This document shows, in pieces, positions 1 to 64,000 of a stretch of 64,000 bases of DNA (its first letter is position 1; the number at the start of each line of letters is the position of its first letter). The notes below the pieces were generated by a model that did not search any database, was not told the origin of the DNA, and saw nothing but the letters and a program-made list of their open reading frames with translations. Source of the DNA: Morinoia aosen (lineage: Eukaryota > Arthropoda > Malacostraca > Amphipoda > Talitridae); the NCBI GenBank assembly GCA_030386875.1, contig CM059572.1, positions 35,089,732-35,153,731 on the forward strand, given 5' to 3'. The translations under genes and the position numbers were made by a program.

Positions 1-980
1 ATATAAGGAAATAATGTTATTATAAAGCCCATGTAGGAGTTATAATGGTTTTATTTTAATACAAGTGTGCACGGCCCGCCAAAAATGGGATTCAATACTT
101 TTCATGAACGAATTTTCGTGATGTAGATGATAAACAAATACAGTATATCCATCCTAACAGTACCCGTGATGAAAAATATTTTTCGCACCGTTGAAACTCG
201 TATCACAGATACGGCCATTATAACTATCCTTATGAGCGTGAGTGACAGAGAAATGGAAGAAACAGACACCAAGCAAATAAACCAAGGGCAAGGGTATTAT
301 TAGGTAGCAGCATGACCCATTGAAATGCCGAGGACAATGTCATCGTTAAGCTAGATGGACCCATGGAAAAATTCCGGCAACATTATCTAACTTATGCTAT
401 CCTAATTCTATGTCGTGACTCGCACCGCCGTAAAGCACGTTCACGACGCAAAGGCCTAGCGATCGTCATTACATGGTAGCAACTGCGGTTCTTGTAGACC
501 CTACACCACTAATGCGTTTTCCACTGTTGCCAATACGTAGAACGGAAAGTCAGGTAGGTTTAAAATGTTTATGCCGAGCACATATGTACAAGAACACACA
601 AAGCTCTCTTGACTCGGAGTTCCCCTCTGGTGAAAAATCACCATTACTCAAAAATGATTACTTCGGATACAGCTATTCACCAAATTACTATTTTTAATTT
701 AATGTCTTTTAATTATTCAATTTGGCCTAAAAGCTGCACAAAAGCGACATGGTTAGGAAAATGCGCAAATTACGGCGATCACAACAACCTATCCAATACT
801 ACTAACCTATCCTGATAAAATTTCAAACATATCAATGCATGTACAGACGAACTTTCAATGTTACACTGAGGAATTCGGTCTCCGTGATACCGCAAACTCA
901 GACATCCTATGTTTCTCAAGAAGCGGACACCAAACTAATACATAAACTAACATACAACGGGTATTATTAGGTTAGATGAT
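1..980. other. Unassigned AT-rich sequence, probably intron of the separase-like gene
   Basis: No exon could be supported on either strand. A motif at 144-189 recurs at 18737-18778, which marks it as dispersed repeat material. Confidence 0.4.
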
Positions 981-982
981 TG

Positions 983-1110
983 TAAAAGTATCGGTATCGG
1001 TAGTAGTATCGGTCAAAGTATCGGTATTTTCAAGTATCGGAGTATCGGTATCGGCCAAAAAATGGGTATCCGTATCGGTATCGGCCAAAAAAATGCTATC
1101 GGTACATCAC
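983..1110. repeat. Degenerate GTATCG microsatellite-like tract
   Basis: About 15 imperfect copies of the 6-mer GTATCG are spread over 130 bp, interrupted by A-rich spacers. Confidence 0.8.
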
Positions 1111-1117
1111 TACGGCA

Positions 1118-1690
1118 GCAACATCTAACCAAGCACTAACAACAGCCCCTGCTCCATATGCTAAGCATGCCCAGCAACATCTAACCAAGCACTAACAACA
1201 GCCTCTGCTCCATATGATAAGCGTGCCCAGCAACATCTAACCAAGCACTAACAACAGCCCCTGCTCCATATGATAAGCGTGCCCAGCAACAACTAACCAA
1301 GCACTAACAACAGCCTCTGCACAAGGCACTGCTAAGCAAGAACACCAACAACTAACCAAGCACTAACAACAGCCCCTGCTCCATATGCTAAGCATGCCCA
1401 GCAACATCTAACCAAGCACTAACAACAGCCCCTGCTCCATATGCTAAGCATGCCCAGCAACATCTAACCAGGCACTAACAACAGCCTCTGCACAAGGCAA
1501 TACTAAGCAAGAACACCAACAACTAATCAAGCACTAACAACAGCCTCTGCTCCATATGCTAAGCATGCCCAGCAACATCTAACCAAGCACTAACAACAGC
1601 CCCTGCTCCGTATGCTAAGCCTGCCCACCCACAGTGAACCGAGCACTAACAACAACTCCTGCTCCAGGCAATGCTAAGTAAGAACGGCAC
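1118..1690. repeat. Intronic tandem array of about 56-60 bp units carrying splice-donor copies
   Basis: About ten units alternate between two subtypes. One contains CCATATGCTAAGCATGCC, the other CACAAGGCANTNCTAAGCAAG. On the minus strand each unit repeats the end of exon 5 and its donor: CTTGGTTAGTT or CTTGGTTAGAT. The array starts directly at the real donor of exon 5 (1698). Confidence 0.85.
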
Positions 1691-1698
1691 CAACTAAC

Positions 1699-1882
1699 CA
1701 AGGTTGCGGTAGTGAGGTGCAGTCTCAGCATCGAGGGGCAGCAAAGCCCGCAAACTGGACTCAGCTCTGGCGCTCCAGGAGGCAGCTCTGCACACGTCTG
1801 GACCACTATCCACCGTCGAACTTGCTTCATGGTTCAGCTGAGCCACCAAGGTTTTGTACCAACGCTGCAAGCTTCCAACCAC
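1699..1882 (-). CDS. Exon 5 of the separase-like gene
   Basis: This exon has 61 codons plus one base, phase 0 to phase 1. The acceptor is TGACCATAG ending at 1883. The donor is CTTG|GTTAGT at 1698. It is G+C-rich relative to its flanks and encodes LQRWYKTLVAQL followed by an alanine/arginine-rich helical stretch. Reading past the donor gives an immediate TAG. The intron that follows begins with a tandem array (1118-1690) built from the same donor-region sequence. I found no next exon between 1 and 1118. Confidence 0.55.
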
Positions 1883-4800
1883 CTATGGTCAGTAAAAGCA
1901 TAGTATTTAAAACTGTTAAGTGGTGTTGAAATTGATTGCACAGGGTTCAACACTAATAGTAAAAAAATGTGGCATTATGAATAAAAAACGCAAGTGACTA
2001 ATATCGCCCCTGAGAAATACTACTGAACCAAGATCAAATTACTGAAACGAGCAAAACACTTCTACTAAAAAACACAAAGAAAAATACTGTAAACAAATAT
2101 TTAGATCACGTATAGAAAAGAATACTATTCAATCACATTATTTTGGATTATCATGAAACTGCAAAGGCAAGTCTTCCCAGCTTATTGAAGTCAGGTAAAA
2201 CGTGATGAATAAGCTTCTATCTTTATGTACATCTGGACTTCATATTTCATTTAAACAAGCAATCTAAGCACAAATATTATGAATCAAGTACCATTTGAAG
2301 GAAATCAATACTTGCATTTATTTCAATTTATGTAGAAGCACAAAAAGAAGCATTGTCCTCATTTCCTTACAGTGCAAGGTTCTTGTTAGAAGGCTGGTGC
2401 CACTGTGATGTGGCAACCACATCATGGCTCCTCCTCTCAAGACTTATTCATCATAAAACTCAAGTTTACAGATTTCTGCAATAGAGCTGAAATTTCTCTC
2501 GCACCTCTCATTGACACACCCCGAACAATGTCACTTTTTACACTTATCCGCATAAATTTCAAATTAGGACTAGAAGGAGCACAACCAGAAATTTAGTGAA
2601 TAGCTATAAAATAGTGATTGTAGTACCAAAACTGTAGGAAAAAAGGGAAAGTAGCCCTCTAATACATTCATATAAGTTTATGTTCTATAAAATGAGCTTA
2701 AAAGCTGTATTATGCATAAATTCCCTTTACCTTCACAGAAATTAGTTTTAAATTAAGCCAAAGTGACCAATATAAGCTAATCAAACACAAAACATTTGTC
2801 AATTCATAGACAGCCTACATCTGTTGGAAAATATTGACAATAAACCACTCTAATTTAGACAAAAAGTCTTAACATGAGCTCCTATTACTTCAGAGACACC
2901 GCTGATTGTACGAGACACCCAACAAAATTACTGGAATTACGACTCTGGGTCAGACAAGAAAACTTACCTTGAACTTTCACTACTACAGAAACACAACACA
3001 GCTGGCTCTATGAGACCCCCAACAAAAGTGATGGAAACACACAGAGTTTGACAAGAGGACTTACTTTGAACTTCCACTACTGCAGAGACACAACACAGCT
3101 GGCTCTATGAGACACCCAACAAAAGTGAAGGAAACACACCAAACATGATAAGAGGACTTACCTTGAGTTTGACAGAGGCCTCAGCATCAGGTGTGATATA
3201 GGTGAGCACTAAACTCAGAATTTGATCCAGCCCCGAGATCGACGCTGGTATGTACTGCTCATGAAAGTAGAGAGACTCAGCAGACTGAGTAAGTTTAGTA
3301 TCAACATTTAAAAATGAAAATAAGACAAATCATCATTGAATTAAATGGGTAGATTTTCAATAACATCAATAGCACATGAACTAAGACAGGCATATGAAAA
3401 CACTAGCATCACCATTTTTACCCATGAAGTGCATCAAAACTTATTTTGTTTATATAAATTCTCAGATATTATTCCATAGACACTCAACACCAACAACAGG
3501 AGAGCAAACCGTGTGAAAACAATGAAATGTCAGGAATTAAGTTTTAGCATATTAGATTATAGGTTAGCTTAAACCTCCCTAACCACAACAAGGGTGTTCC
3601 CAAGAAAGGAAGAAGGAAGGCACTATTTCACATGAAATTAGGGAAATGGGTAATCTATGCACAAGCTATGTCCTCACAATCTGCTCACAGAAACAGCAAG
3701 ATAAACATAAATTTATAAAGGAAGATAAAACTTGAGAAGAAAGTATTAGGTGACAAAAAAGAACAGCGACTCAGTAAAGAAAAAGATGAATAACTGAGCA
3801 AAAAACCTTTTCTATTTGAACAAAAGGAAGGGCTTCTCAACCTCCACCTAAGGATCTCACATCATCCTCTTGAGAACAAATTTCAAAGCTACTACAGTCG
3901 TGTTGAGCAAAGGTTTGAAGGAAGAAGTTATTCAGTCATAAATGTAAGAGACACCAGGAACATTCTTAAGAAGTAAAATGAAGAAGATAATTTCAACTAG
4001 CTAGAGAATACAACCAAAACTCCATATATGAATGGTAAATAAATAAACCAATAGAATTGTTACATGAAAAACTTGGAATTGTAAATGTAATTCCTTGAAA
4101 GAATGCACAAGTACTGATAGCAAATTCAATTTAATTTTTCACTGCAAAACTAGAAGCAAGAGAGAACTCGTACCACTAGACAAACAAGGTAATCATCTGC
4201 AGTAGGGGTAGGATTCATCCTACACTGACTATAACAAATTTGCCCGTCAGTGAGACCAAAACACTCGCTTTAAAGCAGTGGTCTCCAAACTACAGCCCAC
4301 GGGCGAAATTCGCTCACCAGTGTGACCAATACGGCCCGCAACAGTTAACAGCTTATTATTGTTAATGTTAATGTAGATAATGGCAAGAAAATTAAAACGC
4401 TTTTTGCCAATGGAACTCACTGGAGGAATCAGTATGGCCTAAAGACTGGAAAGTTTGGAGATTCCTGTTATAAAGCATTTCATTTTTAACAGCTAGTAGC
4501 ATTCACAATATTTTAGCCCACCAGGTATGAAGAATACAGTGAATACACCATGCACTTCATAAATAGAAAATTGTATGCAATAACTAAATGACAGACAAAA
4601 AAATAAGTCTACAACAAAATAAGTTGGTCAGCACAGCAGCTTAGCACTACATTATTTAGCCTAGTACCCACAGATGCAACTATAACAAGATCAACAACAA
4701 GCTTAAAATTTATTATTTATGAAATCAATTGCATGCACCTGAAAACTGTCAAGACTGACCCATAATAACTACCCATCAACCACAAATGAAAATTCAATTC

Positions 4801-7800
4801 CATGATTCTTTGGCCTATTTTTACAAATTATAACATGTTAACACATTCCCCGAGTATTGGTACATAAGTGTACCATTAGGTAAATTTGTCATTTACGTAC
4901 CTGGATGAACGTACAGCATTTAAACTATTTTACTAATAAATTTTTGCATACTAGGTAACATATTAATGTGCAATCGTATTTTCCACATTTGATGGAAAGA
5001 ATAAAGCGTATTCATGCAGTGAAGCAGGTCTTTAAGATGGTTTCTTTTAACCTAACTAAAGAGACCAAAACTGCACAAAAGTAGTGAATGTGTTGTTAAG
5101 CTAGTGTTGTGGACTCACTGAGGCATCCTGAGACTCAGCATCTTCCAAGGCATCAAGAGTAGCCAGCAGGCACTGCAGAGCTACCCTACGTGCACCGGCG
5201 TCGACAATGACCGTCTCGTGGTACTGCCTCACCACATCCACAGCTGCCTCCAGGTCAGCAGCTGGAGCACCACAGTGTTGAACTCTCTGAGCTGAGAGCA
5301 AAGTCTGCAGTCCAGTGTACACAGAACTATAACAAACCTGACCACACAGACCCTTCAGTGTCTTCAAGGAATATTTGAGTATATTTGGATGCTCATGGAT
5401 TTTACAGCAACTTATAAGGGTTATGATTTCTGCTACATCAGACGGAGTTAATTTTTTAGATAAGGTGATGTGAGCAAAGACAGCTACAAGAATTTGATGA
5501 TAAAATGATACAAGCTGAGTTTCATGGTCATTTTTGAATGGAGCTAGACTGGTTTCATTCTTCTTAACTGACTGATTTAAATTTAAGTTGATTTGAGAAT
5601 CACTTAGTTCCTCAAATTTCCTGGTGAAATTAGAAGCTGTCATAGAGGCAAGTGATACAACTTTGCCAATTGAGTCAGGCGCTGCAGTTAAGAGAAATAA
5701 AAGGGCATGACGTTGCAGCTTGAGTGCCACTATTGCATCTGGACAGCGGAGAGAGAGGTTCCATACTATCTGGTATAATGATTTGATGAAGGCTAAGGTC
5801 TCAGGATTATTGTGGCACTTGCTGATGTGCGAGCTGAGGTAGGAAAGTAGCCGCAGGGTACTGTAGAAGTCATCCTGAAAAGTAAAACGTTGATAAACAC
5901 AGCAGTTGAGAAACATTAAAATGTCAGTGAGAAAAAGAGCAAAATATGTATTTGAATACTTGTAAAATGGTATAAAATTGGTTGACACGCCTCAAAGCAG
6001 GAGATATATATATATATGAACAATAATCTCAAGGAAATGGAAAAACTTTCAAGAAAAAGAGAAAAGAAAAACATTTAAATGAAAATTTTTGCCTCCAGTT
6101 GTTAGTGAAAGGCTGCTAGACAGTAAACAAACAATTAGAAAGCAGACATTAACACTTTTGAGGAATCATACCTTTTTGGCCGCAACTTGCACCACATAAT
6201 AAAGGCTTTTATAGTAAGTGGCAATGTTGAAACTTGGTGCGGATGCCAGGCCATCGCACGCCTGGGTCACAATGGCCACGAGGTCAGAATGCACAGCATT
6301 GCTGTCAAATGCACAGCGAGAACTGTAGCGCAGCACCTGCAGGTGCTCCTCTGTGCTGCATTCCTGTCATGTCATCACAATTAGCATTATTTGCACAGGT
6401 AATCTAAAAGACAGCATCATAAATCACAAGAAAAGTTAGGTTAAATGTTAGTTCAAGCCATCCTAATTAGAAAATTACAATGAACAGCAAGAGAATTTTT
6501 GGCTATCTATTAGTGATGGGACAAATAATCTGAATTGAACTTGGAGAATTGGACATTTTAGCATGACAACTATTACATCTTGAGGTAGCATGATCATGCA
6601 TTTGGATTCTGGAGGACCAAAAGTGCCTATAAAAGACCTCAATGACAACCTCCTAGCTGTAAAAATGTAGTCAACAACAATACAACACTATGAAAAGAAG
6701 AAACTAAAGTCAGCTGATATGAGCCTGTAATACAGGCTCTCAATGACATATAAAATTTTGCTAACCAGCACCCAATCCACCAGAACTTGGTGCATCTCAA
6801 ATTCAATTCTTGATACTGACTGTCCATGACCATCATGGTCCTTTTAACAGCAACCATAAAAACACATATTTCTTGGACTCCAAATGCCAATTCCTTGTTT
6901 CTTTGCTAGCAGCCATGCCAAAAAACACTTCTCTTTTTTAGCAGTAACGGTTTTTATTTAGGTTGATTATGTCAGATGATGACAGGTAAAACACATTGAT
7001 TCAACAAAATCACACCATCATAAATGAATTTCTGATGATCAATAATGATTGTTGAAAGAAACAAATTAATTAAAAAACTAGGGGTTTATTATATTAAAAC
7101 TTGTATAAAAGAACTTTATCCTATATATATATACCAATGTTTAAATGCCAGGAAGAATTTCAAGGTACTTTATTTTGCCCAGACACAATGACAAATTGAA
7201 ACTATGAGTAGCTATCTAGCAAATTTTTTTTGGTGGAACTATTTCCAAGTGCCTTAAAATCAAAATTCAAAAAAAATTGAATCACAATAATGCCTATTAC
7301 ATGCATTTTTCCTTTTCCAAGAGGAAGAATGATTAGATTAGATTATTAGTTAGTTTAAGCCTCCCTATCCGCAACAAAGGCTATCCAAAGAGAGGAAAGA
7401 AGAAGGCACCATTTAGTATGGAGTTAAGGAAACGCAGAATCTATGCAGAAAGGGCACAAAAACAGAAAGCTAAGAAAGAAGTTCATGAAACAAGAAAAAG
7501 TTGAAGAAGAAAGTAGTAGGTGCTGAAAAAACAGGACAGCAGTGAACCGAAAAAAGATGGTCCGTAACAAAACAAAAACCTATGTTATTTTCACAAAAAG
7601 AAAGCCTACCTAACCTTTAGCTTGGGCCCAGAGGAAGAATGAACTTAGACTGGATGGAGCAATACCAACCTACTCCAACTACAGTTGTTTACAAACTAAT
7701 GAGCACCGATGAGCACTCCTATGCAAGACTGCAACTGGAGGAACAAAATGTTTTGATTGAATGCCACTTATCTTATTAAAAGTCAATTTTATACCATATA

Positions 7801-10800
7801 TCTTATTTTAATTGGACTTCAAATTATTTCATTAGAAAAATAAAACTTTCAACTTCACAAAAAAGTAAGTTATTGGTATAAAAAGACCTTTAGAATAATA
7901 GTAAATCATCAATAAATCAATCAATGGCTCTGAAGAGTTGTTTCTCCCAAACCGCAGCTACATGGCAGTTTGTACATATAGTTACGCACGCAACATGGTG
8001 TGAAATAGTTATATTGTAAATTCCATTTTTCCTTTAGAGTACGTAAATATTCATATATCTTATTTCTTTTGGAGTATGTTGTATGAGACTTTTTATTTTT
8101 GATTAAAATTTGATGGAATCATAAAGTTCAAGAAAATGAAATTTCTGCCAGTAATTTTGGTAACTTACAACAAAATATTAAGCATGAAGAATCAAAATGT
8201 AATATGTTCAAAATGTGACATTGGAAATGGCAGTGGGCGTCTCCAAGAGGTATGTGGGAATAATTTTTTTTCCTTCGTTCATGATAAAACAAAATGTATC
8301 TACAGTTTTTGAGTATCCAGTACACAAAGAGAACAACAATGTAAGCCATGAAATGCATCCCACAGATAATTGCAACATAGGCATTTGTAATTGATTTTAC
8401 ATTCAGTAGTTACTTGACATTTGATACAACTATTCCACCTGATTGTGCTGGACGTTTCTTGATGAAGTTTGATGGAATAACTTTATAACATTTCATGCAT
8501 CAGAAATTTATAAATCACAATCATTGTAAAATACAATATTTGATTTGACAAATGTGTTTAGTAAAGCCAGTTGATACTTTTTTATTGATATTTGTAAGTT
8601 ACAATAATAAAAAATTTTGATATTTAATTTTAAAGGTTATATAAAATATTTTATATGTTACTGGTTTTATATTGTTGTTCAATACCAGAGATAAAATTTT
8701 GTAAAATAAGGCTAATAATAACTCAAAGGAAAATCTTTCTTTAGCAAAGTAAATTTACAATAAAAAATAGCAAAAAAGTACTTTGAAAATTTATTTTGAA
8801 TGTTTCAAGCCTTGGCTCATTCTCAACAAAAAGTCTACAATTAAAAAAATAAAATAAAGAACAACTGAATTTACCAGTTGACTATTTTTAGAGGGTATGC
8901 ACTCTGCATCTCATTGAGAGAAGGTTTGAGTTTATGAATAAATAATAACTCTAAAAAACGCAGTTTTAGTTAGCGATACAATACTTAATATTTTAAATCT
9001 GCTAATGTCAATAACTTGTTCCCAGGAACCATAACTACAATGTTGTCTTATACTAGAACAAGTAGAAGTAAGCAAACGAATAGTACGATGACTTCAACCT
9101 GGATGTTCAGCAACCCTGACATTAAGTGCCCGGTAGGTGGATCCCACATACTACAATACGCAAAACGCACAACTAAATTATAGATGAGGGAAGATTGCAT
9201 GCCCGTCAGGAGCATATAATGAAATTTAAAAAATAATTCATAAGTACATTTGTTAACTAAAATTATACAAATGGAAATCTAAGCAAAAATTTAATCTAGA
9301 GCTTTCAAGGTCTTTTTTCAGCTTTTCTGATTGATATAAAAAGTATGGTAAAATGCAGTAGCTACAGTTCAGAGCTTGAACATGAGATTTTGGAATGAAT
9401 TTACCATTTGGGAACTTGTTAATTGCACAAAAAATAATTGAATGCAGATATCCAATGGTTGCAAAATAAGACTGCAAAAAAAGGAAATTCTTTATGAATG
9501 TCAGTATAGTTTACACAAATACTATACGCGCGAGTTATTGTGGTTGAAATGCTATCAAGTTTAAATCACTTGCAACAAAAGTTGAAGTAACTTAAACCTA
9601 ACCTGGAGAATGCTGGTTTCCTGCAGACTGTGGTTATGAATTTTATTATCAGATCAGTTGAACATTGATATCAAGATAATTTAATTTAATTTTTATCTCT
9701 AGATCTAAAGCTAATTTTATAATGGGATGTCTTGAATTGAAATATTGAAGGAAGGAATGGGCATCAATTTTTTTATTTATTTTGCTTGTATTCTGCAATT
9801 CTGTAATCTAGACTGTACTGACATGTCCTTCATATTATTTGTCAACTTTATTTTACAATGAGCCAAGGCTCAAAACATTTAAAATAAATGTTTGTGAAGC
9901 AATTCTCCATTTATTTAATTAGTAATGACTAACAATGATATACTAATTGTAGAGACATTGAGTGTTGCATTTATAATTGCTGCATGCACTTTGACATTTA
10001 AGTAACCAACCATTCACAGTGTCATTTCTGATGCTAAATTTCATCAGTAAGCTATTGAAAGCTGAAAGGTATGGGTATAGTGTAGCGTCCTTACTTACTT
10101 TTATTCTGAAATAAGGAGTTTGCCAATTTTAGTTTTCAACTTCTTTTATTCCTAGGCAATGTTTCAAGGGGATATTCTTTAGAATATGAGGCACTTGTTT
10201 TTTTGAGATAGCAAGTAATTAGTAGATAGTCTGAAACAAGTTGTGAACCTAATTTTTAGATTTGTACACCTTATATACATGCTAGTGTTCTGCCCAGCAT
10301 TCTGAAGGCCACAGTGGAAACAGGTTTTCACAACTGTTTTATTTCACCGGCAACTTATGCGGAACATTTGAGGTTTTGCGTGCTGGTCATTTCAATTTTT
10401 AACAGCATTTTAACGGGACTTAAATGAAATATCACACAAATGGCCTACTCAAAACACATGCCACTGACTTATTAATGTCAGTCGTAGCAGACCGAGTTAC
10501 ATTGTAGCAGTGTTTCATTGTGACCTCTGAATTCCAGGAGTATAATTTTTTTCATCCTTTCTTTGCAGTTTTATTTTGCTGCTAAAAGATTAACAGTGCA
10601 TAAGAATCTGATTGAATAAAAATTAATTTTATCTCACGGAACTCAACAAGCTCTTGCTAGTACCAGCTTATACATCAGTAACTCATCATTTGCTATTTGA
10701 TAATACTTAAGGTTATCTAATGACAACAAAATAACATCAACAATAAATATTTTAATAATTTCTAATGTTTTTAAACATATAAACTATTCTTAAAAGAACA

Positions 10801-13800
10801 GATTTTAGGTTTTTCAGAACTGAATAGATACTTGGAAAAAGGAAATTATTTTCACATGTGATCAAATAATTTTAAAACTTTTTCCCAATTTGTTTCCTCC
10901 AATCTTGAAATTACATCCTGTTTAACCCATCTCCACATGGCCGACCTACCGGGAGGTTTGAAGAAAATGGGTCAACTGTGCAACTTACTGTACATTCATT
11001 ATTCAAGTTAGAAGTTTTATTGGGGGTTCATTGTAATGAAAGTGAGATGCTCTTTCTGTCAGTGAAAAAAAAAATACTGCAACTCCAACAAAATCTACAG
11101 AATTTGAGTTTTTATTTTGGTAAAAAAAAAACAGAAATCTGAAAATCACTGGCCATTTTTTCTCTATTGCACTTTCATGTTTTTTTAAGATGCATTTTTA
11201 TAGATTTTGAGTTGCTGGATCTTGTCGTGTGAATTTTTTTTCAGGTCTAATAGTTCCAGAGTTATGTGCATTATATGTAAAACATAGTTTTTATTTTTAT
11301 TTCACTTTGTGTATAAGCTGTTATCGAGCAGTTTCATTGATTGTAAAGAGTTTGATATGCATAGAGCTTTTCCTCCCGAATACAATGGTGGTATTATTTT
11401 TTGCCTAGGAGTAAATCTGCGGATTTGGACTCCCATTTTTGGAACAAAAAATATAAAAAAACAAAAATGATGGCGACCTTCTAAGAGGCAGAGTGTATGC
11501 TGGTATGCCTCAGCTACACTGCTGGCCTTCTAAGAGGTTGTGCAGCGCCGGTAGCTACACTCCAGACTAAGCGGAAGAATTCATACAGATTTGAGCGTGT
11601 TACCTCTTCTTTACTGTCTCCCCACCTTATTTTACCTTCCACCAATGAATAGCGCTCAATGAGACACTCAAGACCATATATGGCAACCCCAGGTTTGCTG
11701 ATGTACCACATGTATAGCTTTGCCGACCTTCTAAGAGTCCAGGACGTGGCGACGGGTTAAATGTAGGCATAGACTTGGAAAATTACATTACAAAACATTG
11801 ATATTTATCAAATAGCAATATTTTAACTACAAGAGCTTAGAATATTGATCAAATACAAATATCTGCAAAAATTTATATTACGCTATCTTCAATATAGAAA
11901 TGATTTTGTAGTCAAATAATTTAACTTATTTCTTAAATTATTTTCAAGCATTAAAATTAAATTGCACAGTATTTTTATTAATTTTTGACATTTTCATACC
12001 AATTTAGAACATGATCAACTAACATTAAAAAAATCATGATCAATAAAGGGTGCTCACTAAGTATGAACCATAAGGCAACAAATCATGATAGATGTTATGG
12101 AGAAGCTACTAATTGGTTTTCAAAATTTTGTTGGTTCAATCATGATAATTATATCAAAATAAACAACTTTTCTTCTATGCACTTTTTGGGGCAAATGAGT
12201 ATTTAACGAGTTATAGCCATATGTTAACTTTCGTCTTTGATGGCTGGAATACGCTCAAATAAACGTTGAGGAGAGGACAGTAATCGATCAGACAGAGAAT
12301 AGTCTTTTCTCTGAAGGCGCAGGTTAGTTCAATTGCTTAAGTAACATAAATCAACGTAACCTAACAATCACCAGAGTGCGTCAGAAGGGTGAGTCAATTG
12401 TAGTCTTCCCCACAGAACAATTTTTTCCTGCTGCAAAGACAAGAATTGCAGTAAGTAACTTAACACTATAACTCGTTAAATACTCATTTGGGTAAAATTT
12501 TACTTTAATGTTGTCAACGATTTTCATAATTTCGTTGCGAAGAATCAAGAATGGAAACACATTTAAGAATATTTTACATGAATGACATTCTGCTCGCTGA
12601 TGTGTTATTTTCGAATTATTCAACTTTGAAGTTGGCTTGTGCGTGTTAGGGAAGCGAGCACGCCTAGCGTAATTTAATTAATAACGGAAGCTAACCCCCT
12701 ATTACAAACGTAAAGAGGTTGGGTCATGAGGGGTAGCCACAGTTCTTCTAGTGAAAATTATAAATAAAGATTTCTAGTGACGTCCGTTTACATCGACTCC
12801 AAGGTCGATGTCACTAGAAACCATTATTTATAATTTTCACTAGAAGAACTGTGGCTACCCCTCACGTCCCAACCTCTTTACATTTGTAATAGGGGGTTAG
12901 CTTCCGTTTCTATTGCAAAAACAATGACTGCTTTTGCGCAAAAAAAAAAAAACATTCAGGAGCGCCGTTTATATAACTTCAAACTTAAATAACTCGAAAA
13001 CTAAGCATTTTCGAGCACATTGTCATTCGTGTAAAACGTGTTAAAATCTACTATATTACCTATCTATAGCAACAAAATTATGAAAATCGTTGAAAACACT
13101 AGAGTAAAATTTGACCCTCATTTGCCCCAAAATTGCATACAGAAAAGATGTTTTATTTTGATGTAATTACCATAATTCAATCAACAAAATTTTATAAATT
13201 TATTATTAGCTTCCCCTTAACATTAACTCAAATCAGGACTCATTCTGCAGACCTTACTAATTTACATAGCAGCGTAGAATTTCATAATCGTTAGATCAAA
13301 TTATTAAAATAGTTCTCAAATAGCAATCATTCACTAAAATAGTTGAAAAATAATTTATTATTCTGATATATTTTAAGGACAGCGTCCCCCTTTTGGAACT
13401 TTTTTTTGTTATTGGACCTAGAGCAATGAAATTTGATAAACTGAAAGGAAATGCAATTTGGAATCGTTTACCCTCTATGAAAAAATGTGTTTTTTTCAAG
13501 AAAAGGAGATATTCATAGAAAAACAAAATTTTAGGGGGATGGTTCAAAATGCTTCTTGTTTGACAGTTTTTGAGCTACAGCAATGATTTTGGTTTCATTG
13601 GATGCGGAAAGACGTGGACATTTCAAAAATTGCTAACCCAATCTCAAAATTTTAAATTTTTATTATAAAAAAAAAAATTTGAGAGCAAATCTGTTCTTTG
13701 AAAAATTTGCATTTCAACAGTCATAATTTTTGAACAAAAGTTAATTTTGAAAAACCATTTAATTTTTGGAAAGCCCTTGTTTTTCCGCATCCAATGATAC

Positions 13801-15409
13801 CAAAATCATCACGGTAGCTTAAAAACTGTTGGAGAAGCATTTTGAAATCCGAAAGTCCATTGATGACATTATAAGCAAAACAAAGAAACAAACAATTTTT
13901 TTTTTTAATTTTTGGTTCAGGTTAAATCCTTGAAATCCTTATAGAGTAATCCAGAGATATAGAAGATGACATAGCAATGTCATGCCATGAAGAAAATGCC
14001 ATGGGGGATATGTTGCATGATAAAATATCACTTCCCCCTCCCCTCTATCTTCAAACCCCCCTAGCAGGCAAATGAGTAAACATAGGAGTAATTTTTTTCA
14101 TATGATATACTTGACCTCCTACACTTCCTATTGCAGCAATAATCCATTTTTTCCAGTGGTCTCAAAATCCTATAATCCTATGGAGCACACTGTCCTTAAG
14201 AAAGCAATTAATTGCTGCATATGGGTTAAAATTTTCATTCTATCTAAGCATAATAACAATAGAACAATCAGAGGGCCATTCTCCTAGAAACAAATTTAGT
14301 TATGTTATCAGACAAGATTCAAATTCAAATTTTTTACAGAGCAAAGACTTGGCCTCCAAAACACCTAAAAAGATATAAATTTAAGGGTGCCTGCATACCA
14401 AAAAATTTGAGGCAAGAAAGCAAGCAAGCTTGAATCGATATACATGTATTCCTATGGAAGTGCGCACACCACAAGCAAGCTAAAGAGCGAGTGAGAAAGA
14501 TTGAAGATTGGCTGACGCAAGAAAGCAACTCAAAGATGGTTTCACGCTTGAAAGCTGCAGCGGAAAACATCTGGCAGTGCGCGGTAAGATGTCGACAAGG
14601 AAGGTGCGCTGCTCAATTCTTCCAGCATAGACTGAACTCCTTATATCCGAAGTTTATGCTGTACTGTGCCTTTTTAAGTCAAAAGATCCAAAGCACAGTG
14701 ACAGATTACATGTTTCAAAGCAATGGGATGAAGTAGGAATGATTCTCAACGTTACAAAAACATGCTTGTTCCGCTTATTTTTGTTATAGACCTCTCTCCA
14801 TGACATTCAGGAGCAAACTGGCTATCTTTTGGTCTGTGATAGATCTCGCCCAACATCTTTCTCTCTCGCTTGCTTTGTTGCTTGCCGTCTTTTAGTGTGC
14901 AGCTACCCTAAGCATTAGCTGATATTTAAAGTTCAAGAACCTAGTAGTCTAACGTTTTACACTAGCACATATTTGAAATCAACAAGATTAAAGATGTAAT
15001 TAGTTCATAAACAATCAAAATTATAGAGATGTAAATATATCACAACTTTATTAACGTTAATTCTTAAATTAAGACTTGTTCCAACTAGGCCTATCAATGA
15101 AATTTCCAAAAATTTTCAAGAAAGAAGGTTTGAGATTGTTATACATTTAAAAGAAAATTTTCTGAGTAATGCTGAAAATATTCATGTTATTAAACCGTAT
15201 GAACAATTGAGGATAATAATTTACAATGCAATAAAAAAATAAATATGAAACTAGACTATTAATTCGTAGTGTTCAGCGTTAATCATACCAGTAAATTTCT
15301 CAAAATTGGGAGCTAACCCTAATATGTTTTGTATCAATCTTACCTTTAATTGTTCAACTAATCCGTTTAATTTATTAGCTCTAATGAGCGCAAGTTTGTC
15401 ATCCATCAT
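1699..15409 (-). CDS. Separase-like gene, N-terminal part, five exons (gene continues left of the window)
   Basis: Seen: five minus-strand exons, 15409-15344, 6363-6172, 5874-5119, 3284-3162 and 1882-1699, are bounded by AG acceptors and GT donors. All internal junctions are phase 0 and the joined frame stays open for 22+64+252+41+61 codons. The product is leucine/alanine-rich and predicted helical, with no signal peptide or membrane segment. Family knowledge: separase (ESPL1) is a large cysteine protease that cuts cohesin at anaphase, with a long helical N-terminal domain that binds securin. Residues about 35-140 here (the ACDG motif, the tyrosine-rich helix, then a tryptophan helix and a leucine-rich helix) match the order I remember from vertebrate separase residues about 75-180. 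Inference: this is the N-terminal third; the caspase-like domain must lie beyond position 1. The last exon ends in phase 1, so at least one more exon follows. Other helical-repeat proteins remain possible. Confidence 0.55.
1883..2879. other. Intron 4 sequence, mostly AT-rich
   Basis: This is the right-hand part of the intron between exons 4 and 5. It holds strong acceptor-like sites on the minus strand near 2625 and 2560, but no frame links them to exon 4. Confidence 0.4.
2880..3156. repeat. 97-bp tandem repeat at the 5' end of intron 4
   Basis: Donor-like CTTAC motifs (plus-strand reading) sit at 2963, 3060 and 3157, exactly 97 bp apart; the last is the true donor of exon 4. Two units are close copies, and a third, diverged part unit reaches about 2880. 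On the minus strand each unit holds TTCAAG/A followed by GTAAGT, preceded by a TCTGCAG or TCTGTAG acceptor-like site 15 bp upstream. Confidence 0.85.
3162..3284 (-). CDS. Exon 4 of the separase-like gene
   Basis: This exon has 41 codons in phase 0-0. The acceptor is TTACTCAG ending at 3285. The donor is a consensus CTCAAG|GTAAGT at 3161. It encodes a helical stretch (SGLDQILSLVLTYITPDAE). Directly downstream, the 5' end of the intron has been amplified into a 97-bp tandem repeat that repeats the donor-like sequence. Confidence 0.6.
3551..3853. repeat. Dispersed repeat, copy 1 (intron 3)
   Basis: It aligns along about 300 bp with 7331-7628 in the same orientation. Both contain a GTTAG..TTAA.CCTCCCTA start, a GAAGAAGGAAGGCAC-like block, and an A-rich second half ending in CCTA..CTTAGC-like sequence. 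Coding capacity and ends are unclear. Confidence 0.65.
4276..4467. mobile_element. hAT-like MITE in intron 3
   Basis: The left end CAGTGGTCTCCAAACT is mirrored by the right end AGTTTGGAGATTCCTG, giving imperfect terminal inverted repeats of about 16 bp that start with CAG. The flanking 8-mers CTTTAAAG (4268-4275) and TTATAAAG (4468-4475) match at 6 of 8 positions, as expected for an old hAT target duplication. At 192 bp it carries no transposase. Confidence 0.6.
5119..5874 (-). CDS. Exon 3 of the separase-like gene (largest exon)
   Basis: This exon has 252 codons in phase 0-0. The acceptor has a good pyrimidine tract (TTTTACTTTTCAG, ending at 5875). The donor is TCA|GTGAGT at 5118. Reading through the donor would hit a TAG stop six codons later, which makes an alternative short isoform possible. 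The protein is a row of amphipathic helices rich in L, A and S. A less ordered linker rich in S, N and K sits around residues 115-140 of the exon. It ends in an acidic segment (LEDAESQDAS). Confidence 0.65.
6172..6363 (-). CDS. Exon 2 of the separase-like gene
   Basis: This exon has 64 codons in phase 0-0. The acceptor ends in GACAG at 6364, with a weak pyrimidine tract. The donor is AAAAAG|GTATGA at 6171. The exon is clearly richer in G+C than the surrounding introns. It encodes a helical stretch containing ACDGLASAP and the tyrosine-rich YYKSLYYVV. It reads straight into exon 3 (AAKK then DDFYSTL). This and the next exon carry the similarity that suggests separase. Confidence 0.65.
7331..7628. 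repeat. Dispersed repeat, copy 2 (intron 1)
   Basis: This is the second copy of the family at 3551-3853, at roughly 70% visible identity. It lies in the long first intron of the separase-like gene. Confidence 0.65.
8786..9892. repeat. Inverted repeat pair about 1 kb apart
   Basis: The block containing AAGCCTTGGCTCATT at 8786-8821 recurs as its reverse complement (AATGAGCCAAGGCTCAAAAC) at 9858-9892. The surrounding 20-40 bp is weakly similar too. These could be the ends of an old non-autonomous element. Confidence 0.5.
12088..13226. mobile_element. Composite foldback element of about 1.1 kb
   Basis: The outer arms 12088-12200 and 13115-13226 are imperfect inverted repeats (shared blocks: CAAAATTTTGTTG, ATATCAAAATAAA, GGGGCAAATGAG). 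A second arm segment, 12495-12544, pairs with 13068-13113. The left arm is split by about 290 bp that has its own perfect inverted ends (TATTTAACGAGTTATAG). The centre is the near-perfect palindrome at 12683-12908. Confidence 0.65.
12683..12908. repeat. Near-perfect 226-bp palindrome (foldback MITE)
   Basis: The left arm begins AACGGAAGCTAACCCCCTAT and the right arm ends with its reverse complement. Arms of about 95 bp differ at only a few positions, around a short loop near 12783-12812. As single-stranded DNA or RNA it would fold into a long hairpin. Confidence 0.85.
13541..13853. repeat. Inverted repeat with about 70-bp arms
   Basis: Arm 13541-13612 (containing GATTTTGGTTTCATTGGATGCGGAAA in shortened form TTTTGGTTTCATTGGATG) is mirrored at 13783-13853 (CATCCAATGATACCAAAA). 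The 170-bp spacer between the arms is A/T-rich. It looks like a second, unrelated foldback element. Confidence 0.7.
14383..14911. mobile_element. Non-autonomous TIR element of about 530 bp
   Basis: The left end AGGGTGCCTGCATACCAAAA pairs with the right end TTTTAGTGTGCAGCTACCCT as an imperfect 20-bp inverted repeat. Subterminal CAAGC/GCTTG motifs (AAGCAAGCAAGC left, GCTTGCTTTGTTGCTTGC right) extend the symmetry. No transposase frame is visible and no target duplication is clear. Confidence 0.6.
15344..15409 (-). CDS. Exon 1 of the separase-like gene (start codon)
   Basis: This exon encodes 22 residues beginning MMDDKLALIRANKL. Two adjacent ATG codons open it (15409-15407 and 15406-15404). The first follows a short leader without a clear Kozak context. 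It ends in TTAAAG followed by the donor GTAAGA at 15343, in phase 0, which matches exon 2. The following intron would be about 9 kb, so I may have missed a small exon in it. Confidence 0.5.
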
Positions 15410-15454
15410 ACAATCGACGGAAAAAAATACTACAATTTAAAATGAAAATGCACC

Positions 15455-15498
15455 ACTGATACTTTCGAACAGCCCTCTTCCTCGAATGCAAATATAAA
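15455..15498 (-). promoter_or_regulatory. Possible core promoter of the separase-like gene
   Basis: Upstream of the first ATG, read on the minus strand, an octamer-like ATTTGCAT (15493-15486) overlaps a TATA-like TTTATAT (15498-15492). An initiator-like TCAGT follows at 15459-15455. The TATA-to-initiator distance (about 40 bp) is longer than the usual 30, so the assignment is tentative. Confidence 0.2.
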
Positions 15499-15779
15499 CA
15501 GTCCATTTTTACCCTAAACATAAAAATTTCCTTGAAATGTGAGAATTTTTTTTTTCTACGTTTCATGAGATTTACTCATTCTTTGTTAATTTTTGGGTGT
15601 CAGTTATAAATTTATTGGAAAAAAATGAAAAATAAGAAGCATATTCCCTATAAAGTTGATGAAGTATGTGAATTGCAATGCATCTTTAGAAGATTTTAAC
15701 GACCGGCAGGCCGTAGCGGAGACATTTCAAGAAACACTTTGCGAGAAGTACAGAAATTTCTTGAGAATTTCTTGAGTCC

Positions 15780-16270
15780 ACCTCGCGCGACTTTAGACTC
15801 AAGTTTTCCACTCGTAACTTTTGAAAGAATGCACCAATTGCCTTTAAATTACTCTCAAATAAAAGAGAAAACCATTTTCTATCTTCTTATTATAAACAAA
15901 ATCCTATCGGTTGTCTACAAATATTAAAATTTTTCGATAAACATTGCCCACTCGCGCGCACTCAAAACACTTAAGTTTTCCAATCGTAACTTTTGAAAAA
16001 ATGCACCAATTGCCTTCAACTTACTCTCAAACAAAAGAAAAAAACATTTTCTATCTTCATATTATAAACAAAACCCTATCGGTTGTCTAAAGGTTATAAA
16101 AATTTCTCGATAAACATTGCCCACTCGCGCGCACTCAAAGCACTTAAGTTTTCCAATCGTAACTTTTGAAAGAATGCACCAATTGCCTTCAAATTCCTCT
16201 CAAACGAAAGAGCGAAACATTCTGTTAGCCCAATTTGAACAAAACCTAAACAGTTTTCTGGAAACTACAG
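15780..16270. repeat. Tandem repeat, about 172-bp unit, three copies
   Basis: The block TTTTCCAATCGTAACTTTTG recurs at 15804, 15976 and 16149, with the same downstream order (GCACCAATTGCCTT, CTCTCAAA, ATTATAAACAAAA, CGATAAACATTGCCCACTCG). The copies diverge by substitutions. The array lies just upstream of the separase-like gene. Confidence 0.85.
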
Positions 16271-17334
16271 TATATTTCACCTGCCGGTGAAATGTTTGAA
16301 TGGGAGAAATATGAAATACAGTGTACTTTCAGAATGACATAACCTCAAGAAGAATACATTAGACTATACGAAAAATTTACCGCGGAAATCGCAGCGGGGG
16401 CCGATGCATCAACGCCTAAATGACCTGTTTTGCAGGAAAAAGAGTAAAAAAAAAGACACGCCTATCAAATTTGCAACACTGACAAAATTTGATGATAAAT
16501 AGTTGATAGTAAATATCAATAATTATAATATGAGAATTGGTACAAAACCAACCGAAGTGGACCAATAAGCATTTCAATGGTTGAACATATAAATGAAAAA
16601 AATAAGAAAAGCAAGGTAACACAAAAACTTATTTTGAGATAATACCCATGAACATAATACAAATAGTCAGGTACAAGGTTTAACAAATTCTAAATGAGTT
16701 TCTTTGTAGATTCAAAAGTTTTAAGAAACAATGGATGCGTGACAGATTTCAGCTTTCGCATATGAAACTATAAAATTTTTATTAGAAATAAACGATTCTT
16801 TTTTTTAGTTCATATTCAGAGTGAGAGTCATAATCTGACTCATGACCAATGACTTAACCCAGCTAGGCGCTGGGATTGTTTTGCTGACACTTTTTTTATT
16901 TTGTGCATTGTTCTGTGAAAAGGGAGAGGGAACTCGAGCTCTTAAAATCGTTGCCGAGCAAAAGCATTGAAAGCAAACGTGAACTATATAAAAAATTATC
17001 GAACATTTTAGGAAGTAGGCGATACGCCAGAGAGAGAGCTCGCTTCATCAAATTAGAAGGGACGAGTGCAGCGTTCAACTACCAAGTGGCCAGAATAGTT
17101 CAACTAAGTTTATAAACTTAAATTACTTTTACTCAAAGCCAGTTGCTGTCCAAAAGGAGTTACATAGATAGGCCTTCCCGATCATAGCACACGATTGCGT
17201 AAAAGATACAATTACTCGCTGTCGTTAAGCTTAATAAAAAACCACTCCAAAATCGCACCTCGAGATTATTATGTGTTTGAAAATTTAGATTAAACTATAA
17301 TCTCAATAGTGCGAGAATCACTCCTGCAAACTCT
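16271..17334. other. Unassigned intergenic sequence
   Basis: No gene is recognised. An open stretch at 16903-17115 (+) is arginine/leucine-rich but lacks supporting splice sites or similarity. Confidence 0.4.
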
Positions 17335-19365
17335 AAGTCCGATCCCAAGCCCGGCCTTAACAGAAAAATTGAAATAAAGCTAAAAAAGAAAAAAGAACAA
17401 CAGATTATTTCCAATAAAGTACAAAGAAGAAATGTTGATACATTGGTTTTTAAAATATCTTAACATTAACATCCTTAACTGATAATAACACATTGGTATC
17501 GTAATACTGATGTAAAATGTCAAAACAAAAAGCGACTGACAGAAAAGCACAACAAAATGAGTTCCTTTCGTTACGTAATCTGATTTCGATAGTGCATTTA
17601 AATAAGAAAACATAATCCTCGTAACGCTTAGTTGAAAACATTCTCGTTAGTGCGCACATGTGTTGAAATAAAAACGGAAAACGCATTCAAATACCTTCAC
17701 CTTGAGATCCTCAAGTGCTATTCATACATGGTTATCGTGATACCTATGATAATTGTCGGAACATGATTCGGAGAAAAGCCCGAAAAAAAGCGTTTCTCTT
17801 AGTTGCGGTCGTCGGATTTTGGTAACGCATTTAATAGCAAGTTTCTAAGAAAACATAATTCATGTGACGCATTGCTGAAAAACCTTCTCGGTAGTGCGTA
17901 CTCGAATTGAAATATGAACATATGAACATAGGAACTAGTGATACGAGCGTGAGGGATTGATGTTAGGGGTAAAATGGGCAGATTTGATTTATTTTGCGTC
18001 TAGAACTATGAGGTCGACAGTCGGGATTTGGGACAATTTTTCACACTGACGCATCATCTATAGTGTGCTAGGTGGCGAGATCAGAAATAATATAATATTC
18101 ATTTTACAAAGCAAAAAGTTTTTGTGCCATTTCTTATTTACGCCAAAAGTACTGGCGCAAAGAGTTCATCTGAGTCAAAGACATGAAAAGGATTGTTGTA
18201 CAACATAGCCGTCAGCTCTACGTAGCAGGACAAAATTCGTTTTTATTATCACTTTTATTTCCTATTCTCTGTATTTATATGTACCATCCGCACATGAAAA
18301 AGTTTTGAAATTCATTTTTTTGTGTGTATATTAGTCTATATGTTCCTAGATGCAAGTGTTGTGCTATATTTCTTATAAATTATTTTTGGAAAACGTTCTC
18401 TCACTACTTTGAAATCATTTACGACGGTGTTTCAGTCGAGTTCGGATAGAGCGTATTCGTGTCTTTTCTTCTTTCATTTTGTTCACTTATAGTGGAGGAC
18501 TTCCGAGGAATTCTTTTTCTTGTAGTTTTTATGAGTTTTAAATCATCTTACCAAGCATGAAATATCCCAGATAACATATTTCTTTGGTGCCTCTTATTGA
18601 CATAATTAACCCCTGTTAGGGCCATTGTACGCCTCGTTTGGCTTGCACTCCTGTATTCCTCGTATGGGGGAAATATGTGTTTTTTTATTCTTCCTTTCTC
18701 TGCGCAATGTTCGCTGCGCTGCAAGATGACAAAAAATATATCCATTCTAACAGTACCTGAAATGAAAAAATATTTTTGAACTTTTAGGTTGGATATATTT
18801 GTTTGCTATCCACATCTGGAAAATTTAGTCAAGGAAAATATTGGATTATAGTAATTCTTAATTAGATGGTATTAATGAAGTGACCAATACAGATATTTCC
18901 TTTTTTAAAAGATGTTTCATGAGGTGCAGCTAATGGCCAGGAAGAGCTCGCATGACGGACTGCAAATTGCGTTCATCATTTAAATATTGTCAACAATTAA
19001 GGGTCATTATCAAAATTAAAATTAATTATTTATACCTGCAATTTTTCAACTTAAATTCTTTATCTGCTCATTCTTTGGCTCCATACTCAAGCAATTAACA
19101 TTACTGAAGAACTTGTACCGCTGCTAAATTATATGTAGCCTTTTTGCAACAAAGGGAATGCAATTTTTCGTTCATTTCTCTCAATCAATTGTTTCGACGA
19201 TTGACATGGGTAATACGATTCCCATGTGCGCATATAAACTAAGGATCTTAATGTTAAGACGTTTTAAAATCCAAAGTTATACATTTTGCGTATTAACTCT
19301 TTTGGAAATAAATTGTTTTTCTTATTTGTTTAACCTACAGGCGGAGCGTTGAGATCGGGTGTGTG
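17335..19365. mobile_element. Possible 2-kb non-autonomous element with long inverted ends
   Basis: Segment 17355-17515 and segment 19205-19345 are imperfect inverted copies over about 140 bp (shared blocks: AAGGATNTTAATGTTAAGA, GGAAATAA). The outermost bases continue to match weakly (GGATCGG / GAGATCGGG). The interior contains the diverged direct repeats 17490-17690 and 17735-17920, and no transposase. Confidence 0.45.
17490..17920. repeat. Diverged tandem duplication, about 220-240 bp unit, two copies
   Basis: Both copies share GTAACGCATTTAA-, AAGAAAACATAAT- and TAGTGCGNAC-like blocks in the same order. Identity is visibly low, so the duplication is old. Confidence 0.5.
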
Positions 19366-19374
19366 TTTGTGTTT

Positions 19375-19823
19375 GAGCACAAGAGTTTGACAAATTAGTC
19401 TGCTGAGCACAAGAGTTTGACAAATTAGTCTGCTGAGCACAAGAGTTTGACAAATTAGTCTGCTGAGCACAAGAGTTTGACAAATTAGTCTGCTGAGCAC
19501 AAGAGTTTGACAAATTAGTCTGCTGAGCACAAGAGTTTGACAAATTAGTCTGCTGAGCACAAGAGTTTGACAAATTAGTCTGCTGAGCACAAGAGTTTGA
19601 CAAATTAGTCTGCTGAGCACAAGAGTTTGACAAATTAGTCTGCTGAGCACAAGAGTTTGACAAATTAGTCTGCTGAGCACAAGAGTTTGACAAATTAGTC
19701 TGCTGAGCACAAGAGTTTGACAAATTAGTCTGCTGAGCACAAGAGTTTGACAAATTAGTCTGCTGAGCACAAGAGTTTGACAAATTAGTCTGCTGAGCAC
19801 ATGAGTTTGACAAATTAGTCTGC
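19375..19823. repeat. 30-bp minisatellite, 15 nearly identical copies
   Basis: The unit GAGCACAAGAGTTTGACAAA plus TTAGTCTGCT repeats 15 times with perfect 30-bp spacing. Only the last copy differs (AAGAG to ATGAG, and truncated by one base). Such uniformity points to very recent expansion or homogenisation. The unit is divisible by three, so two minus-strand frames stay open; these are artefacts. Confidence 0.95.
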
Positions 19824-21385
19824 AGGATGTAAAGATAAATGAGTGTGAACTGTAACTGTCTTGGCCTTATTTTGAGTTTTGTTCTTATTTCTCTGTTTCT
19901 TTTTCATTTGCGATATAATTTTCATTGAATGTATAATTTCTGCGATGGTTGTTTTAATTTTAGATGCTGAACAAGAAGACTGGGAATCGAAGAATGATCT
20001 TCAGTAACATTTATGAAAAAACCTCATTCTATTTCTACAAGAAAAAGGCCTACCAAACCATTAGCTCGCAACCTCACATCTTCCCCCCGGGATCACTAAT
20101 TCTCATAGCTTCTCATTTGAGCAAGATATCACCTAATATTCCAATTTTTGAATCGAACGAAACTCCGAAATCTGTGATTTGAACAGCGTGCTGAGCTCAA
20201 ATTTCAGTGCGACTGTGGGCATATTATATCTCAATCAAAGTGTATAAAAATAAAACTGTATTTAATGGATGATCAATTGTTATTTCAGTAAGAGCTTTAG
20301 TGTAAATTTTAGGACAAAAATATCTACTGTATAATGAATTTAGTATTTTCTTCTTTTTTGCTAGTGGTTCACCAGTGACATTTGTGAGCAGTTTCATAAC
20401 ATCCGAAGAACCCCTCCATTTCAAAAAACTTTATGGATTGTCCTTAAAATTCGTATTAAGCATTGCAATATCTATATTGTTATTTACATGTTAGGATTGC
20501 CCCGCATCAGCCCAGAGGGTAATTTAGCTTTGTCTAACAACATTTGAGACTTTAATATGTAGGCATTGTATCCAAAGCTCTCAAGCAAAGGGCTACACGT
20601 TAGGCGATTGTTCTTCGTGTACAGTATATGATTCGTAAGTTTGAAATCCTGAAGAGCTCGGTGTATCTTCGTTTTGAGGAGAAGGAAAAGAGTTAGCATC
20701 GACTCCCCTGCCTTTTCAGACTTTGGGAATGGGAACAGGCTCGACGGTAGTACCCGTCAGTGAGTTGTGGCGTTGTTGTAAGGCATTTGAAATACCAATA
20801 TACACGATGATATTGATCAAATAAAATCGAATCAAACGTTTTTTCTACACTTCGCCGGCTTCCCCGAGAAAAAAAGAGAAGAAAACGACAAAGAAGCACT
20901 AAAGACAATCATCTAACCAGATTACTGCACCCACAACGGACTCTTGAAAGGTGCGTATATGATCCCACGGGGAAAAGCTAAGAAAACCCCTGAGAAGCAC
21001 TCATTCTTCACAGCACATTGACGAGGACAGACATTATTAACATTTTGGGATCTCCTCAAGTGACATTCAGGTGTCTTTCATAAAAGCCGAGGAAGCTCTC
21101 CAAAAAAACAATTTTCTTCAGCGTGTCTCTCTGAGGGTTCATAGTTTAAAAAATATTCAGTATTTTATTCAAAGATATTCCCATTTTTTATGTCGATGTC
21201 AATAGTTCGTAAAAAAGTTACATTCAATGGAAATATTTTCACCTGTAATGATTTATAAAATGTCTACATGTAATAAACATTTATTTTGATGAACTAACTT
21301 TAAATTTTTTGCTGCAGACCTCATAGTTAATTTTTGTTGGGAAGGTGTTTCACACAATAAACACGTTTTTTTCACGCATTGAATA
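19824..21385. other. Unassigned intergenic sequence
   Basis: AT-rich sequence; no gene, RNA or repeat could be supported. Confidence 0.4.
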
Positions 21386-21664
21386 CTCTCCGTGGTACAG
21401 TGGTTAAGGGATCGGGCTCGTATGTTGGAGTCGCGGGTTCGTATCCCGGCGCGGCGCGGAGATTTTTCCCCGTTGGGTATAAGGGAAAGCTCAAGCACAA
21501 TACCCCACTCAACCCAGGTGTCGGAAATGGGTACCGGCTTTACGAGGGAACCGTCATGGTGTCTTATGTATAGGGTTAGTTATAAGACATTTGAAAAACC
21601 AGTGCTAAGATCATATGTATCAGGCTTGATTGGAAATAAAGCATCCCAAAGATGCCGATGTTAA
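21386..21664 (+). mobile_element. tRNA-derived SINE
   Basis: The head has a good A box (TGGTACAGTGG) and B box (GGTTCGTATCC), with an acceptor-like stem pairing CTCTCCG with CGGAGAT. The anticodon stem is imperfect and there are extra bases after the T arm, so this is a pol III SINE head rather than a functional tRNA gene. A roughly 200-bp body follows, ending in ATCAGGCTTGATTGGAAATAAAGC. A close copy of that tail lies at 42774-42812. Confidence 0.7.
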
Positions 21665-21994
21665 CCTTTGAGATTTGTTAGACTAACATTTTCTACGAAA
21701 TAACTCCTGGTTTGAATAACCAGCATGCAAACTATCAAACTCAACTCCTGTATTTTTAATCCAACTGTGATTGGTGCTACTGAATTTTGCAGGGATAGTT
21801 TTTGCGAGTTTCGAGCGACACCAACAATTCGGACAGAATTTGTCGTGAGCAAACACAGGTCGGAGGCAGGCCGAGGCCCCGCCCCGTCTGACCCTCACGA
21901 AGACGCGCAGCAGCGACAAGCGGTGTGCAAATATTGCCGTGTGGCGGTGGCTGCCTGGTCTAAATCTCGGGGCTGGATCACGGCAGAGAAACCA

Positions 21995-22420
21995 GCCCAC
22001 TCCGAGTATGCATGCCGGAAAATATGAGTGCGGGAGAATGTGGATGCGGGAAGATGTGAATGAGAGAAATTATGAATCCGGAAAATATGAATATGGGAAA
22101 ATGAGAATACGTGAGGATACGAATACAGGGATATAAGAATAGGGGAATATATGAACATGGGAAAATGTTTATACGGGAAAATGTGAATACGGGAAGATTT
22201 TAATAAGGGAAAATATGGATACAGGAAAAATATGATTACGGGAAGATAAGAATACGGGAAAATATAAATACGGAAAAATGAGAATACTAGAAAATTTGAA
22301 TACGGAAAAATATGCATGCACAAAAATATGACGAATACTTGAAAATAAGAATAAGGGAAAATATGAACAAGAGAAAATGTAAATAATGGAAAACACTCCA
22401 AATATGAATACGGGAAAAAT
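21995..22420. repeat. Degenerate minisatellite of 13-16 bp units
   Basis: About 28 loose copies of GAATACGGGAAAATAT vary in length by a few bases. Variation is much higher than in the other arrays, so this is an old array. Confidence 0.8.
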
Positions 22421-23491
22421 GACTTTGTCTACGAGGGTTTGGGCAGCTCTTTTGTATCGCTAGACTGCGAGCGAAAGTTGTTTGCCATCGCTTGCAGAAT
22501 TGGACTTACATATTTGTGCAAGGATATCTTTACTCGCTGGCGACTTTTAGTCCATAAATCCCTGGACTGTGAATGACAAGTGAGGTATTTGCACAAAATT
22601 TGTACGTAGTGTGGCACATGTCGAGAGATTTAGCAGAGAAATTAAAAAAAAAGAAAACCAAACGGTTTTGTTGGTGCTGGAAGTCACAAGTTCTGCGTGG
22701 TGTTTGAAGCTTGGAGATATGTTTAAATTTACTGCGTTCTTTTGATCGAAACACATTATAAGATAAAAAAATCGAGTATTTGTAACTATGAATAAACAAG
22801 ATGGTCAGAAATGAATCGAAACGTATACAAATTTTAAGCCGATTTAGTCTAGTTTAAAGTTAGCTTAATAGAGAAATCAAAGAGACTTCAAACTTTCCTT
22901 TTATTGAAAATGTATGCATCATCAGATGTGAATTTTGTAAGTAGTGAGTCAAAAACCGTAAATTATACAACATTCAAGCGTAAAAATATTCCTCCGTTTG
23001 CAGAAATACTACAAAAACTGTGCACGGCACCGAAGTGCATTCGAACACTTGAAAAGTTTATTGACATACTACGAGTATATTTGCTTGAGGTAATTCCGTT
23101 TCAACATGCTATTAATTTTGCCGAAGGCGCCGAGTAAAGGAAAATTGTGAGCTTCAGGGAAAAATATCTTTTTAGATCTTTTTTCATGCGGGGTTGGCTT
23201 TGGTCTCAAGAGGCAGAACTTTTTTTTACGGTCGCAGAGCTTTTCATTTGTGCATCAAAGATGAACGCGCCTACTCTCCACGGACATTTTAAAATTCTAA
23301 TCCTTGGCTTTATTTACCTCCGCAGAAATAGTGGCTCTTCAGGAAACCACGGAATAACGCAGAGAGGTAAATGTTGCCAGAGGAAACTTAAACCTTGATA
23401 TGGTGGTTTTAAAACAGCATGAACGTAACGTGGATACGCTGAGTGCGCTTTTCCCACACGCGGTGTCACATCCATTTGTAGAGACACAGCT
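22421..23491. other. Unassigned intergenic sequence with one possible small ORF
   Basis: An ATG-initiated frame of 77 codons at 22904-23137 (+) has a protein-like composition (NIPPFAEILQKLCTAPKC and a hydrophobic helix). It matches nothing I recognise and could be a chance ORF. Nothing else is supported. Confidence 0.3.
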
Positions 23492-23764
23492 CACGGTAGA
23501 GGAAACAAGGTTGGGTCAATTCTATGGGAGAAAATACACCTTCTCTTGTTCGGCTACCCAATAAAAAGGCTTTATTTCAAACAAACTTTATGACGTCACC
23601 AAAACGCCATGTCGTTAGGCCAATAGTGGAGCCAGATATGGTGGTAGCAGTGCTACCAGACGCAATATGAGAGCTGCTATTGGTTCGTTGCCGTGATGTC
23701 TGCTAAATCACGCCGTCAACGAAAAAAAAACTACTTTGAACCTACCTTGTTTCCTCTACCTTAG
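23492..23764 (+). mobile_element. 270-bp MITE family, copy A
   Basis: Terminal inverted repeats of about 24 bp start CACGGTAGAGGAAACAAGGT. The right end is eroded (CTTAG instead of CGTG), and no target duplication is visible. The interior shares several blocks with copies B and C, including CCAATAG boxes and a TGACGTCA palindrome at 23591-23598. It has no coding capacity. Confidence 0.85.
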
Positions 23765-25140
23765 TTATAACGCAAGGGAAATGAATAAGAACTGCTAAAT
23801 TTACCGATGGAAATTCCCACCCACGAGAAATTTCATATTTGGTATCGAAATGAAATAATGCATAAAATATTCATAGCGTAAGTTCATATACAATTTAAGC
23901 CCCGTCCAGACCTTGCGTTACAATGTTGCTTGATGCCGCTTAGACGAACTGCAGATTGCTCTCCGACCGCTCGGGAAGAAGATTTTTCAAGCCCACCACG
24001 GAGTTGAACGCACACGATCGCTGTCGTATGCATGGCCAGTCAGTGTGATCGCAGAAGGCATTGAGGATGGTTGCAGCGCTCCGCGATCTCTCCGCGGCTA
24101 TGGTCTGCAGCTGCGCCCAGCGCATCGTCGTTATTAAACATCCTTCCCTTCTAATGTACTACGATAACCATTTATGAATAGCAATTAAGGATCTAAATCA
24201 TTTTTTAGGCTGCTGATAATGATAACTGATAACTGACTGCTAATGCAGTCAGTCAAGCCAGTCTGGTCATCAGCGGTTCTTTTGCAGCGCCACTCCGACG
24301 TCCAGAGGCAACATGGTAATGCAAGGTCTGGAGGGGGCTTTACTGAGGAGACGGAATACGATACAAACAGAGAGCTGTGCAAAAGAACGTATAAAGTTAC
24401 TAGTGATGCAAAAAGTGTAAGATTAACGCACAAAACCAAAGCCTTCAAATATGTCACAATTTCCAAGAGATCAAAGGAGTTAAGCCTCTCCAGCTTACAC
24501 AGCTGCTCCATTAGAACACTAAAAAAAAGACTGCGATATCGGCTTTTAAACTCTCAGACTCCATGAATCTGCCAGAGGACTGATGTGGAGTGCGAGAAAG
24601 GGAATCGAAAACTGCGGGGGCTTTCAACACTGCATCAGCGTTAGTTATGGATACGTTAATGCTTTGCAAGACGGAGGTTTGAGCCGAGTGTTAACTCGTG
24701 GACTGTGTGAACTATGTCACATAAATTGTTGTGCATTTACCTGGACAACATCTTTGTGCTTGGTAATGCTTGTTGACGAATGAATGTAAAAGAAGCGTTT
24801 TTTAACGTCGACGAAAGTTACTTACTCGAAAGTTACTGACACCATCTCGCCGCCAATAACAAAACCCCGTAAAATTGGTATTTTTTGGTGCAATGTTAAG
24901 GTATAACCTTCAGGTAAACATCTACAAGCTCAACTCAACTTCTACGAACGTAAATTATTTATTTAACTGAGACTATTTTGTGTTCGTAAAATCTGAGAAT
25001 CGCATAAATGATGTAGGAGGGCTCGAAGATGGACTTTATGAGCTGATGTAGTCATGATCTCATAACTTGAATTTCACTTGCGAGGTATTTTTTTAGCGTT
25101 GGCAAGTCTTGGCTAGCTGTCACAAATGCGCTATGTGGAA
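23765..25140. other. Unassigned intergenic sequence
   Basis: A G+C-richer patch at 23900-24600 has short open frames on both strands (for example 24243-24566 + and 24185-24511 -) without recognisable domains. I see no supported gene. Confidence 0.35.
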
Positions 25141-25530
25141 ATGCTGCTCATAATATCTAAATGCTGCTCATAATATCTAAATGCTGCACATAATATCTAA
25201 GTGCTGCACATAATATCTAAGTGCTGCTCATAATATCTAAATGCTGCTCATAATATCTAAATGCTGCTCATAATATCTAAATGCTGCACATAATATCTAA
25301 GTGCTGCACATAATATCTAAGTGCTGCACATAATATATAAGTGCTGCACATAACATCTAAGTGCTTCACATAATATCTAAGTGCTGCACATAATATCAAA
25401 ATGCTGCACATAATATCTAAGTGCTGCACATAATATCTAAGTGCTGCACATAATATATAAATGCTGCACATAACATCTGAATGCTACACATAAAATCTAA
25501 ATGCTACACATAACATCTAAATGCTGCACA
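25141..25530. repeat. 20-bp minisatellite, 19 full copies
   Basis: The unit ATGCTGCACATAATATCTAA is strictly 20 bp with substitutions only (CTCA/CACA, ATG/GTG). A decayed further unit sits at 25521-25540. The variants are clustered: CTCA units lie at the left and CACA units dominate the right. Confidence 0.95.
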
Positions 25531-25540
25531 AAGTATTTAG

Positions 25541-28500
25541 AGGCTAATTCCCAGTTTTAGTGACTTAAAGTGATCCGTTGTCCAGTTAGGACGCAGCTGA
25601 AGTGGTGTGCTGATAGGTACAGCGGACGCTTATTTTTTTATAGCGGGCGATTGGTTAAAAAGATTTATACAATAATGCAAGTAATCTGATGAAACAATCC
25701 CCTTCTGAGCAATACAGTTTTTAATTTCTTACGAAAATAGCAGTATACATGGTAAACGCATATGCAGGAAACTGAAAATGGTTGCCTTGCGGATTATTCT
25801 TTCATGATCTCACAGCATACTGTAAAATGGCGGTCGAGTATATTCGTATTAGGCTCTGGATCTCTCTAATTTTTCGAAAGTGACATTATAGTGCACTTTT
25901 ACAGCGAAAATGAGTGTATTAATTTACCAGTGAACTAAACCAAAGCCGCCAGTGCTAATTACTTCCTATCTATTCTTAAGAGCGTGACACGAAAAGTATA
26001 AATAAACACACGACGGTCATTCTTAGTAGTAGATGAAGCTCATCAGTGTCACACTATGTAGTGTATTCGTACCGTCAAATGTTATGGCTTTATTTTCAAG
26101 TTGGAGCAATTGATTCGTAAAAATGGTTTTTAAATGAACACGAGAAACAGTCTTAGATGTAGCCGTGCTCGTGTTCAAAGAAATTGAATCGTGTATCTGT
26201 GATACTGATCTAACCTTATGTTTCTACAGCGTGACAGACGGAAAGGAAAACGCCGATTTCATAACGAGTAAGAAATGGTACAAAAATAGTACAACACAAA
26301 GTCAAGGGCCAAACACACGCATTTTTGACGAGTTACGTGAAAACAATTAGCAGGTATCAAAAACTTAAACCTTTCGGGGGGCAAGGGGATTGCCTAACGC
26401 GTGAGCTGTAAATACCGACAACGAACAAACAGGGGAGAGCAGTCAGTGCGGAGGCAAGTTTGCACTGGGCGCACTCGTAGTGTCGTCGCAAATTGAGTCC
26501 CAATGCTCACCACTTGAAGGGGGCCGCCTGTACAACACAAAACTGGCAGAATTTTTCACGGATGACGCTCATCTGATAGGTACAAGCACAATGTGCAAGA
26601 GATGGCCTGCGTGGTGCTTGCGACTAGTACTTGCTCGTGGTTTGTCTTTTTCGTGGCCTTGTCGACGTGCTTGCTGCACCACTGATGGTTAATTTTCTGC
26701 CATTGAATATTGCGTGTTTTTACAAGCGACGTCCAGTTCTATGCCTGGTTCACGTGTTATAAGCAACTACGAAGTATTTTTTCATGTAAATTACTCTTTA
26801 AAAACTGCTGCGCTGCTCAAATTTAATAAGAAAAAACGGAAACTCATGGATTTTGACTACAAAAAATACCACAGAGCGTTACAGCGTTACTGAGTCGAAA
26901 GGTGAACATACGTTACCGACTGTAATATCGTGACGACAGAAATTGTTTGAATATATTTTCATTGCGCATGTGTGCTAATTTTCTGCCATATATTACCCAC
27001 TTGTTTTACAGCACACATCACACTACCGAGACTATGGTTCTATTTAACGCTCCCCTCAAGCTACGGTCTCCATCACGTTGGCAATTACAGCAGCTGGAGG
27101 ACGGGCGTCTTCATTATAGAGCCCAAGAAGACATCTGAAGCAGCGGTATTGCTTGCAATCCTTCCTTCGTATGTCAGCGCGGGAGTCAATCAAGCGTGAA
27201 GTACTCAGTCTTCCGAGCCGTGTGGGGACTAGTGGAACATTTGCGCTCGCCTATCTGACGAGGCGCAGCTCTCTCTATGTTGTGTGCGACCGTGAGGTGT
27301 GTGGTTGTGTCGGTTGTTACGTTGAGATTGTGTGGTGTTGCACTGAGTGTGTGTGTGGTGATGTACTGAATGTTTGTGGTATTGTGTGATGTTACCCTGA
27401 GTGTTACACTGTGTGTTGCACAGTTACACAGTATTATATGATTACGTTATAATTTTATTTTGCTGTTCTGACTAGAGGTCCCCTCTAGTCAGACTAGACT
27501 AGAGGAAGCTAGAAAGCCGTTTAATTAATGCCGGAAGTACGGCAGCGATACAGATTGAGGGAGAGCAGGCAAATTACAATGTATAAAATGTACTGAAAGA
27601 TGCGAACACACCCAATCAACAGCGAAAGTTGAGCGATGACACACTTTAAGGAAATACAGCCCAAACATTACGCAGCAAAAAGATGCGATTTTGATGCAAA
27701 CACTGAGTACGGTCGAGGTGTAATTTTAAGTTGTGGGCTCAGCGAGCATAAGAAGTAACTCGTAAGCGCGTCTCTGAGAGCGGACTTGACTACAACTCTG
27801 CGCCGACGGCAGGTCTCGCGGAGTCTTCGGTCATAAGCTTGATGAGATAGAGGCCGAAACAGACCCGACTCCTGCCAAAAACCTCCTCAAAACTTGCACT
27901 ACAAGAGCACGTCAAAATATGGCCGAAAACACGTCGCTTCCGGGCTTGAAAAGTGCATTCAAGAATGGTTTAAAACTTACTCTTCTTCTCATGAGTCTGA
28001 AATGAAGGCTGATTCACAGCGAGCATATTTTTTTGGACGTGTGGAGAACTTTGTTGGAGGCTCAGTGTCAGACACGGAATTTTGTTCAAAACAATCCCGG
28101 CGCTTCCATAACGAAGACGGGAGTGCATAAAAGAGCGCCTCCATTTTGTGTGTTTCCTTAGAGAATTCTGACATGCTGCATTCAAGTGCAAATCAACGGC
28201 CGAGTTCCTGAAGACAGAGCACGTGTGTGTTATTTTTAAAGAGTGTTCATTTTGCATTATGAAGTATGATGAGAGTTGCTTTAAAAACTAGAAGCATTAA
28301 GAACTCGACAAAAATATCTCTATTCAACAGTGGTATAATTTGACATGAATATCAAAGAATCCCACGGAAATTTCATTTAAGAAAACTACTGGAGTATCTA
28401 CGGTGCAAATAAATTTAGTTTAAGAATACGGTCAGATTGGCTGCGCAAATGTCATCGTTGAATTTGTAAGATGTGCTCATCACTTATTGATGTATCATCC

Positions 28501-30939
28501 TGCACGAAAAGACGAGTAGATTACTTCGCATCTAGTTTTGTAACTTTCGGACGATTATAAAGATAATGACAATGAAACCCGCTGATGTTATAAGCTTATT
28601 TCAGAAACAAATTTATTTTTGATAATAATCTACTTCTATCAGTCTTTTTATTTTTTAGAATTTGAGATTAATCTGAGGCACACGAAAATAGCTTGATCAT
28701 TTCAGTTGGCGTAAAACTCGTCATATAAATTATCTGTGTTGCTATTGGCCAAATTTTTAAGTAGACTGCACAGTTAAGATTCGCCGTCGGCGTCTGCGAA
28801 GATTTGTGCACAGAAACAAGGCATACATTTTGGCAGGTCAGGGCAGGTAGATGTCAAGACTGCTGTATGGCTGCACAAAATTGCGCCGTTTCACGCAAAT
28901 TATTTGTGCTTGACGTAGCTTCTGAGATCAGATGGAAATTTTAGCAAAGCTAGCCACTTGAATTTTTGATGGCCTTCTCTGTTCACGATTTCTATTTTCA
29001 AATGTATACTAGGGTGGAGCAGCCCCTCATCTGTCAAATGAATCTTATGAGATAATTAAAGAATGTAGTTTCAGAGAGGTATTGGCGTTTGATGCTGTCT
29101 CTGTTGAATTCCTCTAGCTGAATAATAAAAAATGGTTCAAGTAAGTGATCCATGATTGTTCCGATAGTGGTTCTCGGCATGCCACGAACTGGGTTATTTA
29201 AAAGAAAATATAAGCACATCGTTTTGAGTCGTGAGTAAATATTTATTTTCTTATAGTTCAGAAACAAGAAGAAATGATTTATTTGCTTAAGAGTGCTGCC
29301 TAATGATGCTGTAGGATTGGTCACTGTTACAAAAAAACATTTAAATTTTAAACGATCCTAATTGTTGAATGAATGGATGATATGCGATTAAAGGGTAGTT
29401 ATTTATCTCTCAGGGTAATGCCTGTTTGTTGATTATACTTGATTATAAGCCAGTTCGACATTACACAAATTGTTCTGGCGGTCAAGCAATCAGCACTCAC
29501 TGTTTTAAAAATCGAACATCCGTTTGCAAAGTTTGACTCTCAAATTTCTTTTTTCAAAAAATGTCCTGTTTTCTTACACTTTATGTTTTTATATCTGAAC
29601 TTTCAATAGTTTCTGATAATATTTTGCCGACATTTTTGGATGTGATAACAGTTTTTGGATATGAGTTTGTACTCTCGAAATTTTAAAAATTAAGGTAACA
29701 TAGTGAGCTTTCTGTTGACAACCTATCCGCGGCACTGCGTGCTGGCAGCTGTGATGCTCGTCAATAAACAATCACTGAGTGAACAGAAGATTTATTGAAC
29801 AAGGGTGCCTTGTAAAGTGAGCTGCGGAAAATCATGATTAAGTAGCAACAATTTCCTAGACATGATGACGTGTGACCCAAATGACGTTCAGTACATTGTA
29901 AAATTTTTCCTCCATCCAGGAGCAAGACGCTCGAACACTTAAATAATTGAAAGCTGAGCTCTTAAATGAAATTTAACTTCGTGGTTTGAATTTGATACCT
30001 GCAGGGCTCTCAAGCTCTGCCTTCGACATGATCGAAAGTAACAAAATAAAGTCAAGAACCTATAAAATTTCGAAACTAAATAAAATACCTTCGACGGCGA
30101 TGGAAACAACACTCCACTTAAATTGTAACTTGATCAAGTACATAGATGCGACCGCACGTCATGAATATTTACACATTATTTTTTCATGAAGGTTACATCA
30201 AAAACATGCTGTTATTTATTCAATTCTAGAGACTTGAAAACCATTTCCTGATACCAAGCAGCTTCAAAAAATGCATTTTCTTTTTGACATTAATTCATAT
30301 CGATATTTGTTTTTTCGTTTGCGGGCCACATGTTTTGCCTGGACAAGCAAATATTTTCAAGAGTTTGACGGTCCTCACATGTCCCCCATTCCTTGTTTTC
30401 CTTCGCTCTGGAGATCACGAGAGGAGCGTCGGACGGACCAGAAAAAGGAAATTCCTGTTCTTTTGCCAACAAATCATAAAAATACAAAGTTGGGCGTGGC
30501 CATAGGAGCAGGGAGTTACGGTTCTTGTATGGTTCGCGAAAAGACGCACTGAAAAAATATTGGTAGAGTTAACTTAAGGAGCGAATCGTCCTTTGAAAAT
30601 CCATAGCTTAGATAGATTGTTTAACCTATTGGAAGGAATTAATCTGAAGGTAGAATTTTTTTAATCATGTCCAGCGAATGATTTTTGATTTTTCAAATAT
30701 TTCACTGAAGAGTTTTTGAAATGTTGTAACCCAAGAATAGAGAGAAATTGACCTCATTATGCTTACTTTTTACTCCCTTTTGCGTAAAATTTACCCCATT
30801 TACCTATAGTAAGCAGTTTTCCTCGTTTATACGTGTTATGAATACTTGGAATCTATAGTCATGTAAACGTGACGGAAAAGCCCATAAAGCGCACGCTGCC
30901 GTCACGCTCCGAGTGCCAGGATGGGAAACAATGCTGAAT
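25541..30939. other. Long unassigned intergenic region
   Basis: No gene is recognised. It contains a TG-rich tract near 27290-27420 and a short perfect hairpin at 27467-27493. Small open frames such as 27894-28130 (+) and 29034-29324 (-) show no domain or supporting splice sites. Confidence 0.4.
27467..27493. repeat. Perfect 12-bp inverted repeat, 3-bp loop
   Basis: TCTGACTAGAGG and CCTCTAGTCAGA flank TCC. A further partial copy (CTAGACTAGAGG) follows at once. Confidence 0.8.
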
Positions 30940-31325
30940 AGTTCACAGCACGCTGCCCTGCAGACATGGAATTTCATTTCTGAATCCTTATAACTAAATT
31001 AATGCACAAAATGTCAAATGGTCTACAGCAATCTTCTCTAGGGACAGAGAACTTTATTTACACTTCTTAATGACTAAATTTAGGGGAAGAAAGTTGATTT
31101 GTCAATGGAATTTTACCCAAGGGACACAGAATTTTATTTCTTTTTCCTACTAGCTTAATTTATCTACAAAAATAGTGAATAGGATATGGCAAAATATCGA
31201 ATAGTCTACTGCACATAATTTTATTTCTTTTGCGTAATAGCTAAATTTATCTACAAAATTATCGAATAGACACTGATAAAATATCGAATAGCCATTAGCA
31301 AATAATTTTATATTCTATTTCAATA
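30940..31325. repeat. Diverged tandem repeat, about 85-95 bp units, four copies
   Basis: Blocks recur in order: CAGAATTTTATTTCTTTT, TAGCTAAATTTATCTACAAAA, ATATCGAATAG, CTACAGCA/CTGCACA. Unit length varies, so boundaries are approximate. Confidence 0.7.
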
Positions 31326-32095
31326 TTACAAAAATTTATGTACTGTATACCTGAATGAGACAAATGATGAGCCTTAGAGCGCAATATGCCGTCAGGAAGC
31401 GCCTTACACTTCTCACGTAGACCTTATATTTCAGGACTTTATACCTGATACTTACCGGAAAGTTGCTGAAGACAATTATAAGTATTTTTAACGTCACAAA
31501 AACATTTAAATATTTGTATTTACGGTGGTTGACGTTGTGTCACTTTTAAACAATCTCATCCGCAAACTTATATAGATGTGTTAGAAAGTGAATGTTTATG
31601 AAAATTAATTATTAAAAATAAATGTTTTTAAATATCGAGTAGTATTTTTCTACGATTGAACTTCTATAAAAAATCGTGTTCCCCTCTGCGCTAGCAACAA
31701 ATTCGCAAGTCACAAAAGTTATCAAATGTTCTTCGTGCTTTGCGCGCTCCGACCTGCGGGCAAGCAGCTTATTGAGCAGACGTGACGCGAGCGGTGAGCG
31801 ATAGTCCAATGATGCTAAGAGTGGCGCTAAAAAATGCTCTCAGCAGCCTCGCTGCTGTTGAATTGTTGGTAGAAAAGTTTATTCTTTATATCTAAATAGC
31901 CTCATTTATTCGCTTATTCATAGAATGGAAAAGTATAAGAGCTCCTTGAGAGAAGAGTTCTTTTGGGTAAGAGCATTTTGCAAGTCTTCGAGAAAAGACT
32001 TGCAAGTACCTTAGAAGCACTGCGTTATCCATCGACTGCTAAAAATACAAAATCTAAAGAGCTTCTACAAGCGAGTACAAACTAAATCTGCTTGT
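31326..32095. other. Unassigned intergenic sequence
   Basis: AT-rich; no gene or repeat supported. Confidence 0.4.
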
Positions 32096-32323
32096 ATATT
32101 GCAAAATTCCCTTACAAATACCCACGTACCTAGCAACTAATAAAATCAAAGAGTGTGATGACTGCATCACAGACTACTTCATGAGATCTCGTTGCAGAAC
32201 GTACTAGTATTTTGCAAAGTTCCCTTACAAATACCCCCGTACATAGCAACTAATAAAATCAAACAATGTGATGACTGCACCACTGACTTCTTCATGAGAT
32301 CTCGCTGCAGAACATCTCGCCAT
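32096..32323. repeat. 115-bp tandem duplication, two copies
   Basis: Both copies run from GCAAA-TTCCCTTACAAATAC to TTCATGAGATCTCG(T/C)TGCAGAAC and differ by about a dozen substitutions. Confidence 0.9.
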
Positions 32324-34692
32324 TTCAAATCTCGCCATTTCAAATTCTAAATTTGAAATATTGAGTGATCATTGCTTGTTTTGGCTATTTATATGAAATA
32401 ATGCAGCAAGTGTTAGTTCTCAGTTATGAAATTTGATCAATATAACTGAATCTGAGTTCCCATCGTTCAGCAGGGAAATTTTTAGGAAATATCATAAACT
32501 ATTGACTTTACAGTTCTAAGCGTAAAATAATTGAACACATTCATGAATTACAAAAAAGAGTGTGGAAAGTATAAGTTGCGTACTTTGTGCCGACTTGCAT
32601 AATGACTTCCGAAACGAAATGTGTTCTTCAGTTGCTTCATTTCCTTCAGTTTTAGCAGAGAGTTACTGCAGAGAGTTTTGAGGAACACGCAATTAAAGTT
32701 AACTCCTGACCTCCTTAAATTGTTCACCACGTTTTTTTAATCGCAGAAAGTTTTCATAAACGGGAAACAATTCAAAACTGCATCGAATGTAACCGCTATT
32801 TCAATTTGTCTTTCATGTTTGGCGCATGTCGAGCATTTCACATTTTTGTGGGAACTGGATGGCTTTCTTGAAGCTTTTCCATATATTTTGTGGAATAAAA
32901 TCTCGAAAATTCTAATCCAGCGATGCCTAGTACTGACAAAAGGGCATTTTCTGTGTCAATAATTCCGTTGACGATTATCGTGATGATATTAACCTTTTTA
33001 ATGTAATGCATTTGCAAAAATTTTTATGATAAGTGTGATGATATTGATATTTTTAACGTACATATTATATTTCTTAAAGTTGTACATCATGTCTTACCTG
33101 AAAGTGCTAAAAATAATCATGATATATACACAACTAAACGAAACTTTATGGGTGATTTTTTGGCAGAACCGGTTCTGAGGTGGACTGTGAATAGTCTGAC
33201 ATAGAATTCTATCATAACACAGGGAAGGAAAAAATATGTCGAAAATATTGCTGAAATTAATGGGAACAGTTACCCGACTGTGAAACAGTACGTCTCCTTG
33301 GTAAAGCCAGGTAATTTTTGAGCTGAAGCATAGACGAGTGGGTCAGGAAAGTCCTAAATAGTGAGAGCTTGAAGGCCGCTGCCTCAGAATACAAACCGCA
33401 AACACAATTCAAGCCCCAAAACTTGCGGAGTCAGCCTTGTGAGTTTGACGTGTCTGCCGCGTTCACAGTCAAGGTTTTCCAGGAGTTCTGCTGCAAAAAA
33501 TGAACTAAACACAAGGAAGTGTTAGAATAAACTTCATCTTTAGGATTGTATCGAAAAAGCATCTTTTTCTACAATATTTGGGCCGTCATAAGTAGAAGTA
33601 GTAAAAGGGCTCACTAGCGTTTGGGTAGTCGTATCTAGTCGCACGGCACGAGTTGCTTCAGAGGTTTTAATTTCACCAGCTTTCTTCAGGCGTTCGAAAC
33701 TTCGACGCTTTCGAAGAATCTGTAACGAGCAAGGCTCCAGAATAGATTCACTTTGAATAAATTTCACTACATACAATCGAGCTCAAATTACAAAAATCTT
33801 CTTCATAAGGTGACGAAATTGACTTTTCTTCTCGCAAATGAAATAAAGCTCATTGGAGTTTTTTGTTGTTTTCTCAGCGACGAATTCCAAAAAGGTTTAT
33901 CAGAATCTTCTTTCAAGAAGCTGAGAACAATGAGGCAAAGTCGCCGCTAACGAAACTCAATCCTTGCCTCCAAAACAAAACCCTTGTCACGCTTTCTTCT
34001 AAGTTTTTCCAAGGCAACGTACATTCTTTTAATGCTTGAGAATTGTTAGTGCGCAGAGACGCGGAGTCTTAATGAACCTTTGAAGAGCCGCCGCACCTCA
34101 GCTTGTTTTTCTGCGATGTGGCAAATTCTTTCGCTCATAAAACTCTGCTACTGTTTAGGAAAATTTTGGAGCAAATTATTTAGCTGGAAAAAACGCTGGG
34201 ATGTGAAGGAAAAAATTTAAAAAACGCTATTCGTGCCAAGCTCGAAAAATAACCAAATATAGAACACCAACAAACACGGCTTTTAAAGAGCAATGAACTT
34301 TATTTCAAACGCAGTGTTGTTCAGCCGTTGCTGAGCCAAGTGCTGGGAGTGAAACCTGATGATTCAATTTTGATAAATTTATCTAGGAGCGATTAAACTT
34401 ACGAGCTCGCTCACAGAACGTTGATTTACAGCTGTAAAAAACCTCTTGCCCTGAAATACTGTCGTTTCAAATGTACACTCACCGTTTCAAAGGCTGGTTA
34501 GGTAAATTGTTCTTCAGCATTTAAATGGTCATTTTAACGGTTACATGAGAATGAGATATCTGCTAATGTATCTCCGATACGTGAAGTTTTGGGTGCTGTT
34601 TAGGATGATTTTAACGGGTCGCTAGGAAAGCTCAAATAGAAAAATATCCAGGAGAATTTCTTGTTAATTTGAACGCCAAAAGGCGTGTGCTG
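32324..34692. other. Unassigned intergenic sequence
   Basis: An open frame at 33540-33776 (-) has a protein-like mix (ILRKRRSFERLKKAGEIKTS) but no clear splice signals or similarity. Nothing else is supported. Confidence 0.35.
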
Positions 34693-37677
34693 TGATGGGT
34701 AAATATGACGTACGTGATGGACAAGGTGATGTAGGTGATTGACGATGTGATGTAGGTGATGGGCAGTGGGATGTAGGTGATGGACAATGTGATGTAGGTG
34801 ATGGGCAGTGGGATGTAGGTGATAGATGATGTGATGTAGGTGATAGACCATGTGATATAGGTGATGGGCAGTGGGATGTAGGTGATGGGCAGTGGGATGT
34901 AGGTGATAGACGATGGGATGTAGGTGATGGACAATGTGTTGTAGGTGATAGAGGATGTGATGTAGGTGATGGGCAGTGTGATGTAGGTGATAGATGATGT
35001 GATGTAGGTGATGGATGATGTGATGTAGGTGATAGACGATGTGATGTAGGTGATAGATGATGTGATGTAGGTGATGGGCAGTGTGATGTAGGTGATAGAT
35101 GATGTGATGTAGGTGATAGACAATGTGATGTAGGTGATAGACGATGTGATGTAGGTGATGGGCAGCGGGATGTAGGTGATAGACGATGTGATGTAGGTGA
35201 TGGGCAGTGGGATGTAGGTGATGGGCAATGTGATGTAGGTGATGGGCAGTGGGATGTAGGTGATGGGCAGTGTGATGTAGGTGATAGACAGTGTGATATA
35301 GGGGATAGACGATGTGATGTAGGTGATGGGCAGTGTGATGTAGGTGATGTGCAATGTGATGTAGGTGATGGGCAATGTGATGTAGGTGATGGGCAGTGGG
35401 ATGTAGGTGATGGGCAGTGGGATGTAGGTGATAGATGATGTGATGTAGGTGATAGACAATGTGATGTAGGTGATAGACAATGTGATGTAGGTGGTGGATA
35501 AGGCGATGTAGGTGATAGATGATGTGATGTAGGTGATAGACGATGTGATGTAGGTGATAGACAATGTGATGTAGGTGGTGGACAATGTGATGTAGGTGAT
35601 AGACGATGGGATGTAGGTGATGGGCAGTGTGATGTAGGTGAAGGATAATGTGATGTAGGTGATAGACGATGTGATGTAGGTGATAGACGATGTGATGTAG
35701 GTAATGGGCAGTGTGATGTAGGTGATGGATAATGTGATGTCGGTGATAGACAATGTGATATAGGTGATAGACCATGTGATGTAGGTGATGGGCAGTGTGA
35801 TATAGGTGATGGGCAATGTGATGTAGGTGATGGCCAATGTGATGTAGGTGATGGGCAATGTGATGTAGGTGATGGGTAGAGGTATGTAGGTGATGGGCAG
35901 TGGGATATAGGTGATGGGCAATGTGATGTAGGTGATGAGCAGTGGGATGTAGGTGATGGGCAATGTGATGTAGGTGATGAGCAGTGGGATGTAGGTGATG
36001 AACGACGTGATGTAGGTGATGGGTAGTGGGGTGTAGCTGATGGGCAATGTGATGTAGGTGATGGGCAGTAGGATGTAGGTGATGGGCAGTGGGATGTAGG
36101 TGATGGGCAATGTGATGTAGGTGATGGGCAGTGGGATATAGGTGATGGGTAGTGGGATGTAGGTGATGGGCAGTGGGATGTAGGTGATGAGCAGTGGGAT
36201 GTAGGTGATGAACGACATGATGTAGGTGATGGGTAGTGGGGTGTAGCTGATGGGCAATGTGATGTAGGTGATGGGCAGTAGGATGTAGGTGATGGGTAGT
36301 GGGATGTAGGTGATGGGCAGTGGGATGTAGGTGATGGGTAGTGGGATGTAGGTGATGGGCAGTGGGATGTAGGTGATGGGCAATGTGATGTAGGTGATGG
36401 GCAGTGGGATATAGGTGATGGGTAGTGGGATGTAGGTGATGGGCAGTGGGATGTAGGTGATGAGCAGTGGGATGTAGGTGATGGGCAATGTGATGTAGGT
36501 GACGAGCAGTGGGATGTAGGTGATGGACGATGTGATGTAGGTGATGGGTAGTGGGATGTAGGTCATGGGCAATGTGATGTAGGTGATGGGCAGTGGGATA
36601 TAGGTGATGGGTAGTGGGATGTAGGTGATGGGCAGTGGGATGTAGGTGATGGGCAGTGGGATGTAGGTGATGGGCAGTGGGATGTAGGTGATGGGCAGTG
36701 GGATGTAGGTGATGGACGATGTGATGTAGGTGATGGGTAGTGGGATGTAGGTGATGGGCAATGTGATGTAGGTGATGGGCAGTGGGATATAGGTGATGGG
36801 TAGTGGGATGTAGGTGATGGGCAGTGGGATGTAGGTGATGGGCAGTGGGATGTAGGTGATGGGCAATGTGATGTAGGTGATGGGCAGTGGGATGTAGGTG
36901 ATGGGCAGTGGGATATAGGTGATGGGTAGTGGGATGTAGGTGATGGGCAGTGGGATGTAGGTGATGGGCAGTAGGATGTAGGTGATGAGCAGTGGGATGT
37001 AGGTGATGGACGATGTGATGTAGGTGATGGGTAGTGGGATGTAGGTGATGGGCAATGTGATGTAGGTGATGGGCAGTGGGATATAGGTGATGGGTAGTGG
37101 GATGTAGGTGATGGGCAGTGGGATGTAGGTGATGGGCAGTGGGATGTAGGTGATGGGCAATGTGATGTAGGTGATGGGCAGTGGGATGTAGGTGATGGGC
37201 AGTGGGATATAGGTGATGGGTAGTGGGATGTAGGTGATGGGCAGTGGGATGTAGGTGATGGGCAATGTGATGTAGGTGATGGGCAGTGGGATGTAGGTGA
37301 TGGACGATGTGATGTGGGTGATGGGCAGTATGATGTAGGTGATAGACGATGTGATGTAGGTGATGGGCAGTGGGATGTAGGTGATGGACGATGTGATGTG
37401 TGTGATTGGCAGTATGATGTAGGTGATAGACGATGTGATGTAGGTGATGGGCAGTGGGATATAGGTGATGGACGATGTGATGTGGGTGATGGGCAGTATG
37501 ATGTAGGTGATAGACGATGTGATGTAGGTGGTGAGCAGTGGGATGTAGGTGATGGACGATGTGATGTAGGTGATGAGCAGTGGGATGTAGGTGATGGACG
37601 ATGTGATGTGGGTGATGGACGATGTGATGTGGGTGATGGGCAGTATGATGTATGTGATTAGCAATGTGAAGTAGGCC
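34693..37677. repeat. 21-bp minisatellite of about 3 kb (about 142 copies)
   Basis: The unit GATGTAGGTGATGGGCAGTGG varies at a few positions (GGGCAG/GGGCAA/GGGTAG/GACGAT/GATGAT). The left third mixes types, while the right two thirds shows higher-order blocks of about ten units. Since 21 is divisible by three and stop codons are absent, a 1015-codon frame (-, repeats like ITYIPLP) and a 391-codon frame both stay open. I treat both as artefacts. Confidence 0.95.
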
Positions 37678-38540
37678 ATGGGAAAAGAGATTTATTTAAA
37701 ACTAAAAGTGAGTATATTGGCAATAACGAGAATAACTTCAAAGTCTATTCAAATCATGTGAGTAAAAATGTATTCAAGATAGAACGAGTAATACTTATGT
37801 ACAGTAGTTTACGTGTAAAACTTAAGCCTTAAATAAGCCTATGTTTTCGAACAGCCGAACACAAATGAGGGAATAAACCTATATCATTGAAAAAATAATT
37901 GAGCTGTTTGAGGCAGTTCTGTGCTCGCAGTATAACGAACATTTGAAAATATGAAAAAATGGAATTAATCACACAAAAAATAAATGAATTTTTAGAACTG
38001 CTCTACCCAGTTCAAGACTGTTAGTAAAATGAAAGCAGGTCGGTGCTGGGTGCTGTTGGAAACAAGTCAAGGCTTGGAAAATTAATAACTTGAAAATAAA
38101 AAAAATTATTAGTTTTACACATATAAAATGTAGATAAAAGTTATCTGACAATCATGACTTAATATTCAAGACTTTTAATTTGTGTTTGATGAATTTAAAT
38201 CGCTTAAAAATCGCCAAAAACACATATTTTTTATATTTTAATCTGGAGACAATTTTCCATATACTGTCGACTTTTTTCTGAGTTATTCAAATGTTCGGAG
38301 CTTTTTCCGTAGAGTATTGAATTTTTCGCTGGTTGATTTGTCTTAACTCCTCAAAGCGGCCAATCCTTGACATTTTAAGGAATGACAGTTCATCTACTCA
38401 GTTACGACTCGTAAAGCACATTCCCTTTTGAACTTTGAATTGAGCAAGTCCATTATAGCCAATAAAATCACTCGATCGCAGTCACCTAGAAAATTGGATC
38501 GTGAGCCAAAGTTAGTTAAAGTTAAAGTTAAGTTAACCTC
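37678..38540. other. Unassigned AT-rich spacer between two large minisatellites
   Basis: No gene or repeat seen, apart from short A/T tracts. Confidence 0.45.
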
Positions 38541-41500
38541 CGACCGTGGTGTGGGTCTCACCCCCCCGCGTGGTGTGGGTCTCACCCCCCCGCGTGGTGT
38601 GGGTCTCACCCCCCAGCGTGGTGTGGGTCTCACCCCCCAGCGTGGTGTGGGTCTCACCCTCCAGCGTGGTGTGGGTCTCACCCCCCGCGTGGTGTGGGTC
38701 TCACCCCCCAGCGTGGTGTGGGTCTCACCCTCCAGCGTGGTGTGGGTCTCACCCTCCAGCGTGGTGTGGGTCTCACCCCCCAGCGTGGTGTGGGTCTCAC
38801 CCTCCAGCGTGGTGTGGGTCTCACCCTCCAGCGTGGTGTGGGTCTCACTTCCCAGCGTGGTGTGGGTCTCACCCCCCAGCGTGGTGTGGGTCTCACTTCC
38901 CAGCGTGGTGTGGGTCTCACCCCCCAGCGTGGTGTGGGTCTCACCCCCCAGCGTGGTGTGGGTCTCACCCCCCAGCGTTGTGTGGGTCTCACCCCCCAGC
39001 GTGGTGTGGGTCTCACCCCCCAGCGTGGTGTGGGTCTCACTTCCCAGCGTGGTGTGGGTCTCACCCCCCAGCGTGGTGTGGGTCTCACCCCCCAGCGTGG
39101 TGTGGGTCTCACCCCCCAGCGTGGTGTGGGTCTCACACCCCAGCGTGGTGTGGGTCTCACCCCCCAGCGTGGTGTGGGTCTCACCCCCCAGCGTGGTGTG
39201 GGTCTCACCCCGCAGCGTGGTGTGGGTCTCACCCCCCAGCGTGGTGTGGGTCTCACCCCCCAGCGTGGTGTGGGTCTCACACCCCAGCGTGGTGTGGGTC
39301 TCACACCCCAGCGTGGTGTGGTTCTCACCCCCAGCGTGGTGTGGGTCTCACCCCCCAGCGTGGTGTGGGTCTCACTTCCCAGCGTGGTGTGGGTCTCACC
39401 CCCCGCGTGGTGTGGGTCTCACCCTCCAGCGTGGTGTGGGTCTCACCCCCCGCGTGGTGTGGGTCTCACCCCCCGCGTGGTGTGGATCTCACCCTCCAGC
39501 GTGGTGTGGGTCTCACCCTCCAGCGTGGTGTGGGTCTCACCCCCCGCGTGGTGTGGGTCTCACCCTCCAGCGTGGTGTGGGTCTCACCCCCCGCGTGGTG
39601 TGGGTCTCACCCTCCAGCATGGTGTGGGTCTCACCCTCCAGCGTGGTGTGGGTCTCACCCTCCAGCGTGGTGTGGGTCTCAGCCCCCGCGTGGTGTGGGT
39701 CTCACCCCCCGCGTGGTGTGGGTCTCACCCTCCAGCGTGGTGTGGGTCTCACCCTCCAGCGTGGTGTGGGTCTCACCCTCCAGCGTGGTGTGGGTCTCAC
39801 CCTCAAGCGTGGTGTGGGTCTCACCCTCCAGCGTGGTGTGGGTCTCACCCTCCAGCGTGGTGTGGGTCTCACCCTCCAGCGTGGTGTGGGTCTCACCCCC
39901 CGCGTGGTGTGGGTCTCACCCCCCCGCGTGGTGTGGGTCTCACCCCCCCGCGTGGTGTGGGTCTCACCCCCCGCGTGGTGTGGGTCTCACCCCCCGCGTG
40001 GTGTGGGTCTCACCCTCCAGCGTGGTGTGGGTCTCACCCTCCAGCGTGGTGTGGGTCTCACCCTCCAGCGTGGTGTGGGTCTCACCCTCCAGCGTGGTGT
40101 GGGTCTCACCCCCCGCGTGGTGTGGGTCTCACCCCCCCGCGTGGTGTGGGTCTCACCCCCCCGCGTGGTGTGGGTCTCACCCTCCAGCGTTGTGTGGGTC
40201 TCATCCCCCCGCGTGGTGTGGGTCTCACCCTCCAGCGTGGTGTGGGTCTCACCCCCCAGCGTGGTGTGGGTCTCACCCTCCAGCGTTGTGTGGGTCTCAT
40301 CCCCCCGCGTGGTGTGGGTCTCACCCTCCAGCGTTGTGTGGGTCTCATCCCCCCGCGTGGTGCGGTTCTCACCCTCCAGCGTGGTGTGGGTCTCACCCCC
40401 AGCGTGGTGTGGTTCTCACCCCCCAGCGTGGTGTGGTTCTCACCCCCCAGCGTGGTGTGGGTCTCACCCCCCAGCATGGTGTGGTTCTCACCCTCCCGCG
40501 TGGTGTGGGTCTCACCCCCCAACATGGTGTGGTTCTCACCCTCCCGCGTGGTGTGGGTCTCACCCCCCAGCATGGTGTGGTTCTCACCCTCCCGCGTGGT
40601 GTGGGTCTCACCCCCCAGCGTGGTGTGGGTCTCACCCCCCAGCGTGGTGTGGGTCTCACCCCCCAGCATGGTGTGGTTCTCACCCTCCCGCGTGGTGTGG
40701 GTCTCACCCCCCAGCGTGGTGTGGGTCTCACCCCCCAGCGTGGTGTGGTTCTCACCCCCCAGCGTGGTGTGGGTCTCACCCCCCAGCGTGGTGTGGGTCT
40801 CACCCCCCACCGTGGTGTGGTTCTCACCCCCCGGCGGGGTGTGGTTCTCACCCCCCATGGTGTGGTTCTCACCCCCCAGCGTGGTGTGGTTTTCATCCCC
40901 CGGCGAGGTGTAGTTCTCAACTACCAGCGTGGTGTGGTTCTCACTCCCCCCCCCCCCAGCGTGGTGTGGTTCTCACCCCCCCCAGCGTGGTGTGGTTCTC
41001 ACCCCCCAGCGTGGTGTGGTTCTCACCCCACAGCGTGGTGTGGTTCTCACCCCCCAGCGTGGTGTGGTTCTCACCCCCCAGCGTGGTGTGGTTCTCACCC
41101 CCCAGCGTGATGTGGTTCTCACCCCCCAGCGTGGTGTGGTTCTCAACCCCCTCAGCGTGGTGTGGTTCTCACCCCCCAGCGTGGTGTGGTTCTCACCCCC
41201 CAGCGTGGTGTGGGTCTCACCCCCCAGCATGGTGTGGTTCTCACCCTCCCGCGTGGTGTGGGTCTCACCCCCCAGCGTGGTGTGGGTCTCACCCCCCAGC
41301 ATGGTGTGGTTCTCACCCCCCAGCGTGGTGTGGTTCTCACCCTCCCGCGTGGTGTGGGTCTCACCCCCCAGCGTGGTGTGGGTCTCACCCATCACCGTGG
41401 TGTGGTTTTCACCCCCCAGCATAGTGTGGTTCTCACCCCCCAGCGTGGTGTGGGTCTCACCCCCCAGCATGGTGTGGTTCTCACCCTCCCGCGTGGTGTG

Positions 41501-42412
41501 GGTCTCACCCCCCAGCGTGGTGTGGGTCTCACCCATCACCGTGGTGTGGTTTTCACCCCCCAGCATAGTGTGGTTCTCACCCCCCAGCGTGGTGTGGGTC
41601 TCACCCCCCAGCATGGTGTGGTTCTCACCCCCCCCGCGTGGTGTGGGTCTCACCTCCCAGCGTGGTGCGGTTCTCACCCCCAGCGTGGTGTGGGTCTCAC
41701 CCCCCAGCGTGGTGTGGGTCTCACCCCCCACCGTGGTGTGGTTCTCACCCCCCGGCGGGATGTGGTTCACACCCCCCAGCGTGGTGTGGTTCTCACATCC
41801 CCCCCGTGATGTGGTTCTCACCCCCCGGCGGGGTGTGGTTCTCACCCCCCCCATGGTGTGGTTCTCACCCCCCAGCATGGTGTGGGTCTCACCCCCCAGC
41901 GTGGTGTGGGTCTCACCCCCCAGCACGTATGGTTCTCACCCCCCCGCGTGGTGTGGGTCTCACCCCCCAGCGTGGTGCGGTTCTCACCACCCAGCGTGGT
42001 GTGGGTCTCACCCCCCAGCGTGGTGTGGTTCTCACCCCCCAGCGTGGTGTGGGTCTCACCCCCCAGCATGGTGTGGTTCTCACCCCCCAGCGTGGTGTGG
42101 TTTTCACCCCCCCTGCGTGGTGTGGTTCTCAACTACCAGCGTGGTGTGGTTCTCACCCCCCCCCAGCGTGGTGTGGTTCTCAACCACCAGTGTGGTGTGG
42201 TTCTCACCCCCCAGCGTGGTGTGGTTCTCACCCCCCTCAGCGTGGTGTGGTTCTCACCTCCCAGTGGGGTGTGGTTCTCACCCCCCCAGCGTGGTGTGGT
42301 TCTCACCCCCCAGCGTGGTGTGATTCTCACCCCCCCCGTGGTGTGGTTCCCACCCCCCGGCGGGGTGTGGTTCTCACCCCCCCCCCCCGTGGTGTGGTTC
42401 TCACCCCACAAT
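38541..42412. repeat. 24-bp GC-rich minisatellite of about 3.9 kb (about 160 copies)
   Basis: The unit GTGGTGTGGGTCTCACCCCC plus CAGC has indels of one or two bases in the C-run, giving 23-26 bp units and switching frames. Up to about 40380 the core is mostly GGGTCTC; to the right GGTTCTC becomes common. Each unit can form a small GGGTCTCACCC hairpin. Open frames of up to 998 codons in several frames are by-products. Confidence 0.95.
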
Positions 42413-42497
42413 TTTCTGCTGGCTACGCTCAGGAGGAACAGACGTCGCACTTGCAGTTCCTCAGGCCTGTGCGCAGTCGGTGGAGCTGGAGTCGGAG

Positions 42498-42713
42498 CAG
42501 GGGCTCTCAAAGTGGGGTCCGTAAAATTTACTGAATTTAACAGTGGATGCAGCTAAGGTATTTGTTCACAGCTTTCCGTGACTGTTAATATCATGAAACA
42601 GTGTGTGCAATGTATATATACTTATATTCCTGAGGGAGCACATGTGAGGGGACCTCAGCTTATTTGTGTTTAATGAAAGTGGTCCTTGGTTGAAAAAAGT
42701 TTGTGAGCCCCTG
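42498..42713. mobile_element. hAT-like MITE next to the 24-bp array
   Basis: The left end CAGGGGCTCTCAAAGT is mirrored by the right end ACTTT-like AGTTTGTGAGCCCCTG, giving an imperfect 16-bp inverted repeat. The right flank GTGTAGAG fits the hAT target consensus, but the left flank AGTCGGAG does not match it well. It is 216 bp long and non-coding. Confidence 0.55.
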
Positions 42714-42773
42714 GTGTAGAGGATAGCTGATACTTTCGTTTCTGGAGTGTCAGAGCAGAGTGTAATGTAGGTA

Positions 42774-42812
42774 CGAGATGATATGTGTCAGGCTTGATTG
42801 CAATAAGGAATT
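42774..42812 (+). mobile_element. SINE 3' tail fragment
   Basis: The block ATATGTGTCAGGCTTGATTG matches the 3' tail of the SINE at 21386-21664 (ATATGTATCAGGCTTGATTG). The head is absent, so this is a 5'-truncated copy. Confidence 0.6.
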
Positions 42813-42844
42813 TTTTATCTTTTGAACTTTGAATTTGATAACGC

Positions 42845-43165
42845 ATAACTGACACGTTGGATTTATTAACTCATTACTAACACATTGGATTGATTAACGC
42901 ATTATTAACACATTGAATTTGTTAACGTGTTACTAACACTTTGAATTTATTAACATATTACTAACACATTGAATTTGTAATCTTATTACTGACACATTGA
43001 ATTTGTTAACGTGTTACTAACACTTTGAATTTATTAACGTATTACTAGCATATTGAACGTACTAACGTGTTGCGAACTCATTGAATTTGTTAACGAATCA
43101 ATAACACACAGGATTTATTAACGCATTACTAACACATTGGATTTATTAACGTACTGCTAACGGTA
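42845..43165. repeat. 28-bp minisatellite, about 11 copies
   Basis: Degenerate units of TAACACATTGAATTTGTTAA plus CGTGTTAC. Most units contain one GTTAAC or ATTAAC site. Confidence 0.85.
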
Positions 43166-44329
43166 CCTGCGCTTACTACTAATTTTCACTACATTACTTT
43201 TTAAAACTTCGTTTATTTTGCACAACCCTTTCGTACATGCTCACGCAGCACAGACTGGGTGAGTTCCTCTTAAGGATTGCCTGCTTGATTATTGTTATAA
43301 TGAAAATATATTGATTACGTTACAGAAATCTTAAATTCATTCTTCATTTGTGCATTAATTTTTATTTCTTTTTAATTTTATGTTGCCAACGGGCTCATCT
43401 TTAACACATGGCGGGTGCGGGGTGGGGCAGCGAAGATTGAGCACCGGCTTAGTGCGCAACTTAAATTAACTTGAACCTAAATTGCAAAACTCTCTCGGGT
43501 CTTCAACGGTATTTTTTTGTTTAATTTGGGAAGAATTGCACTCCACTTCATCTCCCAGATTATTCAAGTATGGATAGATATTCAGTTGGACTGTTTCACA
43601 GTAGTGGCCATTGTGTTGAAATGAGTGATTATTTTACTTTACATTTGTCGTCGGTCCAGGCTTGGTGTGTGGCACTACGAAACTGGCAGGTCTATGCTCT
43701 GAGAGATCCAACCAACCGATTCTTGCAAATGTTTATGGGTGTAGTGTCGTACTTTTCGAATGGATTTTCACGGAGAAAGAATTTTGCGTCGTACAAGACT
43801 TACAAAATATTATATTTCAGTCGATCCATGGGACTCAAACTTGATGCTTTATGACAAAAAGAAGGGATCACTTTAAACAATCTACATCCTCGCGGATTCC
43901 TAGTCATTTGTTAAACAGTACCAAAACTAAACATTTATGAAATCTAGTTGACCGAGCAAAAAACTGTTTTTTCAATGGGTACAAAATATTTCGGAATTTT
44001 CACAATCAACTTAACACGCAGAGAACAGATGAATTTTTATGATAGACAATTTACCAAACCCTACTACATTGCTGTACCGATTTTTCGGTAATTTCCGAAT
44101 CTGCCCTATACCGCTACACCTAAATTTCACTACTTGCCAAGAACGTGAAAAAAACATAAAAAATTGAAATAATCAACCAATTGGGCTTAAATCTCACGGT
44201 TAGCGTCTGAAAATGTTTGCCCCAATGTTTCTGAATTAAGTATGCGGGGTTGACGTTCAGAGCCCTAGGTGTGATTGGGACAATGAAAAAGCGAGACCCC
44301 AACGCTACTTGGAACTAATAAACACCATT
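43166..44329. other. Unassigned intergenic sequence with one possible small ORF
   Basis: An ATG frame of 94 codons at 43570-43854 (+) contains aromatic-rich segments (VQAWCVALRNWQVY) but no recognised domain. No other feature is supported. Confidence 0.3.
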
Positions 44330-44775
44330 GTCTGACCTGATAATCTCTGACCTGAGAACTTGAGAACCTGAGAACCTGAGAACCAGAGAACCAGAGAACC
44401 TGAGAACCAGAGAACCAGAGAACTTGAGAACCTAATAACCTGATAACCTGAGAACCTGAGAACCAGAGAATCAGAACCTGAGAATCTCTGACCTGAGAAT
44501 TTGAGAACCTGAGAACATGAGAACCATAAAACCTGAGAACCTGAGAACCTGAGAACCAGAACCTAAGAATCTCTGACCTGAGAATCTGAGAATTTGATAA
44601 CCTGAGAGCCTGAGAATTTAAGAACCTGAGAACCAGAACCTGAGAATCTCTGACCTGAGAACCAGAACCTGAGAACCAGAACATGAAAATCTCTGACTTG
44701 AGAATCAGAACCTGAGAACCTGAGAACCAAAACCTGAGATTCTTTGACCTGAGAATCTCCTACCTGATAATCGAC
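44330..44775. repeat. 8-bp GAGAACCT repeat tract
   Basis: Dozens of GAGAACCT/GAGAACCA units are broken by ATCTCTGACCT segments that themselves recur every 40-100 bp, forming a loose higher-order pattern. Confidence 0.85.
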
Positions 44776-44804
44776 GCTCCGATGTTACTTTACAGATCGT
44801 TGAC

Positions 44805-46085
44805 AGGAGATGAGTCCTTTGGCCTCTGAAGTAGCCGAATATTTCAATGTGCACTTTAGTGACGATGCTAAAGCTTTAAAGCAACAAATTCCAGCTGCAA
44901 ATAAGGAGCGCTAAGCTATTTGAACCACAATCCTTCTCCGTTGCGAGTGTTCCGTCGGACTCTGAAAAGTTAGCAAAGTTGCTTGTTCCTCTAAAGTCGG
45001 GAGAGTGACAGTGGCTCAATTTCCAACTTTGTTCACACCCTATTGGCTTCGTATATTTCTACGCATATTTTCATATTGCCAAATAAACCTTTAGCAAATG
45101 GAGTTTATCCGACTATCCTGAATTAACTCGATTGGCTTCAATATTCGAGCCACGAGATCGACTTGAGATCAACAATTGCCGATAAATTCCAACTTTGGCC
45201 TTTCTAAACAAAGATTATAGGATAGGAGATAATTAAACTCCAGATTACTAAATCACTCCACGAAATGTGGATTACTCTCGCCTTATCAATTTGGTCTTAA
45301 GCAGCTATGCTCTATCAGTGATGCTATTTTAAAATTTTGTTCACATACATGAGACGATTGTTCCTTAAGAATACATTACTATTGTGTCTTTTTTGTAGCT
45401 TATTTTAAAGCCTTTGACACAGTTGATGCTTAGGTTCTTCTTCGAAAACTTAATTTCTAAGGTATTTGTGAAGTGTCCGTCGTTAATTTTTTCCTAACTT
45501 AAACTCAGCTCAGTTTCTTCAAATTCTTTCCATCTATCAGAAGTTTTTCAGAATGCTTCTGCATATTTGGTACGACAACTCCTACAATCGCCCTAGGACC
45601 TTCTGAGTCCACTCTTATTCTCAAGTTACACTGACGGGAATAAGGGTTCCTAAATTACTCCGGTTCGTGCATTTTGCAGCTGTTACGACAGCTCACGTGA
45701 CTGGATCTGAGTTCCATCCTTCGAATGACTTTATTAGTAGTGAGCACGAAAGAAAAGGGAAAAAAGGTTGGTGAATGGTTTCGTGAGGGTAGGTTATCCT
45801 TCAATATCTCCAAAATAAAGAAGAAATTTCTTCAAATAAGTTATGAGGATTTCTTTAAACGAATCAGAGAAGAGGCATCCATTGTTAAACGCTTTGACGA
45901 CAGCAAATTTTTGAGTGTTAGAATAAGAGAGAGACTGGATTTTGGACTTCACATAAGGCCGTGGCCTCTAGGTCGTGCGGATGGACAAGAAAATGTCTGT
46001 TTTTTTGTTTCTCAGATAATTTTACTTAACTTTGGCAAACCCTTGCTTTGTGAACAGTATTTGTGTACGGAGCTTAGCTAATTGT
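44805..46085 (+). pseudogene. Decayed non-LTR retrotransposon reverse transcriptase
   Basis: Read across frameshifts and stops, the region shows reverse transcriptase order. A linker reads LASEVAEYFNVHFSDDA (44812 on). A pre-RT stretch, YPELTRLASIF..RDRLEINN, lies near 45110-45180. The catalytic motif A, KAFDTVDA, is at 45406-45435. A C-terminal part reads KKVGEWFREGRLSFNISK.KKFLQISY, then a thumb-like stretch with RIRERLDFGLHI (45760-45960). Motifs B and C are unrecognisable or damaged. It differs from the element at the right edge of the window, so it is a second, older family or lineage. Confidence 0.7.
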
Positions 46086-47289
46086 TAGGCCATAAGATGT
46101 TTACGGAGACCTGCCGGACTAGAGCGCAATGAGACAATGTTGAATAGGCAGTTAATCAGCTTCATGTCCGTAATCATCTTCTACACAAGCAAGTCTTGCA
46201 TGTGCGTATTGTGCGTTGTTGTGTTCTCAAATTTTTTGAATGCTTCAAATCAAGGAAGGAATTCATTTTTGGGAATGAAATTTGAAACGAATGATGGAGC
46301 TACAGTATTTTTATCAGACATATGCGCGAGCGAACGATATTTTGAGATGCCATTAAGCTCGTACTTCAAAAAACTACCCTTCATTTTATAGGTTGTCTGT
46401 GAAAATCTATAACACCCAACTAGCATCCATAGAACAGTTTTAAAAATTTAATATTTTCAAACGGGAGATCGATTTTTTTTGCTACCAGAGAAGTTTTGTT
46501 AGGAAAATGTTACTACGCTTTTAGTGAGGCTGCGGTTAGTTAAACATATTTTTGTGTAATTATGCCCCTATAGTCCCTTTAGGAAGCTAGAAATAGGCGT
46601 AAGATGTTTGATCCTTTTTTCCAAGCTGCTTCTTGTTTAGCCTAAATCTGATCTAAGATTCGATATATTTTTCTAAACAGGTATCATTATTTTCATTAAA
46701 AAGTATTTTCATTAAAGTATTAGTATTTTCATTAAAAGAAGAGTCTCCCACCATATTACACCAAAACTTGCAGTAGTCTCTGACTCGGCCGTATCTTGAA
46801 GCAGTTGATCACTTGAGCGGAGTTTGCTTCTCCGGAATTCGAACAGAAATCTTTCCAATAGTATTTTCCGCTAAAATGTATTGAAACTTTTTGCATGTCG
46901 TTAAAAAAACCTTGATCCACTCTTATTAAAACCACGAATTCATCGAAATCTTCACGGGAAACGTCAGAATTCCTTTTCATTGAAATGTGTTAAGAATTTT
47001 CTTAAATCGTTATGAAAAAATTAATCCACTTCTTGTTCACACCATTACGTCTTTTAATTCACATTTTCAGCCGCGTCACGAACCTGAGAGTCATCGTACT
47101 ACGCAAAACGACATCGCATCGCTTTGAGAGCAGTTGCGAACACAAAAAAAAGCATCGCGCAACATTCGGGCTTTTTGTAGGCAGTGACTGAAATTTGAGC
47201 CTCGAAGAAGCCTTCAAAGAGACGTAATTACGCAGCGCTCTGCTGCACCACCGGCAGAGCAGCGCTGTACTGGCACTAGCAATACTGCC
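46086..47289. other. Unassigned sequence downstream of the RT remnant
   Basis: Possible 3' part of the same dead retrotransposon at its left; no boundary is seen. Otherwise AT-rich without genes. Confidence 0.35.
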
Positions 47290-47720
47290 TAAAGTATCTC
47301 CAGCAGCAGTAGCAGTAGCACTAGAGGTGGGATATTAGCATTACCAGCACCTTGAACACCAAATCAACAGCACCGCCAGCATTACTAGCAGCATCACCAA
47401 CATTACTAGCAGCACCACTGGCATTACTAGTAGCACCACCAGCATTACTAGCAGCACCACCAGCATTACTAGCAGCACCACCAGCATTACTAGCAGCACC
47501 ACCAGCAGCACCAGCATCAGGAGTTACAGAACTACAGGCAGCAACCCAAGCTCTAGCAACCCAATCACCCGAAGCACCATAAGCACCAACACCACAATCA
47601 GCAGTACCAGCACCAGTAACAAAATCCTCACAAGGAGCAACTCAAGTTCGAGCAACATCACAAACAACATCACCAGAAGCAGCAGCAACATCAGCACCAG
47701 CAGTATACATCACCAGCATC
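47290..47720. repeat. AGC/ACC trinucleotide-rich tract with a 21-bp subrepeat
   Basis: Loose CAGCA/CACCA triplets occur throughout. At 47376-47512 the unit ACCACCAGCATTACTAGCAG plus C repeats about six times. Confidence 0.8.
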
Positions 47721-48727
47721 AGCAGCAACATCAGCACCAGCAGCGAAGTCGAATGAAATGAGCGTTTCGAGCAAGGCTTCTTGCCACGACATCCTTTGCA
47801 ATTGCCTTTTAAAAGGATGACATTTTGTGCGAGATGCATGGACAGAGAGAAAGAGTGAGAGAGAGAGAGAAAGGGAGAGAGACAGAGAGAGACGTGTTCT
47901 TACGTGCGGCTTCACTGCACTGTGGCTTCATTGAAGCTTCATTGGCTCGAGAGGAAGGAATACGACAGTCGAAATATTGCCCTGAACCACATGATCCGAG
48001 CAACTTTACCTCACGAATGGGGTGGTTCCATTAAAATTTAGTCTTTCTGTAATATCGGGAAGCTCTTGAATTCCAATTCCTGAGTGGGATTTAATTAACT
48101 TTGAACATTCAATGGTGTTATAAAAGTTATGGACGTGTGACGAACGGCAATGCGGGATTTGGGCGCGACGAATGTACAGTCTTTTCATTGCATTAGAGTG
48201 CTTCATTAGCACTCTATTCCCATTGATTCAGAGTCTCTGAACGTTAGGGAATTGCTCTCGAGTATTCAATATTCTTTCATAAACTTAATACCTTACATGA
48301 ATGTTTATCTTTCTAAGAAATAAATCACTAATATACTCTATATTTAGTTCGCTCTAAAGTATCTTGTAAGAGCTCATCGCAAAGCAATATTTATTGCACC
48401 GTCTATATATTAACGATAAATTCTTTCCATTTCATCGAGAATTTTCTCTGTCTCAATAACACGGCCTGGAGTAACAATAAATGTATCTCATAAGCTGACT
48501 TTCTGCAGACAATGATTGCTTGCTTGCCAACGCTATTTATAACTCAGTAAAACAAGAAAGCGACATTTCTTGAAGTCTCCTAGAAGTAAGGAGCTTTCAT
48601 CGACTTATATGGAAGTTATTACCAGAATAACCTTCTCAGAAGACAGAGGTAATTGGATGAAGAAGCACGATACCGATGAGCTTGTATGATATGATGATTC
48701 TTCTTTGGATGAAGAAATGGGAGTTGC
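47721..48727. other. Unassigned intergenic sequence with a GA-rich tract
   Basis: A purine tract of AGAGAG type lies at 47846-47892. No gene is supported. Confidence 0.4.
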
Positions 48728-50064
48728 GGTATAAAGGATACACTGAGGATGGGGACGCGGTATCCTGGATACACTGAAATGAGGTAGGAGACGCGGTATC
48801 CTGGATACACTGAAATGAGGGAGACACAGTATCCTGGATACACTGAAATGAGACTGGAGACGCGGTACCCTAGATACACTGAAATGTATCTAGGTATCCT
48901 GGATACACTGAAATGAGGCTGGAGACGTGGTGTCCTGGATACACTGAAATGAGGCAGGAGATGCGGTATCCTGGATACACTGAAATGAGGCAGGAGACGC
49001 GGTATCTTGGATACACTGAAATGACGCTGGAGACGCGGTATCCTGGATACACTGAAATGAGGCTGGAGACGCGGCATCCTAGATACACTGAAATGACGCT
49101 GGAGACGCGGCATCCTGGATACACTGAAATGACGCTGGAGACGCGGTATCCTGGATACACTGAAATGACGCTGGAGACGCGGTATCCTGGATACACTGAA
49201 GTGAGGCTGGAGAGACAGTATCCTGGATACACTGAAATGAGGCTGGAGACACCGTATCCTGGATACACTGAAATGAGGCTGGAGACTCAGTCTCCTGGAT
49301 ACACTGAAATGACGCCGGACACGCGGTATCCTGGAAACACTGAAATGACGGTGGAGACGCGGTATCCTGGATACACTGAAATGACGCTGGATACGCGGTA
49401 TCCTGGAAACACAGAAGTGACGCTGGAGAGGTGGTATCCTGGATACACTGAAATGAGGCTGGAGACGCAGTATCCTGGATACACTGAAATGAGGCTGGAG
49501 ACACATTATCCTGGATACACTGAAATGAGGCTGGAGACACAGTATCCTGGATACATCGAAATCAGGCTGGAAACGCGGTATCCTGAATACACTGAAATGA
49601 GGCTGGAGACGCGGTATCCTGGATACACTGAAATGAGGCTGGAGACACAGTATCCTGGATACACTGAAATGAGGCTGGAGACACAGTATCCTGGATACAC
49701 TGAAATGAGGCTGGAGACACAGTATCCTGGATACACTGAAATGACGCTGGAGACGCGGTATCCTGGATACACTGAAATGTGGCTGGAGACACAGTATCCT
49801 GGTTATACTGAAATGAGGCTGGAGACGCAGTATCCTGGATACACTAAAATGAGGCTGGAGACGCGGTATCCTGGATACACTGAAATGACGCTGGAGACGC
49901 GGTATCCTGGATACACTGAAATGACGCTGGAGACGCGGTATCCTGGATACACTGAAATGACGCTGGAGACGCGGTATCCTGGATACACTGAAATGACGCT
50001 GGAGACGCGGTATCCTGGATACACTGAAATGAGGCTGGAGACGCGGTATCCTGGATACACTGAA
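48728..50064. repeat. 36-bp minisatellite, about 37 copies
   Basis: The unit TATCCTGGATACACTGAAAT plus GAGGCTGGAGACGCGG is strictly 36 bp over most of the array. Common variants are GAGG/GACG and ACGCGG/ACACAG. A short deletion and duplication break it near 48880-48900. It leaves a 438-codon plus-strand frame (RYPGYTEMTLET repeats) that I regard as an artefact. Confidence 0.95.
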
Positions 50065-50239
50065 ATTAAAACTTCGGACAAAAGTGGCGAGCTGAGCTCA
50101 GCCATGATTGTCGCTGCTAATTGCGAATTAATTTTTGTGAAGACTTGCTGGCTCTGTTCTGCTTCAGCCGATGTTCTGCTGGGGCTCTGTGTGGGTCTCG
50201 GAGTGTCTGCCACTGTGTGTTGGGACTAAACTATTCTGT

Positions 50240-50512
50240 TCGAGTATCTTTTATGAGTATGAAAAGAACTGTTTTGTCAGAATGTCTTCTATTGTGGGTC
50301 GGGAATAGAAGTTTTCTATCAAAATGTCTTTTATTATGTATCAGAATAGAACTTTCCTGGCTGAATGTCTTCTATTATGTGCCGGGAATAGAACTTTTGT
50401 GTCAAAATGTCTTCTATTATTTACCGTGAACAGAACTAATTTACTGATGTCCTCAATTATGCGTTGGAAATGGAAGCACAGAATGTCTTCTATCAGTTCA
50501 AGTTGAAATAAA
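50240..50512. repeat. Degenerate repeat, about 44-bp unit, five to six copies
   Basis: Blocks of GTCTTCTATTATGTGCCGGG and AATAGAACTTT..GTCAAAAT alternate. Units are diverged. Confidence 0.75.
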
Positions 50513-50812
50513 ACTGCTTCCTCAAAATTTCTCAGAGCATCCTAGAACTATCGACTTCAAAATATCCTTTGCAAGTCTGGGGGAATGAAATTGCTGAATG
50601 AACATCGCTTCTCGGCTAGACAATTATTTTTCAAACCAAGGTCAAACAGAAGTTTTACGTCAAAATGAAGCAAAGAAATACGACAGGAAATCTTTCCAAG
50701 TAAACTCAATTTTGTAAATGGAGATCTGCTGCGCCAAAACTTTTTGTCTGTCATATAGCGACGGTGGTGAGGTTGGACAAAGCTTAGGATCAGTAGAATC
50801 AAATTTTGAAAT

Positions 50813-50977
50813 GTTAGTTTAGTGTCTGCAGCAGTTACTGCGGGTGTTAGTTTAGTGTCTGCAGCAGTTACTGCGGGTGTTAGTTTAGTGTCTGCAGCAG
50901 TTACTGCGGGTGTTAGTTTAGTGTCTGCAGCAGTTACTGCGGGTGTTAGTTTAGTGTCTGCAGCAGTTACTGCGGGG
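50813..50977. repeat. 33-bp minisatellite, five identical copies
   Basis: The unit GTTAGTTTAGTGTCTGCAGC plus AGTTACTGCGGGT repeats five times without visible changes. It contains the palindrome CTGCAG. Confidence 0.95.
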
Positions 50978-51392
50978 CGATGCCAATAACTTCGCAGACG
51001 CAGTAGCGCACAAATGTAGCTGTGCTATTTTTATCTAGAGTTTGTTTTTGTTGAAATTTATAAATAGTTCCCTGTTTCGATTTTCTAAAGTGTTTTGTGC
51101 GCGCTAACCTCAATGAAACCCCTCTGTAACTCCCGTATTATTTGTACGTTGTAGCTGTGGTTTTGTTCGTGGCTGTGCGAGACCCATGTACGCGTTCACT
51201 GATGAAATGTATTGCAGGTTGTTCCTATATTTGATGCCCGGTAACTTTGAGAAAAAAATCTAGGTGCTACTATAGCGTGAGGTCTACCGCCATATATCGC
51301 CTACCCAGGTTATGTACAAATTAAGTGTTTATCGCTAAATTAAATTTAAGGAAATAAGTAATATCCATTAGTAACCTAACCTAACCTGACGC
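50978..51392. other. Left flank of the 52-bp satellite
   Basis: It contains one inverted copy of the satellite core (GCTACTATAGCGTGAGGTCT at 51264-51283). It also has a block at 51228-51262 that recurs right of the array, and a short AACCTAACCTAACCTGAC run at 51375. Confidence 0.6.
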
Positions 51393-53995
51393 TATAGTAC
51401 TAGCTAGAGGTAGATCTCATGCTACAGTGTTGTAGACCTCATGCTATAGTACTAGCTAGAGGTAGATCTTGTGCTACAGTGTTGTAGACCTCACGCTATA
51501 GTACTAGCTAGAGGTAGATCTTGTGCTACAGTGTTGTAGACCTCATGCTATAGTACTAGCTAGAGGTAGATCTTGTGCTACAGTGTTGTAGACCTCATGC
51601 TATAGTACTAGCTAGAGGTAGATCTTGTGCTACAGTGTTGTAGACCTCACGCTATAGTACTAGCTAGAGGTAGATCTTGTGCTACAGTGTTGTAGACCTC
51701 ACGCTATAGTACTAGCTAGAGGTAGATCTTGTGCTACAGTGTTGTAGACCTCACGCTATAGTACTAGCTAGAGGTAGATCTTGTGCTACAGTGTTGTAGA
51801 CCTCATGCTATTGTACTAGCTAGAGGTAGATCTTGTGCTACAGTGTTGTAGACCTCATGCTATAGTACTAGCTAGAGGTAGATCTTGTGCTACAGTGTTG
51901 TAGACCTCATGCTATAGTACTAGCTAGAGGTAGATCTTGTGCTACAGTGTTGTAGACCTCACGCTATAGTACTAGCTAGAGGTAGATCTTGTGCTACAGT
52001 GTTGTAGACCTCATGCTATAGTACTAGCTAGAGGTAGATCTTGTGCTACAGTGTTGTAGACCTCACGCTATAGTACTAGCTAGAGGTAGATCTTGTGCTA
52101 CAGTGTTGTAGACCTCATGCTATTGTACTAGCTAGAGGTAGATCTTGTGCTACAGTGTTGTAGACCTCACGCTATAGTACTAGCTAGAGGTAGATCTTGT
52201 GCTACAGTGTTGTAGACCTCATGCTATTGTACTAGCTAGAGGTAGATCTTGTGCTACAGTGTTGTAGACCTCACGCCATAGTACTAGCTAGAGGTAGATC
52301 TTGTGCTACAGTGTTGTAGACCTCATGCTATTGTACTAGCTAGAGGTAGATCTTGTGCTACAGTGTTGTAGACCTCACGCTATAGTACTAGCTAGAGGTA
52401 GATCTTGTGCTACAGTGTTGTAGACCTCATGCTATTGTACTAGCTAGAGGTAGATCTTGTGCTAGTGTTGTAGACCTCACGCCATAGTACTAGCTAGAGG
52501 TAGATCTCATGCTACAGTGTTGTAGACCTCACGCTATAGTACTAGCTAGAAAAGATCTTGTGCTACAGTGTTGTAGACCTCACGCCATAGTACTAGCTAG
52601 AGGTAGATCTTGTGCTACAGTGTTGTAGACCTCACGCTATAGTACTAGCTAGAGGTAGATCTTGTGCTACAGTGTTGTAGACCTCATGCTATAGTACTAG
52701 CTAGAGGTAGATCTTGTGCTACAGTGTTGTAGACCTCACGCTATAGTACTAGCTAGAGGTAGATCTTGTGCTACAGTGTTGTAGACCTCATGCTATTGTA
52801 CTAGCTAGAGGTAGATCTCATGCTACAGTGTTGTAGACCTCATGCTATAGTACTAGCTAGAGGTAGATCTTGTGCTACAGTGTTGTAGACCTCACGCCAT
52901 AGTACTAGCTAGAGGTAGATCTTGTGCTACAGTGTTGTAGACCTCATGCTATTGTACTAGCTAGAGGTAGATCTCATGCTACAGTGTTGTAGACCTCATG
53001 CTATAGTACTAGCTAGAGGTAGATCTTGTGCTACAGTGTTGTAGACCTCACGCTATAGTACTAGCTAGAGGTAGATCTTGTGCTACAGTGTTGTAGACCT
53101 CATGCTATCGTACTAGCTAGAGGTAGATCTTGTGCTACAGTGTTGTAGACCTCACGCTATAGTACTAGCTAGAGGTAGATCTTGTGCTACAGTGTTGTAG
53201 ACCTCATGCTATTGTACTAGCTAGAGGTAGATCTTGTGCTACAGTGTTGTAGACCTCACGCTATAGTACTAGCTAGAGGTAGATCTTGTGCTACAGTGTT
53301 GTAGACCTCATGCTATTGTACTAGCTAGAGGTAGATCTTGTGCTACAGTGTTGTAGACCTCACGCCATAGTACTAGCTAGAGGTAGATCTTGTGCTACAG
53401 TGTTGTAGACCTCATGCTATTGTACTAGCTAGAGGTAGATCTTGTGCTACAGTGTTGTAGACCTCACGCTATAGTACTAGCTAGAGGTAGATCTTGTGCT
53501 ACAGTGTTGTAGACCTCATGCTATTGTACTAGCTAGAGGTAGATCTTGTGCTACAGTGAATTGTAGACCTCACGCCATAGTACTAGCTAGAGGTAGATCT
53601 CATGCTACAGTGTTGTAGACCTCACGCTATAGTACTAGCTAGAGGTAGATCTTGTGCTACAGTGTTGTAGACCTCACGCTATAGTACTAGCTAGAGGTAG
53701 ATCTCATGCTAAAGTGTTGTAGAGCTCACGCTATAGTACTAGCTAGAAGTAGATCTCATGCTACAGTGTTGTAGACCTCACGCTATAGTACTAGCTAGAG
53801 GTAGATCTCATGCTACAGTGTTGTAGAGCTCACGCTATAGTACTAGCTAGAGGTAGATCTCATGCTACAGTGTTGTAGACCTCACGCTATAGTACTAGCT
53901 AGAGGTAGATCTTGTGCTACAGTGTTGTAGACCTCACGCTATAGTACTAGCTAGAGGTAGATCTCATGCTACAGTGTGGCAGATCTCACGCTATA
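51393..53995. repeat. 52-bp satellite array, about 50 copies, with higher-order structure
   Basis: The unit is GACCTCACGCTATAGTACTA plus GCTAGAGGTAGATCTTGTGC plus TACAGTGTTGTA. It is itself a diverged dimer: GTAGACCTCATGCTATAG and GTAGATCTCATGCTACAG are related halves. In the middle of the array, units with CATGCTATTG alternate regularly with CACGCTATAG or CACGCCATAG units, giving a 104-bp higher-order repeat. Confidence 0.95.
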
Positions 53996-55002
53996 GCAGC
54001 ACCGAAGATGGAAGCCGTATTTGATTCCAGCTAACTTCGAGAAACAAATCAGTTTCTCGCGCCCCACATTGCGCCGCTAACGCCCATGCAGTCCACATTT
54101 CGGTGGCGGCCGACTAACCACACCGCTTCACACTGTGCACCTTCACTTTGGGATACCACTGAGGCTTATAGCGATTTGCTTTTACAGCAATAGATGGTAT
54201 TTTTTCTCCACGAATCATTCCAGTTCCCCCCAAAAATCCATGACCTTAACAGCTTAGGTAATTACCAGACTTTAGAGTTAAAGATAAAAAATTATTTGCA
54301 GCATTCTCTGGAAGTAGCAGGTAGTTCTTAGTAAGGTGGTTGAAACTTGAAAATTGTTTTTTATACTATCAGCATAAAGCATTATTCTAGTTAATGTTCT
54401 AAAGCAGGGACTGGAGTAGTTTATTAATCTTGTCCAATGAATTAAAAAGCTAGAAATTATGACAAAATTATATAACAGCATTGGCTGTTGCTGTGCCTTA
54501 CGCGATCTATCCAAGTTCTGACTTGCATACACGAACTTACTCTCTCGATCCTAAACTTAGAGCCGCTACACAGTTGCCTAAGATTAACTGGCATAAATAA
54601 ATTAATGAGGCTTAAGCCCAGGTGTTCGGGAGAAGATTAAATTCCAAAACGGAATGAAATTCGCTCATCAAATTCAAGTAATCCTTCAGTGCTCGTCTTT
54701 TTAATTTAAAAACAATCGCTAATCAGACAGCGTTGTTGCACTCGATGTCTGACTGACCACGTTCTGTGAGAACGCGTTTTGTGGCAGAAATGCTATTGTG
54801 AATATTGCCTCGTAAAAACCTTCAATTTTGATGTCGAATCATATACGAGAATATTCGTCTCTTTGCCACAATACTCAATAAAAATTGTAGGTGTTTGAGG
54901 CGGTGAGAAGATTTGCCGAATTCTTCAACGTTTCCCTTGATTCAGCGATTTAATAGATGCTTTTCCTGCATTTAAGTTTGAAAGATTAAAGCGGAAATGT
55001 TA
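53996..55002. other. Right flank of the satellite and unassigned sequence
   Basis: It starts with a block (54017-54050) that resembles the left flank of the satellite. No gene seen. Confidence 0.4.
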
Positions 55003-55235
55003 TTCTACACTTTGACCGTGATGTGAACCGTGGATGAACCCGGAGGGGATTTCATAAAGGTGCTCACCGACCAGTAGTCACAAACTCAGTTTCAATAAAT
55101 TCTTGATCAAAGCTAAATGAAGGCATGATCAATTTAATGTATGCTTTTTGTTCAAAATTACCACTATTGACTAAGTTACCACTATTGAGCTGAAAATTGA
55201 ATTTGAGTTTAACCCATCGCGGTCAACGAGGTGAC
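55003..55235. mobile_element. TTAA-type MITE, diverged copy
   Basis: The sequence from ACACTTTGACCGTGATGTG to CATCGCGGTCAACGAGG aligns with 57101-57327 (shared AAACTCA, TTGATCA, CTAAATGA.GGCA.GATC). The ends are inverted repeats, but the TTAA sites are lost or shifted. Confidence 0.5.
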
Positions 55236-56562
55236 TTTGAGATTACTGGCGCTGGCGTTCACCCATGTAGAACTTAAGACGGCACAGTTTGGAGAATTTA
55301 CTTTATGTTTTCATTTTTCTCACTCTGACCAGAATCACGTCACCGACCTAAAAAGAGAGCTGATATTAAATCAAGTACACCACTCATCCTTGGTTTGGGC
55401 TTGGCTATCACAACTTTTTCTTGTTTTTTACTGTCTTCAGAATGACGAGCTCAGAGGATTCGCAAAAATACATAAAAACACGTAACACAGCGCATTATCA
55501 TTTCGGTGAGGTGGTTACAGATTATTTGAATAATTATTGAAAGAACAGGACATATTTTGTGAATCAGTTTGTTATTCGGGATTTGACATCAAATCGGGTT
55601 AAATATTAATGGAAAGATAAAATGAAACGTTTAAATTTTCTTATTTTCGCTCTTCACATTTATATCGTTTCAATCATAACCTAATCATATCCCAGTTCTT
55701 TCATGTTGTCATAGATTGCTATTGAAAGAAGCTGAACTACAGAGCTTTCTGACTTGAAACATTTTCCGTCTTGCTTCATGCAGTTAACCTTTGCCAAGCA
55801 TCCACATCTCTCTCACACATAACAAACACACTCGGACGAAAGCGACGGAAAGAAGTCCTTCAGAAAATCCGTGCTTTTGGATAGAGGAACTACAAAGCAG
55901 AAAAGACCGCATTGTTTTCTTCACTAAAAGATATGGAAAATTTATGGTGCGGAAAACATGCTTGGATTCACACTGGTTTCAGCAGAGAACCACGTGGGAT
56001 TTGCTGTACAGAACTTCAGCATCAGCTGTGCTCGTCTCACGGGCGAGAACCGATGCCTGATTCGCGGTATTTTTGAGTTCCATCAGAACCTCAAAAATTC
56101 GAGTTCCAGCCACGAGTGCTCTACTTTCTTATGACTTTTTACCAGCCGTAAAAGGATCATTTTTGTATCTCTTCTTGCTTCTCCTCACAACCTTACTGTT
56201 CGCACGCCAAGTCTTGCTCTTCTCTTACTTTTTACCAACCGTACCCATGTTATCAGCTTCACCATTCTTAACATCTGTCTTGCGTACAGCGGCCATAGGA
56301 GCAGGCATAGGCCCTGTAAAAAGGGTAAGCAAATTTGAGGCACATCTCCCTTCAACACCAGCTCACAGCTTTGTAAATTTACCATAGTGCACTTTAAAGT
56401 AATTGATATGCTTTTTTACTGATAAATACAAATATAGTTATGAATTTGAGAAAAAATTTAGTTATATTTGGAAACTGTTCGTTGACTCGATGCCTCGAAT
56501 TATTCTGGAACCTCCTCTGCTAATTTTTATGAACAATTTATTGCACAGTTTTTGAATTCATC
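55236..56562. other. Unassigned intergenic sequence
   Basis: Open frames at 55791-56060 and 56073-56387 (+) lie in the same region. The second is hydrophobic in its middle. Neither has a recognised domain or splice context. Confidence 0.35.
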
Positions 56563-56655
56563 CATTCTGGTCCGCATTTTGGTCTGGATTTTGGTCCGGA
56601 TTTTGGTCTGGATTTTGGTCCGGATTTTGGTCCGCATTCTGGTCCACATTCTGGA
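56563..56655. repeat. 12-bp minisatellite GGTCTGGATTTT, about eight copies
   Basis: Alternating GGTCTGGATTTT and GGTCCGGATTTT units, breaking down at both ends. Confidence 0.9.
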
Positions 56656-57100
56656 AGAACTACAGAAATCAGTATGTGTCCTATGTGCTCATCGGAGACG
56701 CATGAAAAACTTTTATGTGTGCAATTTCAATTGCGTGACGAAACACTATTTGCGATACTTTATTTTGTCTAAAATTCACAGTACCTGCTGCTATGATATA
56801 ACCAAAAATGCTGTAAAATCCCCAAAAAACTTAAATAAAGCGTAACATATCGGATGCCCACGAGTAGGAATGTTGAACGATTTATGTTGTAGAGCATCTT
56901 GTAGAGCATGCTGTAGGGCAGGAGGCTGCAAAGCTACGGACCGTTTTTTCGTGCAAAAACCAAAGTTTTATTTGAAAATGCTCAAACTTTCGGATTTTGA
57001 ACAGAAAGACCGAATGTAGAGAAGCGAAGCCGGCAGACTTTCCATTACCAACTGCACCGCACTATTCATTTCACTGTAGGAAAATCTGATGCCGTGTGCC
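56656..57100. other. Unassigned intergenic sequence
   Basis: No feature supported. Confidence 0.4.
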
Positions 57101-57327
57101 TCAACACTTTGACTGCGACGTGGCAAGTGGTGTACACGGAGGCAATTTTCAAGATGCTGATGACCGACCGAGGGTCACAAACTCAATTGTCATAAACACT
57201 TGATCAGAACTAAATGATGGCACGATCCAGTTCTTGTTTGCTATTTTCAACATGGCGCACTACAAGGGACTTTGGATTTGAGTCGAATATTACACTTCAG
57301 TTTTACCTGCCGCTGTCAAAGTGTTAA
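57101..57327. mobile_element. TTAA-type (piggyBac-like) MITE
   Basis: The left end TCAACACTTTGACTGCGACG and the right end CCGCTGTCAAAGTGTTAA form inverted repeats. The right end carries TTAA, and the left has TCAA, one change away. A TTAA target and a short non-coding body fit piggyBac-type MITEs. It sits 31 bp left of MITE copy B. Confidence 0.55.
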
Positions 57328-57358
57328 CTCCCACAGAATTAGCAGCGTAGACCTACAC

Positions 57359-57630
57359 TACGGTAGAGGAAACAAGGTAGGTTCAAACCAGTATTTTTTT
57401 CGTTGACGGTGTGGTTTTGCTGACGTCATGGCAACGAACCAATAGCAGCGCTCATATTGCCTCTGGTAGCACTGATACCCCCAAATCTGGCTCCACTATT
57501 GGCCTAACGACAAAACATTTTGGTGACGTCATATTGTTTGTTTGAAATAAAGCCTATCTATTGGCTAGCCGAACAAGAGAAAGCGTATTTTCTCCCATAG
57601 AAACGACCCTACTTTGTTTCCTGTACCGTG
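57359..57630 (-). mobile_element. 270-bp MITE family, copy B (inverted relative to A and C)
   Basis: It is flanked by a perfect 8-bp direct repeat, ACCTACAC, at 57351-57358 and 57631-57638. The ends are TACGGTAGAGG and CCTGTACCGTG. Two intact TGACGTCA palindromes lie at 57421-57428 and 57524-57531. The 8-bp duplication suggests a hAT- or P-type transposase in trans. Confidence 0.9.
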
Positions 57631-57767
57631 ACCTACACGCACCTGGGATAGTTATGAAATAAGCGCTTCCTGTAGCAATGATACAGCCAGCGGACAGACC
57701 AGCTCAGAAGATATATTAAAAAAATGTAACTTTTAACTGCATCGAGCACTCCCGCCTGCATTTCATG

Positions 57768-58075
57768 TCATGCCATTTTTGCATGTAAGGGGAAACGTGA
57801 TTTTTGCATGTAAGGGGAAACGTGATTTTTTGCTCACAAGGGGAACCGTGTTTTTTTGCATGTAGGAAGAAACGTGATTTTTCCAAATAATGAGAAACGT
57901 ATATTTTGCACATAAGAGGAAACGTTATTTTTTGCACATAAGGAGAAACTTACTTCACGCATAAAGTGGAAATCACAATTTTTGACTGAAAGATGATACG
58001 TGATATCCACGTAAAAGGGGAAGCACGATTTTCACATAAAAGGGGAAACGCAACTTATGCATAAAAGAGGAATGA
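57768..58075. repeat. Degenerate repeat of 24-29 bp units
   Basis: About 11 loose copies of AAGGGGAAACGTGATTTTTG plus CATGT, diverging rightward. Confidence 0.8.
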
Positions 58076-58545
58076 GAGTTTAATGATAAGACCCACTCAC
58101 GAGCTATCGCGACCCAAATGCTAACCAGCGTACAAATGGCACAAATTGGCCTCTTGCTTCGTGCATATCCAGTTGCATTCCCAACAAATATCTCGCGAGT
58201 CAGCACGCTGCAAAAAATCGAGGAGAGAATGCGAGCAGCTTTTGCCGAGACGCTCTCGTTAGGGTGCCCCACTCCGGGGCCGCCCTCAGCAAGGATTAAC
58301 ATTTCCATCTGCGTCTGAGGAGGCCAAAACCTGGCTGTTTTATGCTCCTCAGCGCTTTGTGGGGGCATCGTTCAGGCAAGAATTATGCCCTGATTCGCCC
58401 CAATATATAGCGGGCATTTGTGGCCGTGTTCTGTACGTGGTGTCCTGCGAGCCTGGCCCATTTGTGGGGGTAACTCACGGAGCTTGTAACGGCTTATGTT
58501 GTGTAGTTCTTTTGTTTCGTTTTGTGCTCACGTCTTGCGGATGTG
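58076..58545. other. Unassigned intergenic sequence, G+C-richer
   Basis: Short open frames overlap on both strands (58118-58318 +, 57973-58368 -). No domain is recognised. Confidence 0.35.
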
Positions 58546-58695
58546 TTGTGTTGAGGTGGTGTGCTGTGTTGAGGTGGTGTGATGTGTTGAGGTGGTGTGC
58601 TGTGTTGAGGTGGTGTGATGTGTTGAGGTGGTGTGATGTGTTGAGGTGGTGTGTTGTGTTGAGGTGGTGTGTTGTGTTGAGGTGGTGTGCTGTGT
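58546..58695. repeat. 18-bp minisatellite, eight copies
   Basis: The unit GTTGAGGTGGTGTGCTGT has C/A/T variation at one position. Confidence 0.9.
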
Positions 58696-58756
58696 AAAAT
58701 AGAAATGCCAAGATCGGTAACACCTCCGGCATATCGATCATTTACGGGCTTATAGC

Positions 58757-58897
58757 TTTCGATGACATGTATTTATTGTTCTCAACAAGTTGCATCATGC
58801 TGTTTCGATGACATGTATTTATTGTTCTCAACAGGTTGCATCATGCTGTTTCGATGACATGTATTTATTGTTCTCAACAGGTTGCATCATGCTGTTT
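58757..58897. repeat. 46-bp tandem repeat, three near-identical copies
   Basis: The unit TTTCGATGACATGTATTTAT plus TGTTCTCAACAGGTTGCATC plus ATGCTG; the first copy has AAGTTG where the others have AGGTTG. Confidence 0.9.
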
Positions 58898-59075
58898 CTG
58901 CACACCGTTTGAGGATGAATTCTTTATTTTGGTTTACGTTCGAGTCATTTGTTTATTTATTAAACTCTTGGCTAATCAGTGTTGCTGTTTTTCCGCTCCG
59001 TCTCTCTTTGCAGTCATGAGACAAGTTGAGAGCTGGTACATCAATTTGCCCCTAAATATTCAACATAGTATATAT

Positions 59076-59345
59076 CACGGTAGAGGAAACAAGGTAGGGT
59101 CATTTCTATGGAGGAAAATACACCTTCTCTTGTTCGGCTAGCCAATAGAACGGTTATATTTCAAACAAACTTTACGACGTCACCAAAACACCATGCCGGT
59201 AGGCCAATAGTGGAGCCAGATTTGAGGGTAGCAGTGTTACCAGATGCAATAGGAGCGCTGCTATTGGTTCGTTGCCGTGACGTCAGCAAAACCGCACCGT
59301 CAACGGAAAAAAATTGTTTGAACATACCTTGTTTCCTCTAACGTG
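59076..59345 (+). mobile_element. 270-bp MITE family, copy C
   Basis: It is flanked by a perfect 8-bp direct repeat, GTATATAT, at 59068-59075 and 59346-59353. The left end is CACGGTAGAGGAAACAAGGT and the right end is its near reverse complement. A TGACGTCA palindrome lies at 59278-59285, with a one-base variant near the left side. Confidence 0.9.
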
Positions 59346-59353
59346 GTATATAT

Positions 59354-60697
59354 AGTGCGCTGGACAGTATCACACCTACCTAACAGGTCATGATATGATG
59401 AATAAATAGGCCGAAAATATGAAAGGAGAATTGACGAAAATCTGGAAGAAATTAAACCCACATTTTTACGTAACCATTTTTCATTTTTTGTTCAACGCAC
59501 ACAAAACATGAGCTGTGTGTTTGGTCAAACTAATATAACTAATTCACAACAAAATTTTTTGTTAAAAGGGAAACAAATCATGTCTTCATCAGAGCGTTAG
59601 GAATTTTGAGTTTTCACCATAAGCTAGCACTGTGGGCTGGGTGTTGAATTTTACACGATGCTGGTAGTGAAGGCAAAGCGTGAATGAAGCGTGAACCAAG
59701 GAGGCAAGCAAGCAAACCCACGAGTTAGTCAGTTTTTCATAAGTGCATTTAACCACCAGGGACCGACTGGGTGCGGTTGTTTAAATAAGCCATCATCACT
59801 TCTCGAAAGGCGATTCGTTATTAATATACGCGTATATATCCACAATATTAATGTCCACATATTAATAGATCCACAAAAAAATATGTTTCCACTGCATGCA
59901 CCGTGTGGCGTATTGGTCACTTTACGATTTAAAAATGAAATTCATATTTTTTAATGAATTATCTTTGATTTTTCCTTAAAAAATGATAAAGTTACGTCGT
60001 CGGAAGTTTAAATATGTATAAATTCACAACCGAAGAGAGAATGAACATAATTGAATTTTATTTTGAAAATGTACGCTCAATTATTGTAACACAGTGTAGA
60101 GACTTGCTGGTAAATTTCGTTCGTACGTAAGAGAAAAAATGTACGTAAATATACCTCGAACTACCCAACAACTTGAAGCAAGCATACAAACATTCGCTCC
60201 ATACAGCCTCAGATGCTAAGAACTGTCACGGAAAATGCCTTACAAAAAGCTCGTGCTTGCGAATCTCAAAATGGAGGCCATTTATGTGACATTATTTTTC
60301 ATATATGAATCAAAATAGAATTCCAATCTTGAAACTATGTATTAAAAAGAATTAATAAAATACACTGATTTACCAAAAAGATATTTAAATTTAAAATGGT
60401 CAAATGATTTATGCGCCCCCCTGTACATTACATGTATACGAGATTGAAGTAGTTCAATTTAAAATGAATACTTACAAAAAATTACATAAAATGAATAGTA
60501 AATATTCATCCCAAAAGGAACATTTGTAACAGATTTCAGCTGCGGTTGAGAGTATTGGATTAGTGTTCTAAGTGGGCGCGAGAAGAAAGTGAACTTACCC
60601 TTCCGTACTATAAGCGGTATGAAAACGGACGATGAATTTTTTAACTACCTTACTACTAGAAATCCAAGGGGGACAGTGTGAGATCCCGAGATGAAGG
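59354..60697. other. Unassigned intergenic sequence left of the LINE
   Basis: AT-rich; no gene or repeat supported. Confidence 0.4.
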
Positions 60698-63600
60698 TTA
60701 AACAATTTAAACAATTTAAACAATTTATTCACCACAGGTGATACAGAGGTAGAATGTTTCTTAAGTCTAGTACAATGGTTAAATTTGAGTATAGCTACCT
60801 GTGGGCCCGAACAAGTTCAGCGACTTCTAGGGCATCCTATCATCACGTTATTCTAGGGTTTACAATAATGTTTAACCTAGTTTACTTAACCTAGTTTCGC
60901 ATTAGACTGATCATTGAGATAATTAGCTCGATATTTTATGCTGTATTTTACAATATAGGTCAAATCGGCTGTATTTAACAGTATGTTCGATAAAACGATT
61001 CAAGAGCAGACAGAAGATTGGTTATGGTACCCAAGGCAAGTTACATTATGACATTATCATTAGTTACATGAAGGAGGCAAGATTTCGACACGGTGATCTT
61101 ACACGACTAGTATTCTGATAGGAAGTGACACTCAAGATGTCTTTAGAATACTTTGTACGAATTACATTCACGGATCTCTGCAGGTATAGAGTTCCAAGTT
61201 TTGGTTCCAACGAAGAGGATACTGTGTTGCGACCGGGCCTTTGAATTATAAGGAAGCATGAATTTACTTCTATTTCGGGTTAAATGGTCGTGATGACCAG
61301 TTTACGCAGTCAATAATTGTCTAAGGCTATTGTCGCCATCATTTCTTAATGTTTTGTAAATGAAATTACGGATGGAGATTTTGTAGAGATCCGAAAGTTT
61401 AAGTATTTGTAAATTTTTGGAAGAATCATTTGTGTGAGCATTATATTCTAGGTTCTTTACCGCTCTGACAGCTCTTTTCTGCAGTGTAAAAATTTTGTTG
61501 GTTTTATTTTCATCAGTTCCGTGCCACGCTTCTATTCCGTATTGCAAGTATGGAGAAATAAGCGTTCGGTAGAGCATTTGTAAAGCTGTTTCAGGCAGAA
61601 AATTTTTAACTTTATTCAGGATTCCGATGGTTTTTGATAATTTAGAACTAATATGAGTGATGTGCTCTTTGAAGGTCAGATGTTTATCTACTATGATGCC
61701 CAGAAACTTACATGAGTTGGTTTCTTCGATTACACCTTCGCCAATTTTAATGCATGGGAGAGATACATCTTTCTTGTATGAGAATGTAATATAATTTGTT
61801 TTATCAATATTAAGGCTTATTTTATTAGCTTTGAGCCACGATGAAACCTTATGAATTTCATTATTTATACTCTCCACAATCATAGCGGGATTTTGGTTCG
61901 GAAGGACAGCAGAAAGCGTACTGTCATCGGCAAAAAGTATGAATTTGAAGAATGATGTAGATTTTACAATATCATTGATAAAAGTCAGAAACAGGAGAGG
62001 CCCAAGAACAGATCCTTGTGGAACTCCATGGCTAATTGTCTGTGGGTCTGATTTTGCGTCGTCAATGACAACGTATTGCTTCCGATTTGTTAGGTATGAT
62101 CTGAACCAATCATGGGCAATCCCTCGAATGCCATAACAGTGTAGTTTCGAGAGTAGTATTTCATGGTCCACACAATCGAATGCTTTTCGAAAGTCAAGAA
62201 ATACAGAGAAGACAGGCTTTCCTTCATCTATATTAGAGTAGAGGAATTGTAAATGATTTAATATAGCCTGTGTTGTTGATTTTTTAGAGCGAAAGCCGTA
62301 TTGTTTATCGTAAAGAAATGATTTTTGTTCAAAATAAGAGTACACTTTTTTATACACAATCTTTTCGAATACTTTGCTAATAATTGGTAGTACGGAGATA
62401 GGTCGATAATTGTTTACACAGGTTTTTTCACCGCTTTTAAAGATAGGGGTTACTCTAGCAACTTTGAGGGAGTTCGGGAAAGTGCCTAGTGAGAGAGACT
62501 GGTTAATAATATTCGATATCAGCGGGGCTACAATGTCAGCAATAACTTTAAGTACTTTAGTCGGAAACGTTTGTAGCCCACTCGATTAATTTTTAATGTT
62601 GTTTATGCACGTAATTACATCGGAGGAGTTTGTAGGCGTAAAGAAAAAGGGGTTGGGTTCTCGAATATGGTCCATAAATTCCAGGTGACCAGTAGGTTCA
62701 CTTGGAATCCCATCAGCTATAGTTTTCTCTACGTTTACGAAGAAGTTGTTTAAGAGATTAGCAATTTCTTTCTTCTCATGGTATTTCACATTATCTTGAA
62801 TGACATATTCAATTTTCTTTTTATCGGCATTATTCGGTTTACAGCAAGAGTTAAGGAGATGCCACGTCTTTTTAACGTCAGTTTTGAATTGAGTAAACTT
62901 GAGCGTAAAGTAGTTCTTTTTTGATGTTCTTATCTGGTTTGTTACATAGCTTCTGAATCGGTCATATGTTTCTCTAGATATTCGCCCTTCGCAAATGAGG
63001 GCTAGGTACGCTTGACGTTTCTTTATATTTATCACGATGTCTCTAGTAATCCAGGGCTTTTGTTTATTTTTCGTGGTAACTGTACGAGTTACGATTGGGC
63101 AACACTGATTGTATGCGGTCATTATAGTTTCAGTCAACTTTACTACTGCTTCATCAATGCTCGTAGCATTATAATTTTGTTGAGAGATTTGCAATGTAGG
63201 CACTGATTCTTCTAGAACGGTGTGCATTTCTTCATCTTCAAGATTTGATTCGTTTATTTTACGATATGAGTAAGTTTCAGCCCGTGCCTTGGTGCAAGCA
63301 ATATAGACATTTTTCTTAATAAGAAAAACTGGGAAGTGATCTCATAAGTCAGAAGTAATTATTCCAGCAAGAAAATCACTCGGGTCTGTCATAAAGATAT
63401 TGTCAAGCAGCGTAGCACACTCTGAGGTTATTCGTGTAGGCTTTGTAATGATCGGAAGGAAGGATTGAGACTGAAAGGTTGTTAGGAAATTAGAGATTGG
63501 TTCATAGCTTTCATGTTTCAGTAGATCATAATTGTAGTCACCGCATATTATTATGTCATTGTATAAGGGCTTGTTGAACTGAGAAATAATACGATTCAGC

Positions 63601-64000
63601 TCATTCAGGAAGGATATAGGACAGGCTGTAGGAGGCCTATACACCGTTCCAAGCACAATGCGTTTACCATCTCTAGACAGTTCCACGAAGAGTGATTCTA
63701 TATGATCCTGATTCATTGTTGCACTTGCTATGGTTCTCGAGTCTATGTGGTTAGATATATATGTGCTGATGCCTCCGCCCCGCTCGTTTTTTCTTAGCGA
63801 ATGGTAACTATGATAATTTTCAAATCGAATCATGTTTTTAGTCGAATCATCTAGCCAGCTTTCGGTGAAGCTAATCACGTCTAGGTTATATTTAAGTTCA
63901 GTAATAGTACATTGTATCTCTTCCAATTTTGGATAGAGTGACCTACAGTTCCAACACAGGAGTGAGAAATCTCGGTCAGTTATTCTTATAGTTTCGTTGA
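60698..64000 (-). mobile_element. Non-LTR retrotransposon (CR1/L2 group), truncated by the window end
   Basis: Minus-strand order is endonuclease, linker, reverse transcriptase, stop at 61302, a 3' untranslated region of about 570 bp, and a tail made of three AAATTGTTT units (60728-60698). A short tandem-repeat tail instead of poly(A) is typical of CR1/L2-type elements. The left border is inferred from the tail; no target duplication can be checked because the 5' end lies outside. Confidence 0.8.
61302..64000 (-). pseudogene. Endonuclease-reverse transcriptase ORF of the non-LTR element
   Basis: One reading frame runs from the window edge to 61302 with only two stop codons: TGA near 63344, just before the conserved DHFP of the endonuclease, and TAA at 62586, in the linker. 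The apurinic-like endonuclease shows FTESWLDD, TVYRPP and GDYNYDLL. The reverse transcriptase shows YRPISVLP, motif A LDFRKAFDCVDHE, motif B GVPQGSVLGPLLF, motif C LFADDST and a thumb region with CKFLGIIVD. Known role: nicking of genomic DNA and target-primed reverse transcription. With two nonsense changes and no frameshift it is dead but little decayed. The N-terminal part and any ORF1 are beyond 64000. Confidence 0.85.

Follow-up and report, generated by a model that had tools for sequence, protein, structure and literature searches.

The minisatellite of human IFI6, whose unit is 12 nucleotides long, was reportedly described by Turri et al. in 1995, and Zhuo et al. are said to have discussed, in 2007, introns that arise from tandem arrays or from exon duplication. 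At IFI6 (6-16) the minisatellite supplies splice donors; two downstream repeat units are reported to be used, and three mRNA species are formed (PMC4526556). Lehmann et al. 2010 describe how introns can originate when splice motifs are duplicated in tandem (PMC2891723).

The locus described here resembles IFI6 in that a minisatellite sits at the exon-intron border and its units contain donor sequences. It differs in that downstream units are reported to be used as donors there, whereas here the copies are candidate donors and the units are longer (56-97 bp). Its likeness to introns born from tandem arrays or duplicated exons is that the stretch duplicated in tandem contains a splice signal, but in those systems the duplication creates the intron, whereas here the introns pre-exist and the arrays fill their ends. 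With ordinary intronic minisatellites the two arrays, A1 and A2, share period, copy number, decay among units and a locus-private unit; the difference is that A1 and A2 happen to reach the splice site. Minisatellites with splice donors are known, and what is added here is that they are no rarity in the genome studied. Tandem duplication that reaches, and even crosses, splice sites is thus tolerated in a genome rich in repeats, and the barrier to it is probably the exon sequence.

The gene and its arrays

The window, by which we mean the whole stretch of 64,000 nucleotides that was analysed, is part of contig C17 in a 1.99-Gb assembly. A gene on the minus strand runs leftwards from beyond 6.4 kb in the window and out past the window's start, and the 60 kb to the left of the window was included in the sequence read for the gene model. 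The features, in window-relative positions and with | marking the splice site, are as follows.

6172..6363, minus strand: exon A (upstream, same gene), 192 bp, phase 0/0
5119..5874, minus strand: exon 3 (upstream, same gene), 756 bp, phase 0/0
3162..3284, minus strand: exon 4, 123 bp, phase 0/0, donor AAG|GTAAGT
2953..3166, minus strand: array A2, 97-bp units, 2.2 copies (Tandem Repeats Finder, TRF), beginning 5 bp inside exon 4
about 2855..2940, minus strand: diverged third A2 unit with its donor lost (sequence comparison)
1699..1882, minus strand: exon 5, 184 bp, phase 0 in and 1 out, donor CTTG|GTTAGT
1116..1702, minus strand: array A1, 56/59-bp units, beginning 4 bp inside exon 5
-3067..1112 (right end at window 1..1112), without strand: insertion of 4,180 bp with inverted ends (TAGTGATGTACCGAT), which splits A1
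-13520..-12969 (L004), minus strand: exon-10 donor array, 31-bp units, ATGTGTGCTCAG|GTAGTG plus variants

Splice phases are consistent in two runs of exons, A to 8 and 10 to 23, each of which gives a joined product without stops. Some of the splice sites were chosen by eye to keep the frames open, and for this reason the phase agreement is support and not proof. The phase of exon 5 fits that of exon 6, which lies outside the window (join G|GG). The acceptor of exon 10 is uncertain, its phase not following from exon 8, and the model omits a possible exon near -7.9 kb and leaves the acceptor of exon 27.8 unset. A TPR_2 match falls wholly within exon 6 but is sub-threshold (E 0.0018; 18.7 bits vs a cut-off of 27); the exon 5-6 join is crossed by a TPR_12 match that is weaker still (E 0.047). 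Because the splice phases match, with the sub-threshold TPR matches in addition, the exons look real, in agreement with the initial annotation, which had taken exons 4 and 5 as such. Exon 5 was also considered as a terminal exon, its frame meeting TAG just past CTTGG; this was rejected, as exon 6 continues in phase and carries the weak TPR match.

With regard to the identity of the gene, a Pfam search gave sub-threshold matches only (TPR and picornain 3C, the latter taken for chance), and a search of the PDB by sequence gave no match. We take the exon layout to resemble that of the N-terminal half of separase, or of insect three rows, and the gene would presumably, at a guess, act in cell division. 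Separase peptidase (C50) matches occur only on another contig (C24:52808820-52812568; L009-L011); with C50 there and a gene that would resemble the N-terminal half on C17, the two are possibly parts of a split gene, as in flies.

Two consecutive introns of this gene open with tandem copies of their own donor, as first described; both arrays were read directly and recovered by TRF. A2 starts at -5 relative to the first intron base, ends about 1 kb short of exon 5, and carries further donor copies at +97 (AAA|GTAAGT) and +194 (AAG|GTAAGT), on the sense strand and in register with the real donor. The earlier description of exon 4 as followed by donor-bearing 97-bp units holds for these two copies but not for the diverged third unit. 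A1 starts at -4 and is called with a period of 56 (some units 59) and 9.7 copies at 1116-1666, while a call of period 171 reaches 1702. Ten units of 56-59 bp do follow the real donor, but a donor in each of them, as had been claimed, is not what is found: the exact motif CTTGGTTAG[TA], sense strand and in register with the real donor, occurs in 7/10 and is degraded in 3/10. Nor does the array end at position 1118, where the initial annotation had placed its limit, for 4.2 more units lie at -3304..-3068, beyond the insertion. Because A1 resumes on the insertion's far side, it is probably the older of the two. The insertion's flanks agree in 7/8 bases, (C/G)CAGCAAC, if its right end is placed two bases further at ..CACTACG.

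Taken as head-to-tail units of about 10-100 bp in several copies, intronic minisatellites include both A1 (56 bp x 9.7, plus the 4.2 units past the insertion) and A2 (97 bp x 2.2). Searches of the genome with the A1 unit and the A2 unit gave matches only at their own locus, among the matches listed. Just 4-5 exon bases are common to array and exon in either case.

Further splice-site duplications occur in the same gene. Exon 10 ends in ATGTGTGCTCAG|GTAATG, and its 31-bp unit, repeated 17.2 times (TRF), starts 13 bp inside the exon. Here 17 donors stand in a row, the real site and 16 further, the latter mostly CAG|GTAGTG, with GAG before GT in three and AAG in two; no other donor array in the gene is as striking. 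Such a row of similar donors offers natural experiments on how the spliceosome chooses among many. At exon 8, a single duplication of the last ~50 bases and the donor places a second donor 97 bp beyond the first, and at two further donors of the gene arrays begin at +3 and +14. The exon 6 acceptor likewise lies within a two-copy 40-bp repeat, with which the first 11 bp of the exon are common.

Junctions against the intron background

The rate at which junctions are repeated elsewhere in this genome was surveyed in exons that encode CCT, myosin and C50 peptidase, at 51 loci drawn from the best-scoring matches (for CCT/cpn60 and myosin, the best-scoring 30 per family). A junction was counted as locally repeated when a 30-base probe across it matched at 21/30 bases or more within 700 bp of intron. 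Splice sites were placed by a simple scoring script with general donor frequencies, and some picks may be false; some hits also stop at a domain border, not an exon border. Three sites were set by hand before the count (acceptors of L037 and L067, donor of L064) and the donor of L009 was dropped; excluded from it were bacterial-type groEL (L013-L020, L023-L025), L042 and the window itself (L012).

Locally repeated junctions were found at 3/50 donors (L037, L060, L029) and 2/51 acceptors (L021, L034), compared with 81/1717 intron controls (4.7%). The survey is small, with some overlapping loci (e.g., neighbouring myosin loci on C1), and its overall value of 5/101 has a 95% interval of 1.6-11%, compatible with enrichment up to about 2.4-fold. 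Lowering the probe cut-off to 20 gives 4/50 donors, 2/51 acceptors and 6.3% of controls, and at 19 the values are 5/50, 2/51 and 9.6%. L060 (CT-rich) and L029 are weaker probe matches with no TRF array near the junction, and the donor of L067, at 20/30, falls just under the cut-off.

Coverage by TRF arrays gives a similar picture: 2/50 donors at +5 and 2/51 acceptors are covered, as are 5.9% of all bases of these loci. Sorted by distance from the junction, arrays are absent from exon positions 30-60 bp inside; they cover 1.4-2% of the final 10 exon bp, ~4% of the intron's opening 30 bp and 3-9% of the positions deeper in it. Arrays thus come up to junctions about as often as they occur within introns, and end there. 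Array edges lie within 15 bp of 1/50 donors (0.48 expected) and 2/51 acceptors (0.49 expected), and within 30 bp of 3/50 donors (0.94 expected, P 0.07) and 2/51 acceptors (0.96 expected), with no clear excess at either distance.

In the A1/A2 gene, where array coverage is more than twice the survey's, the probe test finds 4/33 junctions repeated vs 12.3% of 2050 controls. Arrays make up 13.7% of intron and cover 4/17 donors (P 0.20) and 5/33 junctions (P 0.48); the exon-8 duplication escapes both tests. An array starts within 15 bp of 5/17 donors, where ~0.2 would be expected if starts were random (29 arrays, 68 kb), and such a pile-up of edges at junctions is predicted by exon constraint. Set against the survey, 4/17 vs 2/50 donors are covered at +5 (Fisher P 0.03) and 5/33 vs 4/101 junctions overall (P 0.04), in a gene that was picked for two of these cases. 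With a single gene to judge by, a mild excess at its junctions is possible. Overall, junctions are not detectably repeated more than the background. The repeats of A1 and A2 are not chance, and their position at donors is about what array density predicts; local repeats, whose presence at two neighbouring donors the initial annotation called unusual, are found at junctions about as often as at intron positions, in the survey and in the gene itself.

Beyond the first two introns, duplicated splice sites occur elsewhere in the A1/A2 gene and in CCT and kinesin genes. In CCT, junction-spanning arrays occur at the acceptors L021 (four 38-bp units with GCAG|GA) and L034 and at the donor L037, where 16 exon bases are included. 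In kinesin L075 (C21:3726194-3727066), the donor and the last ~55 exon bases are found again further into the intron, and two shorter copies stand in between; this is one of the 5 kinesin loci read (L073-L077), all kept out of the junction counts. The tandem arrays seen reach 16 bp or less into exons, and two lone duplications, at exon 8 and L075, include 50-55 bases of exon. Among myosin donors, L067 is a possible donor-array case. It is no clear one because TTCCAGGTCAATG is found only in the nearest unit, the 23.9 units having TTCCAGGAGGTCAATG as their consensus, and because the TRF array starts 26 bp into the intron.

The matches also include six consecutive myosin matches at C1:35644596-35648320 whose starts nearly coincide on the profile (positions 376-378). 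The mutually exclusive exons of insect muscle myosin have a comparable layout. Among the groEL matches are bacterial-looking frames, with seven uninterrupted and one in two pieces at C27:56.8-71.8 Mb and one at C26:20.8 Mb; these are either bacterial DNA joined into the contigs or transfers.

Genome-wide, two strong donor motifs occur as 927 and 495 tandem triplets, and both are inside the range of six control motifs (204, 1366, 527, 412, 1309 and 851). Of the controls, one changes a single base, one swaps two bases and four are backward readings. Every match was counted, rather than every array, which gives large arrays more weight, so that the comparison gives no clear enrichment of donor motifs rather than a precise ratio.

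Copied donors and the origin of the arrays

On a score built from general donor frequencies, the real donors of exons 4, 5, 10 and 8 reach 8.6, 1.5, 3.8 and 6.8, and their best copies 8.6, 1.6, 3.8 and 5.5; the exon-proximal donor is the best, or 0.1 or less from the best, in the four cases scored. The first in-frame stop in the introns after exons 5, 4, 10 and 8 lies at +2, +54, +63 and +102, respectively. Among the 27 copied donors scored after these exons, 19 shift the frame and the in-frame ones lie past an in-frame stop. Both A2 copies are frame-shifting and past the stop at +54, and the stop at +2 precedes all A1 copies. After exon 10 the frame is shifted by the copies at +31 and +62, and the others are past +63; the exon-8 copy is frame-shifting. 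Because the checked decoys give frameshifts or stops, the tuning of protein isoforms that the initial annotation had suggested seems unlikely, and the copies could at most change mRNA dose through premature stops or add frame-shifted products.

We consider it likely that the arrays are intronic minisatellites of the ordinary sort, in a genome that has unusually many, with the donor copies as by-products. A local tandem duplication would happen to span the exon-intron border, from a few bases before the end of the exon, across the donor, into the first part of the intron. With the original exon and donor left intact, the duplication would be tolerated and free to expand into the intron; coding constraint would block expansion exonwards, such that arrays begin at the splice site and carry copies of the donor. 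The same process would operate at acceptors. The exon-proximal donor would most likely be the one used, and its use, neutrality and this order of events are what we infer. The duplications with ~50-55 exon bases go further into the exon than would be expected if expansion always halted at its edge.

Alternatively, donors may be hotspots of array formation, as had been proposed for this locus, for example through R-loops or breaks where exon and intron meet, or through microhomology at AG|GT. This would fit the array starts at 5/17 donors of the A1/A2 gene, the 16 further copies after the exon 10 donor, the recurrence of duplications with about 16 to 55 exon bases (exon 8, L037, L075), and the count for CAGGTAAGT, whose 927 triplets are 4.5 times the 204 of its one-base change, CAGATAAGT. 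We nevertheless regard it as very unlikely: repeated junctions are not in excess of intron positions in either the survey or the gene, acceptors are affected too (L021, L034, exon 6), and the donor motifs stay within the range of the six controls. Furthermore, 60 of the 100 places listed for CAGGTAAGT (C1-C4) belong to one dispersed 40-bp minisatellite family (CAGGTAAGTACGGAGCAGCGTGGAAG...), whose units hold a perfect donor consensus. It is also conceivable that exon ends were recruited from pre-existing arrays, with introns created or slid by tandem duplication, and the 11 bp that the start of exon 6 has in common with its acceptor array would agree with such an origin. A1 and A2, however, share just 4-5 bp with their exons, and the copies at exons 10 and 8 hold coding sequence whose counterpart within the exon is in frame. 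Intron 5 is not one array, because the A1 unit differs in sequence from the exon-6 acceptor-side repeat, and a donor-side array continuing to an acceptor with a matching exon start was found in neither intron 4 nor intron 5. We regard recruitment as very unlikely too.

A functional reading would have the copied donors in use, with decoys leading to premature stops and mRNA decay and array length setting the dose of a cell-division gene. The donor scores leave some room for this. The A2 copies equal or come near the real donor (8.6 and 5.3 vs 8.6); the exon-5 donor is weak (1.5), with copies at +342 and +401 that tie with it and one at +230 that scores 1.6; and stops come soon after the donors. 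Use of repeat units as donors also has a reported precedent in human IFI6 (PMC4526556). Against it, the exon-proximal donor is at or within 0.1 of the best score and the A1 copies are decaying, degraded in 3/10 units. The cell-division role is itself our presumption, a guess, and such dosing appears decidedly unlikely. A broader version would extend to the lineage, in which 4-5% of 101 junctions, and 12-15% of the 33 here, lie inside arrays that repeat their signal. Changes in array length would keep making competing sites, and in some genes, as at exon 10 with its 17 donors, mRNA dose would come to be set via premature stops. We think this unlikely as well, and hold to the ordinary-minisatellite origin of A1 and A2.

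Finally, the window contains other repeats. Very long minisatellites lie at 34692-37658, 38545-42407, 48744-50066 and 51384-53996, with periods of 42, 24, 36 and 52 bp, respectively, and the first three are open in several frames for hundreds of codons. On the minus strand at 61305-63998, adjacent frames resemble, by eye, a LINE-type endonuclease and reverse transcriptase.
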